Virus record (IMG/VR): IMGVR_UViG_3300020810_001156
Span: 1 to 64,000 of that record
Length of the DNA: 64,000 nucleotides
Source of the DNA: a virus
Direction: 5' to 3' (one strand)
A program made the translations under genes and the position numbers. The notes under the pieces were generated by a model. That model searched no databases. It was given only the letters and a program-made list of their open reading frames with translations, and had not been told where the DNA came from. This document shows, one piece after another, positions 1 through 64,000 of this stretch (positions are counted from its first letter, which is position 1; every line of letters begins with the position of its first letter).

Positions 1-2
1 AT

Positions 3-131
3 GTATCTGATTTTTTGGATGAGATGGAAATCAAAAGTTGGATGGCTAATGGAATTGGTGAAGGACCTTCTTCACAAAAGAAAAAGAAACTAACATCAGA
101 AAGAGTAAAACGAATAGTACAAATTGACTAA
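3..131 (+). CDS. C-terminal fragment of an unidentified protein (5' end outside window)
   Basis: Frame 3 is open from the left edge and ends at TAA 129-131, giving 42 residues with a Lys/Arg-rich tail (SQKKKKLTSERVKRIVQ). A frame-1 ATG at position 1 also opens 30 codons, but the frame-3 product looks more natural and abuts the next gene. No function can be assigned. Confidence 0.5.
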   Translation, partial: VSDFLDEMEIKSWMANGIGEGPSSQKKKKLTSERVKRIVQID

Positions 132-132
132 T

Positions 133-315
133 ATGAATAAATTAACGTATCTTATAACCGAAAATGGTGAAACTTATTCAATGGAATTTATCACCGATAG
201 AACCGCAAGTTGGACTGAATCTCAGTATATGAGAAATCGTTCCAATATTCAAATGAATTTGATTGGTGAAGAACCAACGGATGAAACCGAACCAACATCA
301 TATAAATTAGATTAA
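133..315 (+). CDS. small hypothetical protein, 60 aa
   Basis: MNKLTYLITENGETYS... is hydrophilic with an acidic C-terminus. I prefer the ATG at 133, directly after the upstream stop, over an in-frame TTG at 124 that would overlap the previous gene. The next gene starts 1 nt after its stop, so the pair is probably co-translated. Family not recognised. Confidence 0.6.
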   Translation: MNKLTYLITENGETYSMEFITDRTASWTESQYMRNRSNIQMNLIGEEPTDETEPTSYKLD

Positions 316-316
316 A

Positions 317-880
317 ATGGCAAATGATATTGAAAATTACATTGTAATTGAGAACTCAAATGAAGAAGTTCAAAAGGAAGTTCAGCGAATATTCCAAACC
401 GAAGAAGGTCAATGGGAAGTTCATTCAGAAGATTTAGCAAAGAGAGTATTTGGTGAGGATGCTCCCGAAGAATACGATAGAACTTGGTATTGTGATACTC
501 TTGGTGCTAAGTGGTTGTATGGTTCTATTGAAGATGATTCTGAGGAAGAACAAACCGTCCGAATCACTTCAGCATGGGACCCGGTTAATGGTTGGATTGA
601 ACGATTCGCTGAGAACCTACAAAAAATCAAAGAGGATGTTGTAGTTCACAATACCTTTGAAGATGAGGGATACAACTTTGCTGGTGTTTACTTTGTAGCA
701 AAATATTACGATGATTGTGAGTGGGTAGATATGGATGAGTATGAAGTAGATAAAATTTGGGAAGATGATGATGTTAGAGAAGAATATCATAACGAACTTT
801 ACCAAATTCTACAAGACCACAAAGGGGCATACCAAAATACTTTGGAAGATGTAAAGGAAAATCCTGAGGATTATCAATAA
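317..880 (+). CDS. YubB/Api92-like (DUF1281-type) ferredoxin-fold protein
   Basis: A 187-residue very acidic protein. The middle carries the succession WYCDTLGAKW ... ITSAWDPVNGWIERFAENL ... YNFAGVYFVAKYYDD, which follows the NWGTKW / TaWsPP / faG pattern I know from the Api92/YubB family common on phages and plasmids. The C-terminal 60 residues are dominated by Asp/Glu. The molecular role of this family is not established; recurrence in mobile DNA suggests a host-interaction or DNA-mimic role, which is inference. Located among early-type small genes. Confidence 0.5.
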   Translation: MANDIENYIVIENSNEEVQKEVQRIFQTEEGQWEVHSEDLAKRVFGEDAPEEYDRTWYCDTLGAKWLYGSIEDDSEEEQTVRITSAWDPVNGWIERFAENLQKIKEDVVVHNTFEDEGYNFAGVYFVAKYYDDCEWVDMDEYEVDKIWEDDDVREEYHNELYQILQDHKGAYQNTLEDVKENPEDYQ

Positions 881-883
881 AAC

Positions 884-895
884 TATATATTTATG
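884..895 (+). promoter_or_regulatory. putative late-promoter element TATATATTTATG
   Basis: Matches the recurrent TATATTTATA element. It lies 30 nt before the ATG at 914, within the usual 25-36 nt window seen elsewhere here. Confidence 0.4.
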
Positions 896-913
896 GTAAA
901 TATACATTCAACT

Positions 914-1051
914 ATGAACATTAAAGAAAAACTTGCTAAGAAAATCTTAGAGACAAAATTGAATAAAGCAACTAAACACGCTAAATCTTATATTCAAAAG
1001 TTACAACTAGAATTGGATGATTTAATCAATAAAGGAAAAGGCAATGAATAA
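914..1051 (+). CDS. small basic helical hypothetical protein, 45 aa
   Basis: MNIKEKLAKKILETKLNK... is Lys-rich and predicted fully helical. It sits 18 nt after the late-type element and overlaps the next ATG (1044) by 8 nt, typical of translational coupling. No family recognised. Confidence 0.55.
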   Translation: MNIKEKLAKKILETKLNKATKHAKSYIQKLQLELDDLINKGKGNE

Positions 1052-1379
1052 AATAGTTTTAGGATATCTATCTGATGGTAATTTTTGGAGAGGTAGGCTG
1101 TATGAGGGTGATTTAAGTAATGATAGAAATTCATTGGAATATAGAAACCCAGACAAACTATCCGATTGGTTAGAAATAAAATGTGGAGGTGGCAAGGGTA
1201 ATACATATAATCCAGATATTCCAAATATCTATGATGCTGATAGATTGGAAGTTATCAAAACAACATTAGAAAGTAGATTGGGATGTGTAGTTGAATATCA
1301 CCAAACTGCATCCATCAATGATTATTGGGGAGCTAACTCAGAAGAGGATAGAAAAAAAGCAGGTACTATTCCTTATTAA
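1044..1379 (+). CDS. hypothetical protein, 111 aa
   Basis: MNKIVLGYLSDGNFWRGRLYEG... is a soluble protein with a Gly-rich stretch (CGGGKGN) near residue 50. It begins inside the last codons of the 45-aa gene. Nothing in it identifies an activity. Confidence 0.6.
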   Translation: MNKIVLGYLSDGNFWRGRLYEGDLSNDRNSLEYRNPDKLSDWLEIKCGGGKGNTYNPDIPNIYDADRLEVIKTTLESRLGCVVEYHQTASINDYWGANSEEDRKKAGTIPY

Positions 1380-1425
1380 TAGAATATTTTAGGGTTAAAT
1401 TTTTTTGAAAAAAGTTGGGAAAACA

Positions 1426-1457
1426 TTTGGATTTCTCAACTTTTTTTCGTATGTTAG
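1426..1457 (+). promoter_or_regulatory. Bacteroidota-type promoter P1
   Basis: TTTG at 1426-1429, exactly 20 nt, then TATGTTAG at 1450-1457. It is followed by TACTGTAATTGAGAGATAA, an initial transcribed sequence shared with four other promoters. It drives the gene at 1492. Confidence 0.75.
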
Positions 1458-1491
1458 TACTGTAATTGAGAGATAACCTAAAAGTATTGAT

Positions 1492-1821
1492 ATGAATTAT
1501 TTGATTGACCCCACTTCCCTTCTTTTCAACTCTCACCGAATTGAGGGATTCACCAAAATGATTGGTGATTTAAAAATTCATCAATGGGATTTATTGGATA
1601 TCGCACAAGAAGTTGCTGAAGAGTGGACCGAAGATTGGCCTGAAGATGAAGGATTCGGTTCTTCAGATATGACCTATATGATTAAGAACTTTATTGATAA
1701 TGTAATTTGGAAATTCGCTAGTGGTAAGTTGGAAACCAAATTTACTCCTTCACTTTCAATAGTGGAGTATTCAGAAGCTGAACACCACAATATGGTTCAA
1801 CGAATGGAAAGTGTAATTTAA
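1492..1821 (+). CDS. hypothetical acidic protein, 109 aa
   Basis: First gene of a P1 unit. MNYLIDPTSLLFNSH... has a Trp/Glu/Asp-rich centre (EEWTEDWPEDEGFGSS). No membrane segment. Position behind an early-type promoter suggests an early host-takeover role, but that is inference only. Confidence 0.65.
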   Translation: MNYLIDPTSLLFNSHRIEGFTKMIGDLKIHQWDLLDIAQEVAEEWTEDWPEDEGFGSSDMTYMIKNFIDNVIWKFASGKLETKFTPSLSIVEYSEAEHHNMVQRMESVI

Positions 1822-1833
1822 ACCCTAAAAGAT

Positions 1834-2067
1834 ATGTTAAACGGAAAGATTGATTTTCTAACCCTAAGTAAAGTTGAGAAAGAGTTCGGTAACTTTGAAA
1901 TCGGACAAGTTCATGGTGGTGGTAATCCCATTTACCTACGATTCGGATATTGGAATCGAGTTGATGTTGTGAAACTCAACGAAATCTTAGGTTATCATGC
2001 TACCGCAATCGAAGATGATTGGTACGATGATGATTGTGGTTGGAAATATTCATATAAACTAAACTAA
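1834..2067 (+). CDS. hypothetical protein, 77 aa
   Basis: MLNGKIDFLTLSKVEKEFG... ends in an Asp/Trp/Tyr-rich segment (DDWYDDDCGWKYSYKLN). Its start is preceded by TTAAACCCTAAAAGATATG, identical to the 19 bases ending in the start codon of the gene at 39135, so this looks like a recurring translation-initiation context. Function unknown. Confidence 0.65.
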   Translation: MLNGKIDFLTLSKVEKEFGNFEIGQVHGGGNPIYLRFGYWNRVDVVKLNEILGYHATAIEDDWYDDDCGWKYSYKLN

Positions 2068-2077
2068 GGAGGTACTT

Positions 2078-2206
2078 TTGAATAAGAAAGAATTCAAACT
2101 TTCAATCCGAACTTTGAACACTATGGCTAAACAAGGTATTGGTCATAGTTCTCTTAAAGAGGTAGTAAAAAATCTTCAAAAAAAATCAAAAAAAAGTAAG
2201 AAATAA
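2078..2206 (+). CDS. small Lys-rich protein, 42 aa, TTG start
   Basis: A strong Shine-Dalgarno AAGGAGG lies 7 nt before TTG 2078, and no ATG gives a better frame. The product MNKKEFKLSIRTLNT... ends in a run of about ten Lys/Ser residues, suggesting nucleic-acid binding. Unrecognised family. Confidence 0.55.
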   Translation: MNKKEFKLSIRTLNTMAKQGIGHSSLKEVVKNLQKKSKKSKK

Positions 2207-2238
2207 TTTGGAATTCTCAGGAATATTTCGTATGTTAG
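2207..2238 (+). promoter_or_regulatory. Bacteroidota-type promoter P2
   Basis: TTTG 2207-2210, 20-nt spacer, TATGTTAG 2231-2238, then TACTGTAATTGAGAAT. The -33 box touches the stop codon of the preceding gene. Confidence 0.75.
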
Positions 2239-2267
2239 TACTGTAATTGAGAATAAAACCTAATACT

Positions 2268-2468
2268 ATGAAAAATTATCAAATCGTTTTAACAACCATC
2301 ATTTCCTTCTTTATCGCTTATTCGGTATTGTTTGGAATCGCACAAGAATATGTTCACTTTGCTGGTGAACTGAATGAGATGGCTGTATTTATCCTTGCTT
2401 CAACAATGGGATTCATGTCGTTGTTTGCTTGGAATTGGAAAGGATTGTGGAATTGGTTAATTAAATAA
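2268..2468 (+). CDS. small two-pass membrane protein, 66 aa
   Basis: MKNYQIVLTTIISFFIAY... has hydrophobic stretches near residues 5-24 and 35-53 and a Trp-rich C-terminus (WNWKGLWNWLIK). A TTG at 2247 lies in the 5' leader and was not used. Inner-membrane localisation is likely; role unknown. Confidence 0.65.
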   Translation: MKNYQIVLTTIISFFIAYSVLFGIAQEYVHFAGELNEMAVFILASTMGFMSLFAWNWKGLWNWLIK

Positions 2469-2469
2469 T

Positions 2470-2604
2470 ATGGCATATTCAAAATCATTATACGAAGCAA
2501 TCCACAAAGGTACTTTGGTAAAATACCTAATGAGTAGAGATAGAGAGATAAAAAAACTTAAAAAAGAGATAGAAACCCTTAAAAACGGAAGTTATGAAAG
2601 CTAA
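2470..2604 (+). CDS. small coiled-coil hypothetical protein, 44 aa
   Basis: MAYSKSLYEAIHKGTLVKYL... has a charged helical second half (REIKKLKKEIETLK). It follows the membrane protein after 1 nt and overlaps the next start by 11 nt. Confidence 0.55.
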   Translation: MAYSKSLYEAIHKGTLVKYLMSRDREIKKLKKEIETLKNGSYES

Positions 2605-2899
2605 TTTATTAGTACATTGTCAGTATTACGAAAACTATAATGTGGATTCCAATGGATTTGGTGAAGTTCCATATTGGAAACCTAAAGGTGGACACACCTT
2701 TACAATGCCTGTTGATTCAGACACGGTATTTTATGCGGATGAGGATAAACTCATTCAAGCCATCAAAAATTTGGTGGAATCTCAGAATTCGATTGCTGCG
2801 AAGTTCGAATATATCGAACATGAGTTGGTAACTTCTGAACCTACTTTGGTTGAAGGTTTGGAAACGGAGTTGGAAAAACTTTATAAAGAGGTTGCCTAA
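2594..2899 (+). CDS. hypothetical protein with LVHCQYYENY N-terminus, 101 aa
   Basis: The N-terminal LVHCQYYENY motif resembles one I associate with small conserved proteins of marine T4-like phages. The C-terminal half is helical and acidic. No catalytic motif is visible. Confidence 0.6.
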   Translation: MKANLLVHCQYYENYNVDSNGFGEVPYWKPKGGHTFTMPVDSDTVFYADEDKLIQAIKNLVESQNSIAAKFEYIEHELVTSEPTLVEGLETELEKLYKEVA

Positions 2900-2900
2900 A

Positions 2901-2932
2901 TTAGGTTTTCTCAAATAAATTTCGTATATTTG
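2901..2932 (+). promoter_or_regulatory. Bacteroidota-type promoter P3 (near-leaderless)
   Basis: TATATTTG at 2925-2932 with a weak -33 (TTAG, 2901-2904) at the standard 20-nt distance. The ATG at 2937 lies only 4 nt downstream of the -7 box, so the transcript should have almost no leader. Confidence 0.6.
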
Positions 2933-2936
2933 TATT

Positions 2937-3242
2937 ATGGAAAAAGTTATTAAAGATGGTAAAGTGGGTGTATTGATTTCACCTGGTTTTGGAGCAGGAT
3001 TCTACACTTGGGGTTACCCCGAAGAAGCAATCTTTGACCCAACTTTGATTGAGTTGGTAGAAAACGAAAAGTGGCAGGAAGCCATTGATTATTGTGAAAA
3101 GACTTGGACCGATGGTTACTCTGGTGGTGTTCAAGATTTAAGAGTGGCTTGGATTGATGAGGGTACAAAGTTCATCATTGAAGAGTACGATGGTGCTGAA
3201 TCTTTCCTATTTAAAGAAGATATTGATTGGGTAACAGCATAA
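2937..3242 (+). CDS. hypothetical phage protein, 101 aa, probably leaderless
   Basis: MEKVIKDGKVGVLISPGFGAGFYTWG... The VLISPGFGAGFYTWG segment looks like a conserved core found in small phage proteins, but I cannot name a function. The start codon immediately follows the P3 -7 box. Confidence 0.65.
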   Translation: MEKVIKDGKVGVLISPGFGAGFYTWGYPEEAIFDPTLIELVENEKWQEAIDYCEKTWTDGYSGGVQDLRVAWIDEGTKFIIEEYDGAESFLFKEDIDWVTA

Positions 3243-3246
3243 AGTT

Positions 3247-3420
3247 ATGAGTGGAAAAGTAAGTGGATATACCGAAAAAATCTTCACCCAAGATGAGGTG
3301 AAAGATATTCTAAAAGAAATCATTGATATGGTAGATGATTTGGGATGGGAACATCAAAGAATGAGTACCAGCGGACAAGAAACCTACGAAAAGTTGTATG
3401 ATTACTTAGAAAATCTATGA
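3247..3420 (+). CDS. small acidic helical protein, 57 aa
   Basis: MSGKVSGYTEKIFTQDEV... ends at TGA 3418-3420 in an ATGA overlap with the next gene. Predicted helical. Unrecognised. Confidence 0.55.
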   Translation: MSGKVSGYTEKIFTQDEVKDILKEIIDMVDDLGWEHQRMSTSGQETYEKLYDYLENL

Positions 3421-3656
3421 AAACCTCAGTTCACTATCCATTAGATAAAGAACAAGCCAAACTTCTAAAACAATTGGATGTTTGGTTAATGGATAATATG
3501 TTAACACAGGGTAGTGAAGCAGAAAATATGGTGATGCAATTAAGAGAAAGAATCACCAAAATTGAAGATAAAGGTTACTATGATACAGGCGAAAAAGAAC
3601 TCTTAAATGAGTTAAGGTATCAGTATTTGGAGGACTTAAAAAGTAAATCTGAATAA
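3417..3656 (+). CDS. small helical hypothetical protein, 79 aa
   Basis: MKTSVHYPLDKEQAKLLK... is a soluble, mostly helical, charged protein. Its start overlaps the previous stop by 4 nt. Last gene before a late-type element. Confidence 0.6.
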   Translation: MKTSVHYPLDKEQAKLLKQLDVWLMDNMLTQGSEAENMVMQLRERITKIEDKGYYDTGEKELLNELRYQYLEDLKSKSE

Positions 3657-3659
3657 CCT

Positions 3660-3669
3660 TATATTTATA
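3660..3669 (+). promoter_or_regulatory. putative late-promoter element TATATTTATA
   Basis: Perfect copy of the recurrent element, 62 nt before the endolysin start, where late expression is expected. Confidence 0.5.
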
Positions 3670-3670
3670 G

Positions 3671-3697
3671 AAACCGAATTGTTTTGTAAATCGGTTT
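3671..3697 (+). other. hairpin in endolysin leader
   Basis: AAACCGA (3671-3677) pairs perfectly with TCGGTTT (3691-3697) across a 13-nt loop and is followed by a T-rich run. It could end early transcription from upstream or structure the late leader; the sequence alone does not decide. Confidence 0.45.
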
Positions 3698-3721
3698 TGT
3701 TGTTTAACTAAAGGGAAACCT

Positions 3722-4309
3722 ATGAGAAAACACATTATTTTTGGAATATTGATAGTTGTAGCTCTACTATCCTTTGGAATGAGTGATTCTAAAGACAAAG
3801 AGCTAAACCTTCCAACGATTGAACAAATGGAAGAAGAACGAAAACTGAAAGAAATTGCTATCCAAGATAGTATCAATCAGTACCACAAAGATGAATTAGA
3901 TAGATACTTAGATGCTATCGGATTTAGAGAAAGTGGAAATAGATATAATGTAACCAATACATTTGGTTATATGGGTAAGTACCAATTTGGTAAATCTACC
4001 TTAAAAGGCTTAGGATACAATGTAAGTAGAAATGAGTTTCTAAACAATCCAGACCTACAAGAAGAAGCAATGTTATCTTTATTAAACCATAATAAAGAGA
4101 AACTACAAACATATATTGACATTTACGATGGTAAAACGATAAATGGAATATATATTACTGAGAGTGGTATTCTCGCAGCTGCCCATTTAGGAGGACAAGG
4201 TTCTGTACGAAGATACTTTAAGAATGGAAAAGTTTTTAAAGATGGGAACGGAACTAAAATTACATCTTATATGAACCAGTTTAGTGGATATGACATTAAT
4301 TTAAATTAA
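3722..4309 (+). CDS. endolysin: membrane-anchored lysozyme/transglycosylase-like muramidase
   Basis: 195 residues. An N-terminal hydrophobic segment (about residues 5-19) acts as signal or signal-anchor. A charged linker follows, then a lysozyme-like domain with FRESGNRYN (Glu70 the likely catalytic acid), GYMGKYQFG and ILAAAHLGGQGSVRRYF, an arrangement typical of phage and Bacteroidota peptidoglycan lytic enzymes. It would cleave peptidoglycan from the periplasmic side at lysis. A late-type element lies upstream and a small multi-pass membrane protein follows 8 nt later, so the two may form a lysis cassette. Confidence 0.7.
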   Translation: MRKHIIFGILIVVALLSFGMSDSKDKELNLPTIEQMEEERKLKEIAIQDSINQYHKDELDRYLDAIGFRESGNRYNVTNTFGYMGKYQFGKSTLKGLGYNVSRNEFLNNPDLQEEAMLSLLNHNKEKLQTYIDIYDGKTINGIYITESGILAAAHLGGQGSVRRYFKNGKVFKDGNGTKITSYMNQFSGYDINLN

Positions 4310-4317
4310 TAAAGGAT

Positions 4318-4725
4318 ATGAGAAAATCGTTATGGATAGGGTTAGGCCTATTTTTTGTAGGTTGTGCCTACATCGGAGTACTTCTTCCTGGAGTACCAAC
4401 CACATTTTTTGTGATACTAGCTGCATGGGCATTTAGTAAATCTTCTGAGAAATTTAATAGGTGGTTACACGAACATCCTTTGTTCGGAAAGTATCTTACC
4501 AATTGGGAAACCAAAAAAATCTATCCAAATAGAGGTAGATGGGCTATGGTGGGTGTTATGTGTATTTCATTAATTTCAATGTATTTTACAGTTCCACTTA
4601 GAGTTGTAGGATATGCAGGAATTACATTTATACTAATTATTATTTGGGCATTTAGATATCCTGGTTCAGTTGAGGAGTATGATAAAAGAGTAAAAGAGGG
4701 TAAAAAAATCGGTTGGTTCAAATAG
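4318..4725 (+). CDS. DUF454/YbaN-like inner-membrane protein
   Basis: 135 residues. The N-terminal hairpin GLGLFFVGCAYIGVLLPGVPTTFF followed by AAWAFSKSSEKFNRWLHEHPLFG is the DUF454 (YbaN) signature in correct order. Two further membrane segments (about residues 78-112) follow, then a basic tail. The family's biochemical role is unknown. Its place 8 nt after the endolysin makes a holin-like or lysis-timing role conceivable, which is inference. Confidence 0.7.
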   Translation: MRKSLWIGLGLFFVGCAYIGVLLPGVPTTFFVILAAWAFSKSSEKFNRWLHEHPLFGKYLTNWETKKIYPNRGRWAMVGVMCISLISMYFTVPLRVVGYAGITFILIIIWAFRYPGSVEEYDKRVKEGKKIGWFK

Positions 4726-4728
4726 ATT

Positions 4729-5658
4729 GTGAAAAAGGTTACATTAGAACATACTGATATTCCTATAAAATACCCATCAATTGATTATTTTATTGATAAA
4801 CTTAAAAGTGGTCAACCATATCACTTTTTAAGATTTAATCATGGTATTATTGATTCTTTTGTTGACGCGTATGATAATTATGATATTCTTAAAAAAGATA
4901 TAGAATCTAAAAAATATGATACAATATCTCAAACGATATATGATGGGTATAAGAATTCACAATGGGGATTTAATTATTACAATTTACAATCAGAGACTAC
5001 GATTGATAAAATCAAATCTTTTGTAAAGATATTTTTTGAACTCAAATTATACATACCTAAATTGGAAGTTGGTATATCAAGTGGTGTTGGGATGGGTTAT
5101 ATATTTGGAACATATGCACCCGATTATCCAATTCAGATAAACAGAAATAAAGTTATTAAAGATATTGTAACTATAACAAATGGTGATTATTTCCATTCTG
5201 GTATTTTCAGGCATTTTTCAGTTATGGGTGATATGTTTAAATTCTTTGAAGTTGCCAATCAATTAAACTATGGTGTAATTGTAATAGGACCTAATTATTT
5301 GAGATTACTAAAATCCAAATATAACATTCAAAATTTCAATATGATTTCTATACCAACCAAAGGTGCTGTTGATTTTATGGATGAATATATTTCAGATATT
5401 AAAAATGCTATTAACCAAAATCAACATAACATATTACTTACATCGGTTGGAACTATAAGTTCTTGTTATATAGCTGATAAGTTAAAAGATGAAAATATCA
5501 TTGGTATTGATATTGGTAGAAGTTTAGATTGGGATATCAGAGAACATCAAAGTAAAGAACCTACAATGCCAAAAGGTGATTGTTGGATTTCACCTGCGGG
5601 TCGTGGAGATGTTTCTCAACAATATAAAAACTATATAAATGGTTTAAGAAATGGGTAA
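4729..5658 (+). CDS. GT-D-fold glycosyltransferase-like protein
   Basis: 309 residues with a GTG start 3 nt after the previous stop. The segment near residues 30-45 (HFLRFNHGIIDSF) resembles the RxGDGE region, and ILLTSVGTISSCYIADKL ... IIGIDIGRSLDWD (about residues 235-265) matches the sLGPtA..LA.dL ... iDiGH pattern of the GT-D (DUF1792) family that transfers sugars in surface glycans. The acidic residues of the canonical RxGDGE are not preserved, so activity is uncertain. It starts the modification cassette and overlaps the aminotransferase-like gene by 8 nt. Confidence 0.5.
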   Translation: MKKVTLEHTDIPIKYPSIDYFIDKLKSGQPYHFLRFNHGIIDSFVDAYDNYDILKKDIESKKYDTISQTIYDGYKNSQWGFNYYNLQSETTIDKIKSFVKIFFELKLYIPKLEVGISSGVGMGYIFGTYAPDYPIQINRNKVIKDIVTITNGDYFHSGIFRHFSVMGDMFKFFEVANQLNYGVIVIGPNYLRLLKSKYNIQNFNMISIPTKGAVDFMDEYISDIKNAINQNQHNILLTSVGTISSCYIADKLKDENIIGIDIGRSLDWDIREHQSKEPTMPKGDCWISPAGRGDVSQQYKNYINGLRNG

Positions 5659-6289
5659 GGGAGTTTATAAAATTACTGAAGAATTTGAAGATAAATTGGC
5701 TCATTATACTGGAGCTAGATTTGCAGTAACGGTAGATAATATGAGTAACGCTCTATTTCTAGCGTTATATTATGAACACAATGTAATGAATAGAACTGAA
5801 GATATTCTTACGATACCAAGTCGTACATATCCATCAGTACCTTGTGAAATCATTCATGCAGGTCTTAAAGTGAACTTTCGTAAAGTTAAAGGAAAGACTA
5901 TCAAAGGAGCATACCAATTAGAGGGTTCTAATGTATGGGATTCAGCTCTAACTTTTACAGCTGATATGTACAAACCAAATACACATATGTGTGTTTCGTT
6001 TACAGGTCCTTACAAACATTTTAAACTTTCAAAAGGTGGTGCGATTCTAACCGATGATTATGATGCATATCTTTGGTTCAAAAGAGCTAGATATAGTGGA
6101 AGAAGAGAATGTTCATATCACGAAGATAACTTTGATATGTTAGGGTGGAATTTTTATATGATGCCCGAACTTGCCGCCAGGGGATTGTTACTTATGGGAC
6201 AATTCTATGAAGGTGGTAAGAAAAAGGTTAACGATGATTTAGAATTATCGTATCCTGATTTAAGTAAATTTGAAATATATAAACAATAA
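5651..6289 (+). CDS. short DegT/DnrJ/EryC1/StrS-type PLP aminotransferase-like protein
   Basis: 212 residues. The N-terminus FEDKLAHYTGARFAVTVDN follows the fE..lA.ytGakyav.vdn opening of sugar aminotransferases. Then come IPSRTYPSVPCEI, an NVWDSALTF segment at the PLP Asp position, and FTGPYKHFKLSKGGAILTD at the Schiff-base Lys region. Normal members have about 370 residues, so the C-terminal small domain is missing. It could be a trimmed functional enzyme, a partner subunit or a relic. Flanked by glycan-modification genes. Confidence 0.6.
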   Translation: MGKGVYKITEEFEDKLAHYTGARFAVTVDNMSNALFLALYYEHNVMNRTEDILTIPSRTYPSVPCEIIHAGLKVNFRKVKGKTIKGAYQLEGSNVWDSALTFTADMYKPNTHMCVSFTGPYKHFKLSKGGAILTDDYDAYLWFKRARYSGRRECSYHEDNFDMLGWNFYMMPELAARGLLLMGQFYEGGKKKVNDDLELSYPDLSKFEIYKQ

Positions 6290-6309
6290 ATATATAGTTA
6301 GATTTATCA

Positions 6310-7452
6310 ATGAACTTCAAAAAAACCAAAGAACAATTAACGATAAAGAAATCAGCAAGAATATTTGCCGAAACTTATATTAAACCAAACGCTTATTATT
6401 GGGATAATAATGAAATCTTTCCAAAGGAGTTACTACATAATGCTGGTGAGTTGGGGTTTATGGGTATTTTAATTCCAAAAGAATATGGTGGATTGGGATT
6501 GGGGTATATTGAATATGCTGATGTAATAGAAGAGATATCCAAAGTAGACCCATCTATTGGATTATCCATAGCAGCTCATAATTCATTACCATCACAACAT
6601 ATTTACAAATTTGGTACAAAAGAACAAAAAGAAAAGTGGTTACCAAAACTAGCTTCTGGTAAGTGGATTGGTAGTTGGGGATTGACTGAAGAAAATACTG
6701 GTTCTGATGCTGGAAATATGGATTGTGTAGCTGTAAAGGATGGAGATGGTTGGCTGATAAATGGTGTAAAGAAATTTATTACACATGGTAAATCATCCGA
6801 TATTACAGTGGTAGTTGTGAGAACTGGTGATAGAGGAGATTCGCATGGAATGACTGCATTTGTGGTTGAAAGAGGAACTAGAGGGTTTTCCTCAGGTAAA
6901 GTAGAAACAAAAATGGGAATGAGAGCATCTGAAACTGCTGAAATGGTATTTAAAGATTGTTGGATTTCTGATGAAAATAGATTGGGAGAAATCGGTGAGG
7001 GGTTTATCCAATCAATGAAAATATTAGATGGTGGTAGAATATCAATAGCTGCACTATCTTTGGGGATAGCTAAAGGGGCTTATGAATGTGCTTTAAATTA
7101 CTCAAATAAAAGAGTACAATTTGGTAAACCAATTAGTTCATTCCAATCCGTTGGATTTAAATTAGCTGATATGGCTACCGAAATAGAAGCATCGGAATTA
7201 CTGATTCAGAAAGCATCTATTGAAAAGAGCACTAAGTTATCAGCTATGTGTAAGATGTATGCATCTGAAGTTTGTGTTAAGATAACTAATGAAGCTATGC
7301 AGATTTTGGGTGGATATGGATTTGTAAAAGGTGAATATCCAGTAGAAAGGTTTTTAAGAGATTCCAAACTATGTACAATCGGTGAAGGAACTACTGAAAT
7401 TCAAAAATTAGTAATTTTTAGAAAAATAAACAATGAAAGTAGGAAAGTATAA
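6310..7452 (+). CDS. acyl-CoA dehydrogenase
   Basis: 380 residues, full family length. The order is correct: N-terminal helical domain, the flavin-binding middle domain with WIGSWGLTEENTGSDA and ITHGKSSDITVVV, then the C-terminal helical domain with GRISIAALSLGIAKGAYE, RVQFGKPI and AMQILGGYGFVKGEYPVERFLRD. Glu359 in IGEGTTEIQ is at the catalytic-base position. The family uses FAD to oxidise acyl-CoA thioesters to trans-2-enoyl-CoA. An intact copy on a phage is very unusual. Neighbours that transfer acyl groups suggest a role in tailoring an acyl donor or lipid rather than beta-oxidation for energy; that is inference. Confidence 0.9.
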   Translation: MNFKKTKEQLTIKKSARIFAETYIKPNAYYWDNNEIFPKELLHNAGELGFMGILIPKEYGGLGLGYIEYADVIEEISKVDPSIGLSIAAHNSLPSQHIYKFGTKEQKEKWLPKLASGKWIGSWGLTEENTGSDAGNMDCVAVKDGDGWLINGVKKFITHGKSSDITVVVVRTGDRGDSHGMTAFVVERGTRGFSSGKVETKMGMRASETAEMVFKDCWISDENRLGEIGEGFIQSMKILDGGRISIAALSLGIAKGAYECALNYSNKRVQFGKPISSFQSVGFKLADMATEIEASELLIQKASIEKSTKLSAMCKMYASEVCVKITNEAMQILGGYGFVKGEYPVERFLRDSKLCTIGEGTTEIQKLVIFRKINNESRKV

Positions 7453-7924
7453 TATAATCGCAGATGATGTAATTATCGAAGATGGTGTTGAAATTGGAAA
7501 CTTCAATATCATAGGAGCTGGAACTATAATCCGAAAGGGAACTGTAGTTGGTAACTATTGTGAAATAGGTGAAAATAATGATATCGGTGAAAACTCGATT
7601 GTTCAAGGTAGAGTTAGAACTGCTAGTGGGTGTATTATAGAAAAAAATGTAACTATAAAATATGGTACAATTCTAACTTCAGATGTACTACTAAAAGAAG
7701 GATGTTTTTTAGGTCCTCATACTATTACATTGGGTTCAACACATGAAAGGATAACCAAACATGGAACTGTAATCGGTAAAAATACCTACATTGGAGCTGG
7801 TTCGAAAATAGCTGCTGATACTAAAATCGGTGATGATATTGTAGTTGGTGCTTTGGGATTTGTAAATAAAGATATAAATGAAAAGGGAATATATGTAGGA
7901 TTGCCCGTTAAAAAAATAAAATAA
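7433..7924 (+). CDS. hexapeptide-repeat (left-handed beta-helix) acyl/acetyltransferase
   Basis: 163 residues made almost entirely of [IV]-G-x-x-x-x repeats (VEIGNF, TVVGNY, DIGENS, VIGKNT, KIGDDI), ending with the GIYVGLPVKKI closing loop seen in sugar O- or N-acyltransferases. It overlaps the acyl-CoA dehydrogenase by 20 nt, implying translational coupling and a shared pathway. Substrate unknown; sugar-nucleotide N-acylation after the aminotransferase step is plausible. Confidence 0.75.
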   Translation: MKVGKYNIIADDVIIEDGVEIGNFNIIGAGTIIRKGTVVGNYCEIGENNDIGENSIVQGRVRTASGCIIEKNVTIKYGTILTSDVLLKEGCFLGPHTITLGSTHERITKHGTVIGKNTYIGAGSKIAADTKIGDDIVVGALGFVNKDINEKGIYVGLPVKKIK

Positions 7925-8745
7925 TGTTATCAATTCTTCCAAATGCTGGTTTTGGTTCTACAACCTATTATGATGGTGATGATGTAAATCACCTATCTCA
8001 CTTAAAAAATTGTAAGTTAATATGTAAAAAAAGATTCAATATTGATGAATCGGTTGAGCAAATAGTTGTAGAGGACCCTCAGCTACATTTTTACAAATTA
8101 TCAAATAAAGTATCAAATACTTACATTTTTAATGAAAATGAAGGGTATAGTAAGGGTAAAAATTGTGATATTCATAATACTGCTACAATTGGAGTGGGAG
8201 TAGAAATTGGTGATAATGTAACTATTGGACCAAATGTTGTAATTTATTCTCATACTAAAATTGGTGATAATGTAACAATAGATTCCAATTGTACAATTGG
8301 AACTGAAGGAATGATGTGGGTGTGGGATAATAATAAAAAAGTATATCTCAGACAGTTAGGTGGAGTTTTAATTGAAAATAATGTTAGGATTTGTAGTAAT
8401 TGTGTTATAGTTAGAGGTTCAGCTAATGAACTTACGATTATTAGAGAGGGTTCTAACTTAGCGCCAGGATGTTGTATTGGGCATGGAACTGAAATAGGTG
8501 AGTATGTACATTTCGCTAACAATATATCAACTGGTGGTTCAACAAAAATTGCTGGTTATAACTTTGTAGGAAGTGGTGTAGTTTTTAGAGCTGGTGTTAA
8601 CGTTACTTCAAATGATGTAATTATCGGAGCTGGTGCTGTTGTTAATAAAAACATAGATAAGAGTGGGGTTTATGTTGGTGTACCTGCTAAATGGATAAAA
8701 GAATCCAAAGGTAAATTAAATGGAATGCCAAAATGGAGAAGATAA
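7924..8745 (+). CDS. LpxD-like hexapeptide N-acyltransferase
   Basis: 273 residues. An N-terminal about 80-residue cap containing DPQLHFYKL resembles the LpxD cap domain. A long hexapeptide helix follows (ATIGVGVEIGDNVTIGPNVVI ... HTKIGDNVTIDSNCTIG), then a GVYVGVPAKWIK end. LpxD itself adds 3-hydroxyacyl chains to UDP-3-O-acylglucosamine in lipid A synthesis. This shorter version may N-acylate a related surface sugar. It shares a 1-nt overlap with the preceding acyltransferase. Confidence 0.65.
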   Translation: MLSILPNAGFGSTTYYDGDDVNHLSHLKNCKLICKKRFNIDESVEQIVVEDPQLHFYKLSNKVSNTYIFNENEGYSKGKNCDIHNTATIGVGVEIGDNVTIGPNVVIYSHTKIGDNVTIDSNCTIGTEGMMWVWDNNKKVYLRQLGGVLIENNVRICSNCVIVRGSANELTIIREGSNLAPGCCIGHGTEIGEYVHFANNISTGGSTKIAGYNFVGSGVVFRAGVNVTSNDVIIGAGAVVNKNIDKSGVYVGVPAKWIKESKGKLNGMPKWRR

Positions 8746-9284
8746 AAGTATTTCAAATTGGATTTAACAAATGTGGAACACAATCTCTTTGTGATTTTTT
8801 TCTTCAAAATGGATATAAATCCGTACATTGGGGTGAAGGAAAATGGGCTAATCATTTTAAAAAAAATCAAAGTGAAGGTAACCTACTTTGTGAAGGAGCT
8901 AATGATATTGTAATGTGGACTGATATTGGATTTATACAAAGGAACTTTCAAATATTTGCTGAACAATATCCCAATTCTAAATTCATATACAATATCAGAC
9001 CTTTAGAAAAGTGGTTAGATAGTAGAATTAGACAATATAAAAAACATCCACTTTCCTTTACAGATGGATATGGATTTACTATTGAAAATGGAATTGATAG
9101 AATTGATTATTGGAAATCCGAATGGTTTTATCACAAAAAAGTTATTGAAGAGTTTTTTGTGGGAAATATGGCTAAACGATTATTGATTTTTGATATTGAA
9201 AAAAATAATGGTGAGGATATTCAATCTTTTTTACCAGAATTAAAGTTTAGTAACTTAAAAATACCATATAGAAACAAAGGATGA
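8733..9284 (+). CDS. sulfotransferase-family protein
   Basis: 183 residues. The N-terminal FQIGFNKCGTQSLCDFF (residues 7-23) is the 5'-phosphosulfate-binding loop of PAPS-dependent sulfotransferases, and KFIYNIRPLEKWLDSR (about residues 85-100) fits the 3'-phosphate-binding strand-helix. It is expected to move sulfate from PAPS to a hydroxyl or amine, probably on a glycan given the cassette. It overlaps the previous gene by 13 nt. Confidence 0.75.
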   Translation: MEKIKVFQIGFNKCGTQSLCDFFLQNGYKSVHWGEGKWANHFKKNQSEGNLLCEGANDIVMWTDIGFIQRNFQIFAEQYPNSKFIYNIRPLEKWLDSRIRQYKKHPLSFTDGYGFTIENGIDRIDYWKSEWFYHKKVIEEFFVGNMAKRLLIFDIEKNNGEDIQSFLPELKFSNLKIPYRNKG

Positions 9285-9367
9285 GTGATATAGCAATTAT
9301 AGTAATTATTGTGATTGGAGGACTTTTATCTGGATATTTAAGATATTCGGAGTATAAAGATTTGTAA
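9281..9367 (+). CDS. single-pass membrane peptide, 28 aa
   Basis: MSDIAIIVIIVIGGLLSGYL... consists of one transmembrane helix and a short charged tail. It starts in an ATGA overlap with the sulfotransferase stop. The clean coupling supports translation; function unknown. Confidence 0.5.
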   Translation: MSDIAIIVIIVIGGLLSGYLRYSEYKDL

Positions 9368-9392
9368 TTCTCATTTATTTTTCGTATATTTG
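9361..9392 (+). promoter_or_regulatory. Bacteroidota-type promoter P4
   Basis: TTTG 9361-9364, 20-nt spacer, TATATTTG 9385-9392. The -33 overlaps the last codons of the membrane peptide. Drives 9433 and the IMPDH/GMPR-family gene. Confidence 0.75.
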
Positions 9393-9432
9393 TATTAACA
9401 AAACTTAAAGATGAACAAAATCAAGTAATGTA

Positions 9433-9657
9433 ATGGAAACTTATGTAGTAATAGCATATCGATGGGGTGATATCAATGAACACTCATATTTGGTAGCAGT
9501 TTGTGATTCACATTTTATTGCTCAGAGATATGCTGATAATGAAACCACTGCTAGAGCTGGAAAGTATGGTTGTATGGTTTACAAAAAAATGATGAACGCA
9601 CCATTTACTGATAATGATGTATTGGTATATAAAACTAAATCACAAAAACAAAAATAA
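9433..9657 (+). CDS. hypothetical protein, 74 aa
   Basis: METYVVIAYRWGDINEHSYL... is a compact alpha/beta-looking protein. It is joined end to start with the IMPDH/GMPR-family gene (TAA then ATG), so it belongs to the P4 operon. No motif identifies a function. Confidence 0.6.
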   Translation: METYVVIAYRWGDINEHSYLVAVCDSHFIAQRYADNETTARAGKYGCMVYKKMMNAPFTDNDVLVYKTKSQKQK

Positions 9658-10728
9658 ATGAATTACGCACTAACTTACGATGATATTCAATTAGTACCAG
9701 CTTTTTCGAATATCAAATCAAGACAAAATATCAAACTTCATACGATGTTGAGTGAAAGATATGGATTATTAAATCCTATCGTAGCTTCACCAATGGATAC
9801 AGTTTGTGAGTTTGAAATGGCTTACAAAATGGCTGAATTGGGTGGAGTTGGGTGTATTCACCGATTTATGAGTATCAAAGAACAAAGAGATATCGTAGAG
9901 AGGTTGTATGAAGCAATCTATGCCGATGAATTTGGTATTGCTGAACAATGGGGTGTAATGTACGATGATTGGCATGGTGAAATCAAAGCCGTACCTATCA
10001 TGGCTGCTATTGGAGTTCAAAATGAAGATAAGGATAGAGCTTCGGCATTGGTTGAAGCTGGTGCAAATGTTTTACTGATTGATGTGGCTCATGGAGACCA
10101 CCAAAATGTGTTAGATATGATTCATTGGTGTGTAACTCAAGATGATTTTCAAAATGTAGATATCATAGCTGGAAATATTGCAACTGCAGAGGCAGCAGAG
10201 TTACTCCAAACTTATGGAGTACATGGTTTGAGAGTTGGAATTGGTGGAGGTTCACTTTGTACAACGAGAATTAAAACTGGGTTTGGTGTTCCAAATGTAA
10301 CTTCATTAGAGGATATCGCTAGGGTATCGAATGTACCTATTATGGCTGATGGTGGTTTGAGAACTTCTGGTGATATCTCAAAAGCACTAGCAGTTGGAGC
10401 TGATTGTGTAATGTTGGGTTCACTATTAGCTGGAACTGATGAAGCGCCTGGTCAAATTGTTGAAACTCCAAACGGATTGTACAAAAGATATAGAGGTTCA
10501 GCATCATTGGAAACTAAAGTAACTCACGGACAAGCTGCGAGAAATGTTGAAGGTGAAGCAACAACAATTCCATATAAAGGTGGAGTTAAATTTATTATCA
10601 ATGGATTATTGGATGGAGTGAAATCAGCCCTAAGTTATGCTGGGGCTAGTGATTTAAAAAATTATAATCCAAAATATGTAGTAGTTACCAATGCTGGACA
10701 GAATGAAGCTAAACCGCATCTTTTATGA
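9658..10728 (+). CDS. IMP dehydrogenase / GMP reductase family enzyme
   Basis: 356 residues forming a TIM barrel without CBS domains. LTYDDIQLVP and NPIVASPMDTV open the barrel. IIAGNIATAEAA and VGIGGGSLCTTRIKTGFG place the catalytic cysteine at Cys201, and IMADGGLRTSGDISKALAVGAD is the phosphate-binding loop. The family interconverts IMP, XMP and GMP through a thioimidate on the cysteine. IMPDH is favoured slightly (KTGFGVPN, YRGSAS), but CBS-less GMP reductase is not excluded. It would adjust guanine nucleotide supply during infection, as purine genes do in other marine T4-like phages. Confidence 0.85.
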   Translation: MNYALTYDDIQLVPAFSNIKSRQNIKLHTMLSERYGLLNPIVASPMDTVCEFEMAYKMAELGGVGCIHRFMSIKEQRDIVERLYEAIYADEFGIAEQWGVMYDDWHGEIKAVPIMAAIGVQNEDKDRASALVEAGANVLLIDVAHGDHQNVLDMIHWCVTQDDFQNVDIIAGNIATAEAAELLQTYGVHGLRVGIGGGSLCTTRIKTGFGVPNVTSLEDIARVSNVPIMADGGLRTSGDISKALAVGADCVMLGSLLAGTDEAPGQIVETPNGLYKRYRGSASLETKVTHGQAARNVEGEATTIPYKGGVKFIINGLLDGVKSALSYAGASDLKNYNPKYVVVTNAGQNEAKPHLL

Positions 10729-10901
10729 TAAAATGGTGGAGAACAAATAAAGAACTCGAAACTGAGATTGGTAGATTAGAACACCAAATCCGTCTCATGC
10801 AAGACCATTTTGCGGTTCAAAATAAAGAGATTTTGAGCTTGAAAAAGCAAATCCGTGAGCTTGAAATGTTGTGGGATATAGAAATGAAAAAGAAATATTA
10901 A
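10725..10901 (+). CDS. coiled-coil protein, 58 aa
   Basis: MIKWWRTNKELETEIGRLEHQ... has an unbroken heptad-like pattern from residue 9 to 55. It starts in an ATGA overlap with the preceding stop. Probably a small oligomeric adaptor; partner unknown. Confidence 0.6.
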   Translation: MIKWWRTNKELETEIGRLEHQIRLMQDHFAVQNKEILSLKKQIRELEMLWDIEMKKKY

Positions 10902-10903
10902 AG

Positions 10904-10913
10904 AATATTTATA
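10904..10913 (+). promoter_or_regulatory. putative late-promoter element AATATTTATA
   Basis: Lies 26 nt before the ATG at 10930, with an AAAAAGGAAAAA purine-rich ribosome-binding stretch between. Confidence 0.45.
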
Positions 10914-10929
10914 CTAAAAAGGAAAAATT

Positions 10930-11115
10930 ATGAGTCAAGAACAACATAAACCCAGAGATATCCACCAAATGTATGGGTGGGTAGTAGTAGGTAAGAGAGA
11001 TGGGAGAGAACATGCGCTCCATTTCCAAACCAAAGAGGAAGCTATGAAATCTTCATTGGAGGGCATCCTTATGGATGAGAGATACTACAAAGAAGTTTAC
11101 TTAAAAAATAAATAA
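10930..11115 (+). CDS. hypothetical protein, 61 aa
   Basis: MSQEQHKPRDIHQMYGWVVVGKRDGREHAL... The GWVVVGKRDGREHALHFQTKEEAM stretch reads as a beta-hairpin plus helix. One nucleotide separates it from the nucleotidyltransferase. Confidence 0.6.
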   Translation: MSQEQHKPRDIHQMYGWVVVGKRDGREHALHFQTKEEAMKSSLEGILMDERYYKEVYLKNK

Positions 11116-11116
11116 T

Positions 11117-11539
11117 ATGAGTAAGAAAAAAGCTGTTATAGTTAGTGGATATTTCAATCCGCTTCATAAAGGACACTTAGAATTATTTGAGTTAGCAAAA
11201 CAACACGCTGATAAACTTTGGGTGATTGTAAATTCAGATAAGCAAAGAGAACTGAAAGGTTCTGAGTACTTTATGGATGAGGATGAAAGATTACAAATCG
11301 TAAAAGCAATTAGATATGTAGATTATGCTCTAATTTCTCAAGATACTGATAAAACACAATGTGAAACCCTCAAACAATTTTCAGAAATGTTTGGTGAGAT
11401 TTATGATTTGGCATTCGCTAATGGTGGTGACCAAAATAATGATACAATCCCAGAAGTTGAGGTTTGTAAAGAAAATGGTATTGAATTAATCGATGGATTA
11501 GGAAACAAAATCCAATCCTCAAGTTGGTTATTGAAATAA
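11117..11539 (+). CDS. cytidylyltransferase-like nucleotidyltransferase
   Basis: 140 residues. GYFNPLHKGHLELF holds the HxGH motif (His17, His20) of the Rossmann-type nucleotidyltransferase superfamily (TagD, PanC, NadD, RfaE-C). The later ISxxxx region is only loosely present (KIQSSSWLL). Such enzymes join a nucleotide to a phosphorylated small molecule. Substrate cannot be told; glycerol-phosphate, ethanolamine-phosphate or heptose-phosphate activation for surface polymers are options. Confidence 0.75.
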   Translation: MSKKKAVIVSGYFNPLHKGHLELFELAKQHADKLWVIVNSDKQRELKGSEYFMDEDERLQIVKAIRYVDYALISQDTDKTQCETLKQFSEMFGEIYDLAFANGGDQNNDTIPEVEVCKENGIELIDGLGNKIQSSSWLLK

Positions 11540-11543
11540 TAGA

Positions 11544-11888
11544 ATGAGTGAAGATACAATTATAAACCTACTTGCAGCTGGAACTTTGATAGTTGCAGTA
11601 GTATTAAGCATAATAATTAGAAATACTAAAATACACAAAGTATTAACTTTCATATTTTATCCATTAATAAAACTAAAAGATTGGGTTGACCCGAACTATT
11701 GGGCTGGTGAGATAGGTGAAAAGAGTGGAATGTATGAAAAAGCAAGAAACTCTAAAAGTAGAAAATGGGTTGATAATCTAAAAGGTTGGAAATGGTGGGC
11801 ATGGCAAATAGGAGTTGGACTTGTATTTGTAATTGTTTTAGAATTCGTTCTAAATATGATAGGATTAACAATGTTACCTTGGAAATGA
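11544..11888 (+). CDS. two-pass membrane protein, 114 aa
   Basis: Hydrophobic segments lie at about residues 5-25 and 88-110, separated by a basic Trp-rich loop (WVDNLKGWKWWAWQ). It follows the nucleotidyltransferase by 4 nt and overlaps the next gene in ATGA. Role unknown. Confidence 0.6.
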   Translation: MSEDTIINLLAAGTLIVAVVLSIIIRNTKIHKVLTFIFYPLIKLKDWVDPNYWAGEIGEKSGMYEKARNSKSRKWVDNLKGWKWWAWQIGVGLVFVIVLEFVLNMIGLTMLPWK

Positions 11889-12064
11889 CAGCAAAAGAGT
11901 GGTTAGATAAGCAAGAATGGGAAAACAAATTCGTAGAATCTGTTGCTTGGTCTCATCATACAACAATGGATAGTATAATGGAAGAATATGCTAAACACTA
12001 TTTAACCGAACATTTAAAATATACTCAAAGAAAAATCGAAACTGAAAAGAAAAAATATATATGA
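11885..12064 (+). CDS. soluble hypothetical protein, 59 aa
   Basis: MTAKEWLDKQEWENKFVESV... is helical and charged. The frame is open from 11786, but the ATG at 11885, coupled to the upstream stop, is the credible start. It overlaps the next gene by 4 nt. Confidence 0.6.
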   Translation: MTAKEWLDKQEWENKFVESVAWSHHTTMDSIMEEYAKHYLTEHLKYTQRKIETEKKKYI

Positions 12065-12261
12065 TAGATTTTATTCTAACTTATTTCCTTTTAGGAACAC
12101 TATGGACTATGTACTTTGAATATGCAGTAAATCCGAAACAAATGAGTAATTCCGATAGAATCCGTCAAATGATTTTTTGGATTATACCCGCTGGAGCTTT
12201 TGTGATTGGCTTCATTATTGGATTCATAAATCACATCAACAATTTTTTTAAAAATAATTAA
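12061..12261 (+). CDS. two-pass membrane protein, 66 aa
   Basis: MIDFILTYFLLGTLWTMYF... has two membrane helices (about residues 2-19 and 38-58) and a basic end. Last gene before a terminator; function unknown. Confidence 0.6.
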   Translation: MIDFILTYFLLGTLWTMYFEYAVNPKQMSNSDRIRQMIFWIIPAGAFVIGFIIGFINHINNFFKNN

Positions 12262-12274
12262 CTTTAATAAAATA

Positions 12275-12297
12275 CACCCCAATTCGGTGGGTTTTTT
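12275..12297 (+). terminator. intrinsic terminator
   Basis: CACC/GGTG stem (12275-12278 with 12286-12289), extended by neighbouring G/C pairs, then GGTTTTTT. Very similar in design to the terminator at 13958. Confidence 0.6.
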
Positions 12298-12320
12298 ATT
12301 TGAAAATAATTGTAAAAAGG

Positions 12321-12352
12321 CTTGACTTTTATAAAAATTCTTATTAGATTAG
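12321..12352 (+). promoter_or_regulatory. Bacteroidota-type promoter P5
   Basis: CTTG 12321-12324 (TTGAC context), 20-nt spacer, TAGATTAG 12345-12352; follows the terminator and precedes the gene at 12366. Confidence 0.6.
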
Positions 12353-12365
12353 AGGTGTTGAGTTA

Positions 12366-12548
12366 ATGATAATTAAACCCCTTACTAATATGGACCAACG
12401 AATGAAAGATAGACTTTGGAAAGAAAGAGAAATGAGAGCCGAATTGGCTCATGAAGATAGAAGTTGGAGAAACCAACAACAAATGAGAGTGATTCATAGA
12501 AGAAGAGCTCAAGTTCAATTGGAAAGATTAAACCAAAAATCTCAATGA
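12366..12548 (+). CDS. small Arg/Gln-rich protein, 60 aa
   Basis: MIIKPLTNMDQRMKDRLWKE... is strongly basic and helical (VIHRRRAQVQLERLNQ) and may bind nucleic acid. An internal ATG at 12390 (MDQRMKD) is an alternative start. Overlaps the next gene in ATGA. Confidence 0.55.
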   Translation: MIIKPLTNMDQRMKDRLWKEREMRAELAHEDRSWRNQQQMRVIHRRRAQVQLERLNQKSQ

Positions 12549-12937
12549 GTACCTTTCCTACCGATTTCCAAAAAGTAGTAGATTTCTTAAAATACTACGA
12601 TGTGAATGTAATGATTGATTCAGTTAGTTGTTATATTAAAACCGATGATGAACAAACCATTTGCATTCACCACAATTATAACTTAGAGAAAAACGGATTA
12701 ATTACCCTACTTCACGAAGCTGGACATGTATTACAATCCAATGATAATGGAGTGTGTAATCATTACAAAAATGTGGATGATATGGAAAATCCCAAAGAGT
12801 ACAATATGTACCAATTTATGAATGAGTTGGATGCTTGGAATAGAGGTGAGGAATTGATTGAAATGTTGGACTTGGATGTTGATTCAAATAGATTCCATAA
12901 ACAAAGAGAGGAAGCGCTCTTAACTTATTATGTTTAG
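12545..12937 (+). CDS. zinc-metallopeptidase-like protein (HExxH)
   Basis: 130 residues. LITLLHEAGHVLQ carries HExxH (His57, Glu58, His61) and a downstream NELDAW supplies a possible third Glu ligand, the layout of small gluzincin/IrrE-type phage peptidases. N-terminal residues 1-50 look like a small alpha/beta domain. Target unknown; cleavage of a host regulator is a reasonable guess but unsupported by the sequence alone. Confidence 0.65.
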   Translation: MSTFPTDFQKVVDFLKYYDVNVMIDSVSCYIKTDDEQTICIHHNYNLEKNGLITLLHEAGHVLQSNDNGVCNHYKNVDDMENPKEYNMYQFMNELDAWNRGEELIEMLDLDVDSNRFHKQREEALLTYYV

Positions 12938-13124
12938 AGAACCCGAAGTATTAGAAAACGAAAATGGAGTATCTACTCCTGTATTTTTAAAGAGTGGATT
13001 CTTTGATGAAACTTTCTTACATAAGGAACGAAACCCTATTGAAGATGTAGAAGAGATGCTAGAGGAATATTCCGATTTAATCCATTGGGTCTATATTCCT
13101 TTGTGGAGATTTAGAACCGAATAA
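12930..13124 (+). CDS. hypothetical acidic protein, 64 aa
   Basis: MFREPEVLENENGVSTPVFL... overlaps the metallopeptidase gene by 8 nt. It is acidic with a Trp/Tyr end (IHWVYIPLWRFRTE). Might be a partner of the peptidase; no family recognised. Confidence 0.55.
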   Translation: MFREPEVLENENGVSTPVFLKSGFFDETFLHKERNPIEDVEEMLEEYSDLIHWVYIPLWRFRTE

Positions 13125-13125
13125 A

Positions 13126-13157
13126 TTTGCATGATTCAAATATTTTTCTTATATTAG
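13126..13157 (+). promoter_or_regulatory. Bacteroidota-type promoter P6
   Basis: TTTG 13126-13129, 20-nt spacer, TATATTAG 13150-13157; 15 nt before the HNH gene start. Confidence 0.75.
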
Positions 13158-13172
13158 TGCTAAAATAATAGT

Positions 13173-13949
13173 ATGACTTTTTGGGAATGGAAAAATGAGG
13201 TATCTCAAGTTAAGAGTAAATTGGATATTCGAAAGGAGAGAGTAGAAGAATTCTTTAAAAATGAAGAATGGAGAAACCACCAGAAATTATCCGAATGGGC
13301 TATAAAGAATGATATAAAGTATCTTAGAAAGTACGATGCATTTGAGTATGAGTATGAATACAAATATATCATGTACTATGAATACCAAGTCCGTACAGCG
13401 TTACCACCAATAGAACCAAAAGAGAATCATTTTTGGTGTAGGTATTGTAGAGATGAAAAACCACAATCTGAAGTTAGGGGTACTTCAATATGTACTCCAT
13501 GTGCTAAACAATATCGAAGAGATAATTACGCTGAAAAAGAACGAAATTCAATGAGAGAAAGATATCATTCAGACCCAATACATAGAATTGGTTCTGTTAT
13601 AAAAGCTCATATCAATCATATCTTAAATAATAAATTTGATAAGATAAGAGATGAAACATGGGAAGAAACTGTTGGATTGAGTAAGCAGGCATTTTTAGAT
13701 TATATTTTAGAACAATGTGAACCTCATTGGAATATGGATAATTACGGAACGGAATGGGTCATTCAACATATCATTCCAAGAGATTGGGCTGAAGTAGAAT
13801 CTGATGCATATCTATTGAACTATTATAAGAACTTAATGCCGTGGGGTTTTTCTGAGAACGCAGCTCTTAAAAATAGAATCGAACCTTCTCAATTAAATGA
13901 ATGGCATTACACTAATGAGAGAATTCAACAATTGATTCAAAACCAATAG
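13173..13949 (+). CDS. HNH / endonuclease VII-like zinc nuclease
   Basis: 258 residues. An N-terminal about 85-residue charged helical region is followed by a zinc-binding unit with Cys89-x2-Cys92 and Cys107-x2-Cys110, then a C-terminal segment (VIQHIIPRDWAEV ... NLMPWGFSENAALKN) that follows the H-I-I-P ... N ... N-x-x-K pattern of phage HNH nucleases. Probably a DNA endonuclease, either homing-like or for DNA processing. It forms a single-gene transcription unit between P6 and a terminator, which suits a free-standing homing-type gene. Confidence 0.7.
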   Translation: MTFWEWKNEVSQVKSKLDIRKERVEEFFKNEEWRNHQKLSEWAIKNDIKYLRKYDAFEYEYEYKYIMYYEYQVRTALPPIEPKENHFWCRYCRDEKPQSEVRGTSICTPCAKQYRRDNYAEKERNSMRERYHSDPIHRIGSVIKAHINHILNNKFDKIRDETWEETVGLSKQAFLDYILEQCEPHWNMDNYGTEWVIQHIIPRDWAEVESDAYLLNYYKNLMPWGFSENAALKNRIEPSQLNEWHYTNERIQQLIQNQ

Positions 13950-13957
13950 TAAAGAAT

Positions 13958-13980
13958 CCACCCCAAAAAGGTGGGTTTTC
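13958..13980 (+). terminator. intrinsic terminator
   Basis: CCACC (13958-13962) pairs with GGTGG (13970-13974) over a 7-nt loop, then GTTTTCTTTT. Confidence 0.65.
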
Positions 13981-13983
13981 TTT

Positions 13984-14045
13984 TGCGCCAAATCCAAATG
14001 AACTCGAAGTTGGAAAACCAAGATAAAAATAATATAGCTAAGAAT
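13984..14045 (+). repeat. diverged direct repeat, copy A
   Basis: A roughly 60-bp segment starting GCGCCAAATC and ending AATATAGCTAAGAAT that aligns with copy B at 16530-16585. Both copies sit right after a terminator and before an AT-rich stretch and a small ORF. Confidence 0.55.
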
Positions 14046-14141
14046 AGTAGTAATCAATATAGTATAGGTATAGAAGATATATAAGATAAAGAATAAGAAG
14101 ATATAATAGTTATATTAAATAACCCCAAATACCACCCAGCT

Positions 14142-14297
14142 ATGATAACTCAGAAAGAACTCATCCATATGTACTATAAGATATGTGATATAGAAGAGGA
14201 ATTGTATGTTAACCCCTTCCCCAACGATAAGATACTCCTCCTGACCGAAGATTTAAAAAAGACTATCATCAATAGAGTAGATGAAGCTCCTAAATAA
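14142..14297 (+). CDS. small hypothetical protein, 51 aa
   Basis: MITQKELIHMYYKICDIEEE... is acidic and helical. It is isolated in the control region with no clear promoter of the P type, so expression is less certain. Confidence 0.45.
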   Translation: MITQKELIHMYYKICDIEEELYVNPFPNDKILLLTEDLKKTIINRVDEAPK

Positions 14298-14719
14298 TCA
14301 AACCATCAACACTCTTTTACCATAAGAGTTAGGATAATGACACCCCCATATAATTAACTATACCGATATACACCTATAAGCATATATTCTAATACTTATA
14401 TACAAATAGGTTTATTTCTATCTCTATCCCACTACCTACCACTTTCCCCCACTTTTCCCCACCTAATAACATACTACTAAATAATTAGCTAAGAAAAGTA
14501 CTCTATCACCATGGTAGAGGGGCTTGTGTGTGTGTTGGTATCGCTGCAAATTTTCCTGGCCCTGATTCTGATACTATCTCCGAGCCACCTTACCCCTTTA
14601 ACCCCTAAATCCCATAAGCGCTTAGAGACAATCCCTGAGAGAGCTTGGAAATTGGGCTGTAAGAGCTAATATACAAAAAAGAAATGAGATATACAAGCCA
14701 TATGGCCTGACAATTCGTC
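14298..14719. other. non-coding stretch with C-rich tract and hairpin
   Basis: No convincing gene. There is a C-rich tract at about 14430-14462 (several runs of 3-5 C, so G-runs on the minus strand). A hairpin at 14501-14519 pairs CTCTATCA with TGGTAGAG around a 3-nt loop. Local composition is richer in GC than the flanking genes. This is the left part of the putative origin region. Confidence 0.45.
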
Positions 14720-14720
14720 A
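14708..14720. promoter_or_regulatory. palindrome TGACAATTCGTCA
   Basis: Near-perfect copy of the 13-bp palindrome TGACAAnTTGTCA, immediately left of the first DnaA-box-like site. Confidence 0.5.
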
Positions 14721-14782
14721 TTGTGGATAACTTTTTTTATTAACACCAAAATGTGGATAACTTTTCAAGCGGCTGTTGATAA
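14721..14782 (+). other. three DnaA-box-like sites (putative replication origin)
   Basis: TGTGGATAA at 14722-14730, again at 14752-14760, and TGTTGATAA at 14774-14782, each followed by CTTTT. The first two equal the reverse complement of the consensus DnaA box TTATCCACA; the third has one change. Spacings are 30 and 22 bp in the same orientation. They lie in an intergenic, AT-rich area flanked by palindromes and next to a promoter without a coding sequence. Confidence 0.55.
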
Positions 14783-14797
14783 CTTTTTAGCTTGATT

Positions 14798-14810
14798 TGA
14801 CAAATTGTCA
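14798..14810. promoter_or_regulatory. palindromic operator-like site TGACAAATTGTCA
   Basis: Perfect 13-bp inverted repeat ending 9 nt before the -33 of promoter P7. The extended sequence TGACAAnTTGTCATACAAA is shared with 41851, which overlaps the -33 box of the Hsp20 promoter. Confidence 0.55.
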
Positions 14811-14819
14811 TACAAATAA

Positions 14820-14851
14820 TTTGGATATATCATTTATTTTTCGTATCTTTA
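14820..14851 (+). promoter_or_regulatory. Bacteroidota-type promoter P7
   Basis: TTTG 14820-14823, 20-nt spacer, TATCTTTA 14844-14851. The -33 and first part of the spacer (TTTGGATATATCATTT) are identical to P9. No start codon follows before the next promoter. Confidence 0.65.
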
Positions 14852-14852
14852 A

Positions 14853-14958
14853 GGGTGGCTGGGTGGGAGTAGTATAGGGGAAAACAGCGAATACTGCCGC
14901 AGGAATTAGATTCACCGGCAGTCACGACAAAAAAAATATTAAAAAAAAGTGAGAAAAG
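14853..14958 (+). ncRNA. candidate non-coding RNA with G-quadruplex-like 5' end
   Basis: The stretch between P7 and P8 contains no ATG. It begins with four G-runs (14853-55, 14861-63, 14865-67, 14877-80) separated by 5, 1 and 9 nt. It then has a perfect hairpin, ACTGCCG 14893-14899 with CGGCAGT 14916-14922, followed by A-rich sequence. It could be a small regulatory RNA or an origin primer transcript. Confidence 0.4.
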
Positions 14959-14959
14959 G

Positions 14960-14991
14960 CTTGCATGATTCAAATTAATTTCGTATATTAG
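14960..14991 (+). promoter_or_regulatory. Bacteroidota-type promoter P8
   Basis: CTTG 14960-14963, 20-nt spacer, TATATTAG 14984-14991, then TACTGTAATTGAGAGATAA. Drives 15030. Confidence 0.75.
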
Positions 14992-15029
14992 TACTGTAAT
15001 TGAGAGATAAGTTAAAACCTAAAACAAAT

Positions 15030-15605
15030 ATGAGTAAGAAATTCAAATTTAAATTAAACGGAATGGAGTTCTCCCTTCCTATTAAACACCTAAAGACAAC
15101 TGATTGGAATGGTAACCCTACCAAGCCTGAGATTTCGATTAACCACTCAGCTGGGTCAAACCTTCTGAAACAATATGTGAAAGCGAAGTATCCCAAAGTT
15201 ACGGTGATGGTTTCATCATCTATCTTCTCTATGGGTAACTCAGTTGATGTGTATATTACTGATGAGGTTGGTAATCCAGTTGATAAATCTATTGTAGAAG
15301 ATGTTCAAGCTTTCGGTAACCAATTTGTTTATGGTCAGTTCAACGGAATGATTGATATGTATGAACACAAAGAGTGTGGTGCTACCTCTGAAAGTGGTAC
15401 TACTATCACTGGTAACATCAAATACCTTCACGTTCAGAATCGTGCGAAGCACGCATCTCTTCCTGATGTATGTAGAATGTTGGTTGAGATGACAACTACT
15501 GAGAACTATGTGTTTGGAAAAGTAAGTGTTGAAAAAGCTATTGAACATGCTAAGAGTTTCGGCGCTAGTGAGAATAATATTAACAAAGCTCTAAAATTGA
15601 TATAA
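15030..15605 (+). CDS. LPD29-like domain protein, 191 aa
   Basis: Start at ATG 15030 follows the P8 leader; an in-frame TTG at 15000 lies within the leader and was rejected. Residues about 45-115 (LKQYVKAKYPKVTVMVSSSIFSMGNSVDVYITD ... FGNQFVYGQFNGMIDMYEH) resemble the small alpha/beta unit called large polyvalent protein-associated domain 29 (LPD29), which occurs alone in phages. Its biochemical role is unknown. The rest is not recognised. Confidence 0.55.
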   Translation: MSKKFKFKLNGMEFSLPIKHLKTTDWNGNPTKPEISINHSAGSNLLKQYVKAKYPKVTVMVSSSIFSMGNSVDVYITDEVGNPVDKSIVEDVQAFGNQFVYGQFNGMIDMYEHKECGATSESGTTITGNIKYLHVQNRAKHASLPDVCRMLVEMTTTENYVFGKVSVEKAIEHAKSFGASENNINKALKLI

Positions 15606-15606
15606 T

Positions 15607-15759
15607 ATGAGTAAGTATGAGAATGGGTATCTACCTAAGATTCAGTATTGGCAATCCCAATACGATTTGGCTAAGGAAGCTGGAAATAATTCAGCGATGT
15701 TGAAGTGTTTGGATAAGTTAACTTACTTTGTCCAACGCCAAAAAGAGGTGTACGGATAA
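15607..15759 (+). CDS. small hypothetical protein, 50 aa
   Basis: MSKYENGYLPKIQYWQSQYD... is helical and follows the LPD29-like gene by 1 nt, so it is in the P8 operon. Function unknown. Confidence 0.55.
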   Translation: MSKYENGYLPKIQYWQSQYDLAKEAGNNSAMLKCLDKLTYFVQRQKEVYG

Positions 15760-15785
15760 AAAAATTGAAAAAAGTTTGAAATAAA

Positions 15786-15817
15786 TTTGGATATATCATT
15801 TTTATTTCGTATATTAG
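15786..15817 (+). promoter_or_regulatory. Bacteroidota-type promoter P9
   Basis: TTTG 15786-15789, 20-nt spacer, TATATTAG 15810-15817, then a TAGTGTAATTGG variant of the conserved initial sequence. It transcribes a leader of about 190 nt with the tRNA-like fold before 16010. Confidence 0.75.
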
Positions 15818-15871
15818 TAGTGTAATTGGTTGAGGTGATTGAGATGTACTCTAGCCCTAACTAACAAATTT

Positions 15872-15943
15872 GCGGGAGAAGCGTTAAGAGAAACGTGCCG
15901 GGCTTCCAGCTCGGAGAAGGTGGGGCGGTTCCATCCTCCCGCT
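15872..15943 (+). tRNA. tRNA-Gly(UCC)-like cloverleaf, degenerate
   Basis: Folds as an exact 72-nt cloverleaf. The acceptor GCGGGAG/CTCCCGC has 7 perfect pairs. The D stem is GCGT/ACGT, the anticodon stem CCGGG/CTCGG with loop CTTCCAG (anticodon TCC at 15905-15907), a 4-nt variable loop AGAA, and T stem GGTGG/CCATC with a 7-nt loop. The D loop lacks GG and the T loop GGCGGTT lacks TTC, and CAA follows instead of CCA. It may be a decayed or regulatory tRNA-like element rather than a working tRNA. It lies inside the P9 leader. Confidence 0.5.
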
Positions 15944-15947
15944 CAAC

Positions 15948-15999
15948 TGATGATGAGATTAAGGATAACTCGGCTCCGAATGGGGAGGTAGCATCATCA
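15948..15999 (+). other. stem-loop after the tRNA-like element
   Basis: TGATGATG (15948-15955) pairs perfectly with CATCATCA (15992-15999). The 36-nt interior contains a CTCC/GGAG hairpin. It ends 10 nt before the ATG at 16010 and so could affect its translation. Confidence 0.5.
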
Positions 16000-16009
16000 A
16001 ACACATATT

Positions 16010-16297
16010 ATGGGAGAACAAGTAGCAAACAATAGAGAAATGCAGGAAGTGATGTATCTCCGCCAAGAAGATGGAAAGTGGTACATCCTATCCGAACCTA
16101 AATCACCTGGCCTGGTGAAGAAGGAATACTTACCTATTGGCAATCGGCTTGTATATCCTAAGAAGTGGGGAAGGAAGAAAGCTGCTGAGGTACTACTATC
16201 CGCACTTATATCAGATTCGGAAAAGGTGTGTGAAAAAGCTAATGAGAGGTTGGAAGTACTAAGAGGATTAACTGCTGAGGTTAGTGAATGGAAGTAA
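16010..16297 (+). CDS. hypothetical protein, 95 aa
   Basis: MGEQVANNREMQEVMYLRQE... has a beta-rich first half (GKWYILSEPKS) and a helical second half. First coding gene of the P9 transcript, after the structured leader. The next start overlaps its stop. Confidence 0.6.
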   Translation: MGEQVANNREMQEVMYLRQEDGKWYILSEPKSPGLVKKEYLPIGNRLVYPKKWGRKKAAEVLLSALISDSEKVCEKANERLEVLRGLTAEVSEWK

Positions 16298-16467
16298 TGA
16301 CTTATTATCAGATACGGAAGAAAGTAGAAGAATCAGGTAAGTCACTGGAAGTCAGAGAGTTAGCTAAGCAGTTACAACTTCAACTATCGGAACCTGGAGC
16401 TAATATCCCATTTAAAGATGCATATGAAATGGCCTATAATGAGATACTCCTACAAAGGGTTTACTAA
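16297..16467 (+). CDS. small helical hypothetical protein, 56 aa
   Basis: MTYYQIRKKVEESGKSLEVR... begins on the last base of the preceding stop codon. No known motif. Followed by a strong terminator. Confidence 0.55.
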   Translation: MTYYQIRKKVEESGKSLEVRELAKQLQLQLSEPGANIPFKDAYEMAYNEILLQRVY

Positions 16468-16498
16468 ATAAGGGTTATAGTAGTGGGTTGAGGTTACT

Positions 16499-16527
16499 AA
16501 GGGAGTGAGGAATCGCTCCCTTTTTTT
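16499..16527 (+). terminator. strong intrinsic terminator
   Basis: AAGGGAGTG pairs with CGCTCCCTT (with one G-T pair) around a 6-nt loop, followed by T7. Ends the P9 unit. Confidence 0.8.
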
Positions 16528-16529
16528 AT

Positions 16530-16585
16530 GCGCAAATCTCAAACCGAAGCTGGACAAATAAGCTAAAAATAAAATAGCTAAGAAT
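16530..16585 (+). repeat. diverged direct repeat, copy B
   Basis: GCGCAAATCTC ... AAATAGCTAAGAAT aligns with copy A at 13984-14045, including the AAGcTAAAAATAA.ATAGCTAAGAAT end. Confidence 0.55.
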
Positions 16586-16630
16586 CCCTATACTATACAT
16601 AAGAGAATATATACTATACTTATACTCACT

Positions 16631-16780
16631 ATGACAACAAAGAAAACACATAGTATATACCACAACACTCAGAACACTATAAAGTGTTACCATTGTAATT
16701 GGGAATGGGAGAGTGGGGCTTTAACCCTATACGAATGCCCCCATTGTGGAAAAGTGGCTGAAGGTATTTCCCAGCTCTAG
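16631..16780 (+). CDS. zinc-ribbon protein, 49 aa
   Basis: MTTKKTHSIYHNTQNTIKCY... has CYHC near residue 19 and CPHC near residue 36, a classic two-knuckle zinc ribbon. Such small proteins often bind nucleic acid or RNA polymerase. It is isolated between repeat B and a GC-rich structured region. Confidence 0.6.
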   Translation: MTTKKTHSIYHNTQNTIKCYHCNWEWESGALTLYECPHCGKVAEGISQL

Positions 16781-17009
16781 CGAGCGTAAGCGAGCGGAGG
16801 AGACAGGGGAGACCCCCCACCCCCCTTAGACAGGTTTCTTGTTGCTACCGGATTTGGAAACGCTCTCAAGCCGGGTCTGGTCCGTTTTCGCCTCGAGCCC
16901 GGTTTTTTCCGGTATAGAAAAAATACCCTTTGATACCCCTTCGGTGTATCCTAAGAGGATATCAAACTCGGATTTGTGAAGGGAGCCATTTTTATTTTAC
17001 CTCATTTTA
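16781..17009. other. GC-rich structured non-coding block
   Basis: Starts with a CGAGCG direct repeat, then long G and C tracts. Nested pairings follow: TACCGGA 16846-16852 with TCCGGTA 16908-16914, and inside it AAGCCGGG/CCCGGTTT (16868-16905) followed by Ts, a terminator-like stem that competes for the same CCGG segments. GATAC/GTATC (16932-16950) and TATCCT/AGGATA (16947-16961) overlap as alternatives. No ORF of note. Confidence 0.5.
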
Positions 17010-17041
17010 TTTGGAATTCTCATTTATTTTTTGTATATTTG
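17010..17041 (+). promoter_or_regulatory. Bacteroidota-type promoter P10
   Basis: TTTG 17010-17013, 20-nt spacer, TATATTTG 17034-17041. It precedes the chain of small overlapping genes from 17065. Confidence 0.75.
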
Positions 17042-17064
17042 TATAAACTAAAATTTAAGAAGAT

Positions 17065-17223
17065 ATGCAAGCATTGACATTAAAAGAAACAATCAACATT
17101 GGAGGTAAGCAATTTTATCATTATTCATTGGGCGGAAAGTACTTCTCTAAAGAGTGGGTAGTAATTCATGGAATAACCTATTATGATTCAGTAAGAGGTG
17201 AAGAAGATTTTCGAAGAGTATAG
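17065..17223 (+). CDS. small hypothetical protein, 52 aa
   Basis: MQALTLKETINIGGKQFYHY... looks beta-rich. First gene of the P10 operon. Overlaps the next by 26 nt in another frame. Confidence 0.55.
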   Translation: MQALTLKETINIGGKQFYHYSLGGKYFSKEWVVIHGITYYDSVRGEEDFRRV

Positions 17224-17410
17224 ATATACCTTTAAGGGAATCACTTATGAGATAAGGGAAGAACCTCAAAGAGCGAAACAGCTACTTAGGGATTTCCTTC
17301 ATTGTGAAGAAACAAAGGATTGGATAACTATTAAGAATCGAATAACCAATGGATTGATGTTCGGTTGGTTAAAAGAAGTAGAAGAAAAGAATGAGCAAGG
17401 ATTTTGGTAA
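17198..17410 (+). CDS. hypothetical protein, 70 aa, GTG start
   Basis: GTG 17198 is preceded by AAGAG and gives MKKIFEEYRYTFKGITYEIR... Charged, helical. Overlaps neighbours at both ends, suggesting coupling. Confidence 0.55.
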   Translation: MKKIFEEYRYTFKGITYEIREEPQRAKQLLRDFLHCEETKDWITIKNRITNGLMFGWLKEVEEKNEQGFW

Positions 17411-17561
17411 GAAGGTTCATAAAATGAATCAGTTAAAGAAAAGATTAAAAAGAAGTAGAGATAACGAAGGACACTCTACTCCCCTAAAGGATAAACTTAG
17501 GTTAAAGAGATTAGTAGAATTAAAGAAAGAGATAGATAAGAAATGGAAACCGAAACATTAA
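17391..17561 (+). CDS. small very basic protein, 56 aa
   Basis: MSKDFGKKVHKMNQLKKRLK... is about one third Lys/Arg and helical, a likely nucleic-acid binder. Overlaps the previous and next genes by about 20 nt. Confidence 0.55.
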   Translation: MSKDFGKKVHKMNQLKKRLKRSRDNEGHSTPLKDKLRLKRLVELKKEIDKKWKPKH

Positions 17562-17833
17562 GTAATCAAAGAGAAGCTCTTTTGGAGTTACAAGGGTGGC
17601 AAGAACAAATCTTAGCTATGAGTTCTTCGGAGTTAGGAAATGAGATTCCCTTAAAGAAAAAACAAATGAAGATGTTGGAATGGGCTCTATCCGATGAATA
17701 CTTTATACTAAGGGCTAATGATAGAAAGGTTCTTAAAAGAGTATATGAGAGAGGATATTACTATGAAGAAGATAAAGAAGTTCTCAATTGGATTAGAGAG
17801 AATATCTTAAAGGGAAAGAATTTCATTAAGTAA
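17543..17833 (+). CDS. helical hypothetical protein, 96 aa
   Basis: METETLSNQREALLELQGWQ... is all helical and charged. Its stop overlaps the next ATG by 1 nt. Unrecognised. Confidence 0.6.
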   Translation: METETLSNQREALLELQGWQEQILAMSSSELGNEIPLKKKQMKMLEWALSDEYFILRANDRKVLKRVYERGYYYEEDKEVLNWIRENILKGKNFIK

Positions 17834-17964
17834 TGGATAGAAGTATAAAAGATATCCTTGATGAGTTGACCTATGAATGCGATGAGTGTTGTGGCATTAC
17901 ATCGGATAGAGAAAGGGTATTGGATTTAATAGAAGAGTTAAGAAGGAAGTTGGATGTTGGGTAG
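17833..17964 (+). CDS. small acidic protein, 43 aa
   Basis: MDRSIKDILDELTYECDECC... has a C-x2-CC cluster at residues 16-20 that could bind metal, but lacks a second pair. Ends the P10 chain. Confidence 0.5.
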   Translation: MDRSIKDILDELTYECDECCGITSDRERVLDLIEELRRKLDVG

Positions 17965-17988
17965 TTACTCAGTATTCCCTATAAGGTG

Positions 17989-17998
17989 ATATTTATCT
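17989..17998 (+). promoter_or_regulatory. possible late-promoter element GATATTTATC
   Basis: Imperfect at both ends but 29 nt before the ATG at 18018. Confidence 0.35.
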
Positions 17999-18017
17999 AT
18001 AAAGGATTAAATGAATT

Positions 18018-18305
18018 ATGGGGCCTGAAGAATACCATTACTTAGATAAGTTCAATAACCAATACTTTAAGAATATGAGGGAGGTTCGTATATCCTCCTT
18101 ATATTGGGTATGGGATAACTTATCTTCTAATTCAGGTTCTATACGAAGAAAGACAATAATAGAACTCATACCTTATCCATCCTTATCTCAATTGCTTTCC
18201 GAATTGGAATCGGAAGAAAGATATGAGGATTGTAAGGTTGTATGGGATATAATGAATTTATATGAAGAACATGAGAAAAAAGGAATATACAAACAACTCT
18301 TCTAA
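18018..18305 (+). CDS. hypothetical protein, 95 aa
   Basis: MGPEEYHYLDKFNNQYFKNM... is a soluble helical protein. It overlaps the next gene by 44 nt in another frame. No family recognised. Confidence 0.6.
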   Translation: MGPEEYHYLDKFNNQYFKNMREVRISSLYWVWDNLSSNSGSIRRKTIIELIPYPSLSQLLSELESEERYEDCKVVWDIMNLYEEHEKKGIYKQLF

Positions 18306-18519
18306 TTTACCCATAGGGGAATGGAAGATAGGAGATGATACGGATTTCATTTCCTTTGCTTTAAAACAAAAACCCCATTGGTTTCATAGGATGATGGCTA
18401 GGTTTTTCTTTGGCCTTCGTTGGATTGATTTCGAAGAACCACATGATGTGAAACCTTCTAAAGGGATAAGGGCTGGTGTAACGAAGGTTGTACCACCTTC
18501 TAAACGAATCCGAAGATGA
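18262..18519 (+). CDS. hypothetical protein, 85 aa
   Basis: MKNMRKKEYTNNSSNLPIGE... has a central FHRMMARFFFGLRW amphipathic segment and a basic end. An alternative ATG at 18271 would shorten the overlap. Overlaps the next gene by 4 nt. Confidence 0.5.
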   Translation: MKNMRKKEYTNNSSNLPIGEWKIGDDTDFISFALKQKPHWFHRMMARFFFGLRWIDFEEPHDVKPSKGIRAGVTKVVPPSKRIRR

Positions 18520-18668
18520 GAGCGATAGAACAAAAGAGTAGATTAAAACACATTGCCCATAACCCATCTGGAGAATTGGTGAGAATTCTAACTCAAAGAG
18601 GACGAGCTTGGTTGAGGCTAAGAACTATCAATAGGAATCAAATAACGACGACGGAAAATTCGTTTTGA
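18516..18668 (+). CDS. small basic protein, 50 aa
   Basis: MRAIEQKSRLKHIAHNPSGE... is rich in Arg (RGRAWLRLRTINRN). ATGA overlap with the preceding stop. Function unknown. Confidence 0.5.
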   Translation: MRAIEQKSRLKHIAHNPSGELVRILTQRGRAWLRLRTINRNQITTTENSF

Positions 18669-18736
18669 CCGACACCGTAAAAAATTTTAAAAAGACTGGG
18701 GTAGAACGGGCCCCCTCAAACAACAATAAGGGTTAT

Positions 18737-19027
18737 ATGGGAAAGAAAAAGAAAATCAAAAAAGGATTAGGAAGAAAAATAGGAGAGTGGTTGGTTTTCA
18801 ATCGTAGGTTAACTGCTGCGGAACGATTAGGAAATAGAATGGGTTATATGGGTTCGGCATTTATTATGATGTCTCCATATTTACTTCCTTACGATAACTT
18901 AGGCGCTTACACATATTTAATTGGAGCCGTTCTATCTATACCACAAGTATTCCTTGCCAAACAATGGAACTTAGTGGTAATCAACTTAAATCTATTGGTA
19001 GGATATGGATTATACCTTTATCGATAA
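18737..19027 (+). CDS. membrane protein, 96 aa
   Basis: A Lys-rich N-terminus (MGKKKKIKKGLGRKIG) precedes two or three membrane helices (about residues 35-92). An IPQVFLAKQWNLVVINLNLL segment is vaguely like PQ-loop/SemiSWEET half-transporters, not enough to assign. A TTG at 18665 could extend it by 24 residues; I prefer the ATG. Confidence 0.55.
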   Translation: MGKKKKIKKGLGRKIGEWLVFNRRLTAAERLGNRMGYMGSAFIMMSPYLLPYDNLGAYTYLIGAVLSIPQVFLAKQWNLVVINLNLLVGYGLYLYR

Positions 19028-19114
19028 ATTAAAAATAAAATTTAAAATGTGGTTGGTTGGAAAGACCGTTAAGATTTGGTTTCCAATCCCCAAACCACGT
19101 CTTTGGAATATATT

Positions 19115-19414
19115 ATGATTTGGAAAGATAGAGAGTGTTTACATTTAGTTCTAATGAAAGACCCTTTCGAAAGAATAGCAAAGGGTGTGAAGAAAATCGA
19201 ATATAGAGAACGAACTGATTATTGGAATAGAAGATTATGGGGAAAGGATATCAAATGGATTTTCTTTCAATATGCGTATCATAAGAACCCCACACATATG
19301 GTTGTGGAATGTAAGAAGGTAGAAATCACCGATAGATGGGAACTTCACTTAGGTGATATCATTCACTTTGAAAATAATCATATAGATAATTTAGAATTGT
19401 TAAAGGAAAAATAA
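19115..19414 (+). CDS. ASCH-domain protein
   Basis: 99 residues. CLHLVLMKDPFERIAKGVKKIEYRER is the hallmark ASCH opening (lk..pFe.I..G.K..EyR), and WIFFQYAY ... HMVVECKKVEI ... HLGDIIHF completes the beta-barrel. ASCH domains bind RNA or modified nucleosides; some act as N4-acetylcytidine hydrolases. The frame opens at a TTG at 19076, but ATG 19115 matches the domain start. The 87-nt gap before it has imperfect inverted repeats (GTGGTT/AACCAC, AAAGAC/GTCTTT). Confidence 0.75.
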   Translation: MIWKDRECLHLVLMKDPFERIAKGVKKIEYRERTDYWNRRLWGKDIKWIFFQYAYHKNPTHMVVECKKVEITDRWELHLGDIIHFENNHIDNLELLKEK

Positions 19415-19415
19415 T

Positions 19416-19425
19416 TATATTTATA
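19416..19425 (+). promoter_or_regulatory. putative late-promoter element TATATTTATA
   Basis: Perfect copy, 33 nt before the ATG at 19449, with AAAGGAG between. Confidence 0.5.
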
Positions 19426-19448
19426 TACACAACTAAAGGAGTATAGAT

Positions 19449-19736
19449 ATGAAAATCGGTATTAAATCACATGGTAAAGGATACCAAATAGAATTCACAA
19501 TCGGACCAGGTAGAGGTGATACACACCTTACGGCAATGGCTAAAACATCAGTAGAATTAGATAAATTGAAAACTGCGATTATCAATAGAGAACATGGTGA
19601 GGAAGCAATTGGTGTAATTATTGCTAGGGCAATTGAAAAGAAATTAAACTTACCTGTTGAAGTGGATTATGGATATAGAGGAGCAGGATTTGGATTTAAA
19701 TTTGATTTATATTCTATTGCTAAAAAATTAAAATAA
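19449..19736 (+). CDS. hypothetical protein, 95 aa
   Basis: MKIGIKSHGKGYQIEFTIGP... has a Gly-rich end (DYGYRGAGFGFKFD) and an alpha/beta pattern. Strong ribosome-binding site AAAGGAG. A late-type element suggests late expression; function unknown. Confidence 0.6.
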   Translation: MKIGIKSHGKGYQIEFTIGPGRGDTHLTAMAKTSVELDKLKTAIINREHGEEAIGVIIARAIEKKLNLPVEVDYGYRGAGFGFKFDLYSIAKKLK

Positions 19737-19745
19737 GGAATTATT

Positions 19746-20108
19746 ATGAACGAATATGTAGGAACTTTGATGCAGAGTAGAAACCAAACTCACATCTTTC
19801 ACTTACAAACAACATCTTACGCTAAGCATGTAGCGTTACAAGAATACTATGAAGGAATCATTGATTTGATTGATGGATTAGTAGAAGCATATCAAGGTAA
19901 GTACGAAATCATAACTGGGTATAAAATGATTGGTACATTAGAAGATATGAGTGATGAAGGAGATATCACAAACTATATTGAAAAGATAGCAAGATATTGT
20001 GAATTAAAAAGAGAGAAACTTCCACAAGATAATTTCTTAACTAACATCTATGATGATATAGATGTATTACTTCGTTCCACACATTACAAATTATCACAGT
20101 TATCTTAA
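19746..20108 (+). CDS. Dps/ferritin-like helical protein (DUF5856-like)
   Basis: 120 residues, all helical. LMQSRNQTHIFHLQTTSYAKHVALQEYYEGIIDLIDGLVEAYQGKYEII matches the H..Hl.t.SyA.H.aL...Y..i....D...E.yqG.Y pattern of a marine-phage family (DUF5856) that resembles half of a Dps/ferritin four-helix bundle. His and Glu residues could bind metal, but no ferroxidase centre can be claimed. Last plus-strand gene before the receptor. Confidence 0.6.
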   Translation: MNEYVGTLMQSRNQTHIFHLQTTSYAKHVALQEYYEGIIDLIDGLVEAYQGKYEIITGYKMIGTLEDMSDEGDITNYIEKIARYCELKREKLPQDNFLTNIYDDIDVLLRSTHYKLSQLS

Positions 20109-20130
20109 CCAAAAAATAAAGAGCATAAAA

Positions 20131-20158
20131 AAAGGGGATGATTAATTTCATCCCCTTT
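20131..20158. terminator. bidirectional intrinsic terminator
   Basis: Perfect 11-bp stem AAAGGGGATGA/TCATCCCCTTT with a TTAATT loop. A-rich on the left and T-rich on the right, so it can stop both the plus-strand operon and the minus-strand receptor gene that converge here. Confidence 0.85.
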
Positions 20159-20179
20159 CTTATTTTATAAAGGTTTCTC

Positions 20180-22900
20180 TTAGAATCTATAAGTTAAACT
20201 TGCGTTCCAAGTTCTACCAAATCCGAACCATACTGAGTTTCTAACATCAACACCATTCCATGTAGTTGAACTAGCATCTGCATGAATGTTAGAGTTAGAT
20301 TCTGCAATATAAACAGCATCGAATAAGTTGTTGATATTAGCTCTCGCAGTAAATTTACCAAACTTACCAGTCAATCCTAAATCAACTAAACCATACGATG
20401 GTAATTTCATCGCACCTAAGTTATCAGGTTGTGTAAACTCCGAATCAGTAATAGAGTAGTCAGCGTATAATCCATCTACAAATCTATAATCTACATCAAC
20501 ATTAAATCTTTTACCTAACTTCTGGTCTACTCCTAAAACAGCTACGAATTGTGCAGCATCACCAACTTTAGCATCTTTAAGGTAAAGAGTACCTGTTCCG
20601 ATTGATTGTTGGTTATCATCAAATAATTCTGCTTCGAAATCTTTAGTATATCTCCAATCACCGATTGATAACATACCTCTGAATCTCGTTGCGTTTGATA
20701 ATTGATACTTACCTTCAAATTCGATACCATTATGTACTACATCGATATCTCTGAATTGTGCAAATCCATCTACACCTTGTTGGTTAGATAAACTTCTACT
20801 AACAAATCTATTACCCCAAGTTGTTGTGTAAGCGTTAATGTTAAACGATACATCTGAACCAATAAAACCATAACCCAATTCAAATGAACGAATTTCTTCG
20901 TTTTGTAAATCTGGATTAATTTCATTAGCAAAGTTAGGGAATACTGCATCAAACTGAGGTTGTCTTGAAATTACACCTGCGTTAAAGAACACATTTGATT
21001 TCTCATCGATATTGTAGTTAGCACCACCCTTTACATATCCACCACCTTGGTTTTGAACATCTGATTCTGGGTTACCTGGTTGGTCAAAATAATCGATTCT
21101 TTGGAATGCTTGGTTAGATAAACCTGCTTGTACTACTGCAGTTAATTTATCTCCCTGATATTCTACTAAACCATTAAGACCTTGCCATCCAACTTTACCA
21201 ACATTGTAGTAATCAATCTTCGGACCGTTTAGACCTGTATTCTGAAAAGGATTTGCTTCAACTAAAGTATTGATGATTTGACCGTTAGAGTTTTTGTTAC
21301 CCGTTGAGTAATAACCATCTAATCCCATTAAATCATTAAGAACTCTATAATGATAACCAGTATAGCTTCTTAAATCAACACCAATAGATGTTTTGAATTT
21401 ACCAAATTGTCCTTCTAAGTTTGAGATACCACCAACCCAGTTGTGTGAGTTCATAGATGCTCTTCTTACCAATACTGTTCTATTTACATTAGAATCTCTG
21501 AATCCATTCGAACCAATAAGTTGTCCTTGGAATGCTGAGATATCACCTGTATATCCTTCAGTAGTTGATTGGTTAGCTGCAACGATTGCATCGAAATCGA
21601 TGAATCCATTTGCATCTCTTGAACCTCTACCATTTTCTAAGTAGTGTTCTGTAAGGTCTTTTCTGAAAGGTAAGATATCAGTTGCAGCTGCACGATAGTT
21701 GTTACCACGAGGACCTGTACCACCACCTCTACCAGCAGAACCATATAATGATGTTGCTAATTTAAGGTTATCTGAAATGTTCCAATCCCAGTTGAAAGTT
21801 GCTAATGGTTTGTTGTAGAAGTTTCTTCTTAAAGAATACTCTTCTCCATTTAGTGTACCACCATTAGAATTCCATCTCTGGTCAATTCCTTCTTCACCAA
21901 AGTTTTGGTAATCTCTAATAGATACCCAAACATCTCTTTGATGGTGCCATTGACCTGCACCTAAGAATGAAAAGTTCAATTCATGGTCTGAACCTTCCGG
22001 TGCGTAACCAACTGCAGCGAAGTAAGTCCATCCTTCACCTGAAGTGTTGTAAACATATCCGTTACCAGCCCACTTAGATAATAAGAAAGATGATGCCCAT
22101 CCTTTATCATTCTTACCTGTGTTGTAAGAAACTCCTGTTTTGGTGTATCCATCGTTACCAACCATTTGAATTACTTTACCACCTTCAGTTTTCTGTGCGG
22201 CTTTAGTAAAAATGGAAACAGTTCCCCCAACTGAAGGAACTGCCAACTTAGATGCACCTAAACCTCTTTGGATTTGGATACCTGATGCTACATCGGTTAA
22301 ACCTTGCCAGTTACTCCAATATACCCATCCGTTCTCCATATCGTTAACGGGTTGTCCGTTAATAAGGAAAGATGTATTTCTTTGGTCAAATCCTCTAAGA
22401 GAGATTCTTGAATCACCATAACCACCACCTTGTTTAGTAGCATAAACCCCTGGAGTTTTATTCATAATTTCAGGGAATTCTTGGTTACCAACCTTTAGAG
22501 AAATCTCAGCTGGTGATATCGATGATACCGCTACTGGAGTTTCTCTTACTTTTGCTACATCAATTACCCCTGATGTAACCACCACTTCAGCTAACTGATT
22601 TAATGCAGTTGGTAAATTTACAATCATATCGTTCACAGCAACAACCTCAGTTGTTTGGAAACCAATAAAAGAAATTACTAAAGTGTTACCAGCGGATGCC
22701 CCAGAAATAGAAAAGAGACCATCAAAATCGGTTGTTGTACCATTTTGGGTCCCTTTGATTACTACCGTTGCGCCTGGTAGGGGTTCATTCGTTTCTGCAT
22801 CTACCACTGTTCCAGTGATTTGTGCGAAACCGGTCATTGAGGTGAAAACCATCAATAACCCAATCAAAAATTGCTTCATAATTGCTTGATTTTTGTTCAT
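20180..22900 (-). CDS. TonB-dependent outer-membrane receptor (SusC/CirA-like)
   Basis: 906 residues, complete. Signal peptide about residues 1-26 (an alternative start at Met8). A carboxypeptidase-D-like beta-sandwich follows (ITGTVVDAETNEPLPGATVVI), then a TonB-box/plug region (EVVVTSGVIDVAKVRETPVAVSSIS ... ISLRGFDQRNTSFLINGQPV ... GGTVSIFTKAA). A long 22-strand-type barrel ends in the canonical C-terminal Phe (SLTYRF). Bacteroidota use such proteins for TonB-driven uptake. It is the only minus-strand gene. It has its own phage-type promoter (23004-23035) and shared terminator, so it behaves as an inserted single-gene unit. Confidence 0.92.
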   Translation of the reverse strand: MNKNQAIMKQFLIGLLMVFTSMTGFAQITGTVVDAETNEPLPGATVVIKGTQNGTTTDFDGLFSISGASAGNTLVISFIGFQTTEVVAVNDMIVNLPTALNQLAEVVVTSGVIDVAKVRETPVAVSSISPAEISLKVGNQEFPEIMNKTPGVYATKQGGGYGDSRISLRGFDQRNTSFLINGQPVNDMENGWVYWSNWQGLTDVASGIQIQRGLGASKLAVPSVGGTVSIFTKAAQKTEGGKVIQMVGNDGYTKTGVSYNTGKNDKGWASSFLLSKWAGNGYVYNTSGEGWTYFAAVGYAPEGSDHELNFSFLGAGQWHHQRDVWVSIRDYQNFGEEGIDQRWNSNGGTLNGEEYSLRRNFYNKPLATFNWDWNISDNLKLATSLYGSAGRGGGTGPRGNNYRAAATDILPFRKDLTEHYLENGRGSRDANGFIDFDAIVAANQSTTEGYTGDISAFQGQLIGSNGFRDSNVNRTVLVRRASMNSHNWVGGISNLEGQFGKFKTSIGVDLRSYTGYHYRVLNDLMGLDGYYSTGNKNSNGQIINTLVEANPFQNTGLNGPKIDYYNVGKVGWQGLNGLVEYQGDKLTAVVQAGLSNQAFQRIDYFDQPGNPESDVQNQGGGYVKGGANYNIDEKSNVFFNAGVISRQPQFDAVFPNFANEINPDLQNEEIRSFELGYGFIGSDVSFNINAYTTTWGNRFVSRSLSNQQGVDGFAQFRDIDVVHNGIEFEGKYQLSNATRFRGMLSIGDWRYTKDFEAELFDDNQQSIGTGTLYLKDAKVGDAAQFVAVLGVDQKLGKRFNVDVDYRFVDGLYADYSITDSEFTQPDNLGAMKLPSYGLVDLGLTGKFGKFTARANINNLFDAVYIAESNSNIHADASSTTWNGVDVRNSVWFGFGRTWNASLTYRF

Positions 22901-22927
22901 AAATAATATAACTAATTAATATAACTT

Positions 22928-22944
22928 AACCCCATAAAGGGGTT
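22928..22944 (-). other. hairpin in the receptor 5' leader
   Basis: AACCCC/GGGGTT perfect 6-bp stem with a 5-nt loop, 28 nt upstream of the receptor start on the minus strand. It could modulate translation. Confidence 0.45.
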
Positions 22945-23003
22945 TCTTTGAATATGTATAATGAACTTTGAAAAACAAAATTTCACTTGTACATATTTTG
23001 ATA

Positions 23004-23035
23004 CTAAGATACGAATAAATTTCTTAATATCCAAA
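23004..23035 (-). promoter_or_regulatory. Bacteroidota-type promoter P11 (minus strand)
   Basis: Read on the minus strand: TTTG (23035-23032), 20-nt spacer ending TTCG, TATCTTAG (23011-23004), then TATC. Same construction as the plus-strand phage promoters; it transcribes the TonB-dependent receptor with a leader of about 100 nt. Confidence 0.7.
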
Positions 23036-23075
23036 TAATATTTGGAAAATATTAAAAAAATGTTAATAAAAAATA

Positions 23076-23107
23076 TTTGTATATGTCAATTTTTTTTCGT
23101 ATATTAG
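23076..23107 (+). promoter_or_regulatory. Bacteroidota-type promoter P12
   Basis: TTTG 23076-23079, 20-nt spacer, TATATTAG 23100-23107; divergent from P11. Confidence 0.75.
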
Positions 23108-23115
23108 TAAAATTG

Positions 23116-23125
23116 TATATTTATG
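23116..23125 (+). promoter_or_regulatory. possible late-promoter element TATATTTATG
   Basis: Nine of ten matches to the late-type element, 34 nt before the helicase start; may give the gene a second expression phase. Confidence 0.35.
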
Positions 23126-23149
23126 TATATACATATATAAGTATTACGA

Positions 23150-24529
23150 ATGTTAACATTACGAAATAATCAAATAGAACCTGTTAGAAAGGGTATTGAA
23201 TATTTTTCTGAAAATAAACCCGTTCCATCAATTATCGTAGCACCTACTGCTTTCGGTAAATCAATTGTTATTGCTCATATAGCAAAAGGTGTGGGAGAGA
23301 AGGTACTTGTTATTCAACCATCAAAAGAATTATTAGAACAAAACTATGAGAAGTTTACTAACTTAGGTGGTGAAGCAACTATCTATTCCGCTTCAATGGG
23401 TGAAAAAGAGATTGGTGATGTAACATATGCTACTATTGGTTCTATTGTTAATATAGCATATAAATTCAAAGAGTATGGAATATCTAAAGTAATCATCGAT
23501 GAGTGCGATAGGTTTCCCAGAGAACCAAATGGAATGTTAAGAAGATTCTTAAAGGGAGCTGGTATCATCCATACTTTAGGTCTAACTGCTACCCCTCTCA
23601 AACTTCAAACCAATATGGGTGAAGATGGTAAACCTTTCTCTAAGTTGGTTATGTTAACTAATCGTTCTAAGAAAGGTAACTTCTTTAAAAAGATTATTCA
23701 TGTTGCCCAAATTCAACAAATGGTTGAATCAAAGTTTTGGAGTAGATTAGAATATCAATCCTATGATTTCAATACTGGTGATTTGGTTTACAATACAACT
23801 GGTGCTGAGTATTCTAATTCATCTATAAAAAGAGCATATAAGAATCAAAAGATATCTTCTAAGATTGTAAAGAAGGTTGAAGAACTATACAATAGAAAAT
23901 CAATCTTAATAGCAGTTCCTTCAATCGATGAGGCTAAAGAATTAACTACAATGATTCCAAGTTGTAAAGCAGTTTACTCTGATATGCCAACTTCGGAAAG
24001 AAAAGAGATTATTGAAGATTTCAAAGCTGGTAGGTTAAGATGCATCGCTCAAGTTAATATCTTATCAGTTGGATTTGATTATCCAGAATTAGATTGTATC
24101 ATAACTGGTAGACCTACTGCTTCTTTGAGTTGGTGGTATCAATTTGTTGGTAGAGTTACTCGTATCCATCCAAACAAATCAGAAGGATTGGTTGTAGATT
24201 TCGTAGGAGCAGTTCCAAAGTTTGGAAAGGTTGAAGATATCTACTTCAAAGAAGATAAGGGAAGGTGGAGTATGTATGGTGAAGGAAAGAAACTACTAAC
24301 AGGTATCCCTATAAAAGAGATTGGTTTGCATATAGAAGGTGAACCATCACCATATGAAAAAGCCGCTGCATCACCATCAGTTAAGATGCCGTTTGGTAAA
24401 TATGCTGGTAGAGAGGTTAGAGAGATTCCTGCTCATTATAGAGAGTGGATGTTGACCAATTTTAATTGGACTCCATTTAACCAAAAGATTAAGGATGAAA
24501 TTCTAAGACTAAAATCTATTGGTATTTAA
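23150..24529 (+). CDS. uvsW: superfamily 2 helicase, UvsW-like
   Basis: 459 residues. Walker A is APTAFGKS (Lys37), motif II DECD at 117-120, motif III TATP at 146-149 and motif VI QFVGRVTRIHP in the second RecA domain (about residue 335). The length and motifs fit the SSL2/UvsW group. In T4, UvsW unwinds R-loops and branched intermediates, helping switch from origin- to recombination-driven replication. This is consistent with a T4-type replication mode. It has its own promoter pair. Confidence 0.8.
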   Translation: MLTLRNNQIEPVRKGIEYFSENKPVPSIIVAPTAFGKSIVIAHIAKGVGEKVLVIQPSKELLEQNYEKFTNLGGEATIYSASMGEKEIGDVTYATIGSIVNIAYKFKEYGISKVIIDECDRFPREPNGMLRRFLKGAGIIHTLGLTATPLKLQTNMGEDGKPFSKLVMLTNRSKKGNFFKKIIHVAQIQQMVESKFWSRLEYQSYDFNTGDLVYNTTGAEYSNSSIKRAYKNQKISSKIVKKVEELYNRKSILIAVPSIDEAKELTTMIPSCKAVYSDMPTSERKEIIEDFKAGRLRCIAQVNILSVGFDYPELDCIITGRPTASLSWWYQFVGRVTRIHPNKSEGLVVDFVGAVPKFGKVEDIYFKEDKGRWSMYGEGKKLLTGIPIKEIGLHIEGEPSPYEKAAASPSVKMPFGKYAGREVREIPAHYREWMLTNFNWTPFNQKIKDEILRLKSIGI

Positions 24530-24537
24530 TACTTACT

Positions 24538-24547
24538 TATATTTATA
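24538..24547 (+). promoter_or_regulatory. putative late-promoter element TATATTTATA
   Basis: Perfect copy at the head of the exported-protein cluster. The leader to ATG 24696 is unusually long (148 nt) and contains TACTC/GAGTA and GGAG/CTCC hairpins. Confidence 0.5.
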
Positions 24548-24695
24548 ACAAATACTCATTGTATAGTATCTAATACTCAACGAGTATAATCGTTATCTCA
24601 ATTAAGTTTATCGGAGGGTTCTCCTCTGGTGTTTTATAAATCGTTTTATTATTAAGTTATACAATTGGTTACTTTAACTATAAAGTAGGCATTTT

Positions 24696-25175
24696 ATGTA
24701 TGCGTTAAGATTTTTAGGAATTGTTTTATTCTTAATATTGGGTGTATCAAGTATATCCGCACAAGAAATAAAGGTAGGAGATGTTACAAACGAAATCCGA
24801 TTAGGACCTTTCGCTGGTAATGCAAATCTTGCTATGGGAGTTCGTAATATTACCGAAGAACTTCTTATGGATTTGGATTACGATTTATCCCCATACGCAG
24901 AAACACAAATTAATATAAGACTTGTATTCTTTGATGTAAAGAATATTGGTAAGAGTATTGGTGTATATCATAATAAGGTATCAGCAACTCAAATCATTGC
25001 AATAGGAGAATTACAAGTTGGTAAGAAAGTAAAGAAACGAGTTACTAAAAAAGGAGTGAGTAAAGAAATATCTAACTCCACTTTGGTGGTAGCATCAGAT
25101 GGTTCGTTTAATCAACAAACGGCATCAAGTGCTGTAAAAAAGGTTTTAGTAGAAATAATTAAAGATTTATTATGA
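24696..25175 (+). CDS. small exported protein at head of CsgG-like cluster
   Basis: 159 residues. Signal peptide MYALRFLGIVLFLILGVSSISAQ with cleavage after Ala-Gln-like residues typical of Bacteroidota. The mature part is an alpha/beta domain of about 135 residues (VRNITEELLMDLDY ... NIRLVFFDVKN ... QIIAIGELQVGKKVKK). Its position recalls an accessory factor such as CsgE, but I cannot show sequence homology. It overlaps the next gene by 4 nt. Confidence 0.6.
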   Translation: MYALRFLGIVLFLILGVSSISAQEIKVGDVTNEIRLGPFAGNANLAMGVRNITEELLMDLDYDLSPYAETQINIRLVFFDVKNIGKSIGVYHNKVSATQIIAIGELQVGKKVKKRVTKKGVSKEISNSTLVVASDGSFNQQTASSAVKKVLVEIIKDLL

Positions 25176-26848
25176 AAAAAATTTTAACATTATTAGTTAG
25201 TGTATTGTGTACACTAAGTGTCTTTGGACAATCTCGTATGGATTATTCGAGAGTAAATACAGTAACCCAAGTAGGGGATACTTTAATTGTAAAATATCAA
25301 TACTTTAAAGGAACTGATGTTAATGGTAATGATATGCCAGATGCGACACTTTATCAGTTTGATATACAACATAACAATAAGTTATTGGATGTTATTGAAA
25401 ATGATTGGCAACCAACATCTAACTCTTCACAAAAAGCAGTAAACACTTGGAATGGATATAAGTTTACTATTGATTCTGAAAAAGACCAAACTGATTTTGA
25501 TGGGCAATATCTAAGTTGGTTAAGTGGAGATGCTACCTATGGAACAAATGCTGATTGGTCAGTACAAAGGGTAACTTATCAAGATGTAACTTCATTGGAA
25601 AATGGTGATGAGATTATGAAGGTATCTTATAAGATTAAAGATAAGGCAAATTCAAACTATACTGATTATACTAATTTAATCAATGTGAATTGGGCAAACT
25701 ATAAAGAAGCAGATGGTACTCAGATTGATGTAACTGGTCAATCTAATATAGGGTTAACAGGTATTCAAGGTGGTGATGCTGGTAATGTTTCTATTTCAGT
25801 ATCATCGAATGTAATCACAAATAATATTGGTGATGGTGGTGATTTCTCTTATACAATTTATAACAAAGGTGAAAATACTAATCCAATAGCAAGTGGTAAC
25901 TTTGATGCTGCTGGTGATGCAACTGTAACTGGTTTGGAAAATGATGTTGAGTATGATTTATATGTTTCAATTGATTCATCTAAAGAGTATTTAGATAATG
26001 TAGTAACTGTATCTGATTTATCATTGGTGTTTGCAGAAGCAATAGGAGCAGGCGATTCTCCAAATGGTATTTCAACTACATTTGATTATTACATTCAAAG
26101 TATTTTAGCGAATGTTGTAGGTACTTCTATTCCAAATGGTGGTGATATAAACTTTGATGATTCGTATGAGATACTTGCTTATCTACAAGGTGTAACATCT
26201 ACCAATACAACATTCATTTCAAAAACAGGTGAAGTGTATAATGTAAGTGGTATCAAATCTACTTTTGGTGATGAAGTAAATGGTATAGCAACCGTTTCAC
26301 CAACATTCAAACCAACTGATAGTGATAAATCGTTCCAATTTGCTCATGCAATTTCTGGTGATGTAAACTTCTCACATGGATTTGAACCAACATCAACTAA
26401 TGCGGATATACCAACCTCAGCACAATCAACTACTACTCAAAGAAGTATGATGGCAAGGGGTGCAAAACTTAATCCTGAAACTGCTAATTTAGATTTAACA
26501 TCTGAATTAAAAGATGGTCAAGTAATCTTCACAATAGGTTCGGAGGTTGAGGAAATGATTGGTGCTCAGTTTAACATTGTTTACGATAGAACGAGATTAG
26601 TATTAGATGATGTAATATTTGATACTGGTAATACAATGACCAACTTCTCAAATCACATTGAAGAAAATGGAAAAATAAATATAGGTTCTTTTGACCAAAA
26701 CTTTGAGGCAACTGTTAAGACAGGTACTCCTTATAAGTTAATCTTTACACCAACCGTACAGTTACAAAACACATCAGGTTTAATTACTTTCAAAGTTAAT
26801 GAAGGTGTTAAAGCAGATGGTACACAAATTAAATTTATAATGGAGTAA
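25172..26848 (+). CDS. secreted cohesin-like adhesin, 558 aa
   Basis: Signal peptide MKKILTLLVSVLCTLSVFGQ. The mature protein is acidic and rich in Asn/Asp/Thr, beta-sandwich-like throughout. The C-terminal about 110 residues (AQFNIVYDRTRLVLDDVIF ... GKINIGSFDQN ... LITFKVNEG) follow the cohesin-type fold pattern. A preceding dockerin-like stretch (GGDINFDDSYEILAYLQGV) may bind calcium. It shares its C-terminal half, including SGDVNFSHG.. versus IGDVNLSHS.. and the AQSTTTQRSMMARG-like linker, with the protein at 30890, so the two are paralogues. Likely exported to the cell surface. Confidence 0.65.
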   Translation: MKKILTLLVSVLCTLSVFGQSRMDYSRVNTVTQVGDTLIVKYQYFKGTDVNGNDMPDATLYQFDIQHNNKLLDVIENDWQPTSNSSQKAVNTWNGYKFTIDSEKDQTDFDGQYLSWLSGDATYGTNADWSVQRVTYQDVTSLENGDEIMKVSYKIKDKANSNYTDYTNLINVNWANYKEADGTQIDVTGQSNIGLTGIQGGDAGNVSISVSSNVITNNIGDGGDFSYTIYNKGENTNPIASGNFDAAGDATVTGLENDVEYDLYVSIDSSKEYLDNVVTVSDLSLVFAEAIGAGDSPNGISTTFDYYIQSILANVVGTSIPNGGDINFDDSYEILAYLQGVTSTNTTFISKTGEVYNVSGIKSTFGDEVNGIATVSPTFKPTDSDKSFQFAHAISGDVNFSHGFEPTSTNADIPTSAQSTTTQRSMMARGAKLNPETANLDLTSELKDGQVIFTIGSEVEEMIGAQFNIVYDRTRLVLDDVIFDTGNTMTNFSNHIEENGKINIGSFDQNFEATVKTGTPYKLIFTPTVQLQNTSGLITFKVNEGVKADGTQIKFIME

Positions 26849-26850
26849 AT

Positions 26851-27228
26851 ATGAAAAAAGTATTAGTATTATTATCTTTGGTTTTATTAATGGGATGTGT
26901 TAAGGATGAAATCCTTTCTCCTATTGATAATACAGTAGAGGTTCCTGAATCATTGGTTATTGGTGATTTACAAGGTATTAAAGTAGAATCAACAATCGTA
27001 ACCGATGAAGTTAAGATGAATATCAAACTTCCTTATACGGGAACTTATAGAGTTAAAATTAGAGATATAGGAAAAGAACTTATATCTCAAGAAAAGTTAC
27101 AAGCAAACGAAGGAGATAATATTCTTAAAGTATATGTTTCTTCTTTATCAAACGATGGTTATACTTTAGAGTTGACCGATGATAATCACGATATCATAGG
27201 TATAACTTCAATCGTAGTAAACAACTAA
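26851..27228 (+). CDS. lipoprotein, 125 aa
   Basis: MKKVLVLLSLVLLMGCVKDE has a clear lipobox (LMGC, Cys16). The mature domain is beta-rich (VESTIVTDEVKMNIKLPYTG ... YRVKIRDIGKELIS). It follows the cohesin-like gene by 2 nt. The same order, adhesin then lipoprotein, recurs at 30890-33258, so each lipoprotein may chaperone or anchor the adhesin before it. Confidence 0.7.
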   Translation: MKKVLVLLSLVLLMGCVKDEILSPIDNTVEVPESLVIGDLQGIKVESTIVTDEVKMNIKLPYTGTYRVKIRDIGKELISQEKLQANEGDNILKVYVSSLSNDGYTLELTDDNHDIIGITSIVVNN

Positions 27229-27238
27229 ATATAAAATT

Positions 27239-27541
27239 ATGAGTGAAGAAAAAGAAGTAGGGTTCTTCGGACAATTGAAAAATCAAATCATAACTGGTGC
27301 AGGGGTTATCCTAACTGGTTTGGGTACAATGTTTATGGATGAAGTAAAAACATTCATTGGTATTGGAGATGAAGAAGAAACCAAAACAGAACAAGTTCAA
27401 GTTGAACAAAAGCAAGAGGTCAATGTAAGTGGACCTGAAATCATTATCAATATTCCTGAACAAAAAACAGAAACTAAAACAATTATTAAAGAAGTTCCTG
27501 TTAAAGAAAAGAAGGAAAAAGAAGAAGAAATAGATTGGTAA
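27239..27541 (+). CDS. membrane-associated charged protein, 100 aa
   Basis: A hydrophobic segment (QIITGAGVILTGLGTMFM, about residues 16-33) is followed by a Glu/Lys/Val-rich tail (KTETKTIIKEVPVKEKKEK). The tail resembles an extended periplasm-spanning rod. Role unknown. Confidence 0.55.
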   Translation: MSEEKEVGFFGQLKNQIITGAGVILTGLGTMFMDEVKTFIGIGDEEETKTEQVQVEQKQEVNVSGPEIIINIPEQKTETKTIIKEVPVKEKKEKEEEIDW

Positions 27542-27570
27542 TAAGTTATATATTGTTAATATTAAATTAA

Positions 27571-27807
27571 ATGATTATGTTAAAATTCTTTAGAAATTTT
27601 TGGGAACTAAACACTATGCCGATGGTGGATATGTGGAATGATGCCGAAACTGTTAATGAAAAAATAGTAGCAGTATTTTTTAGCATTTGGATTGCTATAT
27701 TGTTGGTATTGTTTTATGTAGGAATGACGGGATTATTATACGGATTAATATCAGGAGAAGCAGATGTAGCAAATGCAACATTTGGTATCTTTGATTATTG
27801 TTGTTAA
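27571..27807 (+). CDS. single-pass membrane protein, 78 aa
   Basis: One long hydrophobic stretch (IVAVFFSIWIAILLVLFYVGMTGLLYGLI, about residues 32-60). A second ATG at 27577 is an alternative start. Belongs to the exported-protein cluster by position. Confidence 0.6.
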   Translation: MIMLKFFRNFWELNTMPMVDMWNDAETVNEKIVAVFFSIWIAILLVLFYVGMTGLLYGLISGEADVANATFGIFDYCC

Positions 27808-27809
27808 TT

Positions 27810-27911
27810 ATGAAAAAAATAATTGATATATTGAGTAAGATTGATAGTTGGGTATATAATCAACTATTAAATTTATACCCTAATCTTACAAAACATATGA
27901 GGGAAAAATAA
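27810..27911 (+). CDS. small peptide, 33 aa
   Basis: MKKIIDILSKIDSWVYNQLL... is amphipathic. It lies 2 nt after the previous stop and its stop overlaps the next ATG by 1 nt, supporting that it is translated. Function unknown. Confidence 0.45.
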   Translation: MKKIIDILSKIDSWVYNQLLNLYPNLTKHMREK

Positions 27912-28009
27912 TGGGATTATTAGATGTGTTTATAATAACATCTGCAATCGTTATAGGTATGTCCGTTGTAATCGGACAATTAATGAAAATATTTGATAAG
28001 GAAGAATAA
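27911..28009 (+). CDS. single-pass membrane peptide, 32 aa
   Basis: MGLLDVFIITSAIVIGMSVV... is one transmembrane helix with a short charged end. It is linked by 1-nt overlaps to both neighbours, including the CsgG-like gene. Confidence 0.5.
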   Translation: MGLLDVFIITSAIVIGMSVVIGQLMKIFDKEE

Positions 28010-28725
28010 TGAAAAAATTATTACTATTGTTGGTATGTGTATTTTTAACACAAACCACATTTGCGCAAGTTGGAAGTATTAAAGCAGAAGAATATGTTGC
28101 TGAATTCGAAAAGAAAAAATCAATTGATGATGTTTCGGATTATGATGGTGATATGTTGCCTGTTGCACTACTCGATGTAGGTATCTCAGATGCTCTCTAC
28201 GAAACTTATCCTGAATTAAGGGATGGTAGAGTGGGTTTAGGACTTACAAACATTGTAATCGAATATTTGGATTGGACAAATAGATTTGAATTTGTTGAAG
28301 AAAAATCTGCAATCAAAGATAGAATGAAATCACAATGGGTTGCTTCTCGTAAAGGTGTATCTGAAAATAAAGTTTATGGTATGGGTAAGATTACTCTTGC
28401 TGAATACTTTGTAACTATTGAGATATACGATTTCTCAGTATCGGAAGATGAAGTACTTTCACTTAAAGAAGGTTCTAAACAAACTCAAACAACTCGTTTA
28501 GGATTACAAGTAAGATTTACCGATGCTGAAACTGGTAGATACTTGGTAGGTTCTGGTTTAGGAGATGCTAAGACTGTTAAAACTCAAGAAGGTTTAATTG
28601 GTTTAGATGTAGATGAAATCGCATTTAGAGAATCAGGTATCGGAGTTGCAACTCGTAAAGCATTAGAAACAGCTTCAGCAAGAATTGTGGCAAGAATGAT
28701 ACGAAAAGGAATCTTCCCAAACTAA
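28009..28725 (+). CDS. CsgG-like curli-type secretion pore protein
   Basis: 238 residues with signal peptide MKKLLLLLVCVFLTQTTFAQ (no lipobox Cys, unlike classical CsgG). GLGLTNIVIEYLDWTNRFEFVEEKSAI matches the CsgG early core (..l...g.F.vvER). Then come GMGKITLAEYFVTIEIYDFSV, LGLQVRFTDAETGRYLVGSGLGDA (the D..TGe strand) and a helix-rich end with TRKALETASARIVARM. CsgG forms a nonameric outer-membrane channel that exports curli subunits. Here it would serve the secreted proteins coded around it. Confidence 0.65.
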   Translation: MKKLLLLLVCVFLTQTTFAQVGSIKAEEYVAEFEKKKSIDDVSDYDGDMLPVALLDVGISDALYETYPELRDGRVGLGLTNIVIEYLDWTNRFEFVEEKSAIKDRMKSQWVASRKGVSENKVYGMGKITLAEYFVTIEIYDFSVSEDEVLSLKEGSKQTQTTRLGLQVRFTDAETGRYLVGSGLGDAKTVKTQEGLIGLDVDEIAFRESGIGVATRKALETASARIVARMIRKGIFPN

Positions 28726-28728
28726 TGG

Positions 28729-30339
28729 ATGAAAAAACTACTATCGATACTATTTTTTATATTCGTAACACAAGTTAGTTACGGACAGACATTTACACAA
28801 ACCTTTGTAGATAGATGTACTGGTGAAGTACAAGTAGTAACTGCCAACTTTCAAACGGGTTCGGCAGTTGTTTCATTTTATAATAAAGTTAGAGTATTTA
28901 CATATCAAGAATATGTAAACGGAGAATTACACCAATGGTTGATGACTACTTATGCTTGGTGGCAAGCACTCTCCCCATGTTCAGCTGCACAAACTCAAAC
29001 TACCAACGCACAAAACGCAGCGAATAACGCCACAAATAACACTACAAACACAACCAATACAAATACCTCATCAACTAGCAACACATCTTCATCAAGTAGT
29101 AGTTCATCATCAAGTTCGTCTGGAGGGGATTCTGGTAGTTCATCTTCAAGTTCGTCAGGTGGTTCAGACGGTGGTGGTGATGGAAGTAGTTCATCAGGTG
29201 GTTCAGAAGGTAGTGGAGAAGGTAGTGGAGAAGGTAGTGGAGAAGGTTCTGGCGAAGGAAGTGGAGAAGGTAGTGGAGAAGGTAGTGGAGAAGGTGAAGG
29301 TTCTGGTGAAGGTTCCGGTGAAGGTGAAGGTGAAGGAGAAGGTAGTGGAGAGGGTGAAGGTGAAGGAGAAGGTTCTGGTGAAGGAGAAGGAGAAGGTTCT
29401 GGTGAAGGTGAAGGAGAAGGTGAAGAAGAGTCATCTGAAGAAAGTTCAGAGGAAGAATCAAGTGAAGAGGAATCATCAGAAGAATCGGAAGAAGAAAGTT
29501 CAGAAGAAGAATCCGAAGAAGAGAGTGAGGAGGAATCAGAAGAAGAAGAGAGTGAAGAAGAATCTGAGGAAGATGAGGAAGAATCTGATGAGGATGATGA
29601 AGAAGAATCCGAAGAAAGTGATGGTGAAGATGAAGAAGATGAGGAAGATGAAAAGGAAAAAAAGTTTATGCCTATTCAATTAAAGGCGGATATGATGGCT
29701 CAACAAGCTCTTACTTTGGATTATAATGCGGTTCTTAATATCGGTGCTTCTATGAGTTCTATTTTTGGTGATAGAAGTTATGGTGCTAATCTTATGATAT
29801 ATGATAATCTTAAACAAGCAAACATTTCACTTAACACATCAGGTGTTACTATGAATGATAATTACGAAGTAACATGGGTAGATGGTGTTTCGGTTTCTTA
29901 TATGAGAAACTATAAGATGAATGCTATATCAGCATCAGCAAGTAGAATGAAACCATTAGGTAAGTGGGGAACTGTTGGTGTGGGTATTAACTATTCTTAT
30001 ATGACGGGTAAAGACCAATTAGGGCAACAACTTCCTAAGTCTTGGATGTTAGGATATAATGTTGTTTATTCTAATATGATAAAAATAACTGATAGAATAA
30101 TGTATTCACCAGCATTGGTTGGAGTTAGTTCTCCATTATCATATACACAAATGCAAGAAACTGATATTGTAGATTTTTCTACAATCAATAAAGATTTAAT
30201 GGTTATAGTAGCAAACCCATTCACAATACAATTAACTAATAGATTTTCGTTCAATGTAGGGTGGACAGTTATAATGAGTACGAGTGAATATCTACCGATA
30301 TTAAACTCGTTTATGATAGGTTCTAAAATACCATTTTAA
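28729..30339 (+). CDS. outer-membrane barrel-like protein with Ser/Gly/Glu low-complexity linker
   Basis: 536 residues. Signal peptide [20 protein letters not shown], then a small N-terminal domain with two Cys (about residues 21-85). A spacer of Asn/Thr, then Ser/Gly, then GSGEGSGEG and finally [10 protein letters not shown] repeats (about residues 90-310, very acidic) follows. The last about 220 residues alternate like a beta-barrel ([11 protein letters not shown] ... [12 protein letters not shown] ... [14 protein letters not shown]) and end in Phe. The repeat length probably varies between strains. Follows CsgG-like gene by 3 nt. Confidence 0.65.
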
Positions 30340-30341
30340 TT

Positions 30342-30890
30342 ATGAATAAAAAAATAGAAATTTCTGTATGGTTACTTTGTTTATTAGTAATCGGATTTTG
30401 GTTTATTGGATATACTACACAATACCAAAGACCAGCTAAAATAGAATATGTAGAAGTAGTAAAAGAAGTAGAAGTAGTTGTTACTGATACAATCTATGTA
30501 GATAAAATCATAGAAGAAAAAATATATGTACCAAAATACATTACACAAATCGAAAGAGATACAATTAAAGTAGAAGTACCAGTAGAAGTAATTGTTGAAA
30601 AACAAATACCAATTACTAAAAAAGTATATGTGGATAAAGTAGTAGATAGACTTGTTGAAGTTCCCGTCAACGAGAAAAAACTATTTTTAGGGTTTGGTTA
30701 TCAATACGATTTTGAAAATTATTTTAGTGGAGCAAATATAAAGTTAATTCACAAAACACCTAAAGATAAAATGTTTAGTTTAGATGTTGGTTTCAGAAAT
30801 GATTTGTTAGATAAAGAAACTAATGTAGGAAGATTAAGACCTTACATTGGAGGTTCTATATATTTTAGAATTGATAATCCAAACAAATAG
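30342..30890 (+). CDS. membrane-anchored rod plus beta domain, 182 aa
   Basis: One N-terminal membrane helix (about residues 8-24) is followed by about 80 residues of repeating VEVVKEVEV / VDKIIEEKIYVPKY / VEVPVEVIVEK units that should form an extended rod. The C-terminal 65 residues look like an outer-membrane strand set (LFLGFGYQYDFENYF ... YIGGSIYFRID). It could bridge inner and outer membranes, as spanins do, or belong to the export complex. Confidence 0.55.
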   Translation: MNKKIEISVWLLCLLVIGFWFIGYTTQYQRPAKIEYVEVVKEVEVVVTDTIYVDKIIEEKIYVPKYITQIERDTIKVEVPVEVIVEKQIPITKKVYVDKVVDRLVEVPVNEKKLFLGFGYQYDFENYFSGANIKLIHKTPKDKMFSLDVGFRNDLLDKETNVGRLRPYIGGSIYFRIDNPNK

Positions 30891-32920
30891 TGAAAAAACT
30901 TCTTTACATATTATTATTTTTACCCACTTTAGTTTTTGGACAAAGTGGTGAAGGATATGTAAATTACAAATCCTATAAAACTCACTATGGGAATGGTTAT
31001 AGTTCAACCTATAATGGATACACATATAGTGGATTAGCTGATAACGCAACCGAGTTACAAGCAATGTTAGATGTAAATCACCCTGGTACATCTTTAACAC
31101 ATGAAGGTGAAGCAGTAGCTAATTCAAGTGAAGGATTAAAAGGAGGTAGACCTTCCAGATGGGGGAATGATTTTTATGCCGTTTATCACTATGGTTGGTT
31201 TCAACCACAAGAAACAGGAACTTACAGATTTACCCTACAATCAGATGATGGTAGTGGTTTATGGATAGATGGAGACTTAAAACTATTTAGACCTTGTTGT
31301 GGTGCATCCTCTGTGGATGTTTCCTTAACATCAGGACAATGGTACTTCTTTGAAACAAAATGGCAAGAATATACAGGTGGTGATTATATGTACTTTATGT
31401 ACTCACCTCCAAGTAATGCTAATGTGTTTTATGTTGGTGACCAAACACAGTATCTTAAAGTAACTAATATAGAACCAGAAGAAGAACCAATAAGTCCTGA
31501 AGTAGATTTAGATTTAGAATTCCATTCTCAATTAGCACCAGAAGAATATAGATTCAGAGTTTACTATGATGGAACTTCTGCACAAGATGGAACTGAATGG
31601 TTGAATACATCTACAATGAACTCTTCTTATTATTTAGATGATGATGGTAGTAAGGATATTACTGATTATCTAAATTTAGTCAAAATGGCAGATGGTAAGA
31701 AGGCAACTACAACTGGTGGTTGGACGGAGTGGTGTGTGGTTTATGATTATGATACAACTAACAAACGATACAGGGTTGGTATTGATAAAAGAGAATTTCC
31801 AAGTGGATTTACTTTTACTGATTTGAAACAATTAAAGTTGTTTGATTTATGGGATGGTGAAATAACTTATATGTCAGATGATATCTATTGGGCAAATTAT
31901 TACATCTATACTGATACTCAATTTGATTTCACAAGTTCAACCTTTTCATCTTATATAAGAGATGCAAATGGATTCTATGGAATAAAAGCAGATTTCTCAT
32001 TTGAAGATGTTGAAATATACAAAGGACATAAAGTATCATTTATGAATCCATCTACCAATATAGAAGGATGGACAGCAGAAGAATTTATGGATGATTATAT
32101 TACAGTTGCAGATGTAGTTGCAGGATTTAACGAATTAGCTGGTGGTGGAATTAATGGTGGATTAAAAGGAGATTTGAATGGAGTCCAATTACAAAACTCA
32201 GATGTTAACCAAGATGGTGAATTTGATTTTCAAGATAGTCAAATAGGATTATCTTTTTTGACTGGTGGTGATACTCCGTTTGATGGAAGTTTATATGATA
32301 TAATGAGAATAGTTCCTAAATCAGAATATGATAATACTACAACTACTAATTGGAAAACACAAACAAATAAATCACCATCAACATCGTTTACGTTTAGTCT
32401 TATAGATACGATACAAACTTTAGAGTATAAGGTTTCTTTTATAGGTGATGTAAACCTTTCACATTCTGCTCCCCAAACAGGTACTTCACCCGCTACCCAA
32501 TCTACTATATCTTCAAGAATGATGAGTGTAAGAAATTCATCTACTCAAAACAATACTTCGTTAGAGGTTGATTTAGATATTGAAAAAACTGAAGAACATA
32601 TAATCATTACATTAGATTTGCCTGAGAATAATTTTAATCTAATTGGTTCTGAATTTAGAATTGGGTTTGATAATGAACGAGTAGAATATGATAAGTTAGA
32701 AACTAATACAATGATGAATAGCTTTGATGCTAAGAGGAGTTCTTATGTTAAGGTGGGTTCTATATCAACTGATGGTTCTCTAACCTTAAACAGCGGCGTT
32801 CAATATAAAATTTATTTTAAACCAATACAATCATTTGAATCAACATTAGGATTGGTATCGGTTAAGAAATCAGAAGTTGTTGATGTAAATGCTAATATAA
32901 TAAATGTAATTATAAAATGA
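30890..32920 (+). CDS. secreted PA14 / dockerin / cohesin-like adhesin, 676 aa
   Basis: GTG start overlapping the previous stop. Signal peptide KKLLYILLFLPTLVFGQ. An N-terminal PA14 domain (about residues 50-180) shows GWFQPQETGTYRFTLQSDDGSGLWIDG, a carbohydrate-binding fold of adhesins and toxins. The middle holds a dockerin-like calcium segment (DVNQDGEFDFQDSQIGLSFL). The C-terminal cohesin-like domain (GSEFRIGFDNERVEYDKLE ... VGSISTDGSLTLN) is shared with 25172. Probably displayed on or released from the infected cell, or attached to virions; the signal peptide favours export. Confidence 0.7.
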   Translation: MKKLLYILLFLPTLVFGQSGEGYVNYKSYKTHYGNGYSSTYNGYTYSGLADNATELQAMLDVNHPGTSLTHEGEAVANSSEGLKGGRPSRWGNDFYAVYHYGWFQPQETGTYRFTLQSDDGSGLWIDGDLKLFRPCCGASSVDVSLTSGQWYFFETKWQEYTGGDYMYFMYSPPSNANVFYVGDQTQYLKVTNIEPEEEPISPEVDLDLEFHSQLAPEEYRFRVYYDGTSAQDGTEWLNTSTMNSSYYLDDDGSKDITDYLNLVKMADGKKATTTGGWTEWCVVYDYDTTNKRYRVGIDKREFPSGFTFTDLKQLKLFDLWDGEITYMSDDIYWANYYIYTDTQFDFTSSTFSSYIRDANGFYGIKADFSFEDVEIYKGHKVSFMNPSTNIEGWTAEEFMDDYITVADVVAGFNELAGGGINGGLKGDLNGVQLQNSDVNQDGEFDFQDSQIGLSFLTGGDTPFDGSLYDIMRIVPKSEYDNTTTTNWKTQTNKSPSTSFTFSLIDTIQTLEYKVSFIGDVNLSHSAPQTGTSPATQSTISSRMMSVRNSSTQNNTSLEVDLDIEKTEEHIIITLDLPENNFNLIGSEFRIGFDNERVEYDKLETNTMMNSFDAKRSSYVKVGSISTDGSLTLNSGVQYKIYFKPIQSFESTLGLVSVKKSEVVDVNANIINVIIK

Positions 32921-33258
32921 GAAAGATATTATTATTTATATTATTAATTTTGGTATCTTGTCAACCTGATGAGTTAATGGTTGTTGAACCATATCCACAA
33001 TACGAAATGATATTTGAGGAATCAATATCTAAAGTGGTTGATGGACAAGAGTTCTCATTTGAGGTATCAACAACTGAAGAATATACGTTGATTATATCAC
33101 ACCAAAATAGTTCAGTAATATCAAAAGAATCATTCATGCCAACAATGGGATTGAATACTAAAATCCTTTATACAAAATCTTTACCTAAAGGAGAATTAAA
33201 CTTAATATTAATTTTATCTAAAGAAGAAATCCAAAAAACTACTATTATTATAGAATAA
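32917..33258 (+). CDS. lipoprotein, 113 aa
   Basis: MRKILLFILLILVSCQPDEL has a lipobox (LVSC, Cys15). The mature part is a small beta domain (EFSFEVSTTEEYTLIISHQN). It overlaps the PA14 gene by 4 nt and mirrors the lipoprotein at 26851 in size and position. Confidence 0.7.
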   Translation: MRKILLFILLILVSCQPDELMVVEPYPQYEMIFEESISKVVDGQEFSFEVSTTEEYTLIISHQNSSVISKESFMPTMGLNTKILYTKSLPKGELNLILILSKEEIQKTTIIIE

Positions 33259-33268
33259 TATATTTATA
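33259..33268 (+). promoter_or_regulatory. putative late-promoter element TATATTTATA
   Basis: Perfect copy, but only 3 nt separate it from the ATG at 33272; if used, the transcript would be leaderless or start inside the gene. Confidence 0.4.
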
Positions 33269-33271
33269 GGT

Positions 33272-33928
33272 ATGTTAGTATATGATTTCAAAAATGTGGG
33301 AAAGATTTATGGATTGACCAATAATGATTCGGTTGAACCAAAACATGCTGACCGTATTGCTGAAATTCCTAAATCTATTTTTTCTGGGTTTAAGTATGAG
33401 AGGTATAAAAATATGCCTCCATATAAAAACGAATCTATGAGAACAATGCAGGAATTAATTAGATTATCACAAATACCATCTAATGATGAATTTACTTTGA
33501 AGATGGATAAAGTGAAAGAATCTTTTAAAAATTTATGTGAAGAATTAGATATTGATTTCCCAAAAGAAATGGTAAAAGATTTAAAAGATGCTGCTAGTGG
33601 TGTGATATTAGATTTAAAATATCACTACAATAGACCGAGGCCTTACAAATTAGCACCTTTACTTAATATAGAATTAGATACTAACGAAATCGAAGATACA
33701 ACATCAGATTCACCATCTTATCCTTCTGGACACGCAGCTCAAGGTATTCTGATATCCAATTATTTAGCTTACAAAAATCCTTTACATAGAGGAAAGATTT
33801 TGAGGTTAGGTAGAGATATAGCAAAGAGTAGAGTTACTGCAAAAGTTCACTATCAATCGGATGTAGATTTTGGTTCAATGATTGGAAACGATATGTTCAA
33901 CTATTTAAAAGAAAACAAATTAATATAA
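33272..33928 (+). CDS. PAP2 / class A acid phosphatase-like enzyme
   Basis: 218 residues with all three PAP2 motifs: LKYHYNRPRP (Lys116, Arg121), YPSGHA (151-155, catalytic His154) and SRVTAKVHYQSD (Arg187, nucleophilic His193, Asp197). No membrane helices or signal peptide, so it should act in the cytoplasm on a soluble phosphate ester. Phosphatases of this kind occur in other large marine phages. It overlaps the next gene by 1 nt. Confidence 0.8.
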   Translation: MLVYDFKNVGKIYGLTNNDSVEPKHADRIAEIPKSIFSGFKYERYKNMPPYKNESMRTMQELIRLSQIPSNDEFTLKMDKVKESFKNLCEELDIDFPKEMVKDLKDAASGVILDLKYHYNRPRPYKLAPLLNIELDTNEIEDTTSDSPSYPSGHAAQGILISNYLAYKNPLHRGKILRLGRDIAKSRVTAKVHYQSDVDFGSMIGNDMFNYLKENKLI

Positions 33929-34128
33929 TGCCAGCAAAATTAAAACCAAGTACAAAGGAATATCTTAGAGATAAAAATGGCAGACAAATCAATAAATGGT
34001 TTTGGAAGCATTATACTTTGAGTGGGGCAGGAACAGAAGAGTTGATAAAGTTATATGGCACACCTTCCTATAAGAAGAAAAAACAAATGATTAAAAGAGA
34101 ACTTCAAAAAAGAGGAGTAGAACTATGA
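33928..34128 (+). CDS. small basic conserved phage protein, 66 aa
   Basis: MPAKLKPSTKEYLRDKNG ... WFWKHYTLSGAGTEELIKLYGTPSYKKKKQMIKRELQKRGVEL. The WKHYTL..T..ELI ... K..IKREL.KRGV arrangement is one I recall from small proteins of marine T4-like phages. Basic and helical; function unknown. Confidence 0.6.
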   Translation: MPAKLKPSTKEYLRDKNGRQINKWFWKHYTLSGAGTEELIKLYGTPSYKKKKQMIKRELQKRGVEL

Positions 34129-34361
34129 AAGAATTTGCAGTACAAAAACAATTAATACCAGTAGATACTAATACTGGAGACCCTTCTTGGGCAAAAAGAC
34201 AGATTTGGGTTTATAAATTAAATGGAGATGATACTATTGATGAGTATGATACTCAATCTGAAGCAGAAATAAAAAGAGATGAATTGGATTCTAACGACCC
34301 GACAAGTAGAGTATATAGGGTAGTAAGAAGAATAGACCAATTTAACTATGAAGTGCTTTAG
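34125..34361 (+). CDS. hypothetical protein, 78 aa
   Basis: MKEFAVQKQLIPVDTNTGDP... with a C-terminal beta-rich half (RVYRVVRRIDQFNYEVL). ATGA overlap with the basic protein. Unrecognised. Confidence 0.6.
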   Translation: MKEFAVQKQLIPVDTNTGDPSWAKRQIWVYKLNGDDTIDEYDTQSEAEIKRDELDSNDPTSRVYRVVRRIDQFNYEVL

Positions 34362-34614
34362 TTGTCTTGTCTAAATTTTTATTTTAATTTTTTTATTTAA
34401 CACTTGTCTTGTCTTGCACCGTGTCACTGTGTCCGAAAAATCAAAAAGAATATTTGCTCGGTCCAACAATCGTTTCTGATTGAAGTTTGGAAGCGTTTAG
34501 ACTCATAGCTTCACCTTAGAGTATCGTATGTTCGTATAATACATATAGACCAAAATCACCAAACATAAAAAAAATTTGAACTTTTTTCACTTTTTGAAAA
34601 TTTAGTTGAAAGTG
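34362..34614. other. non-coding gap before promoter P13
   Basis: Contains CTTGTCTTGTCT direct repeats (34363-34372 and 34404-34415), a T-rich run, CACCGTGTCACTGTGTCC, and TGAAG/CTTCA arms around 34481-34513. No ORF or convincing RNA. It separates two transcription units. Confidence 0.4.
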
Positions 34615-34646
34615 TTTGGAATTGTAAAATATTTTTCGTATATTTG
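34615..34646 (+). promoter_or_regulatory. Bacteroidota-type promoter P13
   Basis: TTTG 34615-34618, 20-nt spacer, TATATTTG 34639-34646. Drives the DUF1599 gene. Confidence 0.75.
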
Positions 34647-34669
34647 TGGATAAACATCAAATAGAATAT

Positions 34670-35029
34670 ATGGAAGATAAAGTACCTTACGGAGAAACCG
34701 CAGTAGAATTTTGTGAAAGAACCTACCCAGAAACTTGTAAAGAGTTTAAACTAATTTTAGATGAGATGTATGAAACCTTTTGTAAGAAACAAAGAAATTA
34801 TGGACCAGGCAACATTTCAGTTGGTTCATCTTTGGAAACCGAAGAAGATGTTAAAGTAGCATTGACGGGTTTGTGGTTTAGAAAGAATGATAAAATCCAA
34901 AGATTACTTCAGTTAGTTGTAAAAGGTCAACCCGATGAGGTTGGTGAAAATATTCAAGATACTTATGAGGATTTATCAGTTTATGGTATAATCTCTCAAT
35001 TAGTACAAAGAGGTAAATGGGCAAAATAA
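34670..35029 (+). CDS. DUF1599 / nucleotide-modification-associated domain 1 protein
   Basis: 119 residues. FCKKQRNYGPGNIS ... ALTGLWFRKNDKIQRLLQLV ... NIQDTYEDLSVYGIISQL fits the DUF1599 pattern (K..dYG..n ... L.GL..R..DKi.Rl..L ... D...DL..Y.iia). This family is often near genes for modified nucleotides in phages. An in-frame GTG at 34646 overlaps the promoter -7 box and cannot be the start, so ATG 34670 is used. Confidence 0.75.
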   Translation: MEDKVPYGETAVEFCERTYPETCKEFKLILDEMYETFCKKQRNYGPGNISVGSSLETEEDVKVALTGLWFRKNDKIQRLLQLVVKGQPDEVGENIQDTYEDLSVYGIISQLVQRGKWAK

Positions 35030-35163
35030 AATTTAATACTTACTTGGTATGGGGGCAGATTTACATCCTACCCTATATTAAGTTAACACACAATAGAAAC
35101 CTCAATGGTGATTTAGAACTTATCATTGGTTGGTTAAATAAAGAATTGGTAATCGGAATTTAA
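35017..35163 (+). CDS. small hypothetical protein, 48 aa
   Basis: MGKIKFNTYLVWGQIYILPY... overlaps the DUF1599 gene by 13 nt and ends 1 nt before the phosphoesterase. Partly hydrophobic; role unknown. Confidence 0.5.
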   Translation: MGKIKFNTYLVWGQIYILPYIKLTHNRNLNGDLELIIGWLNKELVIGI

Positions 35164-35164
35164 T

Positions 35165-35845
35165 ATGAGAATCTGGCACATATCAGATACACACACTTAT
35201 CACAATTTGTTGGAAGTTCCAACTGATATTGATATGGTGATTTTTAGTGGGGATTGTTCTAATCCAAAAGACCCTTACAATAACGAAGCTGAGGTAAGAG
35301 GTTTTATTGATTGGTATCGTTCACTAAAGATACCTTTAAAGATATTTGTTGCTGGAAATCACGATACTTCTATTGAAAACAAATTCGTAACCAAAGAAGA
35401 TTTTGAAAGACACAAAATTATCTATTTGGAAAATGAAAGTATCACTATTGAAGGATTAAAAATCTTTGGTTCACCTCATACTCCAACATTTGGATATGGT
35501 TGGGCTTTTAATAAAGATAGAACTAAGTTGGAAAGAATTTGGAGAAAAGCTATTGATGAAGATGTGAATATTGTTATCACCCACGGACCTCCAAAGGGTA
35601 TCTTAGATTTATCATTTGATAGAGCTGGAAATTTAGAAAGGTGTGGTGATAAATCCCTTCTCAATAGAGTAATGGAAGTAAATCCAAAATTATGTTTATT
35701 TGGACACATCCACAACCACCAAGATATTATCAATCAGGGAACAATGAAGTTGAGTGGATTAGATACTATCTTCTCAAATGGTTCGGTGATGAAAGATGGT
35801 AGATTTGGTAAATTAACTTCAAACGGAAACATCTTTGAGTTATAA
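35165..35845 (+). CDS. calcineurin-like metallophosphoesterase
   Basis: 226 residues with the complete metal-ligand series: ISDTH (Asp8, His10), FSGDCSNP, VAGNHDTS, VITHGPPKG and FGHIHNHQ. It hydrolyses phosphate mono- or diesters with two metal ions; substrate not predictable. It lies between nucleotide-linked genes (DUF1599, dCMP deaminase), so a nucleotide substrate is plausible. Confidence 0.85.
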   Translation: MRIWHISDTHTYHNLLEVPTDIDMVIFSGDCSNPKDPYNNEAEVRGFIDWYRSLKIPLKIFVAGNHDTSIENKFVTKEDFERHKIIYLENESITIEGLKIFGSPHTPTFGYGWAFNKDRTKLERIWRKAIDEDVNIVITHGPPKGILDLSFDRAGNLERCGDKSLLNRVMEVNPKLCLFGHIHNHQDIINQGTMKLSGLDTIFSNGSVMKDGRFGKLTSNGNIFEL

Positions 35846-35857
35846 ATACTTATTATT

Positions 35858-36316
35858 ATGAGATGGGTAGAATACTTTCAAAATTTAGCACACCAAATTA
35901 AACTCAAATCCAAAGATGAGAGAACTCAGATTGGAGCAGTAATAGTTGGTAAAGATAAAGAAATTGTATCAACAGGTTACAACTCATTTCCCAGAGGTAT
36001 TGATGATACAATAAAAGAAAGACAAGAAAGGCCAGAGAAATATTTTTGGTTTGAACACGCTGAAAGAAATGCCATATATAACGCAGCTCGAATTGGAGTT
36101 TCTACTAAAGGATGTACAATGTATCTAAGTTGTGGTATCCCTTGCTCTGATTGTGCTAGAGGAATTATCAATGCTGGAATCGTAAGAATCTTTTGTGAAA
36201 GAGGTGGTGGAGCAAAAGGACCTAAGTGGGAAGAATCCGCTGAAAGGAGTTGGAAGATGTTCGAAGAAGCTGGAGTAAATGTTCAGTTTTATGATGAAGG
36301 TAATAACGGAATCTAA
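35858..36316 (+). CDS. deoxycytidylate (dCMP) deaminase
   Basis: 152 residues. HAE at 67-69 and PCSDC at 95-99 (Cys96, Cys99) form the zinc site of the cytidine/dCMP deaminase family. ERTQIGAVIVGKDKEIVSTGYNSFPRG is the usual substrate-binding start. It converts dCMP to dUMP for dTTP synthesis, a standard T4-type precursor enzyme. TATAAATA, a T4-like late box in its normal orientation, occurs at 35841-35848 over the upstream stop codon. Confidence 0.85.
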   Translation: MRWVEYFQNLAHQIKLKSKDERTQIGAVIVGKDKEIVSTGYNSFPRGIDDTIKERQERPEKYFWFEHAERNAIYNAARIGVSTKGCTMYLSCGIPCSDCARGIINAGIVRIFCERGGGAKGPKWEESAERSWKMFEEAGVNVQFYDEGNNGI

Positions 36317-36331
36317 TCTTTCTTAAATTCG

Positions 36332-36343
36332 AATATTTATATA
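36332..36343 (+). promoter_or_regulatory. putative late-promoter element AATATTTATATA
   Basis: 25 nt before ATG 36357. The context ATATTTATATAGAAAGGAA is repeated exactly before the virion gene at 54051. Confidence 0.55.
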
Positions 36344-36356
36344 GAAAGGAATTATA

Positions 36357-37547
36357 ATGGCTGAACCAGCATATAACGCAGGAGGACTTATTGGTTTTAA
36401 TGAAACTACTACTGGTGGTAACACTAATAGTGGTAATAATGGTTATACACCAAGTCCACCCAAATCACCCCCACCAATTCCTACACCACCACCAAAAGAA
36501 AGTAATCCACCTCAACCAAAACCACAAAAAACTACTTTGGATGAGGTATCTTCTGTATCTAAACCATTAACCCCAACAAAAAAACCAGCATCTAAAAACA
36601 TTAGAGAACGTATTAGTGTAGAAAATGTTATTGAAAAACAAACAGTTGGTAATTTTGAAGAAATTGATAAAATAAGATTATTTGGTGAATATCCCCAAAA
36701 CTTTGTGGATATCCCTAAATACGATTTATCAAAGCTAAATGTAATTAGTGATGAGGAGGTTGATTTCAATTTTATTCTTTGTTTGAAAGATGGTGAAGAA
36801 TCACTACCCCGATTATTTGTAACAAAAAACTTTTACGAAAGATTAACAAATAACTACTCTACTGGAAACCCATTTGGTGTAAATGATATTATAGATGAAA
36901 AAAATATTATAGTAATTGATATTAAACCCTTAAAAGAAAAGGTAGAACTTTTAAGGATAGCTGAGTTAAACACAGATATAGATTTAACATCGGTTCAGGA
37001 ATCTGAAAGGAGTTATGTAGAGGTAATTAGAAATTTATTTGTTCATTCCAATTACGAAAAAGATGCAGTAAAGGGATTACAAGCTAATCCCACATATACT
37101 GATATCGAACTATTAAGATATATTTCTTGGGCAGTTGCGAAACCATCTAATAATTTCGATGAACGATTAATACCAGCTGAACAATTAGGTACTTTTAAAG
37201 ATATTCCACAAAACGCTGATATTAGTGATGATGAACCATCTAAAAAGATTGAAGAAGAATTAGATAACAATGGAAATCCAATTGACCCAAATCCAAACTT
37301 ATATCCACCAATTGGTAGAAGGGGTGTAGAAGATGAAGAAGAAGTTTTCTATAATGGAAAAACTTGGACTTGGTTCGAAGAAGAAGAATCTTGGAATTTG
37401 GTAAATCGGGATAATGGTGAACCATTACCTGGTGGAGGTAACAATGGTGGTTCTGGAGGTTCTGGAGGTTCTGGGGGTTCTGGAGGTTCTGGAGGTTCTG
37501 GCGGCTATGGTGATGTTGGTGGTGGTGGACCTAGAGATAGAAGTTAA
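36357..37547 (+). CDS. putative virion protein with Pro-rich head and Gly/Ser tail, 396 aa
   Basis: The N-terminal 70 residues are Gly/Asn then Pro-rich (PPKSPPPIPTPPPKES). A globular core of about 250 residues follows, then acidic sequence, six GGS repeats and the end GGGGPRDRS. The end resembles GGGGPSDIS on the tail gene at 59448, and the promoter context matches 54051, so a structural role is likely. No known domain. Confidence 0.55.
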   Translation: MAEPAYNAGGLIGFNETTTGGNTNSGNNGYTPSPPKSPPPIPTPPPKESNPPQPKPQKTTLDEVSSVSKPLTPTKKPASKNIRERISVENVIEKQTVGNFEEIDKIRLFGEYPQNFVDIPKYDLSKLNVISDEEVDFNFILCLKDGEESLPRLFVTKNFYERLTNNYSTGNPFGVNDIIDEKNIIVIDIKPLKEKVELLRIAELNTDIDLTSVQESERSYVEVIRNLFVHSNYEKDAVKGLQANPTYTDIELLRYISWAVAKPSNNFDERLIPAEQLGTFKDIPQNADISDDEPSKKIEEELDNNGNPIDPNPNLYPPIGRRGVEDEEEVFYNGKTWTWFEEEESWNLVNRDNGEPLPGGGNNGGSGGSGGSGGSGGSGGSGGYGDVGGGGPRDRS

Positions 37548-37560
37548 ATCTAATTTTTAT

Positions 37561-37570
37561 TATATTTATA
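37561..37570 (+). promoter_or_regulatory. putative late-promoter element TATATTTATA
   Basis: Perfect copy 36 nt before the start at 37597. Confidence 0.5.
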
Positions 37571-37596
37571 ATAGTAACAACTAAACATTTCGCACT

Positions 37597-37956
37597 TTGA
37601 AAAAAAGACCTTTAGCAAATGTTGAATGGAGAAAATACTTCTCTCTTAATAATACCACATTGAATGAGTATTTAAATTCCTATGGAGATGATTTTCTTAA
37701 CCAATCCCTTTCTTTAGTTATTCAAGCCCACAAACAAAATCTTCCCTCAGTTGTATTGATTGAATTTACAATCGATGGTGTTGTTTCGGTTGTGGAAAAG
37801 AAAGATTACTTATTGGTTTTACAACGATTACTAAATTTGTGTGAACGATTGGAAAAGTATGAGATTTGTGCTGAGATTGTAAAGTATCAGAAATCAATTC
37901 CACCAAAGATTAAAACCCCAACTAAAAAATCGCATAAGATAACTACATTTAATTAA
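37597..37956 (+). CDS. hypothetical protein, 119 aa, TTG start
   Basis: TTG 37597 is the only start giving the full frame (MKKRPLANVEWRKYFSLNNT...). The centre is an alpha/beta fold with a helical LLNLCERLEKYEIC segment; the tail is basic (PKIKTPTKKSHKITT). It precedes PhoH by 5 nt. Confidence 0.55.
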   Translation: MKKRPLANVEWRKYFSLNNTTLNEYLNSYGDDFLNQSLSLVIQAHKQNLPSVVLIEFTIDGVVSVVEKKDYLLVLQRLLNLCERLEKYEICAEIVKYQKSIPPKIKTPTKKSHKITTFN

Positions 37957-37961
37957 AACAC

Positions 37962-38624
37962 ATGGCAGAGAACATTACAAAAGTTCCACCAAAAGGTAAA
38001 ATCAAATTTGATATAACCTTGTCTGAAGAACAAAAGTTAGCAAAAACAGCAATCCTTTATCATCCTTACAATTTTATAATGGGAAAAGCAGGTTCCGGTA
38101 AAACCCTTTTAGCAGTACAAATAGCATTAGATATGTTTTTTACGAGGCAGGTAAATAAGATTGTAATAACAAGACCAACGGTATCAAACGAAGATAATGG
38201 ATATCTGCCTGGTTCACTAAATGAAAAGATGGAACCTTGGTTAGTTCCAATTCGTTCTAATATGAGAAAGGTTTATAACAAACCTATGATTTTAGAGAAG
38301 ATGGAAAAGAACGAAGATATTGAATTAGTTTCTCTTTCACATTTCAGAGGAAGAACATTTGAACACTCGATTGTGATTGTAGATGAATTTCAAAACCTAA
38401 CTAAACCACAATTAGGAATGGTATTAGGTAGATTAGGTAAGGGTTCAACAATGATTTTAACAGGAGACCCACAACAAATCGATTTGAAGTTTTCAAATGA
38501 TTCGGCAATACATGAAGTTCCTAAAGTAAAGGATTCACAATATGTTTATTCAACTCATCTGAGAGATAATCACAGACATGAAGCATTGGATGAACTACTA
38601 CGATTGTTGAGTAATTATCAGTAA
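37962..38624 (+). CDS. phoH: PhoH-like ATPase
   Basis: 220 residues. Walker A GKAGSGKT at 41-48 and Walker B IVIVDEFQNLT (Asp141, Glu142), plus MILTGDPQQID (sensor) and DNHRHEAL near the end define the PhoH family, a P-loop NTPase frequent in marine phages. Its role is unsettled (RNA metabolism or phosphate-stress related). It shares the late-type unit with the preceding gene. Confidence 0.88.
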   Translation: MAENITKVPPKGKIKFDITLSEEQKLAKTAILYHPYNFIMGKAGSGKTLLAVQIALDMFFTRQVNKIVITRPTVSNEDNGYLPGSLNEKMEPWLVPIRSNMRKVYNKPMILEKMEKNEDIELVSLSHFRGRTFEHSIVIVDEFQNLTKPQLGMVLGRLGKGSTMILTGDPQQIDLKFSNDSAIHEVPKVKDSQYVYSTHLRDNHRHEALDELLRLLSNYQ

Positions 38625-38662
38625 AAATAAATTAAAAATAATTAAAAAAAGTTGAGTTTTCC

Positions 38663-38694
38663 CTTGGATTTCTCAACTTTTTTTTGTATGTTAG
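38663..38694 (+). promoter_or_regulatory. Bacteroidota-type promoter P14
   Basis: CTTG 38663-38666, 20-nt spacer, TATGTTAG 38687-38694, then TACTGTAATTGAGAGATAG and ATG at 38716. Confidence 0.75.
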
Positions 38695-38715
38695 TACTGT
38701 AATTGAGAGATAGAT

Positions 38716-39045
38716 ATGAAAAACCAAAAGACATTAAACGCCCTTCGTAAGAAAGCCGGATTGGGTATTTGTGAAAATTCAAGAATGCCAAACCTCAACA
38801 AAGTTGGTGAACTACTAACTGAGTTAGGAATTGAAAACGATGTAACAAATTGGAGTTGTACCAAATGGACATCAGCGGCAGGTTACCGATACAACACTTC
38901 GGGGGGTACTCGTGATTACAATGGTTACCGATTGAAAGTTCCTCAAATCAATTTGAATATCAATTCAACTGACACATACTACTCTTGGAACACAAAGATG
39001 TTCGCTAAAGAGTTGGTAGAATTGATTGAAAAAGTTCAAAAATAA
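38716..39045 (+). CDS. hypothetical protein, 109 aa
   Basis: MKNQKTLNALRKKAGLGICE... mixes a basic N-terminus with a Ser/Thr/Asn/Tyr-rich centre (TSAAGYRYNTSGGTRDYNGY). Single gene between P14 and P15; early-type. Unrecognised. Confidence 0.65.
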   Translation: MKNQKTLNALRKKAGLGICENSRMPNLNKVGELLTELGIENDVTNWSCTKWTSAAGYRYNTSGGTRDYNGYRLKVPQINLNINSTDTYYSWNTKMFAKELVELIEKVQK

Positions 39046-39056
39046 TTAAGAAAAGA

Positions 39057-39088
39057 CTTGCATAATTCAAAATTATTTTGTATGTTAG
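39057..39088 (+). promoter_or_regulatory. Bacteroidota-type promoter P15
   Basis: CTTG 39057-39060, 20-nt spacer, TATGTTAG 39081-39088, then TACTGTAATTGAGAGTAAG. Confidence 0.75.
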
Positions 39089-39134
39089 TACTGTAATTGA
39101 GAGTAAGAGTTAAAACGATTAAACCCTAAAAGAT

Positions 39135-39446
39135 ATGAAAACTAAATTTGATTTGTGGCTCGAAAAAGTTAACGAAGAGAGAAAAACCTATTGGGAAAGT
39201 AAATTTAATTACAAACCCTACGAACCCCTAAGAGTTGATAAAGGTAGAAAATACATCCGTTTGTGGGATGGTAGTTCTGCTTGGGGATTTGTTTCTATGG
39301 TTGATGGAGTTAACAAAGGAGTTCCAGTTAAGAAAGGTGATTTGTTGAAACCACAAGGTTGGCAAGGACCTGCTAAACATTCTCGTGGTAACATCTTTGA
39401 TGGTACTGATAAGTGGGAATACTACGGACCAAATTACTTAGTTTAA
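39135..39446 (+). CDS. hypothetical protein, 103 aa
   Basis: MKTKFDLWLEKVNEERKTYW... contains a beta-rich Trp/Gly section (YIRLWDGSSAWGFVSMVDGV ... GDLLKPQGWQGPAKHSRGNIF). Preceded by the AAACCCTAAAAGATATG context also seen at 1834. Function unknown. Confidence 0.65.
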   Translation: MKTKFDLWLEKVNEERKTYWESKFNYKPYEPLRVDKGRKYIRLWDGSSAWGFVSMVDGVNKGVPVKKGDLLKPQGWQGPAKHSRGNIFDGTDKWEYYGPNYLV

Positions 39447-39469
39447 TTAAACCTTAAAACATAAACGAT

Positions 39470-39697
39470 ATGAATATTAAAGAATTTTATTTGAACACTT
39501 ACCCAACCGATGAATTGGGAGTTGAAATCAACGAGAAAGCCACCTTTGTTGGTTTGGTTACCGAACTATTTGGTGGGAGCGATATCTACGAATATATTGG
39601 TGTTGGTGATAGTATCATCAGAGAACGATGTTTTGAAGAACTAGCAAAACAACTAAACAAACCATATGATTTTGTTTACAATTTATGGTTAAATTAA
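39470..39697 (+). CDS. hypothetical protein, 75 aa
   Basis: MNIKEFYLNTYPTDELGVEI... is an acidic protein resembling small phage proteins that start with a short helix followed by YPTDELG. Second gene of the P15 unit. Confidence 0.6.
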   Translation: MNIKEFYLNTYPTDELGVEINEKATFVGLVTELFGGSDIYEYIGVGDSIIRERCFEELAKQLNKPYDFVYNLWLN

Positions 39698-39708
39698 TTC
39701 AAAAAAAG

Positions 39709-39740
39709 CTTGCATGTTTCAAATAAATTTTGTATATTAG
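39709..39740 (+). promoter_or_regulatory. Bacteroidota-type promoter P16 (near-leaderless)
   Basis: CTTG 39709-39712, 20-nt spacer, TATATTAG 39733-39740; the ATG at 39748 is only 7 nt beyond the -7 box. Confidence 0.7.
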
Positions 39741-39747
39741 TACTCTA

Positions 39748-40242
39748 ATGAGTGATATGATAAAAAAGAAAATAGTTTACATTGATATGGATGGAGTCAT
39801 CGTTGACTTCGGAAAAGCAATCAAAGATTGGTTTGAAAAACATCCACATTTAGAAGAAAGATACAAAACTCATCCTGACCACATTCAAGGTTTATTCAGA
39901 ATCGCACCTCCCATTAAAGGTGCTATTGAAGCTATTAAAAAATTACACAATAGTGGTAAGTATGAATTATTCATCGCCACCTCTGCTCCTTGGGGTAATC
40001 CTCAATCTCTTACTGATAAAAGATTTTGGTTAGAAGATTACTTCGATAATATCTTTCACAAAAGATTATTCACTACTCACAGAAAAGATTTGTTAATGGG
40101 TGATTACCTTATTGATGATAGATTAAAGAATGGAGCTGGTGAGTTCAAAGGTAAATTATTAAGATTTGGATATGATTGGGAAAACAACAATTCTCCTAAT
40201 GAATATCCTGATTGGGATTCTATTTTAGATTATTTATTATGA
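39748..40242 (+). CDS. 5'(3')-deoxyribonucleotidase-like HAD phosphatase
   Basis: 164 residues. VYIDMDGVIVDF (nucleophile Asp13, acid Asp15) opens a HAD domain. ELFIATSAPWGN supplies motif II Thr/Ser, HRKDLL the Lys, and YLIDDRLKNG motif IV. The layout matches the NT5C family common in phages, which dephosphorylates deoxynucleotides. A start at ATG 39757 is possible. Four nt overlap with the lipoprotein gene. Confidence 0.8.
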   Translation: MSDMIKKKIVYIDMDGVIVDFGKAIKDWFEKHPHLEERYKTHPDHIQGLFRIAPPIKGAIEAIKKLHNSGKYELFIATSAPWGNPQSLTDKRFWLEDYFDNIFHKRLFTTHRKDLLMGDYLIDDRLKNGAGEFKGKLLRFGYDWENNNSPNEYPDWDSILDYLL

Positions 40243-40790
40243 AACAATTCGATAGTATAAATTTTTTATTAAAGTTTGCATTAGTTCTTTATTCATTAAT
40301 GTTATTGGGAACATTAACATCTTGTACGGATGACCCATTATCAGATTTACCCGATAATTACACAATGGAATTAGATGGTAGATTAGATACAACCAATGAA
40401 GGATTATATAAATTAGAACTAAACTCTACACAAAATTCTATTCAAACAATTCATAGAATTACAGGTAAACTTTTAAATCACAACGAAGAACCATTATATC
40501 CACAATTAGTTGAATGGGAATCATCTCATCAATGGACTTTAAATGATACTGCTTATGTATTCATTCGAAGAACTATAAATGTATTAGGTGATTGGGTAGA
40601 TGTAGATACAACTTATGTAACTGGATTTGCTGGAACCATTGTACCGACTATAAATGAGTTTTCATATAGTGGAACTGGTGGAGAAATAAATACAGTAATT
40701 GCACCAATAGATGAAATGGTTGGCGATACACTTATTGTAAAAGCAACATTTCAAGACTTAGAAGAAACAATTAGAATCGTATTAGAATGA
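40239..40790 (+). CDS. lipoprotein, 183 aa
   Basis: A hydrophobic N-terminus ends in a lipobox (LTSC). The mature part is a beta-sandwich-like domain rich in Asn/Thr with LEWESSHQW- and GTGGEINTVIAP-like strands. ATG 40239 is coupled in ATGA to the nucleotidase; an upstream in-frame TTG at 40212 was not chosen. Third phage lipoprotein in the window. Confidence 0.7.
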   Translation: MKQFDSINFLLKFALVLYSLMLLGTLTSCTDDPLSDLPDNYTMELDGRLDTTNEGLYKLELNSTQNSIQTIHRITGKLLNHNEEPLYPQLVEWESSHQWTLNDTAYVFIRRTINVLGDWVDVDTTYVTGFAGTIVPTINEFSYSGTGGEINTVIAPIDEMVGDTLIVKATFQDLEETIRIVLE

Positions 40791-41161
40791 GAAAGGTAAG
40801 ATTACAAGCAACACCACTAACCGATGAAACTTTTAAGAGGCAAGGTTGGTCAAAACATCTTTCAAATGATTATAATGGTACTGGAGATTTTATTGAGAAT
40901 AGGGAGGATTTAGATGATAATGAAGAACTGGACAAACCTTATTTTTGGACACTCCCTCTACCTAAAGAAAGAAATGATAAGTATGCACCCCGATTTGTAA
41001 CCAACTCATCCGATGATGATGCAGAGTTGGTAAATATGGGATTAAAGCCAGGTCAATATTTTATTGAAATTTTAGATTTCGATGGACTTGGATTTTGTAC
41101 AACTGAGGAAGAATTAGAAATATTATATAGGTCACTAACTGGAAAATATATAGAACAATGA
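40787..41161 (+). CDS. hypothetical acidic protein, 124 aa
   Basis: MRKVRLQATPLTDETFKRQG... The pattern QGWSKH ... YFWTLPLP ... YAPRFVTNSSDD resembles a compact beta-rich domain but no family is recognised. ATGA overlaps on both sides. Confidence 0.6.
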   Translation: MRKVRLQATPLTDETFKRQGWSKHLSNDYNGTGDFIENREDLDDNEELDKPYFWTLPLPKERNDKYAPRFVTNSSDDDAELVNMGLKPGQYFIEILDFDGLGFCTTEEELEILYRSLTGKYIEQ

Positions 41162-41844
41162 TTAGAAACTATACAGAAGAACAAATAGAAGCAAACTATA
41201 ATAAGTTTATAGAAGCTATTAAAAAAGTGTTTAGTGGAGAACGATTAGAAAAACTTCTCCATATGTATTCCCCAGAAGAATTGGGAACTGAACTTGCTAT
41301 TGCACCCGCAAGTGGTAAACTTAATTTTCACTCTGCATATCCTGGTGGTTATATCGACCACGTAATGAATGTAGCAAGAAACGCTTACAAACTAAAAAAG
41401 ATGTTTGAAGAGAGTGGTGGGTTTATTAACTTTACTGATGAAGAATTATTCTTCGCAGCTTTCCACCACGATTTAGGAAAGTTGGGTGATGGTAAAGAAC
41501 CATATTATTTACCACAAGAATCGGAATGGCATCAAAAAAATAAAAAAGAATATTTTACTCACAATCCAAAGTTACAATACTTTGATGTAACCGATAGAGC
41601 ATTTTGGTTACTGAATCAATATGGAATCAAATATACTCAGAAAGAACAATTGGGTATTCATATGGCTGATGGATTGTACAACGATGCAACTAAGAAATAC
41701 TTTATTTCTTATAATGAAGATTTCCAAGTAAAAACTGATTTACCATACATTATTCATTGGGCTGACCATATGAGTACTAGATTAGAAAATTCAGAATATA
41801 GAAAATCAACGGGTATGTATGACAATATTTCCGAAAACTTTTAA
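41158..41844 (+). CDS. HD-domain phosphohydrolase
   Basis: 228 residues. His68 (YIDHVMNV), AFHHDLGK (His104, Asp105) and a distal IIHWADHMST supply the HD metal ligands. These enzymes hydrolyse phosphates of nucleotides or second messengers. With the nucleotidase it may feed nucleotide turnover. Followed by an operator-like palindrome. Confidence 0.78.
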   Translation: MIRNYTEEQIEANYNKFIEAIKKVFSGERLEKLLHMYSPEELGTELAIAPASGKLNFHSAYPGGYIDHVMNVARNAYKLKKMFEESGGFINFTDEELFFAAFHHDLGKLGDGKEPYYLPQESEWHQKNKKEYFTHNPKLQYFDVTDRAFWLLNQYGIKYTQKEQLGIHMADGLYNDATKKYFISYNEDFQVKTDLPYIIHWADHMSTRLENSEYRKSTGMYDNISENF

Positions 41845-41850
41845 TTAAAC

Positions 41851-41863
41851 TGACAAGTTGTCA
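41851..41863. promoter_or_regulatory. palindromic operator-like site TGACAAGTTGTCA
   Basis: Same 13-bp inverted repeat as at 14798, both followed by TACAAA. It overlaps the -33 position of the Hsp20 promoter, an arrangement suited to repression. Confidence 0.55.
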
Positions 41864-41888
41864 TACAAAATGAAATGGTATGGATTTG
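41857..41888 (+). promoter_or_regulatory. weak Bacteroidota-type promoter before Hsp20
   Basis: GTTG 41857-41860 inside the palindrome, 20-nt spacer, TGGATTTG 41881-41888; one mismatch in each box. Confidence 0.4.
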
Positions 41889-41931
41889 GTAATATATAGA
41901 TTGTATGTTTAACTTAAAAAAAGGAAAAAAT

Positions 41932-42297
41932 ATGATTTTAACATTTGACAGATTCTTTGATGAGGTATTTGATTCTAAATTTCAACCGATGCAAATAAAT
42001 CATCAACAAGGAAACTATTCCATCAATACAACTAAAGATGGAAAACAAAGTATTGTTATAAGTGTTGTAGGACACAACCCAAAAGATGTAAATGTGGATG
42101 TTACTGAAGATTTAATTACAGTAAATGCAGAAACTGAAAATGTGAATGCAGTTGTTGGCAATATAAATCTAAAGTTCAAAGTAGGAAAAGATTACGATGG
42201 AACTACTGCAGAAGCATCAATTGAAAATGGTCTACTTACCATTCTTTTGGATAAAAAAGAAGAGAGAAAAAGTAAAAAGATAAAGATTAAATTTTAA
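41932..42297 (+). CDS. hsp20: small heat-shock protein Hsp20/IbpA-like
   Basis: 121 residues. MILTFDRFFDEVF is a typical short N-terminal arm. An alpha-crystallin domain follows (SIVISVVGHNPKDVNVDVTEDLITVNAE ... ASIENGLLTILLDKKEE, where A-x-x-x-n-G-v-L ends the domain), then a basic KSKKIKIKF tail. Hsp20 chaperones are conserved in marine T4-like phages. ATG 41932 follows AAAAGGAAAAAAT; the in-frame ATG 41905 lacks a site. Confidence 0.82.
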   Translation: MILTFDRFFDEVFDSKFQPMQINHQQGNYSINTTKDGKQSIVISVVGHNPKDVNVDVTEDLITVNAETENVNAVVGNINLKFKVGKDYDGTTAEASIENGLLTILLDKKEERKSKKIKIKF

Positions 42298-42318
42298 TCT
42301 TAGTGGTGTTAGTTTAGT

Positions 42319-42349
42319 AAAGGGGAGGTTGAATAAATCTCCCTTTTTT
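42319..42349 (+). terminator. intrinsic terminator after Hsp20
   Basis: AAGGGGAG/CTCCCTT stem (one bulged G) with an 11-nt loop, followed by T6. Confidence 0.7.
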
Positions 42350-42357
42350 CATTTTCT

Positions 42358-42367
42358 TATATTTATA
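42358..42367 (+). promoter_or_regulatory. putative late-promoter element TATATTTATA
   Basis: Perfect copy directly after the terminator, 32 nt before ATG 42390. Confidence 0.55.
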
Positions 42368-42389
42368 TATATTAACAAATAGAGTTATT

Positions 42390-42569
42390 ATGAAACCAGA
42401 ACATAAACAAAAAGCATTATCTCATATTGAGGGAGTAGAAAATCACAACAAAGTGATTAAAGGTATGTTAGATGGAAGTAGACCATCAGACCAAAAAGAA
42501 GCTTTAAGACTAACACATCAAATTGAAAGGTTACTCGAACTTACGAAAAATCTCGTAGACTTAGCATAG
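42390..42569 (+). CDS. small helical protein, 59 aa
   Basis: MKPEHKQKALSHIEGVENHN... reads as a two-helix bundle (KVIKGMLDG / RLTHQIERLLELTKNLVDLA). In the unit with the next membrane protein. Unknown function. Confidence 0.6.
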   Translation: MKPEHKQKALSHIEGVENHNKVIKGMLDGSRPSDQKEALRLTHQIERLLELTKNLVDLA

Positions 42570-42579
42570 AAAGAGTAAA

Positions 42580-43983
42580 ATGAAGTTCAGAACTTTATTA
42601 TTGGGATTATCTGCGTTGTTCGTAGCATTTAACGCAGCATTCTTCTCCGTAACTGGTTTATCTAAACTATTTGCAGGAGCAGCATTTTCCGTTATGATAA
42701 TGGCAAGTTCATTGGAATTAGCTAAATTAATTACGGCTGGATATCTTTATAATTATTGGGAAAAAATAAACAAAACATTTAGAATCTATCTAAGTGGAGC
42801 AGTGGTTATATTAATACTAATCACATCATTAGGTATTTACGGATTTCTAACATCAGCATTTCAAGATACATTTAATCAATTTAGTGTTCAAGAAAAACAA
42901 CTAGCATTTCTACAACAAAAAGAAAAGTTTTGGGCAGATGACGTTGCAAGATACGATACTGAATTAGAAAGAATTTCACAAAATATTTCAACACTTTCAA
43001 ATGCTAAAGCAACCGGAATCCAAGTTAGAGATACAACTTCATCAACTGGATTTAGAAACACAATCTCAACAACCGAACTAAGATTATCACAACAAAGAAT
43101 ATCGGTTGAAGAAGATAACAGAAAAGAGGTTCAAGGAAAAAGAGAAGTAGCGGCCGATTCATTACAATCCATTCAATTAAAAATATTAGATGTTGAATCA
43201 TCAGAAGGTGTTTCATCGGAGTTAGGACCTTTACAATACCTTAGTGGATTATTGGATAAACCTATGGACCAAATTATAAACTGGTTCATTCTTATTATTA
43301 TCTTTGTATTCGACCCATTGGCAGTTGCACTTGTAATCGCATTCAACAACGCAATGAAAGTTGATAAAGGTGAAAAGGATAAAAAGAAAGTAGTTGAGAA
43401 AAGAGAACTCTATGGTGAAGAACCTGAAGAGGGCTCTGATATCTACACCGAAGGTGAATTAAAGGATTGGGATACCACATTATCAGATGGGTTAGAAGAT
43501 GAAGAATGGGATGAAGACCATGCCTTAGACCAAGTAATGAATGATATGGTATCCGATATGGATATGGAAGAACTCAATGAAGATTTATTTGGCGAGGAAG
43601 ATGATGTTCCATATGAAGATAGTAAGTTTGAAACTGACAATACTACTACGGAAGATAAAAAAAAAGTTGATGAAGCTGTAATCGTTGATGGTGTTGAGTT
43701 AAAAAAAGATACAAAAAGACGAGGTGTTGATATTGATGGTGATGGTACTATTGATGGATATGATAATACAGGAGATGGATTAATTGATGAACCAAAACCA
43801 TCATCTTCTCAACGAGCACAATATGTAATGAGAGAAAAACCATATTATGCTAGACCTGACTTTAATTGGGGAGATAGAAGTAAGTGGATAAACAATCAAA
43901 ACGCGGTAAACTATTGGTTGACTTACATAAAGAATGATAAAGATACTTCTTATCCAACCGACTTCGATTCTAAAACTTATTAA
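42580..43983 (+). CDS. large membrane protein with coiled coil and acidic/calcium-loop tail, 467 aa
   Basis: Membrane helices at about residues 3-25, 33-55, 68-92 and, after a 130-residue coiled-coil loop, 224-250 (NWFILIIIFVFDPLAVALVIAF). The cytoplasmic tail is highly acidic and contains DIDGDGTIDGYDNTGDG, an EF-hand/thrombospondin-type calcium loop. The IFVFDPLAVALVIA segment is familiar from marine T4-like phage proteins of unknown role. The loop between helices 3 and 4 would be periplasmic. Confidence 0.65.
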   Translation: MKFRTLLLGLSALFVAFNAAFFSVTGLSKLFAGAAFSVMIMASSLELAKLITAGYLYNYWEKINKTFRIYLSGAVVILILITSLGIYGFLTSAFQDTFNQFSVQEKQLAFLQQKEKFWADDVARYDTELERISQNISTLSNAKATGIQVRDTTSSTGFRNTISTTELRLSQQRISVEEDNRKEVQGKREVAADSLQSIQLKILDVESSEGVSSELGPLQYLSGLLDKPMDQIINWFILIIIFVFDPLAVALVIAFNNAMKVDKGEKDKKKVVEKRELYGEEPEEGSDIYTEGELKDWDTTLSDGLEDEEWDEDHALDQVMNDMVSDMDMEELNEDLFGEEDDVPYEDSKFETDNTTTEDKKKVDEAVIVDGVELKKDTKRRGVDIDGDGTIDGYDNTGDGLIDEPKPSSSQRAQYVMREKPYYARPDFNWGDRSKWINNQNAVNYWLTYIKNDKDTSYPTDFDSKTY

Positions 43984-43989
43984 AAATAA

Positions 43990-44021
43990 TTTGGTTTTTT
44001 GAAAATAATTTCGTATATTTG
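43990..44021 (+). promoter_or_regulatory. Bacteroidota-type promoter P17
   Basis: TTTG 43990-43993, 20-nt spacer, TATATTTG 44014-44021. Drives uvsE and its downstream genes. Confidence 0.75.
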
Positions 44022-44050
44022 TTATAAACAAATAAGAAATCATACAAAAG

Positions 44051-45004
44051 ATGAATTTAGGATACGCTTGTATTAATATGACTCTATCAGGTCAAAAACC
44101 AAAAGTAACTACTAATCGTTCAATGATTAAAAGAACATTCTTAGAAAGGGGTGTTGGTTACGCAACTGAATTAGGGTTACAAAACGCAAGAGATTTGTTT
44201 CATATTTTAAAATGGAATAATGAAAATGGAATCAAACTATTTAGATTATCATCTGAAATGTTTCCATGGGGTTCTGAGTATGATTTAGAAACAGCACCAC
44301 ATTACCTAAGAATTAAAACAATATTAGAGGGGTGTGGTCATTATGCAAAAACAAATGGAATTAGAATTACTTCTCACCCTGGTCCTTTCAATGTTCTTAC
44401 TTCACCACATAAAAAAGTAGTAGATAATACTATTACTGATTTAGAACTACATGGTAAAGTTTTTGATTTATTAGGATTAGAAAAATCACATTATAACAAA
44501 ATCAACATTCATTGCAATGGTGTTTATGGAGATAAGAAATCTGCTATGGATAGATTTTGTGATAACTTCCAAAGATTATCACCATCGGTTCAATCTCGTT
44601 TGACAGTTGAGAATGATGATAAAGCATCAATGTATTCGGTAAAAGATTTAATGTATATTCACAACAAAATTGGTATCCCAATCGTATTTGATTATCACCA
44701 CCACAAATTTAATACAGGTGGATTGAGTGAAGAAGAAGCTCTAAAATTAGCAATCTCAACTTGGCCAAAAGGAATTAAACCCATTGTTCATTACTCTGAA
44801 AGTAAAGCATTACATGAGGAGAATGAAAAATTAAAACCACAAGCACATTCAGATTACATCAATGAATTACCCGAACTATATGGTACTGATGTTGATGTAA
44901 TGGTGGAAGCAAAAGCAAAAGAACTTGCTATTCTACCATTTATTAATAAAGATAGTGTATGTGCTTATAGTGGATTGTTAAACACACAAAGTTACGCAGA
45001 ATGA
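44051..45004 (+). CDS. uvsE: UV-damage endonuclease UvsE/UvdE
   Basis: 317 residues, a TIM barrel. LGYACINMTL opens the protein as in UVDE. FRLSSEMFPWG, ITSHPGPFNVL, INIHCNGVYGDK, LTVENDDKASMYSVKDL and IPIVFDYHHHKF give the expected metal ligands (His, Glu, Asp, His). It nicks DNA 5' of UV photoproducts and other lesions. Found in other marine phages as a repair gene. Overlaps the cupin gene in ATGA. Confidence 0.88.
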   Translation: MNLGYACINMTLSGQKPKVTTNRSMIKRTFLERGVGYATELGLQNARDLFHILKWNNENGIKLFRLSSEMFPWGSEYDLETAPHYLRIKTILEGCGHYAKTNGIRITSHPGPFNVLTSPHKKVVDNTITDLELHGKVFDLLGLEKSHYNKINIHCNGVYGDKKSAMDRFCDNFQRLSPSVQSRLTVENDDKASMYSVKDLMYIHNKIGIPIVFDYHHHKFNTGGLSEEEALKLAISTWPKGIKPIVHYSESKALHEENEKLKPQAHSDYINELPELYGTDVDVMVEAKAKELAILPFINKDSVCAYSGLLNTQSYAE

Positions 45005-45387
45005 TTATAGATGTAGATATTAAAGCTCCTAAGAGAGTAGAAAAGAATTGGGGATATGAATTATGGATTCACAACGATGAAGAGTATTGTGGGAAATTAT
45101 TGGTATTCACAAAAGAAAGAAATAGATTCTCAATGCATTACCACTTAAAGAAAAAAGAAAGTTGGTATGTGCAAGAAGGAAGATTCCAATTTAATTGGTT
45201 GAATGTAGAAGATGGAAAATTAGAAGGTAAAACTTTAGAGAAGGGTGATAGTGTTTTAATTGAAAGAGGATTGCCTCATCAGTTAATTTCATTAGAAGAT
45301 AACTCAATTGTATTTGAAGTTTCGACTGAACACTTTGATGAGGATAGTTACAGAGTTTATAGAGAAACACCTGAGGATTTATTATGA
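45001..45387 (+). CDS. cupin protein, mannose-6-phosphate isomerase type II-like
   Basis: 128 residues. KNWGYELWIHNDEEYCGKLLVF ... SMHYHLKKKESWYVQEGRFQF ... LEKGDSVLIERGLPHQLISLED shows both cupin motifs with metal ligands His-x-His, Glu and His. Such domains isomerise sugar phosphates or bind small ligands. The UvsE neighbour does not suggest a pathway. Confidence 0.75.
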   Translation: MIIDVDIKAPKRVEKNWGYELWIHNDEEYCGKLLVFTKERNRFSMHYHLKKKESWYVQEGRFQFNWLNVEDGKLEGKTLEKGDSVLIERGLPHQLISLEDNSIVFEVSTEHFDEDSYRVYRETPEDLL

Positions 45388-45560
45388 GTTACATAAAAGT
45401 TCACGTACCAGAAATATATCAATTAAAAGAACAATTTGAGTCTGATAAAGATAAATGGATTCAATACTATTCAAAGTATGGAGCATTTGTTGGAAGTTCA
45501 GATTCGGTAGATTACCTAACTAAAGAAATAGAAAAATATTATGATAGTAAAAAGAGTTGA
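45384..45560 (+). CDS. small hypothetical protein, 58 aa
   Basis: MSYIKVHVPEIYQLKEQFES... is helical and acidic. ATGA overlap upstream and a 20-nt overlap with the next gene. Unrecognised. Confidence 0.55.
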   Translation: MSYIKVHVPEIYQLKEQFESDKDKWIQYYSKYGAFVGSSDSVDYLTKEIEKYYDSKKS

Positions 45561-46119
45561 AAAAACTCCCGTTACAAACGAAGAGTTAAACCTATATAAA
45601 GAAAGAATATCTAAATTAGATAAAGAGTTTGCAGTAACTGCATTAGATGTTGGGATGGATAAGAGAATCGTAACCATTAAGTTTGGTGGTGATTACGATG
45701 ATTTAACTTTGGTAAATCCAACAATAACAAAAACATCAGATGCTATGGTACAATATTTTGAAAAAGATTTACACAAGAAAAACAAAGTAAGAAAAACAAT
45801 TAGACATAAATCCTTTTCAGTTGATACAGACAATTTAGGTTTGGTAGAATTTTCATCGGACAACGATAGTTGGAAAACACAAGATGAGTTTATGAATGAT
45901 TTGGGCTTATTCGAATGTATTACCGCACAAAGATTAATCGATTCAATTGATGGTATTGATATTAGTTCACCACTTCGTAGATACACAGCTGAAATCAAAA
46001 AAGAAAAGAAGCCAGGTAGAAACGAAAGAGTAATGTTACAATCACCTGAAGGAGATATGGAATTTGTTAAATACAAAAAAGCACAACCTCTTTTAGATAA
46101 AGGATATAAATTGGTATAG
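45541..46119 (+). CDS. degenerate peptide-deformylase-like protein
   Basis: 192 residues. The order ALDVGMDKRIVTI, LTLVNPTITKTSD, VRKTIRHKSFSVDTDNLGL and ECITAQRLIDSIDGIDI tracks peptide deformylase (GLAApQvG, lvNP.I, V.R...v...d..G, C..lQHEiDHl.G). At the metal site the expected H-E-x-x-H is R131-L132-I133-D134-S135, so it cannot bind the catalytic metal. The C-terminus NERVMLQSPEGDMEFVKYKKAQPLLDKGYKLV is a separate small motif recurrent in phage proteins. Possibly a ribosome-binding remnant. Confidence 0.5.
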   Translation: MIVKRVEKTPVTNEELNLYKERISKLDKEFAVTALDVGMDKRIVTIKFGGDYDDLTLVNPTITKTSDAMVQYFEKDLHKKNKVRKTIRHKSFSVDTDNLGLVEFSSDNDSWKTQDEFMNDLGLFECITAQRLIDSIDGIDISSPLRRYTAEIKKEKKPGRNERVMLQSPEGDMEFVKYKKAQPLLDKGYKLV

Positions 46120-46121
46120 TT

Positions 46122-46373
46122 ATGGGAATTTTTAGTTACGAATCAGAAGATTCCCTAAATAGGGAAGCTAAGAACATTTCATTCGATGTTCCTGATGATA
46201 TGAATATTTATGAGTATAAGATTATGTGTGTTCGAATGGCACATGCAATGGGTTATCATCACAAATCTGTAAAGAAGGCGTTTGGTGAATTAGATTACGA
46301 AACGGAATCGGATAGAGATTTTAAAGAATTTATGGAAGCAGTTAATCAACTAACTGGTTCTCTTACACCCTAA
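46122..46373 (+). CDS. hypothetical protein, 83 aa
   Basis: MGIFSYESEDSLNREAKNIS... is acidic with a helical middle (YEYKIMCVRMAHAMGYHHKSVKKAFG). In the P17 operon by spacing (2 nt). Unrecognised. Confidence 0.6.
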   Translation: MGIFSYESEDSLNREAKNISFDVPDDMNIYEYKIMCVRMAHAMGYHHKSVKKAFGELDYETESDRDFKEFMEAVNQLTGSLTP

Positions 46374-46376
46374 TGA

Positions 46377-46595
46377 ATGAATAAACTATACATATTAGAA
46401 CAAAAAATAGCAACTTTGGAAATTATATTAGAATCGATAGTAGAAGAATTAATTGAAACCAAATTGGTTAATGGAGAAACCTTAGATGCTAGGATTATAG
46501 AAAGAATAAAAGAGTTATCTAATAAAGTAAAAGAAGAAGAAAAACAAATTGAACTACTTAACTTTCCCTATTGGGGAGAAAAAGGTGAAGCATAA
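46377..46595 (+). CDS. coiled-coil protein, 72 aa
   Basis: MNKLYILEQKIATLEIILES... has continuous heptads to about residue 60. Start at ATG 46377; an ATG at 46373 runs into an immediate stop. Confidence 0.6.
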   Translation: MNKLYILEQKIATLEIILESIVEELIETKLVNGETLDARIIERIKELSNKVKEEEKQIELLNFPYWGEKGEA

Positions 46596-46627
46596 TTTGG
46601 TTTTATCAAAATAATTTCGTATATTAG
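46596..46627 (+). promoter_or_regulatory. Bacteroidota-type promoter P18
   Basis: TTTG 46596-46599, 20-nt spacer, TATATTAG 46620-46627. Drives the unit that includes the late sigma factor, fitting a middle gene. Confidence 0.75.
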
Positions 46628-46644
46628 TAAAATATTTTAACTAC

Positions 46645-46917
46645 ATGGAATCAATTTATATATTATATGTTATCATAGCATTATTAGTACTTTCAAATAT
46701 ATTCTTTATTTGGAAAGGAACTCAACTCGTTAAACAAGTTGAAGATGCTGTAAATGAAACTGATAATGTTACCGATGAAACACTTATAGTTTTGGAAAGA
46801 ATGTTATCAGAAATGAAAGAAATAGATATCAGAGGTTCATTTGAATCAGATGATGAGGTTGGTGTTGTATTTAATGAGTTAAAAGATATTATTCAAAAAT
46901 ACCAAAACAAATTATAA
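46645..46917 (+). CDS. single-pass membrane protein, 90 aa
   Basis: One N-terminal helix (SIYILYVIIALLVLSNIFFIW) then an acidic helical cytoplasmic or periplasmic domain. It directly precedes the sigma-factor gene (1 nt gap). Function unknown. Confidence 0.6.
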   Translation: MESIYILYVIIALLVLSNIFFIWKGTQLVKQVEDAVNETDNVTDETLIVLERMLSEMKEIDIRGSFESDDEVGVVFNELKDIIQKYQNKL

Positions 46918-46918
46918 A

Positions 46919-47638
46919 ATGCCAAGACCTAGAAAAAATAAACAATACTTTACACAAGATACGCAAGATGCAATTATAGCGTATAATAAATCAAAGAGTG
47001 ATAGAGAAAAAAATGAACTTTATCGGAATCGGATAAAGTATCCTTTTGAAAAATTAGCAGAAAACATATTAAATACATTTAAATTCTCTTACTTTGATGT
47101 ACCAAAAGAAGATGTACAAAAAGAAGTGGTAGCTATTCTTATTCAAAAAATTCATATGTTTAAAGAAGGTAAGGGAAAAGCATTTTCATACTTTTCAATT
47201 GTAGCAAAAAACTATCTTATCCTTAATAATAACTCAAATTATAAAAGATACAAAAAAACAGATTTGTTATCTCAGATGCCACAAACTTGGAATCCTGAAA
47301 ATGATTTTTATCACGAACAACAAGGGGATGAGTTTTCTGAATTTAAAGAATTAATGTTACAATATTGGGATAAAAATCTTACAAAAGTATTCACAAAGAA
47401 GAGAGATATTCAAATAGCAGATGCTATCTTAGAGTTATTTAGAAGAAGTCAATATATCGAAAACTTTAATAAAAAGCATTTATATCTTTTAATCAGAGAA
47501 ATGACTGATTGCAAGACTCACTATATCACAAAAGTAGTTAATGTAATGAAAGAGCATCAGAAAAAAATGTTAAATGATTATTTAGACTATGGTGAGTTAA
47601 AGGAAGATTCTGATGAAGATGAATTCTTTTCTTACTAA
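46919..47638 (+). CDS. late-transcription sigma factor, T4 gp55-like
   Basis: 239 residues. A basic start (MPRPRKNKQYFT) is followed by a sigma-70 region-2-like core: YPFEKLAENILNTFKFSYFDVPKEDVQKEVVAILIQKIHMF, then GKGKAFSYFSIVAKNYLILNNNSNYKRYKK, the most conserved stretch of gp55-type factors. An acidic C-terminus follows. gp55 binds host RNA polymerase core and recognises a short -10-like late box. It is the plausible reader of TATATTTATA here. Confidence 0.75.
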   Translation: MPRPRKNKQYFTQDTQDAIIAYNKSKSDREKNELYRNRIKYPFEKLAENILNTFKFSYFDVPKEDVQKEVVAILIQKIHMFKEGKGKAFSYFSIVAKNYLILNNNSNYKRYKKTDLLSQMPQTWNPENDFYHEQQGDEFSEFKELMLQYWDKNLTKVFTKKRDIQIADAILELFRRSQYIENFNKKHLYLLIREMTDCKTHYITKVVNVMKEHQKKMLNDYLDYGELKEDSDEDEFFSY

Positions 47639-47641
47639 TCC

Positions 47642-47650
47642 TATATTTAT
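47642..47650 (+). promoter_or_regulatory. putative late-promoter element TATATTTAT
   Basis: 47 nt before ATG 47689; heads the histidine-kinase operon. Confidence 0.4.
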
Positions 47651-47688
47651 TCTAAATAGGTTATAATACTTCACTTAAAGAAATACAA

Positions 47689-47799
47689 ATGGAATTGGAA
47701 GATATTTTCAAGACCAAAGAATTCAAATCGTTACCACTTCATAAACGAATTTGGATTAGAATTAAGGTTGCATTTTTTGGACTATTAGAATTAATGTAA
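47689..47799 (+). CDS. small basic amphipathic protein, 36 aa
   Basis: MELEDIFKTKEFKSLPLHKR... with a hydrophobic end (VAFFGLLELM). Its stop overlaps the next ATG by 1 nt. Confidence 0.5.
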   Translation: MELEDIFKTKEFKSLPLHKRIWIRIKVAFFGLLELM

Positions 47800-47987
47800 T
47801 GAAAAAATGGACTTCGGTACGAGCAGTTTACCTACTCATGTCTCTCGTACTTTTATCCGCCACACTTCTACAAAATTGGTGGATAGTATTATTTGTAGTA
47901 ACAATGTTGCAAATCGGTGTATGGACTAAATTTTGTCCATCTAAGTTTTTATTTGAAAAGTTAGGATTAAAGAAATCAGAACTTTAA
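47799..47987 (+). CDS. DUF2892-like small membrane protein, 62 aa
   Basis: Two membrane helices (about residues 8-22 and 26-42) followed by TKFCPSKFLFEKLGLKK. The CPs..l...G ending is characteristic of YgaP-type DUF2892 domains. Function of the domain is unclear. Confidence 0.55.
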   Translation: MKKWTSVRAVYLLMSLVLLSATLLQNWWIVLFVVTMLQIGVWTKFCPSKFLFEKLGLKKSEL

Positions 47988-47996
47988 AAGTTACTT

Positions 47997-49229
47997 ATGA
48001 ATCGGTTTGCGAAAATATGTTTAGGCATGGCAGGTGCTATTATGTTCACTTTCTTTGCAGTACAAACTTGTATTGTATTTAGATGGTGTGAACCCTCTTA
48101 CTTTCTTGCCGAATTTGGATATGGTTGTGTTATTGCATTCATGCCACCATTCTTCTATGTGGTATATGATTTCATTCGTACTACAAAATTAAAAGAAGCA
48201 AATATTGATTTACAATTAAATGCTATTGATAAATCTAATTTGGTGGTTATGTTGGATATGGATGGGTACATCTTATCAGCAAACAAAAAGTTTTGTAACA
48301 CAATGATGTGTACTGAAAAAGAACTAAAGTACAAACAACATAAAAGAATGGTCCCAAAAGAATATGGTGATAGTTTAGAGTATCACGAATTTTGGGAAAG
48401 GTTAAAGAGAGGTGAAAGTATTACTGGTGAATTTGAAAGAATTGCAAAGGATGGTACATCTCGTTGGTTATTTGGTAACTACACTCCCATCCAAAGTTCA
48501 GATGGTAGTTACAACAAAGTTCTAAAGATAGCAACTGATATTACACTTCAACACGAATCCGAAGTGTTGGTAAATCAGAAAAACTCTTACTTAGAACACG
48601 CTGCGAAGATTCTCCGACACGATATGCATAGTGGTATCAACACATATATGCCAAGAGGATTATCATCATTACAAAGAAGATTATCTGAAGAAAAAATTAA
48701 AGAGTTAAAAATTGATGCTCCACTAAGGATGTTAGCAGAAGGATTGAAACACACACAAAAAGTTTATGCTGGTGTTAAGGAGTTTACAAACTTAGTTAAG
48801 GAAGATGCACAATTAGATATGAAGGAATGTAACTTATCAGAAATATTGAGAAATTACTTATCCTCTACATCTTATGTTTCACAAGTTAAAATAGATAGGT
48901 TACCATTCACTCAAGTAAACGAACCACTCTTTTGTACTGCAATAGATAACTTAATCAGAAATGGATTAAAGTATAATGATAGTAGTACAAAGGTGGTTAA
49001 AATTTATATGGAAAATGATTTTACAATTTGTGTGGAAGATAATGGTAGAGGTATTACTAATGAAGAGTTCATTGAGTTATCTAAACCATATACAAGAAAA
49101 GAAGGACAAAAGGAAGGAGGTTCAGGATTGGGATTAAACATTTGTATCGCAATTTTGAAAGAACATGGTTTTAAGATAACTGCAGAGAAGTTAGACTCTG
49201 GTACAAAATTAAAAATTAAATTAAAATGA
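47997..49229 (+). CDS. PAS-domain sensor histidine kinase
   Basis: 410 residues. Two N-terminal membrane helices (about 5-27, 40-60). A PAS domain follows at about 72-190 (AIDKSNLVVMLDMDGYILSANKKFC ... ITGEFERIAKDGTSRWLFG). A dimerisation helix carries the phosphoacceptor His208 (KILRHDMHSGIN). The ATPase domain has N box TAIDNLIRNGLKYN, G1 VEDNGRGI and G2 EGGSGLGLNI. All catalytic boxes are intact. Four nt overlap with the response regulator gene makes a cognate pair. Confidence 0.88.
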   Translation: MNRFAKICLGMAGAIMFTFFAVQTCIVFRWCEPSYFLAEFGYGCVIAFMPPFFYVVYDFIRTTKLKEANIDLQLNAIDKSNLVVMLDMDGYILSANKKFCNTMMCTEKELKYKQHKRMVPKEYGDSLEYHEFWERLKRGESITGEFERIAKDGTSRWLFGNYTPIQSSDGSYNKVLKIATDITLQHESEVLVNQKNSYLEHAAKILRHDMHSGINTYMPRGLSSLQRRLSEEKIKELKIDAPLRMLAEGLKHTQKVYAGVKEFTNLVKEDAQLDMKECNLSEILRNYLSSTSYVSQVKIDRLPFTQVNEPLFCTAIDNLIRNGLKYNDSSTKVVKIYMENDFTICVEDNGRGITNEEFIELSKPYTRKEGQKEGGSGLGLNICIAILKEHGFKITAEKLDSGTKLKIKLK

Positions 49230-49672
49230 ACACAATGATTAACTCAATCTTGTTAGTGGATGATGAGGACTTATTCCACTTGGTATTTGAAGATGCTTGT
49301 AGTATCTTAGATATCACTCTATCTTTAGAGGCACTAAATTCATCTGATGAAGCAGATGAAAAATTCAAAGAATGGTTTCCAGAAAACCCAGCAGATGAAA
49401 GACCCGAATGTGTATTCGTTGATTTGAATATTATCGGTTCTTCATATGATGGTATTGAACTTATTCGTAAAATCAATTTTGAATATGGTAACGGATGTGT
49501 AATTGGTATTATCTCATCTTCAGATGATAATCAAGAAATTGAAAAAGCAAAATCAGCAGGTGCACAATTTTGGATTATTAAATCCGATGATATTGAACCT
49601 CGATTAGAAGAATTCAGAAAAGATTATGAAGGATATCTAAACCGAACCGCTCCATTCAAAATTTATAAATAA
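49226..49672 (+). CDS. single-domain response regulator
   Basis: 148 residues. Acidic pair Asp12-Asp13, phosphoacceptor Asp66 (CVFVDLNI), Ser97/98 (IGIISSSDD) and Lys119 (FWIIKSDD) are all in place. No DNA-binding domain follows, so output is probably by protein contact, as with CheY. It overlaps the kinase gene in ATGA. An ATG at 49235 is an alternative start. Confidence 0.85.
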   Translation: MNTMINSILLVDDEDLFHLVFEDACSILDITLSLEALNSSDEADEKFKEWFPENPADERPECVFVDLNIIGSSYDGIELIRKINFEYGNGCVIGIISSSDDNQEIEKAKSAGAQFWIIKSDDIEPRLEEFRKDYEGYLNRTAPFKIYK

Positions 49673-49680
49673 GTTTTACA

Positions 49681-50274
49681 ATGATTGAGGTTACGAAACA
49701 TACCAGAGATATCCTATTGGGTGTTGCTAAGAAAAGGAAAGTTTATGTTGAAGGAAACTTTCTTAAACTCTTAAAAGCACCCGATGGGGATACCGAGTTT
49801 GAAGAATATCTTAAAATATGTAAGGATAAAGATTCTACTGCTCGTAGAAAAAGATTACAAGTAACTAAGCAAGTTCAACAACAAAACAAAGAGTTGGTTG
49901 ATAAACAAAAGGAAACCGATGAATTGATGATAGAACTTCAAGATGCTTTGGAATCTGCAAAACAATCTGAAGAAGAAGCAAATCAATTAAGACAAGAAGC
50001 CGAAAAAGGAATGGGTAAAGCATTAGAAGATTTGGAACTAATGCAAAAGAAAACACAATTTGAGTTAATCAGTACAATTGTTAAAGTAGCACTTTATGTG
50101 ATTATAGGAGTTGGTGTTCTCACAACTGCTATGTATGGGTTAGCATTGATTTCTGGTACTGATACACAAATCATAGGTTCTACTTGGAGTAATATGTTTG
50201 GTATTCTCCTAACTAACGCATTCTCAATCGTTGGTACGATTATGGGTGTAAAGTATGCAACTGAAAAAGAATAA
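49681..50274 (+). CDS. coiled-coil two-pass membrane protein, candidate partner of the two-component pair
   Basis: 197 residues. The basic N-terminal 60 residues are soluble. A long coiled coil runs from about 60 to 120 (KELVDKQKETDELMIELQDALESAKQ), then two membrane helices (about 133-160 and 170-190). It lies 8 nt after the response regulator. It could be the effector that the regulator binds; no known family. Confidence 0.6.
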   Translation: MIEVTKHTRDILLGVAKKRKVYVEGNFLKLLKAPDGDTEFEEYLKICKDKDSTARRKRLQVTKQVQQQNKELVDKQKETDELMIELQDALESAKQSEEEANQLRQEAEKGMGKALEDLELMQKKTQFELISTIVKVALYVIIGVGVLTTAMYGLALISGTDTQIIGSTWSNMFGILLTNAFSIVGTIMGVKYATEKE

Positions 50275-50276
50275 AG

Positions 50277-50807
50277 ATGAGTCCTCAAATCATAGATAAA
50301 GTTAGTGTGGAAACTTACTATGATGTATTATCCATACCATTTGATAGGGAAGTATCAGAACCACATCATATCAGTTCTATCGTAGATTTTAAGACCCTAA
50401 GAGAAGATACACAAAATTTTTTATTAAAACTACCCATCGTTCAGTTCACAGGTAATTTTAAGGCAGGTGGCTTGGATTCTAAACAACGATTGTATCTAAT
50501 GAGTAGTATGAATGATATCTTCTTCGTAGACACCCTTAAAACGAATTATGCTAAGTGTGTAACCAAACTGATTAATGTTCCCGATTTAAGTGGAAAGGAA
50601 GTTATTGAAAGAACTGATGAGCATAGAAGTATTAAACGAATTAGAAAATCCGAAAGTTATGAAGTTACCTATAATGAGGTGGATTATGTAATTGAAATTA
50701 CCGAAGAGGGTAATGGAACATTTACCAGCATTATGTATGGGGATAACTTCGTAATGGATTATATGTTGGAGAAAGATATATTGGAATATTTTTATAAGAA
50801 TAAGTAA
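50277..50807 (+). CDS. hypothetical protein, 176 aa
   Basis: MSPQIIDKVSVETYYDVLSI... is a soluble mixed alpha/beta protein. It follows the coiled-coil gene by 2 nt and closes the kinase operon. No motif recognised. Confidence 0.6.
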   Translation: MSPQIIDKVSVETYYDVLSIPFDREVSEPHHISSIVDFKTLREDTQNFLLKLPIVQFTGNFKAGGLDSKQRLYLMSSMNDIFFVDTLKTNYAKCVTKLINVPDLSGKEVIERTDEHRSIKRIRKSESYEVTYNEVDYVIEITEEGNGTFTSIMYGDNFVMDYMLEKDILEYFYKNK

Positions 50808-50859
50808 TTGTTTTTGTTTGATTTAGTATAATATACTTATTGGTATATAATAATAAATT

Positions 50860-51003
50860 ATGGCAAAAGCAAAGGGAGGTTTTGGTATTTCGTTATATCG
50901 TTCTCAAAGTAAGAAGAGACCTGGTGTTCACGCTAAGAGTAAAACTTCAAAATCTAAAAATAGTAGAAATTACAAAAAGGCATATAGAGGGCAGGGTAGA
51001 TAA
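50860..51003 (+). CDS. small basic conserved phage protein, 47 aa
   Basis: MAKAKGGFGISLYRSQSKKR... continues with RPGVHAKSKTSKSKNSRN and ends in YRGQGR. About 40 percent is Lys/Arg/Ser. The run SKKRPGVHAKSKTSKSKNS looks like a strongly constrained sequence I associate with marine T4-like phages. Probably binds DNA or RNA and may be packaged. A longer out-of-phase frame (50840-51040) is its shadow. Confidence 0.6.
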   Translation: MAKAKGGFGISLYRSQSKKRPGVHAKSKTSKSKNSRNYKKAYRGQGR

Positions 51004-51025
51004 TCCTACACTTTTTTGTTTATTG

Positions 51026-51034
51026 ATATTTATA
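51026..51034 (+). promoter_or_regulatory. putative late-promoter element ATATTTATA
   Basis: 33 nt before ATG 51059, at the head of the virion-gene block. Confidence 0.5.
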
Positions 51035-51058
51035 TATTGAACAAATATTGATAAACGT

Positions 51059-51454
51059 ATGTCAACAGATTTCGAATTATTCCCAGGCAAAAACCTTAGT
51101 GGGTTGTTTGAGGATATCTATAACAATCAAATAAATAAAAAGAAACATATTTCTGATGTCATCTTTGAAATCAGAAAAATGATTAGGCATAATGGTGATA
51201 TGGGAATTTTAGGTCCAGTCATCAAAGACTTAATTGATACATCAGTTCGTAACGATGACCAATTGGTTAAGTTAGCAACTATCGCACAAAGAATTATAGC
51301 ATCTAATCAAAAATCAGAAGGAGATACTGGATTCCTCACGGAAGCAGAGAGAGAACAATTACTTTCAGAAATTGAACAAGTTCAAGATGAGGTTAGTAGG
51401 GTAGATGATTTACAAAACGAAATAGAAGAAGTAAAACAAAAATTAGAAAAGTAA
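51059..51454 (+). CDS. baseplate-proximal structural/assembly protein, 131 aa
   Basis: MSTDFELFPGKNLSGLFEDI... has two parts: a helical domain (about 1-85) and a C-terminal coiled coil (LLSEIEQVQDEVSRVDDLQNE). First gene before the spike protein, overlapping it by 1 nt; the context implies tail assembly. Function not identified. Confidence 0.55.
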   Translation: MSTDFELFPGKNLSGLFEDIYNNQINKKKHISDVIFEIRKMIRHNGDMGILGPVIKDLIDTSVRNDDQLVKLATIAQRIIASNQKSEGDTGFLTEAEREQLLSEIEQVQDEVSRVDDLQNEIEEVKQKLEK

Positions 51455-52680
51455 TGTTTGGGGATAGAAATCGTAATGTACAATCCAATCAAAGTGTTAA
51501 TATTAGAAGGCATAAAGATACTATGTCTATGGGTACTGTATATAAGATTATATTGGATATTAATGATGATATTCTTTCTGATTTAGAAATAGAAGAACCA
51601 CTAAAAGGTAAATATATAGGAGCGATTCAGTTCAGAGCTTCAACTAGTCAAAATAAAAAAGATGAAGGATTAACTTTAGCATTACCGAAAGATAAAACAT
51701 GTGTTTCTCTACCAACTATAAATGAAACAGTTGCTATTACCAATTCACCAGCTGGTGGATATTTGTATGAACGAATCATCAGTTCGGCATTACCAAATGT
51801 AAATACAAGTATAGATGAAATAAATGCATCTCAGAAAAAAGAAAAATCAGCTCAATCAAACACCGCATCTAATTATGGTAACGTACAATCAACTGGAATA
51901 TCAAGAACGGAAAGTTCATCTGATTCGATTGATGTTTCTTCGCTAGGTCAATATTTCCAACCAGATGGTACTATTCATAAACTTAAACTATATGAGGGTG
52001 ATTATTTAATTGAAAGTAGATTTGGTCAATCAATTAGATTTAGTGGTTATAATAACCCTGATAATATTTTTTCACCAAACATTATAATTAGAAATGGTGA
52101 AAATGGAGAATCCCTAACAAAGGATATAGGAACATCTACTGAAGAAAGTATTAATGATGATGGTAATATTATATTTTTAGGTAGCGGTGAACGATTATTG
52201 GAATATACATTACCAACTGAAAATGAATATCCATCATTTTTTAATTACCCATCAGAACTAAAAGGAAATCAAATATTATTAAATTCAGATAGAGTTATTA
52301 TATCGGCTAAATCAGCCGAAATGATTTTTTCTGCAAAAAAAGATATTGGTTTTATAACTGATGGTCAATTTTCAATTGATGCAACCGATGGTATAAACAT
52401 CACAACAGATAATCATATATTTGTTGATACACAGGATAGAGATATAAATTTAGATATTGGTAATGGTACTATTATGTTAGGAACTGATGGTGAGTTGGAA
52501 GCTGCACCAAAGGGTGAAACTTTGGTAGAGTTATTGGGTGAAATGATAGATTTAATAACACAACAAATATATTTAACACCAGCTGGCCCAACCTCACCTG
52601 GCCCAACAAATATAGCACAATTTACAACATTGAAATCTAAATTACAAACAATGTTAAGTAATAATGTACAACTAAAGTAA
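51454..52680 (+). CDS. baseplate central spike protein (gp5-like, no lysozyme domain)
   Basis: 408 residues. An OB-fold-like N-terminal part (about 20-120; YIGAIQFRAS ... AITNSPAGGYLYE) and a middle LKLYEGDYLIESRFGQSIRFSGYN segment resemble marine T4-like spike proteins. The C-terminal region has short repetitive strands (NSDRVIISAKSAEMIFSAKK ... ITTDNHIFVDTQDRDINLDIG) typical of the gp5/VgrG beta-helix needle. Unlike T4 gp5 there is no lysozyme insert. It should pierce the outer membrane during injection. Confidence 0.65.
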   Translation: MFGDRNRNVQSNQSVNIRRHKDTMSMGTVYKIILDINDDILSDLEIEEPLKGKYIGAIQFRASTSQNKKDEGLTLALPKDKTCVSLPTINETVAITNSPAGGYLYERIISSALPNVNTSIDEINASQKKEKSAQSNTASNYGNVQSTGISRTESSSDSIDVSSLGQYFQPDGTIHKLKLYEGDYLIESRFGQSIRFSGYNNPDNIFSPNIIIRNGENGESLTKDIGTSTEESINDDGNIIFLGSGERLLEYTLPTENEYPSFFNYPSELKGNQILLNSDRVIISAKSAEMIFSAKKDIGFITDGQFSIDATDGINITTDNHIFVDTQDRDINLDIGNGTIMLGTDGELEAAPKGETLVELLGEMIDLITQQIYLTPAGPTSPGPTNIAQFTTLKSKLQTMLSNNVQLK

Positions 52681-52681
52681 T

Positions 52682-53095
52682 ATGGCAGTAAATAAAAACA
52701 TATTGGGTGGTGCTAGTGATAGTATAAAAAAAGTTGCTGATATATCTAATATTACAAATAATCCTAAAGATACGATAAGTAGCATAACTACAGAACTACC
52801 AACTCCACCTGCATTACCAAAAGTTCCACCTAAGCCAGAATTACCGGCGTTACCAAAGGTTAGATTGCCTAAACTTCCACCTATTCCAAAGTTTAGAAAA
52901 AAGAAAGTAGAAGAAAATCCTAAACTTAAAAAAGGATTACCAAAGTTACCAACTCCACCTAATCTACCACCAATACCAGTAGTACCTAAAGTACCAAATA
53001 TTCCAAAAATACCTAATATAGAACTGCCAAAGGTACCTGAAGTAAAAATACCTGATATTAATTTACCAAATCCATCGGATTTATTAAAAAGATAA
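52682..53095 (+). CDS. proline-rich virion-associated protein, 137 aa
   Basis: From residue 38 the chain is a quasi-repeat of L-P-x-[LVI]-P units (LPKVPPKPELPALPKV ... IPNIPKIPNIELPKV). Likely an extended polyproline rod. It lies between the spike and the next tail gene, so a tail position is likely. No known domain. Confidence 0.6.
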   Translation: MAVNKNILGGASDSIKKVADISNITNNPKDTISSITTELPTPPALPKVPPKPELPALPKVRLPKLPPIPKFRKKKVEENPKLKKGLPKLPTPPNLPPIPVVPKVPNIPKIPNIELPKVPEVKIPDINLPNPSDLLKR

Positions 53096-53098
53096 AAA

Positions 53099-54004
53099 AT
53101 GTCTTGGGGATTATTTAAAAGAAACGTAATACGAAAGACAAATCCAAATAACAATCCTTCTTTAGATATAAATAAGGTTGCAACTATTTGGGCTGATGAA
53201 TATGATGCTGCGATAAAAAGAGGAAAAGATTTTATTAATTTAGAATCAGTACAAGCTGGTAATAAAGAAATAATGAAAAATCTTTTTAGAGTTGCGTTAT
53301 TAAAAGGATTGGCAACACCACCTGGCGTAAATTTTTCATTACCAAATGAATTTGGGAATGGTGTAAAAGCTTATTGGGCCGGAGCCCAAATGAACCCATT
53401 TCCAATTCCACTAATTCCAGCACCCGGTTCAATTCAAAATTTAGTAGTAAATTCTAATATTGTAACTAATGTGGGGGTGTGGCCTCTATACCCACCATTA
53501 AAACCCGCTAAAAAACAAGAGATAATAGTAAATATGTTTATACTTGCCGCTATTGTGCATTTATTTTCGATAGGTGGTGTTATACAAACAACTTCACTAT
53601 ATCCATCGGCACCATCCCCAATACCCGCTCCTGGTGTTATAATTTGGACGGGATATTTAATACCACCCGCAATCCCTATTCCAAATCCAAACTTCCCATC
53701 TGCGGATGGTAGTGAACTACCTGTAATAGAGCAGGTTGATAATAACACTATAAGTGAAGTTGGTCCTATTCAAGAATATGAATTACCCAATGATAGTGAT
53801 GATAGTGGATTAGGTGATGGTATAAATGGAGATGGTAGTGGATTAGGTGATGGTATAAATGGAGATAGTTCTTTTGAAGATATGGTAAACTCATCTTTAG
53901 GAGATGATATTAATGATATTGGTGATGGTAATAATATCAACAAACAAATAGAAGAATTTAAAAAACAATTAGTAGCAATACGACCAGATTGTATTAAAAA
54001 TTAA
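53099..54004 (+). CDS. putative tail/baseplate protein, 301 aa
   Basis: The N-terminal about 190 residues form a compact domain (WADEYDAAIKRGKDFIN ... FGNGVKAYWAGAQMNPFPIPLIPAPG). An acidic tail contains two copies of SGLGDGINGD. It may be an internal tail or baseplate component; no homologue recognised. Confidence 0.5.
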   Translation: MSWGLFKRNVIRKTNPNNNPSLDINKVATIWADEYDAAIKRGKDFINLESVQAGNKEIMKNLFRVALLKGLATPPGVNFSLPNEFGNGVKAYWAGAQMNPFPIPLIPAPGSIQNLVVNSNIVTNVGVWPLYPPLKPAKKQEIIVNMFILAAIVHLFSIGGVIQTTSLYPSAPSPIPAPGVIIWTGYLIPPAIPIPNPNFPSADGSELPVIEQVDNNTISEVGPIQEYELPNDSDDSGLGDGINGDGSGLGDGINGDSSFEDMVNSSLGDDINDIGDGNNINKQIEEFKKQLVAIRPDCIKN

Positions 54005-54018
54005 AAAAACCTAAATCA

Positions 54019-54028
54019 AATATTTATA
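54019..54028 (+). promoter_or_regulatory. putative late-promoter element AATATTTATA
   Basis: 32 nt before ATG 54051, with ATATTTATATAGAAAGGAA identical to the site before 36357. Confidence 0.55.
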
Positions 54029-54050
54029 TAGAAAGGAAAACATTTTAACA

Positions 54051-54584
54051 ATGGATACTGATAAATTAGTAAAAGCAATACAGATTATAGTTAAGGAGGA
54101 AATCAAAGTGATTCTTCCCAAACTCGTTAAAGAAGGTGTTAAGAAAGAAATGGCTAAGTTATTGAAAGAAAACAAAAAACTTAAAGAAGCTATTACACCA
54201 AAACAACCAACATTTATGGATTCAAATGTAATGGAAGAACCAGTTCAACCACAAAAAACATTTAGTAAGAATCCTGCATTAAATGAGGTATTGGCACAAA
54301 CACAACCCTTTAACTCACAACAAAGAAGTGGAACTAATGTTCCATCATATGCTGGGGCACCAACCGAAGTATCGTCTGGTACGATGAACTTCGATTCAAA
54401 CTCAGTACATACATTAGGTGCATCAAATATAGCACAACAAATGGGTTACGGAGATATGGCACCAAAACAAGGTTTAGGTGTTCATACTGGAAACGCTGGA
54501 TTGGATAAAGCACTAAATAGAGATTATAGTGGTTTAATGAAAGCATTGGATAAAAAGAAAGGTCCTTGGAGACCGGGAATGTAA
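54051..54584 (+). CDS. tail-associated protein upstream of gp25, 177 aa
   Basis: A helical Lys-rich N-terminus (KAIQIIVKEEIKVILPKLVKEG) precedes a low-complexity Gln/Asn/Gly/Met-rich region ending KKKGPWRPGM. Similar proteins sit next to gp25 in marine T4-like phages. Structural role inferred from place. Confidence 0.55.
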   Translation: MDTDKLVKAIQIIVKEEIKVILPKLVKEGVKKEMAKLLKENKKLKEAITPKQPTFMDSNVMEEPVQPQKTFSKNPALNEVLAQTQPFNSQQRSGTNVPSYAGAPTEVSSGTMNFDSNSVHTLGASNIAQQMGYGDMAPKQGLGVHTGNAGLDKALNRDYSGLMKALDKKKGPWRPGM

Positions 54585-54592
54585 TATAGATT

Positions 54593-55021
54593 ATGGCAGT
54601 TGAGTTAGGAAGAAGAATTGTTAAAGATACCATTGCATACGCAAATTATGCTATTGGTATTACATTACCATTAACTTTTGGTAAAAATACCTTTGAACAA
54701 TCTTTTCTAACTAAAGACCAAGTTAAATCAAATATTAAAAATCTTCTACTTACTAAAAGGGGGGAACGTATTTTACAACCTGAATTTGGTAGTGGAATCC
54801 AATCGTTATTGTTTGAACCAAATGTAGATGATTTAGAAGGTAGAATAGAAGATACAATAAACGAAAGTTTAGAACAGTGGTTACCTTATGTTACGGCAGA
54901 AGAAATTGATATTGAATCAACTGATGAATTGAGAGATAACAATAAATTAAATGTTTCAATTAAATTTAGAATTGGTGATGATATTAATTTAGAAACCTTA
55001 ACATTCACAGTTCAGGGATAA
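54593..55021 (+). CDS. baseplate wedge subunit gp25
   Basis: 142 residues. IKNLLLTKRGERILQPEFGSGIQSLLFEP (about 45-75) is the signature of the gp25/W family of contractile-tail baseplates. The end (NNKLNVSIKFRIGDDINLETLTFTV) is the usual beta hairpin. gp25 stabilises the junction of wedges and sheath. Next to gp6 as in other contractile tails. Confidence 0.88.
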   Translation: MAVELGRRIVKDTIAYANYAIGITLPLTFGKNTFEQSFLTKDQVKSNIKNLLLTKRGERILQPEFGSGIQSLLFEPNVDDLEGRIEDTINESLEQWLPYVTAEEIDIESTDELRDNNKLNVSIKFRIGDDINLETLTFTVQG

Positions 55022-55027
55022 TAAGAT

Positions 55028-57061
55028 ATGGCAATTACAAAAACAACAAAGAATTTTAAGGGTAGAGGTAAGGATATAAAATACCTCAATAAAGATTTTA
55101 CTGAATTCAGAACTAATCTTATTGAGTTTGCTAAAACTTATTTCCCAACAACTTATTCTGATTTTAACGAATCCTCTCCTGGTATGATGTTCATTGAAAT
55201 GGCATCTTATATTGGAGATTCACTTTCATATTATGTTGATGATACCTTAAAGGAATCATTAATGGTACATGCTGATGATATTGAAAATGTAATAGCACTT
55301 TCACAATACTTAGGATATAAACCCAAAGTATCCGCACCAGCAGTAACAACTTTATCTGTCTATCAATTAGTTCCTTCAACTGGAACTGGTGCAAACAATA
55401 CATTTGATGAAACATATCTTTTAAAGATAAAAGAAGGTATGATATTGGAATCTTCAAATGGAGTATCTTTTATTACAAAAGATGTAGTTGATTTTTCGGA
55501 TTCAACTGATAGAGAAATTACAATATACCAAACCGATTCGGTTACTGGAGAAACATCATTTTATTTAGTAAAGAAATTAGTAAAAGTTATTTCGGCAGAA
55601 GTAAAAACTGAAGAATTTACATTTGGTTCATATGAAGAATTTCAAAAAATTGATTTATTGGATACAAACATTATAGATATCTATGATGTACGAGATTCAA
55701 ATGGAAACAAATGGTATGAAGTTCCCTACTTAGCACAAGAATTGGTATTTGTGGATTATCCGAATACGGAAAGTAATGACCCAGACCTTTATCAATTTAA
55801 ATCAACAGTACCATATGTATTAAATACACTTAAAACATCTCGTAGATTTGTTAAACAGGTTAACCCAGATAGTACAACAACTATTCAGTTTGGTGCAGGA
55901 GACCCAACAGCGAATGATGAAACGATTATACCTAATTTAAAAAATGTTGGATTGGGATTACCCAATTCTATTTCTAAATTAGAAGAATCATTTGACCCAA
56001 CTAACTTTTTAAAAACCAAAACTTATGGTTCATCACCATCAAATACAACCATAACTGTAAAATATTTAGTTGGTGGTGGTGTAGAATCAAATGTTCAAAA
56101 AGGAACAATTACTCAAATTAGAAATAGTGAATTTGAAGAAGATACAACATTATTCACACCAACGCAGTTGGCAATTTATAATTCAGCTAAAAATTCAATC
56201 GCAGTAGATAATGAAGTTCCTGCAACAGGTGGTAAAGGTGGTGATACTATTGAAGAAATAAGACAAAATGCTTTAGCAAACTTTGGTTCTCAGAATAGAG
56301 CAGTAACTGCTAAAGATTATGAAGTAAGAGCATTATCAATGCCAACTAAGTATGGTTCGGTTGCAAAGGCATACGCTACGGCAGATGGTACATTAGATAA
56401 CAACTCACCATCATCAATTCTTTCTTCACCAAAAGCTCTACAAGAGTTTACTGATTTAGTGATGAGTTTTGTTGAGAAGCCAGATAGTGAAGAACCTGAT
56501 AGAAAAAGCGTTCAACAAGAAATACAAAAATATCTAACTGGAAAAACATCAAATGATAATGAAAAAAATAATCCATTCGCAATAAATTTATATTTGTTAG
56601 GGTATGATTCAAATAAAAAATTATCAAATCTTAATAGAGCAGTAAAGGAAAATTTAAAAACATATCTATCGGAATATAAAATTTTAACCGATGGTATTAA
56701 TATTAATGATGGGTTTATTATTAATATAGGAATTGAATTTGAAGTAATTACTTTAAAAAATTATAATAAAAGTGAGGTAATTTCTGATTGTATATCCGAA
56801 TTAAAAGATTATTTAAATATTGATAATTGGACATTCAACAATACAATTAATATTTCAGAATTAGAATTAATTGTAGCAAATGTTGATGGTGTTAGTTCAG
56901 TACCAAAATTAAAAATTGTAAATAAGTGTGGTGGAGAATATTCACCAAACTCATATAATATAGAAGCGGCGATTAAAGATAAGATTTTATATCCATCTTT
57001 AGACCCATCGGTTTTCGAAGTTAAATTTCCAGATTCGGATATTAAAGGGAGGGCAAGATAA
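55028..57061 (+). CDS. baseplate wedge subunit gp6 (baseplate J-like)
   Basis: 677 residues, close to T4 gp6 length. YLNKDFTEFRTNLIEFAKTYFP..YSDFNESSPGMMFIEMASYIGDSLSYYVD is the conserved N-terminus. GGKGGDTIEEIRQNALANFGSQNRAVTAKDYEVRALSMPTKYGSVAKA (about 400-445) is the baseplate-J core. It dimerises to link wedges in the baseplate ring. Overlaps the next gene by 1 nt. Confidence 0.88.
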   Translation: MAITKTTKNFKGRGKDIKYLNKDFTEFRTNLIEFAKTYFPTTYSDFNESSPGMMFIEMASYIGDSLSYYVDDTLKESLMVHADDIENVIALSQYLGYKPKVSAPAVTTLSVYQLVPSTGTGANNTFDETYLLKIKEGMILESSNGVSFITKDVVDFSDSTDREITIYQTDSVTGETSFYLVKKLVKVISAEVKTEEFTFGSYEEFQKIDLLDTNIIDIYDVRDSNGNKWYEVPYLAQELVFVDYPNTESNDPDLYQFKSTVPYVLNTLKTSRRFVKQVNPDSTTTIQFGAGDPTANDETIIPNLKNVGLGLPNSISKLEESFDPTNFLKTKTYGSSPSNTTITVKYLVGGGVESNVQKGTITQIRNSEFEEDTTLFTPTQLAIYNSAKNSIAVDNEVPATGGKGGDTIEEIRQNALANFGSQNRAVTAKDYEVRALSMPTKYGSVAKAYATADGTLDNNSPSSILSSPKALQEFTDLVMSFVEKPDSEEPDRKSVQQEIQKYLTGKTSNDNEKNNPFAINLYLLGYDSNKKLSNLNRAVKENLKTYLSEYKILTDGININDGFIINIGIEFEVITLKNYNKSEVISDCISELKDYLNIDNWTFNNTINISELELIVANVDGVSSVPKLKIVNKCGGEYSPNSYNIEAAIKDKILYPSLDPSVFEVKFPDSDIKGRAR

Positions 57062-58128
57062 TGGCATACTATTTTTTAACAGCATCAAAAGATGCATCGG
57101 TGTACTTACAACAACCCGACCAAAACGCTGGTTTAGATGAGGTATTAGAGGTTAGTAAGGTTTATTATGGTAACATCAAAGATGTATCCAGAGCACTTCT
57201 TAAATTTGATGTAACTGGATTATCATCTAGCTTAGCAGATGGGTCTGTAACAATGTCTGAAGCAACCCTTATATTAAAAGAAACCGAATCAGAAGAACTT
57301 CCATTAGAATTTACATTAGAAGCATATCCAATTTCACAAAGTTGGGAAATGGGTAATGGTACTCGTTTTGATGATATTACAACATCGGGTGTAACTTGGA
57401 ATAATAGAGAAGGTGATTCTACACTAAGATGGTTGGAAACATCTGAGTTTAGTAGTGTATCTACTGGTTCTTATGAAGGCAAAGGTGGAACATTTTATTA
57501 CGCATCTTCTTCATTACAAAACTTTGAATATAAAACTACCGATGTTTATATAGATATCAAAGATATTATGATTGATTGGATTAGTGGTTCTATTCCAAAT
57601 GATGGAATCATTCTAAAATTACCATTTTCAAAAGAAACAGATACAAATGATTATGGTATTCTTAGGTTTTTTAGTAAAGAAACAAACACCATTCATCAAC
57701 CAAAAGTTAGAATAGGTTGGGATGATACATCATTTTCAACTGGTTCGTTGACTGAGTTAACATCGGAAGAAATAAAAGTTGGAATTAAAAATTTTAAAAA
57801 AGAATATAAAGTAAATACAACTCCAAAATTAAGAGTAGTTGGTAGAGATTTATATCCAATAAAAACATTCTCATCAACATTACAATATAGTATTAGTAAA
57901 TTTTTACCAATAACATCATATTATCAAATATCCGACTATCATTCAGGTGAAGTAGTAGTTCCATTTTCAGATTATACAAAATTAAGTTGTGATTCCGATG
58001 GAAATTACTTTAAATTAAATTTATCTAATTGGGAAGTTGATAGGGTGTATATTATAGAATTTAAAGTTAGTATCAATGGAACTGATTATTTCTTTGATGA
58101 TGATTATACATTTAGCGTAATTTCATAA
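57061..58128 (+). CDS. tail protein with DNRLRE-like domain, 355 aa
   Basis: The N-terminal 230 residues (SKDASVYLQQPDQNAGLDEVLEVSK ... SRALLKFDVTGL ... GVTWNNREGDS ... IDIKDIMIDWISGSIPNDGIILKLP) follow the DNRLRE beta-sandwich pattern seen in secreted and tail proteins. A second beta domain follows. Probably a baseplate or fibre-attachment protein occupying the gp7/gp8 region of the operon. Confidence 0.6.
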   Translation: MAYYFLTASKDASVYLQQPDQNAGLDEVLEVSKVYYGNIKDVSRALLKFDVTGLSSSLADGSVTMSEATLILKETESEELPLEFTLEAYPISQSWEMGNGTRFDDITTSGVTWNNREGDSTLRWLETSEFSSVSTGSYEGKGGTFYYASSSLQNFEYKTTDVYIDIKDIMIDWISGSIPNDGIILKLPFSKETDTNDYGILRFFSKETNTIHQPKVRIGWDDTSFSTGSLTELTSEEIKVGIKNFKKEYKVNTTPKLRVVGRDLYPIKTFSSTLQYSISKFLPITSYYQISDYHSGEVVVPFSDYTKLSCDSDGNYFKLNLSNWEVDRVYIIEFKVSINGTDYFFDDDYTFSVIS

Positions 58129-58131
58129 ACA

Positions 58132-59448
58132 ATGTTTAAAAAGAATAGAGCACAAAAAAAGGCAGAATCTATAAAACGAGGTCAAGCTGGTATGGGTAAT
58201 GAAAAAGAACCTATGAAGCGTGGACTTGGTAGAGATGAGTTTGTCAAAAAACTTAAAGAAGGTGGTTCTCTAAATCTTCCTAAAAAAAACGAACGTGGTG
58301 TACGCATCGCTAAAAGAAATGTAGTTAAGGGAAGGCCAATTAATCCATTATCGGATGTAATTAAAAATAGACCATTTGATTCTACAACAATAGAACCAAA
58401 TGTAAATCCATCTACAATAAATTGGGATGGTGTTAATAGTGCTGATTATGATGAATTATATGGATATATTAGTGAGCAAGAAATAGATGGTGGTATCATA
58501 GGCGGTCAACTAATTAGACCTAAATATGATAGTGTTGAATTGGAAAAATCAATAGATACTAGAATATTTGAACTTATACCAAACACACCAGCACCACAAC
58601 CAGATACAGTACTTCGTTCAGTATATAATACAGCATTAGAACAAATAGAAGATTTAACTGCCGAGGTTGAAAGATTAAATAATGATGTTAGTAATTTAAA
58701 TTCAATAATAGCTGAATTAGAAAGTATAGTTGCTGCATTAAGAATAGAAACCGATAATGAAAAATTAAAAGCTAATATTGCAAATGACCAAAGAGATATT
58801 GCTAATACTCAAATTGCATCAACAACAATAGATTTACAAAACGCGGTACAAAACTCAATCAACGAAGCAATCGAAAGAGTTTCTTTAACCGCTAGAATAG
58901 AGGCATTACAAGAATCGTTTAGAGTACAAAAAGAACTAACTGAAGAAAGAGAAAAACAAAATGCTGCACAAAACGCATTAGAAGGATTAAATGGATTCTT
59001 CCAACAAACTGAAAATAGTGGATGGAAGATATCAGCAAACGATGTAAATGAAGAGGGTAAGAAGGGATTAAAAATTGCATCTCGTAAACCCGATGAAGTT
59101 TCGATAGTAAATGGTTCTAAGGGTGTTGCATTCTTTAACTTTACAACTGAAGAACAAACATTTACATTATCTGAAAGTATTAGTTGGCTTGACGGCCCTA
59201 AAACTTGGAAAGTTCCTGCTAGAAATGAACAATCTGCTGGTGTAACTACTGTTACATTTAAGTGGACACCTCTTGGTAAAACATCTAAAAGAAAACAAGA
59301 AAAAAGCGGAACTCTTATAATTAATACATCAGCTGGTGATAAATTGGAGATAAAAGCATATTATTGGAAACGAGTTAAGAGAAAAGACAAGTGGGGAAGT
59401 AGAGGTACTGCTCAAGTATTTGTTGGTGAAGATAAAACAGGTGGATAA
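58132..59448 (+). CDS. tail protein with central coiled coil, 438 aa
   Basis: A basic N-terminus is followed by a linker, then a long coiled coil at about 160-290 (EQIEDLTAEVERLNNDVSNLNSIIAELESIV). A C-terminal beta domain (IVNGSKGVAFFNFTTEEQTFTLSESISW ...) follows. A trimeric fibre or connector is likely. Overlaps the next start by 1 nt. Confidence 0.6.
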   Translation: MFKKNRAQKKAESIKRGQAGMGNEKEPMKRGLGRDEFVKKLKEGGSLNLPKKNERGVRIAKRNVVKGRPINPLSDVIKNRPFDSTTIEPNVNPSTINWDGVNSADYDELYGYISEQEIDGGIIGGQLIRPKYDSVELEKSIDTRIFELIPNTPAPQPDTVLRSVYNTALEQIEDLTAEVERLNNDVSNLNSIIAELESIVAALRIETDNEKLKANIANDQRDIANTQIASTTIDLQNAVQNSINEAIERVSLTARIEALQESFRVQKELTEEREKQNAAQNALEGLNGFFQQTENSGWKISANDVNEEGKKGLKIASRKPDEVSIVNGSKGVAFFNFTTEEQTFTLSESISWLDGPKTWKVPARNEQSAGVTTVTFKWTPLGKTSKRKQEKSGTLIINTSAGDKLEIKAYYWKRVKRKDKWGSRGTAQVFVGEDKTGG

Positions 59449-60716
59449 TGGCAATTAAAACATTTAAGGAAATAATAGAAAATAAAGGGTATCGAATTTC
59501 TACTAAAGATAGAGAAATTTTCGAAAAAGGAACCCTGCAATCTTTTTTCGGATTTTCTGATGCGGATATGATTGAGTTCATTGTTTATGATGCCAATGAT
59601 AATCAGCTTCCTCAGGGTGATGAAGGAAAGTTAGTTAGATACATTCCACTTAGTTCAGAAAACATTAAAGATTATTTTTTAATCGCAGATGGAACCGAAT
59701 TTCAGGCATTTAATTTTCCCAATGAATATTTTATTGATGCAGAACGATTAATTAATGAGGCGGGATATAATAATGGTATATTTAAAGCACAAATAACACT
59801 ATTAAATAAAAGAGTTGGATTTGATAACTTAAATGAAAAACTTTGGATTAAAGAAATATCTCCATCGAGAACTGAAGTAAAGTTACTACCGATTCGAAAT
59901 GAAGTTTCAGAAAAAACTGATTTATTAACCAGATTTAATATTATGGTAAATGGACAATCTTTTAGGGATGATATTTTACCATATATAGGGGAATTTGTTG
60001 AAAAAATAGATTCAAAAGAAATAGATTCATTTATTAAAAAGACATATACTGAAAAATGGTATAACAAATTAGTTTCTGAGTTTGGTGTTAGGGAGTTCGA
60101 TAGATTAATGACAAGAATACATAAACAATTTGCAGAAGCGATGAAATATGAATTTTTAAATAGAAATTCTTACATTGGTGATGTAAACTATGGTAAAAAG
60201 AAACCGACAAAAGAATCATTATCTTTATCAAAAGAAGCAGTGTACAAAACAGCTCAGAGAATCTTAATAGAATGTGTAGATAAATTTTTGCCACAAAGAA
60301 CAATTCAATCAAGAACAACTAGAGAAAATGAATTTGATGCTAGTAGAGATAAAGTTGGTAAAATTATAAGAACTAGAGAATCGGATGTAATTATTCAACC
60401 GAATGTGCCGGGTATTGAGGTAACAAAAGAAAAACCTCTACCACAAACAAAAGATGAATTTAAGGAATCAAAAAATTTAGAGGTAGCTATTAAAAAAGAA
60501 GTACCATCTGAATTACCAATTCCAAAATTTATAAAAGAAAATCCGATTAAAAGTAAAAAGAAAAGTATATTTAAAAATAAGTTTTTGGGATTGGGTACTG
60601 GTAAACGAATACCGCTTGAAAATGATAAGAGTGGTGCATTTACAAAAAGACCAAATCCAATAACAACACCAGTTACAAATCAAAGAGGTGGAGGAGGACC
60701 TTCTGATATAAGTTAA
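59448..60716 (+). CDS. tail/baseplate protein, 422 aa
   Basis: N-terminal domain MAIKTFKEIIENKGYRISTKDREIFEKGT... (about 1-140), a helical middle (EFDRLMTRIHKQFAEAMKYE), and a basic disordered tail ending RGGGGPSDIS, similar to the end of the protein at 36357. Operon position suggests a virion role. Confidence 0.55.
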   Translation: MAIKTFKEIIENKGYRISTKDREIFEKGTLQSFFGFSDADMIEFIVYDANDNQLPQGDEGKLVRYIPLSSENIKDYFLIADGTEFQAFNFPNEYFIDAERLINEAGYNNGIFKAQITLLNKRVGFDNLNEKLWIKEISPSRTEVKLLPIRNEVSEKTDLLTRFNIMVNGQSFRDDILPYIGEFVEKIDSKEIDSFIKKTYTEKWYNKLVSEFGVREFDRLMTRIHKQFAEAMKYEFLNRNSYIGDVNYGKKKPTKESLSLSKEAVYKTAQRILIECVDKFLPQRTIQSRTTRENEFDASRDKVGKIIRTRESDVIIQPNVPGIEVTKEKPLPQTKDEFKESKNLEVAIKKEVPSELPIPKFIKENPIKSKKKSIFKNKFLGLGTGKRIPLENDKSGAFTKRPNPITTPVTNQRGGGGPSDIS

Positions 60717-60721
60717 TAATT

Positions 60722-62236
60722 ATGCCAGCACCAATAAAAAATATCGATTATGATGAAGTATATGACCCTAATGAGGGTGATAATACTGGACCACAAGAGC
60801 CAGACCAAGACCCTGGTGTAGGTAATGGCCCTGCTACTGGCGATACTGGTGATACTGGTAATACTGGTGGTAATAGTGGAGGTAACTCACCAAAGGGACC
60901 TTATGGTGATACAGAAGACCCAGAAGAACCACCAAAGGATACTATCTCAGACCCTATTTTATTTATTATAAAAACTAATGAAAAGGGATTTTCAACTTTT
61001 GTAAATGATGAAAAAGTTGGTATAAATTCATTGGTAAGAGTTACAAGAGAATCATTAGCAAGAACTGGTGATAAAAAAATAAAAGTATCTAAAGAGGGTT
61101 ATGTATGTAACGAATACTACATCGTATCTATGTTAGATGATGGGGCTCCCATTATAGAAAATCAAGGATTAAAACCGGAAAACCAATTACTTGGAATAAA
61201 TACAAAAGCAATTTCTCTTATCAAATATGTTGATAATAAAATTGTAGAAGAAAAGGGTATTGCTAGTGTATCTTCTATTGATTTAAATTTTAAATTAAAT
61301 AAAAAACCAGTAAATACAGGCGGTGGACGTGATGAATATGAGGAACCAAGTAGTTATAAAGTAAATTTTTTAATAACTGGTGAGGGATTGCCGGTAAGTG
61401 TACTAAAAAATGGAAATAAAAATGCACAATTTTTTCCATCTATTGGACAGAGTTCATATGAAGATGTTGAAGGAACAAACTATGTAATAAGTTCAGCTGA
61501 TACTTCTTTGTATAGGATTACTCGTATTGATATTCTCAAACCAGATAATAAACCCATTATAATAGAAGCGGATGCTGGTGAATCGTTGGAAACAACATTA
61601 AAATTGACATCTGAATATAGTATTGGCATAGATACCGAAAAGATACCAGTTCCATTACCAGGATTAGACCCTCAAATATCATTGGTAAATGGAGACCCAA
61701 GAAAATATAATATTAACACTAAATCTGGAGTACCACTACTGGTTCAGATGAACGATGATGTGCAAGCAATAACAGTTGTAGTTGGTGATGATGTTTTGGA
61801 ATTTGATGATTTTGGTAGAGATAATTATGAGGAACCGGGTGGAAAGGTTGTTGGTATAACAATACCTCATAGGGTTTTTAACAAAATAGGACAATATAAT
61901 ATAAAATTATTTCCATTTTCATTTGATGATTATGAAAATCAAGTTAGAGAATCGGAACAACCTATTACTATAACACCAAAAGAAGTTACACCTAAGTTTG
62001 TACAAAACGAAAAAGAATTACCCCCACCACCACCAAAACCAGAGGATAAGGCTAATCCATATAAGCCAGTATCTACACCATCTGGTGGCTCTCCTCGTAG
62101 AGGTGGCGGAGGTGGAGGCGGAGGCCGAAACGAATTTATAGAAAGAGACGAATTTAATGATTTTGGAGATAGATTCGATGACTTTGGAAGAGATGATAGC
62201 ATCCTCAGACCTAATTATGATATAAGACAATTCTAA
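60722..62236 (+). CDS. virion-associated protein with Gly-rich and PEGA-like segments, 504 aa
   Basis: An acidic, Gly/Thr/Asp-rich N-terminus (about 1-75) includes four GDTGDTGNTG-type repeats. Then come PEGA-like beta repeats (FIIKTNEKGFSTFVNDEKVG ... KKIKVSKEGYVCNEYYIV). A Pro-rich linker leads to a Gly run followed by FIERDEFNDFGDRFDDFGRDD near the C-terminus. Overlaps the next gene by 1 nt; both start MPAP. Confidence 0.55.
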   Translation: MPAPIKNIDYDEVYDPNEGDNTGPQEPDQDPGVGNGPATGDTGDTGNTGGNSGGNSPKGPYGDTEDPEEPPKDTISDPILFIIKTNEKGFSTFVNDEKVGINSLVRVTRESLARTGDKKIKVSKEGYVCNEYYIVSMLDDGAPIIENQGLKPENQLLGINTKAISLIKYVDNKIVEEKGIASVSSIDLNFKLNKKPVNTGGGRDEYEEPSSYKVNFLITGEGLPVSVLKNGNKNAQFFPSIGQSSYEDVEGTNYVISSADTSLYRITRIDILKPDNKPIIIEADAGESLETTLKLTSEYSIGIDTEKIPVPLPGLDPQISLVNGDPRKYNINTKSGVPLLVQMNDDVQAITVVVGDDVLEFDDFGRDNYEEPGGKVVGITIPHRVFNKIGQYNIKLFPFSFDDYENQVRESEQPITITPKEVTPKFVQNEKELPPPPPKPEDKANPYKPVSTPSGGSPRRGGGGGGGGRNEFIERDEFNDFGDRFDDFGRDDSILRPNYDIRQF

Positions 62237-64000
62237 TGCCAGCACCAAAAAACATATTAGATATTTTAAAATCTTTGGGAGCAAACAAAGTTCCACCAAA
62301 GAATAATGCCATTATATCATTATCTGATTTAAATAAATCTGGTAAAGCGGGTGGTGGAGCATTTAATCCTATTAATGATATTTTAAAACCAATAAACCCT
62401 ATAAACTATCCAACTAAACCAGTAAATGATTTAGGATTAAAATCAAATATTCCAAATACAAAAAAAGCAAACGAAAAGAAATTGCCTGAGGTATCTTTAT
62501 CAGATAGACCTAAAAATCTAAATGAAGTTGAAGAACAAAAAGATATTGTAACTAAGTTAGATGAGGGAACTCAAGATAATGAAACATCTAATATCTTAGA
62601 TAGAGCAGTTAGTTTAACAATTAATGTTGTTGATGAGTATTCTGTAACTGTACCAGATATTAGAAGAATCACATATCCCAAAGTAATTAGGGGTGCTGAT
62701 TTTATTGGATATGATGTTGATTTTAAATTAAGATTTGATGTAGAAGGATTAGAAAGAAGTGGGTTTGTTGAAGTTGGTATTGGTAGAGTTAAAAATGCAT
62801 TTACAACAAGAGAATTTAATCTTAATTTTAATGTACAAGAGATTCTAATCAACTATCTTGATATGGAAGGTACTGAAGATGTTGATAAAATTAAGATACC
62901 AATATCATTAACTCCTGTAAACCAAAATCTAAGAAAAGAAAAGGTAAGGGGTGAAACAGAAACTTTTACTATTTTATTTGATAAGGGTGATTTAGATATA
63001 CCACGTTCGGTTGCTATTAACAGGATATCAGAAGGATTCATTTCTCAATTTAATAAATGTAGTTTTGATGATTCAACATATCTTACTCACTTATTACATT
63101 TGGGGGATGGTAACAACAAAGTAATAACAACTTGGAGAGGATTGCAAGAAATCACTCAAACTGGTGGTGATGCATCTTCGTTAATTTTAAAGTTATATGA
63201 ACCCCTTTCAAACGATATACAAACAAATCAAAAAGTTTGGATTACTAAAATTCAAACCAATCCTATATTTGAGACACTCACATTATTGGGTGATACGCAG
63301 GATTACTGCCCACCATTACAAGGACCTAATTTTTCGTTAGAATCTGATAATGGTATTGGATATCAAGTATATAGTGATTTACTTGCAAGTGGTTCATCAA
63401 CAAATGATGCACTAATAAGAGAGTATGGTGAAAAAGTTGGTATAGATACCAAAAAATTAAATATTCAATATGTAAGTGGTTCCGAATATGTATTTGAAAA
63501 TTTTGTACATTTTGGTTCGGCTGAAGAAAGAATTAAAAACTTCCAATATAAAGTTGAACTATTAGAATCATATCAAACAAAATATAATAGTTTATCGGTA
63601 TCTCAAGTAGAATTGGGGTATTTATTAGCAGAGGGTGGATTGGTTGATGAATATACAATCATAAGTGAACCAGCTTCTTCCAGTTTACAAATTGAGGCTA
63701 TAAGTGTAACAGCAGCTTCGGTGGTACAAGCTAATCAACAATTGGTTAATATAAACAATCTTATCAAAACATTTGATGGATTTGAAAACTTTTTATATAC
63801 ATCAACCAATTCATTAGCATATCCTAAGAGCGGAAGTTCAATTATAGCATCAACCGATTCTCAGGCAATTGCTTGGTATAATACTGCTGTAAATGAAGCC
63901 GCAACATTTGATAGAAATAATGTAGATTACCTAAACAACAATCTTCCAGAATTTATTAGAGAAGATTATCAGAACGAGGACTTTATGTTGTTTATGGATA
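62236..64000 (+). CDS. large virion structural protein, 3' end beyond window
   Basis: ATG 62236 overlaps the previous stop and the frame stays open for 588 codons to the right edge. An N-terminal disordered region precedes beta-rich sequence (SLTINVVDEYSVTVPDIRRITYP ... FIGYDVDFKLRFDVEGLERSG). A helical part with a KNFQYKVELLESYQTKYNSL segment is typical of extended tail or fibre proteins. Identity cannot be fixed from the partial chain. Confidence 0.7.
   Translation, partial: MPAPKNILDILKSLGANKVPPKNNAIISLSDLNKSGKAGGGAFNPINDILKPINPINYPTKPVNDLGLKSNIPNTKKANEKKLPEVSLSDRPKNLNEVEEQKDIVTKLDEGTQDNETSNILDRAVSLTINVVDEYSVTVPDIRRITYPKVIRGADFIGYDVDFKLRFDVEGLERSGFVEVGIGRVKNAFTTREFNLNFNVQEILINYLDMEGTEDVDKIKIPISLTPVNQNLRKEKVRGETETFTILFDKGDLDIPRSVAINRISEGFISQFNKCSFDDSTYLTHLLHLGDGNNKVITTWRGLQEITQTGGDASSLILKLYEPLSNDIQTNQKVWITKIQTNPIFETLTLLGDTQDYCPPLQGPNFSLESDNGIGYQVYSDLLASGSSTNDALIREYGEKVGIDTKKLNIQYVSGSEYVFENFVHFGSAEERIKNFQYKVELLESYQTKYNSLSVSQVELGYLLAEGGLVDEYTIISEPASSSLQIEAISVTAASVVQANQQLVNINNLIKTFDGFENFLYTSTNSLAYPKSGSSIIASTDSQAIAWYNTAVNEAATFDRNNVDYLNNNLPEFIREDYQNEDFMLFMD

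Follow-up and report, generated by a model that had tools for sequence, protein, structure and literature searches.

A family of divergent tRNA-Gly genes associated with phage mom genes and its putative role as a glycine carrier for Mom

The base that the Mom protein of phages makes from adenine is N6-(carbamoylmethyl)adenine ('glycinamide'), and to our knowledge no tRNA partner of phage Mu Mom has been reported. In the title of Swinton (1983), as cited in PMC4461284, the product formed from adenine is named alpha-N-(purin-6-yl)glycinamide. According to a genomic review, Mom is a GNAT enzyme, and the acyl source that it names, 'such as glycyl coA', is a guess at the donor (PMC7824862); an acyl-CoA donor is suggested there, whereas a tRNA partner is proposed here. 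Our literature search, largely of open-access papers, found no paper that ties Mom to a tRNA, and an earlier publication is possible. A tRNA-Gly that works outside protein synthesis is known from Staphylococcus aureus; this non-proteinogenic tRNA-Gly is devoid of GG18-19, contains elements for weak EF-Tu binding and is thought to feed the Fem transferases (PMC4052509). In the staphylococcal tRNAs, which are substrates of FemX/A/B, the GG18-19 nucleotides were replaced, and the same was found in the tRNA-like element studied here. The staphylococcal genes are chromosomal and serve the peptidoglycan of the cell wall, whereas the family described below is viral and co-inherited with a DNA-modifying GNAT; it contains A8, often loses U33 and sometimes loses the whole D-arm. 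The canonical phage tRNA-Gly (UCC) shares with our element the cloverleaf (7/4/5/5 bp, with an anticodon loop of 7 nucleotides), the anticodon and the Gly identity, but the element is devoid of U8, GG and TTC and was recognised neither by ARAGORN nor by the Rfam tRNA model RF00005.

The element was found in a window of 64,000 nucleotides, which is the whole stretch of DNA analysed and the first 64 kb of a virus record of 252,603 bases. It is a putative Mom-associated, non-translational tRNA-Gly (UCC)-like gene at 15872..15943 on the (+) strand, from G1 to U73, assigned by a covariance model (R1) from which it had been held out. The cloverleaf is 72 nucleotides long and contained 7, 4, 5 and 5 pairs in its stems, three of them G-U pairs. 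The acceptor arm contained GCGGGAG in its 5' strand (15872..15878, +), where G1 and C2 belong to the Gly identity, and CTCCCGC followed by the discriminator U73 in its 3' strand (15936..15943, +). The A8-A9 nucleotides (15879..15880, +) were present where ordinary tRNAs contain U8, and A8 is a signature of the family. The D-arm, GCGT-TAAGAGAA-ACGT (15881..15896, +), contained no GG in its loop and was followed by a single G and by the anticodon arm CCGGG-CTTCCAG-CTCGG (15898..15914, +), in which U33 and the anticodon TCC (15905-15907) with the Gly identity nucleotides C35 and C36 were retained. After AGAA, the T-arm GGTGG-GGCGGTT-CCATC (15919..15935, +) was found to contain no TTC (T54-T55-C56), the family norm being GGCGG-N7-CCGACC with a bulged A. 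The U73 nucleotide is followed by CAA (15944-15946), so CCA is not encoded in the window copy, which is of the more divergent sort, with one base fewer in the T-arm and a position far from mom.

The minimum-energy fold of the element was the same cloverleaf (-32.8 kcal/mol, z -2.4). In a scan of the 64-kb window the element, with all stems perfect, scored 20.1 and the sole other match 17.0; the top cloverleaf score in 20 shuffled 64-kb windows was 18.4, and the Gly identity set was found in none of the 20. The determinants of bacterial GlyRS are G1:C72, C2:G71, C35, C36 and U73, and this set is complete in the element. The sequence-only reading of this DNA had described a cloverleaf of four stems with canonical lengths and a TCC anticodon, the absence of GG from the D-loop and of TTC from the T-loop, CAA in place of CCA, and an 8-bp stem-loop ahead of the next ATG. 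All of these were confirmed, and to them we add the five identity determinants and the AA at positions 8-9, which it had not mentioned.

Upstream of the element, an AT-rich promoter-like motif, TTTTTATTTCGTATATT, was recognised from its sequence at 15801..15817 (+). Its core, TT(T/C)GTATATT, occurs at 10 sites in the window (2921, 9381, 14980, 15806, 17030, 23096, 34635, 39729, 44010, and 46616) and is probably the promoter type of this phage. The predicted 8-bp stem-loop TGATGATG...CATCATCA at 15948..15999 (+) lies between the element and the ATG at 16010, and a second predicted hairpin (15826-15868) flanks the element on the other side. The downstream ORF (16010..16297, +), of 95 aa and with no PHROGs match, is probably an unrelated neighbour. 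The Rfam scan of the window gave no riboswitch or leader family at the gathering threshold and a single chance-level match (E 0.32) on the opposite strand; a known riboswitch or T-box was rejected, as no match to one was present in the window.

Viral contigs were searched for an exact 22-base match, which was present in the same phage and in L010 (55% GC), an unrelated phage. The GenBank phage records searched at the DNA level gave chance matches only. L010 was found to contain a homologous cloverleaf, with an anticodon arm identical to that of the window element and likewise devoid of GG and TTC, at the 3' end of a Mom ORF (PF25680, E=8e-45). The covariation alignment and the model R1 were built from 30 full cloverleafs, the window element and L010 being left out. 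In this alignment 96.8% of the cells were paired and 17 of the 21 pairs varied on both sides, values reached by none of 500 shuffles; the stems were conserved among the relatives, and the invariant columns were G1, C2, C35, C36, G71, C72, and U73 together with two bases of the T-arm. Neither ARAGORN nor RF00005 reported the element as a tRNA in the window. R1 found 15872-15943 with 57.3 bits (E=1.3e-12) as the only match in the window and again as the sole match in the whole genome. Ordinary tRNA-Gly also score with R1 (47.7 bits in L226 and up to 56 bits elsewhere), so the score alone is not decisive and the assignment to the family also rests on A8, on the failure of RF00005 and on the lost features. 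There is good support for placing the element in a family of divergent tRNA-Gly genes that has not been described before and that the Rfam tRNA model mostly misses. As the main reading we discarded a degenerate tRNA relic, since this divergence turns up repeatedly, together with covariation, in phages that are unrelated.

The forward test of the association with mom covered 80 viral Mom loci. With a strict cloverleaf descriptor, 41 loci contained a match beside mom; over both strands of the 421,550 bases scanned, one match lay away from mom. In a looser search, 69 of the 80 loci contained the RNA on the same strand as mom, either immediately downstream of the gene or overlapping its 3' end, and in six further loci the RNA was recognised by eye. 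One locus, that of Microbacterium phage Appa (L085), contained an annotated, canonical-looking tRNA-Gly on the opposite strand, and the RNA was absent from four (L090 and L097-L099). A tRNA-Gly adjoins mom in Salinibacter phage B2_17, where it is annotated, and in Arthrobacter phage Zartrosa, where it is unannotated. The reverse test covered at least 79 loci (L100-L178) collected solely by the DNA pattern of the T-arm, and among the matches listed Mom was present within 1 kb in 67 of 79. The 12 listed loci with no nearby Mom were mostly at contig ends, and two were coincidences in coding sequence with no acceptor stem. The RNA was also found just 3' of mom in 9 of the 13 Mom loci of bacterial genomes. 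No RNA match was found in the Mom phages phiEf11, P12002L, Liebe, Hayley, DoubleBarrel, phiSHEF2, and SP-031, and Mom there would therefore have to use the Gly-tRNA of the host. The RNA family and its tie to Mom are well supported.

The frame of mom reads through the RNA in 64 of the 69 loci. A conserved peptide tail of Mom, instead of an RNA, was rejected: the reading phase through the RNA varies, the stop precedes or falls inside the RNA in some members, the RNA-encoded tail of the Mom ORF is predicted to be disordered (pLDDT <50 from residue 204), and the window copy has no adjacent mom. Because of the overlap with the 3' end of mom in most loci, processing of the RNA could affect the mom mRNA, and Mom is reported to be toxic on artificial expression (PMC12707154). 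Both observations would suit a tRNA-shaped regulator of Mom (an inhibitor, a chaperone or a sensor of glycine charging) or a timer of mom expression, with no donation of glycine. We consider this unlikely, since the retained bases are exactly the GlyRS identity set and CCA, Mom adds a group whose composition resembles glycine, and regulation in cis fails in the window clade, where the RNA lies several kb to >100 kb from mom.

The looser scan descriptor had required CC and U73, and the invariant nucleotides were therefore retested on loci found by the T-arm motif alone. Among the matches listed, these comprised 66 distinct elements; G1:C72 and C2:G71 were conserved in all 66 and U73 in 65, and CCA was encoded in 46. 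The C35-C36 nucleotides were present in 49 of the 54 listed motif-only elements with a clear hairpin, and position 33 was free among those listed (A in 16, T in 15, G in 12 and C in 11). In the full cloverleafs adjacent to mom (n = 29), U8 was substituted by A8 in 28, U33 was present in 14 and TTC in 6. Of the four features U8, interior GG, U33 and TTC, 24 of these 29 kept one or none, and a single cloverleaf kept all four. Some relatives retain GG and TTC. In comparison, the Gly-type tRNAs of related phages were mostly ordinary, with U8 in 8/9, GG in 8/9 and TTC in 9/9. From the sequences, the bases that would direct charging with glycine are invariant in the family, while U8, U33, GG and TTC, which translation needs, drift.

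These results uphold one part of the sequence-only reading, namely that the cloverleaf is kept by selection and is not in random decay; strong compensatory changes were found among the relatives, and the same translation-related losses recur throughout the family. The refuting condition set by that reading, stems that are not conserved in relatives, was checked, and the outcome was the opposite. The roles it had suggested, a decoy, an RNase P target or a leader switch, are not supported: conservation falls on the bases read by GlyRS and on a CCA that is usually encoded, and the family goes with Mom and not with the downstream gene. Although the window element precedes an ORF, its relatives lie either at the 3' terminus of mom or in the company of tRNA genes. 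The earlier interpretation is partly supported; in place of a leader switch or decoy, we read the element as a non-translational tRNA-Gly linked to Mom.

Some of the Mom-linked RNAs, of 65-67 nucleotides, have lost the D-arm (loci L026, L048, L059-L062, L068, L070, L073-L077, L079-L082, L084, L086, L094, and L096). They keep the acceptor, anticodon and T hairpins and an encoded CCA, and are unusually small forms of phage tRNA.

In the window phage, a search with the L010 Mom found two tandem mom genes, at 180,366-181,133 and 181,310-182,116. Both paralogues are intact ORFs and, like phage Mu Mom (PF25680, PDB 8bv8), were assigned to Mom by PF25680 (E 1e-43 and 2e-45). The element lies about 165 kb from these genes and is not adjacent to them. 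The region around the Mom genes of the window clade contained no adjacent RNA; the RNA was found elsewhere in the genome. An R1-class RNA was present in all seven clade records of at least 140 kb that carry Mom (the window phage, G000, and G002, G004, G008, G009, G010, and G011), and most of these RNAs were missed or weakly scored by RF00005. The nine smaller clade records contained no R1-class RNA, as expected because they are fragments, so the clade test rests on seven genomes. In G005, a 288-kb relative with no Mom, all R1 matches also scored as ordinary tRNAs with RF00005. G011 contained the Mom-type tRNA-Gly-like gene as three divergent copies in tandem (81817-82057), about 6.6 kb from mom. 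ARAGORN found a tmRNA gene, with the tag peptide AVELSTMTFEDAMAFVGADLAVAA, in related jumbo phages (L003:6523-6893 and L005:6306-6679).

RF00005 detected no tRNA in the 252.6 kb of the window phage, in which the element is the only tRNA-like gene, and found 23-28 (23, 26 and 28) in the related phages G002, G004 and G005. Such richness in tRNAs among the large related phages, together with the anticodon UCC, the U33 and the full identity set of the window copy and the GG and TTC kept in some relatives, would be in keeping with an ordinary translational tRNA-Gly of loosened structure, which would supply a codon or replace a host tRNA cut by defence nucleases. We regard this as highly improbable: U8, GG and TTC are all gone from the element, RF00005 fails on it, base 33 is free in the family and the D-arm is missing in some members. 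Moreover, no further tRNA is present in the window phage, related Mom phages possess a canonical tRNA-Gly in addition to the divergent one, and this reading would not account for the tie to Mom. The one-base deletion in the T-arm, the aberrant T-loop GGCGGTT, the CAA in place of CCA and the distant mom could instead mark the window copy as a decaying, non-functional relic of the family in this phage. This too is very unlikely, as the four stems are perfect and all Gly identity bases intact, both Mom paralogues are intact, and the element is the sole tRNA-like gene retained in 252.6 kb.

One motif locus with ample flank, L159, contained no Mom and instead contained another phage GNAT, PF22559 ('GNAT-phage-like'), at 13726-14184 on the (-) strand. 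The RNA followed this gene in L159 and in its three close homologues (loci L380-L383 compared, E 5e-21 to 2e-16), and none was found with the more distant PF22559 homologues examined. Mom was absent or weakly similar in these loci, and in L159 a ParB-like ORF was present between the PF22559 gene and the RNA. A ParB-like nuclease-domain gene was also found upstream of mom in several unrelated phages (L010:12540-13181 on the (-) strand, L016:1202-1777, L017:1472-2005, and L018:1490-2011), and in Zartrosa a small extra ORF sits between it and mom. This nuclease-domain gene may be a third component of the Mom module.

The crystallised phage Mu Mom (PDB 8bv8) was the top fold match of the Mom model P0001 (Z 18.3, rmsd 2.8 over 191 residues), and P0003 aligned with it over the conserved core. 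The next fold matches were CoA-dependent GNAT acetyltransferases, and no GNAT that uses aminoacyl-tRNA (Fem, L/F transferase) was present among the matches listed; this outcome neither supports nor excludes the use of tRNA by Mom.

We propose that the element is a tRNA-Gly that has left translation and become a dedicated glycine carrier for phage Mom enzymes, charged by the host GlyRS, and we put the probability of this at roughly 0.7. A private glycine carrier of Mom is the best reading because the RNA has retained the requirements of GlyRS, has shed those of EF-Tu and the ribosome, and is co-inherited with Mom. For phages more widely, we think it likely that Mom depends on glycyl-tRNA, that many phages encode a private, translation-dead tRNA-Gly, sometimes with no D-arm, and that PF22559 shares the RNA partner. 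The RNA would be transcribed and trimmed to the 72-nucleotide cloverleaf, and CCA would be added by a host enzyme here, being encoded in most relatives. Charging by the host glycyl-tRNA synthetase is proposed because every Gly identity element is intact. Lacking U8, U33 or the elbow formed by the D-loop and T-loop, the charged RNA would then be kept off EF-Tu and the ribosome, much like the staphylococcal tRNA-Gly of cell-wall synthesis, and Mom, with its GNAT fold, would move the glycyl group from the tRNA to the N6 of adenine in the phage DNA, which would protect it from restriction. The association with Mom and the divergence of the RNA are shown, and charging and glycine transfer are a strong inference from them. 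In formula, the glycyl residue (C2H3NO) equals the group that Mom attaches. On chemical grounds, transfer with no further step would yield N6-glycyladenine, which is isomeric with the known product; the known N6-CH2-CONH2 form would result if the purine moved to the glycine nitrogen in a Smiles-type rearrangement. Several facts stand against a glycine carrier: the window element lies about 165 kb from mom, has kept U33, encodes no CCA and has lost one nucleotide of the T-arm; many Mom phages have no such RNA, the fold relatives of Mom depend on CoA, and direct transfer gives the isomer of the product.

By itself the RNA is a divergent tRNA; the novelty would lie in tRNA-dependent modification of DNA. 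In the literature found, the donor of the Mom group was only guessed (an acyl-CoA, e.g., glycyl-CoA), and glycyl-tRNA is a specific and quickly testable answer. If the proposal is true, an amino acid would pass from tRNA to DNA in a reaction of a new type, which would link the translation machinery to DNA modification and the evasion of defence by phages, and the family would be a natural set of minimal, translation-orthogonal tRNAs that are seemingly chargeable by an ordinary GlyRS.

Follow-up and report, generated by a model that had tools for sequence, protein, structure and literature searches.

A TonB-dependent receptor gene in a large T4-like phage of Bacteroidota and its candidate role in nucleic-acid uptake

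A large T4-like phage of Bacteroidota carries a gene for an intact TonB-dependent receptor (TBDR1; 20180–22900, minus strand). We propose that its lineage acquired the gene from Bacteroidota as a working importer and that the likeliest job of the receptor is the uptake of nucleic-acid breakdown products, a proposal we regard as evenly poised between right and wrong.

The window analysed here spans positions 1 to 64,000 of a viral record of 252,603 bases (252.6 kb), and positions are those of the window unless the record is named. PHROG profiles recognise terminase, portal, major head protein, sheath, baseplate, DNA polymerase, UvsX, RNR, thymidylate synthase, and GroEL in the whole record, which identifies it as a T4-like large phage. 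The record contains two TBDR genes, TBDR1 and TBDR2 (record 233072–235048; L011:12672–14648). TBDR2 encodes 658 residues, lacks the CarbopepD domain, and differs from TBDR1.

Several other features of the record are worth describing. Three giant ORFs of more than 3500 residues each (record 110811–121598, 126219–139991, and 142082–153682) probably encode virion or tail proteins. An apparent phage two-component system, assigned by eye, lies at 47997–49672 and is composed of a PAS-type sensor histidine kinase and, after it, a response regulator. A cluster at 4729–9284, assigned mostly by eye, includes an acyl-CoA dehydrogenase similar to acryloyl-CoA reductase, a DegT-like aminotransferase fragment, acyltransferases, and a sulfotransferase-like gene, and resembles a surface-sugar synthesis set.

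Architecture and regulation of TBDR1

TBDR1 is encoded by an uninterrupted ORF of 906 residues. Met8 (22879) is the likelier start, because relatives start at residue 7 or 8. The features of the protein are all encoded on the minus strand. The signal peptide MKQFLIGLLMVFTSMTGFA (22823–22879), with a cleavage site predicted by eye, precedes a CarboxypepD_reg-like N-terminal domain (residues 28–108; 22577–22819), the aligned region of which is absent from 22 of 85 phage relatives. The TonB box LAEVVVTSG (residues 103–111; 22568–22594), assigned by eye, is kept in phage copies. It is followed by the plug (residues 118–222; 22235–22549), with a mean column identity of 94% across phage copies over residues 117–235, and by the β-barrel (residues 236–906; 20183–22195), whose terminal Phe906 is invariant among phage copies. 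A reading of the sequence alone had described a complete receptor with all domains, and each element is indeed present in the ORF.

Pfam assigns CarbopepD_reg_2 to residues 28–108 (6e-21), Plug to residues 118–222 (2e-12), and the TonB barrel to residues 382–859 (1e-14); the plug (PF07715) and the barrel (PF00593) each exceed the curated cut-off. The plug and the barrel are also visible in an AlphaFold model built with 54 relatives (mean pLDDT 81), which matches FhuA, PqqU, and OprC with TM scores of 0.72–0.80, depending on the target. The phage family phrog_5687, which has no assigned function, matches both TBDRs of the present phage and is TBDR-like.

The label "SusC/CirA-like", given to TBDR1 by the sequence-only reading, is loose. 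TBDR1 scores 96.1 bits against SusC/RagA (TIGR04056), for which the curated cut-off is 368 bits, and no SusD family is found among the eight flanking genes scanned. The best of the CirA/BtuB equivalogs in NCBIfam is of the B12-receptor type, with 41 bits against a cut-off of 600, and no CirA match is listed for TBDR1. Profiles of the TonB_C and ExbD families find no match in the record, which speaks against a phage-encoded TonB or ExbD, so host TonB and ExbD would be required.

The predicted promoter of TBDR1, TTTG-N20-TATCTTAG (23004–23035, minus strand), is of the same design as that of the divergent helicase gene, TTTG-N20-TATATTAG (23076–23107, plus strand). The window contains seven copies of the motif TTTG-N19–21-TATNTTAG, with an expectation of 0.5, and the −33/−7 positions of the TBDR1 promoter are conserved in two diverged relatives (L257 and L251), in agreement with the earlier claim that the receptor has a promoter of phage design. 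The general promoter pattern of Bacteroidota is likewise −33/−7, and the TBDR1 promoter fits it. Therefore, the promoter alone is no proof of phage-specific control. An extended motif, TTTGGnnTTCTCA...TTTCGTATATTNG, precedes many phage genes on the plus strand (1426, 2207, 9361, 13126, 15786, 17010, 23076, 34615, 43990, and 46596) and possibly defines a phage-specific promoter class.

At the other end of the gene, a hairpin with T-rich tails on both strands (20128–20161; folding z-scores of −2.9 and −3.5) is predicted to serve as a terminator either way. It is common to TBDR1 and the upstream plus-strand genes, as had been claimed.

Gene partners and the candidate substrate

A scan of IMG/VR identifies 423 stretches that encode relatives of TBDR1. 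Among the best 80 of the 423, which we examined, nearly all are 67–81% identical to TBDR1 and one is 100% identical. In most of these 80 loci, the receptor lies amid phage replication or nucleotide genes on the same strand. Because clustering of nucleotide genes is usual in T4-like phages, this position may only reflect timing.

In many relatives, a more specific set of genes lies downstream of the receptor: a hydrophobic protein of ~80 residues, a secreted S1/P1 nuclease, and a kinase of 180 residues. When loci are anchored on the kinase (n = 57, restricted to those with at least 3 kb upstream), a TBDR is found upstream on the same strand in 53, and the S1/P1 nuclease is also present in 24 of these TBDR-bearing loci. 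Clustered at 90% identity, the kinases of these loci form 19 groups, and 18 of them include a TBDR. The surroundings vary among these loci (a clamp loader with GMP reductase/IMPDH, RNR, a place ahead of the secreted-protein operon, or nucleotide-sugar epimerases), indicating that the linkage of kinase and receptor is not merely one inherited arrangement. Anchoring on the S1/P1 nuclease gives a TBDR upstream in 12 of 14 newly fetched loci, and anchoring on the nonspecific nuclease gives only four distant loci, without receptors.

Upstream of the receptor, the nearest recognised gene encodes GMP reductase/IMPDH in 17 of 70 phage loci, RNR/thioredoxin in 10, and a nonspecific nuclease in 7. Taken together, nucleotide genes and nucleases account for the nearest recognised gene on that side in 34 of 70 loci, or about half. 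A homologue of the first of these, a GMP reductase/IMP dehydrogenase-like enzyme, is encoded in the window at 9658–10728 (plus strand).

The best profile match of the cassette kinase is phage thymidylate kinase (phrog_2107, 6.5e-11), and its best folds are NadR (top), deoxyadenosine kinase, and thymidylate kinase, which score about equally. The enzyme is thymidylate-kinase-like by profile, and its fold is shared by nucleoside and nucleotide kinases, NadR among them. The S1/P1 nuclease of the relatives matches PF02265 with an E-value of ~1e-60 and has a signal peptide. It contains the motifs W-G-x3-G-H, WHYVN, VH-x2-GD, and NLHxxWD, which we take to be the zinc site. The phage protein therefore shares both profile and zinc-site motifs with the S1/P1 family; here the family member is a phage gene, usually flanked by a TBDR and a nucleotide kinase, and has no PHROG match. 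One phage S1/P1 gene (L186:5932–6759) has no receptor nearby, and its region shares genes with window 18.6–19.4 kb, near the place of TBDR1 in the present phage.

The ~80-residue membrane protein has no solid family and is not assigned as PnuC-like; one variant matches Imp-YgjV at 1.6e-6. A small hydrophobic membrane protein encoded in the window (18665–19027, plus strand) is a distant relative (~35%) of the ~81-residue protein encoded after the receptor in relatives, and is possibly part of the cassette.

In the present phage, the cassette locus lies at record 231–239 kb and consists of a nonspecific nuclease (PF01223, lipoprotein-like), TBDR2, and the kinase (record 237287–237841); the S1/P1 nuclease (PF02265) is not found in the record. 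Because this locus carries TBDR2, TBDR1 has an adjoining kinase only in relatives. The lack of S1/P1 and the distance of ~210 kb between TBDR1 and the kinase and nuclease count against nucleic-acid import by TBDR1. In two close relatives (L248 and L249), the cassette receptor is TBDR2, with the S1/P1 nuclease present, suggesting that a TBDR2-type receptor can substitute for a TBDR1-type receptor in the cassette.

The host loci give mixed support. In two Candidatus Arcticimaribacter MAGs, an S1/P1 nuclease follows a receptor of the TBDR1 type, and a NupC nucleoside transporter adjoins in one of them. In most hosts, the orphan receptors are chromosomal and adjoin pgi (11), recJ (6), or recA (3) and not nucleases, and such a receptor is missing beside 38 of the 40 host S1/P1 loci; both observations count against nucleic-acid import. 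No linked kinase was found beside the host receptors, whereas the phage copies are linked to it. The cassette kinase was not detected in 201 related bacterial genomes in a search run without a positive control; a host operon is therefore an unlikely template for the receptor–kinase pairing. With receptor and S1/P1 nuclease together only in Arcticimaribacter and the kinase not found in hosts, we reject a host operon as the source of the linkage. Since Arcticimaribacter speaks for nucleic acid and the other host neighbours are unrelated to it, we give the assignment of nucleic-acid breakdown products as the substrate class an even chance.

We favour the import of nucleic-acid breakdown products because of the profile and fold of the kinase, the S1/P1 motifs, and the nucleotide and nuclease genes upstream of the receptor. 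TBDR1 would be expressed from its phage-type promoter during infection, inserted in the host outer membrane, and energised by host TonB–ExbB–ExbD. Nucleic acid would be digested outside the cell or in the periplasm, the cassette partners including a secreted nonspecific nuclease and the S1/P1 nuclease. Oligonucleotides, nucleotides, or nucleosides may then cross the outer membrane inward through the receptor, be trimmed, and be taken across the inner membrane. Re-phosphorylation of the products would feed phage nucleotide metabolism and the DNA polymerase. More broadly, large Bacteroidota phages may repeatedly capture one TBDR subfamily and combine the receptor with an S1/P1 nuclease, a small membrane protein, and a nucleotide kinase in a cassette through which the infected host actively scavenges nucleic acid from outside the cell; we offer this generalisation tentatively and hold it to be somewhat doubtful.

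TBDR1 could instead import another scarce nutrient, such as a glycan, iron or a siderophore, or a vitamin (nicotinamide riboside, in line with a NadR-like ribosylnicotinamide kinase). The TBDRs of Bacteroidota mostly handle glycan, iron or siderophore, and vitamin substrates, as is also described for marine TBDTs (PMC3400609). The top fold match of the kinase is NadR, and its similarity to the ribosylnicotinamide kinase part counts against nucleic acid, as does the scarcity of nuclease genes near host copies. The receptor of a megaphage has been interpreted as serving carbohydrate uptake (PMC9723777). However, the score far under the SusC cut-off and the lack of a SusD family in the eight flanking genes scanned speak against another nutrient, the recurrent partners are nucleases and nucleotide enzymes, and thymidylate kinase is the best profile of the kinase. 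We consider a nutrient of another kind rather unlikely.

Nutrient uptake was one of three functions offered by the sequence-only reading, and the nuclease and kinase partners favour it. The others, replacement of the host receptor to exclude rivals and receptivity to related phage, would have the phage flood the surface with its own variant of the receptor; they fare less well, since they do not predict these partners. TBDRs are common docking sites of phages, and the Llp protein of phage T5 blocks the TBDR FhuA in a solved complex (8a60) that is among the fold matches of TBDR1. Yet the TonB box and the plug, needless for a passive decoy, are strongly conserved, and the long predicted loops show no particular variability (identity 0.65–0.89). 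Replacement or masking of the host receptor is accordingly improbable.

Origin, selection, and contiguity

In a tree of 90 representative sequences, phage and host copies are intermixed, with at least 12 phage–host switches, all forced by well supported branches, although the tree is from FastTree only and misbinning of phage DNA may account for a few of the short "host" contigs. With the same caution, the tree rules out one capture followed by vertical descent in phages. TBDR1 of the present phage groups with other phage copies. The phage copies nest within an orphan TBDR subfamily of Flavobacteriia, Balneolaceae, and Cytophagia (for example, Polaribacter, Roseivirga, and Robiginitalea), the members of which are at most 75–76% identical and have the same domains. 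TBDR1 is in this sense an auxiliary metabolic gene, a host-derived transport gene nested among host copies and lying inside a genuine phage genome, and as such would boost host metabolism during infection.

Among relatives of the present phage, the receptor is rare. It is found in 2 of 60 polymerase-anchored loci and 4 of 31 helicase-anchored loci, and as one weak match among 15 long relatives, in contrast to 53 of the 57 kinase-anchored loci, which supports the linkage to the kinase. Its absence from most relatives rules out a core gene of the phage clade. This rarity and the repeated host–phage switches would also fit a transient host-derived passenger with no role for the phage. Against this, dN/dS is 0.08–0.26 among phage copies, which points to purifying selection on the receptor subfamily in phages. 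In addition, the locus and the promoter are conserved in diverged relatives, one subfamily has been captured repeatedly, and the receptor is linked to a phage kinase. A passenger is therefore very improbable.

TBDR1 was described earlier as the only minus-strand gene of the phage. It is the sole long one in the window, but the whole record has one further, a gene of 131 residues at record 75394–75789 (minus strand). The protein encoded by this second gene has relatives at 46–48% identity on TBDR-carrying contigs (L158–L162). The inverted receptor is a trait of a small clade; most relatives have it on the strand of the phage genes.

Downstream of the divergent promoter lie a DEAD/ResIII helicase gene (23150–24529, plus strand), a marker of the conserved inverted receptor locus, and an operon of secreted proteins and lipoproteins (24696–33258, plus strand). 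The operon occurs near the receptor in two contexts, in the present locus and after the kinase in three other contigs (L155, L167, and L171). Its members include a PA14/GLEYA-containing protein, an acidic Ser-Gly-Glu repeat protein, and a protein of 238 residues that is CsgG-like by eye only; most members have no family match.

The inverted receptor, the helicase, and the operon recur together in L257 (86% identity in the receptor), L251 (71%), and L252 (60%, partial). Furthermore, an independent 107-kb contig from another metagenome (L094/L250) is 100% identical through the receptor and both flanks. This contig confirms, without reads, the contiguity for which read mapping had been suggested, and together with the three diverged relatives it upholds the earlier view that the arrangement reflects phage integration and not an assembly artefact. 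An assembly chimera of phage and host DNA, which might be suspected from the host-like character, opposite strand, and differing GC skew of the gene, is ruled out by the identical independent contig, by the same junction in three diverged relatives, and by receptors in line with phage genes on dozens of phage contigs.

Comparison with known systems

Phage genes that rewire intracellular host metabolism are already known. Here, phages appear to add an outer-membrane gate, coupled to DNA-precursor enzymes, at a usual docking place of phages. If this is true, infected cells would take up dissolved nucleic acid for building the virus genome, with TonB driving the import of oligonucleotides or nucleotides, and a widespread, uncharacterised host receptor subfamily would gain its first candidate substrate.

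A TBDR in a phage is not in itself as remarkable as the sequence-only reading had held, because the marine megaphages Mar_Mega_1 and LR745206 have been reported to encode a SusC-like TBDR, taken to serve carbohydrate uptake (PMC9723777). These receptors are likewise phage-borne, in marine phages with large genomes, and read as importers, under a SusC annotation; the portion of the report consulted mentions neither a nuclease nor a kinase cassette (PMC9723777). LR745206 matches TBDR1 at 31% identity over 22% of the query. In a viral-protein structure library with a single clear TBDR, the nearest structure is A0A8D9FQQ5, a protein named SusC from an uncultured marine phage, which is only 13% identical to TBDR1.

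DNA uptake by the flavobacterium Riemerella anatipestifer is affected by two outer-membrane proteins, a SusC/RagA TBDR and one of the carboxypeptidase-regulatory type (PMC8459023). The likeness, drawn from their description, is to this uptake, which there serves natural transformation, not feeding. What stands of the novelty claim is the recurrence of the subfamily in phages and the nuclease–kinase cassette, for which we found no description in the open-access literature. Phage auxiliary genes and phage TBDRs are already known, and the new part is the cassette.

Follow-up and report, generated by a model that had tools for sequence, protein, structure and literature searches.

A phage-encoded gene module of marine Bacteroidota viruses that may coat infected cells with anchored, exchangeable lectins

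Background

Phage-encoded T9SS cargo and phage-encoded CsgG were already known, each separately. The closest described relative of the second kind is the curli-like operon of the pelagimyophage HTVC008M (gp014-gp018), and of Melnitz, for which the authors suggested a role in cell capture (PMC7029224, PMC9004378). As in that operon, the module described here contains a phage CsgG-fold protein with a signal peptide, clustered with genes of unknown role. However, the pelagimyophage operon has recognisable CsgG and CsgF proteins and a curlin-like gene and belongs to phages of Pseudomonadota, whereas the present module has no sequence-level relation to it, lacks CsgF and encodes adhesins of the cohesin/dockerin/T9SS type. 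The T9SS cargo of Cryophage carries type A sorting domains, with a PA14 domain in one protein, and is highly variable between strains; our module shares with it the phage-encoded, variable PA14 or sorting-domain proteins, and the available part of that report (PMC7468147) mentions no cohesin scaffold, dockerin lectin, CsgG-fold machine or lipoprotein-split form. Cellulosome scaffolds offer a third comparison, since they too combine an anchored cohesin protein with dockerin-tailed partners and exchangeable functional domains; our module differs in being viral, in having lectin-like cargo instead of glycoside hydrolases and in that its cohesin-dockerin pairing is predicted. Finally, the same module occurs in a cultured phage, immuto (gp013-gp019), in which, unlike in the locus studied here, the sorting domain is still fused to the cohesin and whose annotation reads lectin, cohesin and hypothetical proteins. 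Searches of open-licence papers turned up no account that combines cohesin/dockerin domains, a T9SS-type anchor and a CsgG fold.

Gene content and organisation

The window, that is the whole stretch of DNA analysed, covers the initial 64 kb of a virus record of 252.6 kb. It comes from a large virus that infects marine Bacteroidota, in agreement with the phage origin proposed in an earlier note made from the sequence alone. All the ORFs named in that note were found at their coordinates on the plus strand (Table 1). It had counted eleven consecutive plus-strand genes; strand and positions hold, and the module (24696-33258) comprises 12 ORFs once the 33-aa and 32-aa ORFs (27810, 27912) are included. 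Sec-type signal peptides, formerly put at four, are carried by five products (24696, 25172, 28009 and 28729, called with a hydropathy/lipobox heuristic, and 30890, read from the sequence). The same heuristic recovered the two lipoproteins already proposed (26851 and 32917), which are paralogues of each other. The module had also been placed behind one late-type element, which finds no support: the best conserved upstream motif occurs at chance frequency, and what stands out upstream is a terminator-like hairpin (24609-24631) between a helicase-like gene and the module.

Table 1. Features of the module and of its upstream region (positions in the window; loci counted among 38 dereplicated loci)
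Coordinates	Strand	Feature	Basis or occurrence
24609..24640	+	Terminator-like hairpin	
24696..25175	+	Short paralogue of 28009 (CsgG fold; 159 aa with signal peptide), homologous to its C-terminal half	hhalign, BLAST; related gene in 35/38 loci
25172..26848	+	Adhesin 1, 558 aa: signal peptide, variable N-terminal part, degenerate dockerin (26060-26368), cohesin (26477-26761); no sorting domain	Family HMMs; Pfam on family
26851..27228	+	Lipoprotein partner of adhesin 1; domain (~26998-27225) homologous to T9SS C-terminal sorting domains; C-V-K-D-E after cysteine	hhalign, motif
27239..27541	+	Small membrane protein: hydrophobic segment at the N-terminus, charged tail with a final W	35/38 loci
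27571..27807	+	Small one-pass membrane protein	Part of the clade (8 loci)
27810..27911	+	33-aa ORF	Conserved in close relatives
27912..28010	+	32-aa hydrophobic ORF	
28009..28725	+	Predicted CsgG-fold protein, 238 aa, signal peptide, no lipobox; core gene	AF2, Foldseek; relatives in at least 379 viral contigs
28729..30339	+	Signal peptide, two-Cys N-terminal domain (28786-28983), long Ser/Gly/Glu linker, predicted outer-membrane-barrel-like C-terminal domain (~29644-30336)	Barrel from sequence pattern; relatives in 37/38 loci
30342..30890	+	One-pass membrane protein, repetitive charged stalk, beta-rich C-terminus	
30890..32920	+	Adhesin 2, 676 aa: signal peptide, PA14/GLEYA (31178-31279), dockerin (32150-32455), cohesin (32561-32833); no sorting domain	Pfam, family HMMs
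32917..33258	+	Lipoprotein partner of adhesin 2; C-Q-P-D-E after cysteine; paralogue of 26851, sorting-domain-related family	hhalign, motif

The genes are genuine and conserved, and purifying selection maintains them as proteins: dN/dS ranges from 0.06 to 0.36 over the module genes, with values of 0.06-0.14 for 28009 and 24696 and of 0.33-0.36 for the adhesins. The order of most module genes is retained in seven close viral loci, so that the search for the same arrangement in other phages, which the earlier note had advised, was successful. The count given for 28729 joins two families separated by clustering (F3 and F4) that have the N-terminal domain in common. A protein similar-looking to 30342 is encoded at 93846-94529 of the genome, and both are possible periplasm-spanning pieces.

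Distribution

An alignment search detected relatives of 28009 in at least 379 viral loci, and in all the 38 dereplicated loci a member of the adhesin family lies beside the CsgG-fold gene. In cellular genomes, a scan with chosen peptide patterns found no member of the 28009 family in 84,980 bacterial and archaeal species genomes, and the family HMM gave no match in 396 genomes taken across the Bacteroidota phylum. It gave one match among 398 Flavobacteriales genomes; the contig concerned is 9.2 kb long, phage-like in content, and also encodes a PorV/PorQ-family barrel. Annotated phages yielded relatives in the Flavobacterium phages immuto and in no others. The immuto module (NC_055915, gp013-gp019) encodes a C-type lectin-dockerin protein, a dockerin protein, a cohesin-CTD protein, a small membrane protein, a CsgG-fold protein, a linker protein and a short paralogue. 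Elsewhere in the same genome (49-60 kb; L261), a gene run encoding a glycosyltransferase, a transaminase and an epimerase likely alters surface polysaccharide.

The CsgG-fold protein and its short paralogue

Structure prediction, proposed earlier as a check on 28009, returned a CsgG fold. The AF2 model built from 48 sequences (pLDDT 75, pTM 0.69) superseded one built from six (pLDDT 48), and its first 17 Foldseek matches in the PDB are all CsgG (best E 6.8e-8, probability 1.0), followed by PelC, HpaA, FlgT and LptE; its best viral structural match is a phage CsgG. On the basis of this model we conclude that 28009 has a CsgG fold. The "CsgG-like pore" of the earlier note thus stands as to fold and loses its link to true CsgG at the level of sequence profiles: Pfam CsgG (PF03783) is absent from 28009 and 48 relatives, and from the genome of the window, and the comparison of the 28009 family with pelagiphage CsgG is not significant (hhalign, 7%). 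As the TM-scores against CsgG are about 0.45 (Foldseek) and, of the two transmembrane hairpins from which CsgG builds its 36-strand barrel, the model shows one long hairpin and a short second segment of low confidence, 28009 is at most a putative pore. A hydrophobic-moment and hydropathy profile for membrane hairpins fails to discriminate even in E. coli CsgG. A lipobox, with its N-terminal lipid-anchor cysteine, is lacking in 28009 and was recognised by pattern in 6 of 38 relatives. PDB sequence searches with CsgG-fold, cohesin and lipoprotein queries yielded nothing useful.

The first gene of the module, 24696, is a shortened paralogue of 28009, a relation that the earlier reading had missed. 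The two families align with hhalign (95.5%, E 1.6e-8, the E-value being for one template), and a BLAST link between the two genes exists in locus L061 (E 3e-8).

Domain architecture of the adhesins

Both large proteins had been credited with cohesin-like C-termini, and one of them with PA14 and dockerin-like segments; these assignments are borne out. Pfam Cohesin is recognised in 27 of the 69 members of the adhesin family (E 1.7e-10 in the L050 adhesin), and the family cohesin HMM matches 25172 and 30890 at 2e-24 and 8e-22, respectively. The PA14 domain of 30890 is above the Pfam cut-off (E 1.3e-5). The dockerin family HMM matches 30890 at 7e-21 and also 25172, in a degenerate form, at 2e-8; by alignment, 30890 has the dockerin calcium loop DxNx(D/N) (DVNQDGEFDFQDSQ), and the Pfam dockerin match is weak. 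Together with the signal peptides, these domains support the view that the products are aimed at the host envelope. Across the family, Pfam further recognises Lectin_C in 14 members, Laminin_G_3 in 8, GLEYA in 5 and PA14 in 4.

The family shows a division of labour between cohesin scaffolds and dockerin lectins, which had also escaped the earlier reading. The main adhesin of sister phages consists of an N-domain, a dockerin, a cohesin and a T9SS type A sorting domain, a chain that in immuto is split over gp014 and gp015. Adhesins with a dockerin only (no clear cohesin, no sorting domain) carry it at the extreme C-terminus in 19 of 19 cases, all in fused loci, whereas in split loci the second adhesin always has a cohesin, a dockerin and its own lipoprotein. 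A second cohesin at the N-terminus of the fused scaffold was considered and is not claimed, the HMM matches of this domain being weak and hhalign giving 22.8% over 19 columns. Cohesin and dockerin domains are also known in surface proteins where they do not pair.

Adhesin and lipoprotein are exchanged as a joint cassette while the CsgG-fold gene stays. Between loci L001 and L002, identity is 96% for the CsgG-fold protein and falls to 44% for the cohesin, 29% for the lipoprotein and 23% for the adhesin N-terminus, and a partial Mantel test gave 0.67 (0 of 2000 permutations).

Lipoproteins and the sorting domain of sister phages

Two further points missing from the earlier reading are the T9SS sorting domain of the sister phages and the relation of the lipoproteins to it. 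The sorting domain was recognised in 21 of the 69 adhesin family members, TIGR04183 being over its cut-off in immuto gp015 (E 9e-12) and in L050, L033, L062, L064 and L088; neither TIGR04183 nor PF18962 was found in the window adhesins 25172 and 30890. Profile comparison identifies lipoproteins 26851 and 32917 as homologues of this type A domain, i.e. as its detached relatives: the lipoprotein family aligns with the phage CTDs (hhalign 95.3%, E 2e-8, the E-value again being for one template), whereas eight other families used as negative controls gave E 8e-4 or worse. The single-sequence scores of 26851 and 32917 fall below the curated cut-off (Por_Secre_tail in 26851, E 0.0036), and both lack the PNP motif and the terminal lysine of the phage CTDs, so that a function as sorting signal is not supported for them. 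Within the family, one lipoprotein gives a direct CTD HMM match (E 0.0026) and another a weak TIGR04183 match (E 0.011). The sequence C-x-K-(D/E)2 is a surface lipoprotein export motif in Capnocytophaga, and related motifs are known in other Bacteroidota (PMC5080379). A motif of this kind, C-x-[KR]-[DE]-[DE], follows the cysteine in 12 of 24 lipoproteins; C-V-K-D-E of 26851 fits the Capnocytophaga form exactly and C-Q-P-D-E of 32917 is close.

The 38 dereplicated loci fall into two states that are perfectly exclusive, namely 21 fused loci without a lipoprotein and 17 unfused loci with an adjacent lipoprotein. On the CsgG tree this pattern needs three state changes, hence few events, of which at least two are forced by well-supported branches; the fused locus L088 is nested inside a split clade. 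In our reading, adhesin and anchor probably underwent fission, or else fusion, and this implies that the two work together. A tag for secretion that has been split off as a separate lipoprotein would be an informative natural experiment on T9SS tag function. In 13 loci of the fused clade (e.g. L033, L038, L064), a secreted protein of ~152 aa with a zinc-protease-like HExxH motif is encoded near the module; none was seen in the cluster of the window.

Proposed function and competing interpretations

We lean towards the view that this phage-encoded module coats the infected cell with anchored, exchangeable lectins. Host Sec would export the adhesins after infection, and their N-terminal parts, exchangeable and often carbohydrate-binding (PA14/GLEYA in this phage; in relatives, C-type lectin or laminin-G), would be presented outside. 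In the sister clade, host T9SS would move the cohesin scaffold across the outer membrane and fix it to the surface via the C-terminal sorting domain; lectins that end in a dockerin and have no signal themselves would dock onto its cohesin. Use of T9SS is suggested for these relatives only, because the window adhesins have no recognised T9SS signal; in the clade of the window, the separate lipoprotein probably reaches the surface by a Bacteroidota lipoprotein export signal and anchors the adhesin. Together with its short paralogue, the small membrane protein and the barrel-like protein, the CsgG-fold protein would make up an envelope machine belonging to the module, most likely a gate or assembly ring for adhesins without a sorting domain. 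Since the CsgG-fold gene is present in fused loci too, this machine would not simply replace T9SS. The full version, a cellulosome-like cohesin-dockerin lectin coat built by Bacteroidota phages with a hijacked T9SS signal, turned in one clade into a stand-alone surface lipoprotein, and with a phage-specific CsgG-fold envelope machine, is offered more tentatively, as a possibility somewhat short of probable. If this is true, many aquatic Bacteroidota phages remodel the outside of the infected cell, beyond its metabolism, and exchangeable lectins sit on a common anchor.

As to purpose, we slightly favour a sticky infected cell, attaching to other cells or particles, over a block to superinfection. 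In the latter case, which differs in purpose and not in anatomy, the displayed lectins would mask or bind receptor glycans such that other phages cannot adsorb, a role suggested for the Cryophage T9SS cargo (PMC7468147). The carbohydrate-binding domains and their rapid swapping would fit such competition, but nothing places the lectin targets on the host itself and many loci encode two or more different adhesins per phage, and we regard exclusion as rather unlikely. The purpose of phage-encoded secretion genes is directly testable here, since immuto, a cultured phage of Flavobacterium sp. LMO8, carries the module.

A curli-type secretion system, in which 28009 would be a CsgG nonameric outer-membrane pore exporting the adhesins like curlin, was the earlier interpretation. 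Its phage origin, CsgG fold, envelope-directed adhesins and conserved gene order all stand, and the strict "curli-type export cluster" does not. The fold and the adjacent adhesin genes favour it, and pelagiphages do have csgF-csgG with a curlin-like gene; however, no Pfam or PHROG match to CsgE, CsgF, CsgA or CsgB was found among the module's ten proteins, the sister adhesins bear a T9SS signal, the model shows a single long hairpin, and neither Pfam nor profile comparison ties 28009 to CsgG. Moreover, CsgG passes unfolded small subunits, whereas the adhesins of the module are large and multidomain. Curli-type export is, in our view, improbable.

A lysis aid, by which the CsgG-fold protein would depolarise or open the envelope late in infection, has been proposed for the CsgG of methylophage Melnitz (PMC9004378) and could draw on the several small membrane proteins of the cluster. 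We hold it to be very improbable: the module of immuto lies ~30 kb from the phage's own holin/endolysin genes, which argues against lysis, and the adhesin linkage in 38 of 38 loci would be left unexplained. Decoration of released virions by the module proteins is hardly credible, even if adhesin domains are found on the virions of other phages, because these proteins bear signal peptides, the immuto module is far from the virion genes, and no further protein of genome G000 or of immuto, virion proteins included, has a cohesin or dockerin that could serve as virion anchor.

Neighbouring and distant genes

An intact TonB-dependent receptor gene (906 aa; signal peptide, CarboxypepD_reg-like, Plug and barrel domains) adjoins the module on the minus strand (20180-22900), and its product is 75% identical to a Polaribacter protein. 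Locus L001 has a gene of the same size at the same place, and L021 a 904-aa reading frame. A second, BtuB-like TonB-dependent receptor of 658 aa is encoded at 233072-235048 of the genome (L017:9072-11048), and the gene after it codes for a secreted protein of 388 aa. Directly 3' of the module, a PAP2-family phosphatase gene spans 33272-33928, and a similar gene is present near the module in L260. Finally, three giant ORFs of 4828, 4590 and 3866 aa are located at G000:C1:110811-153682.
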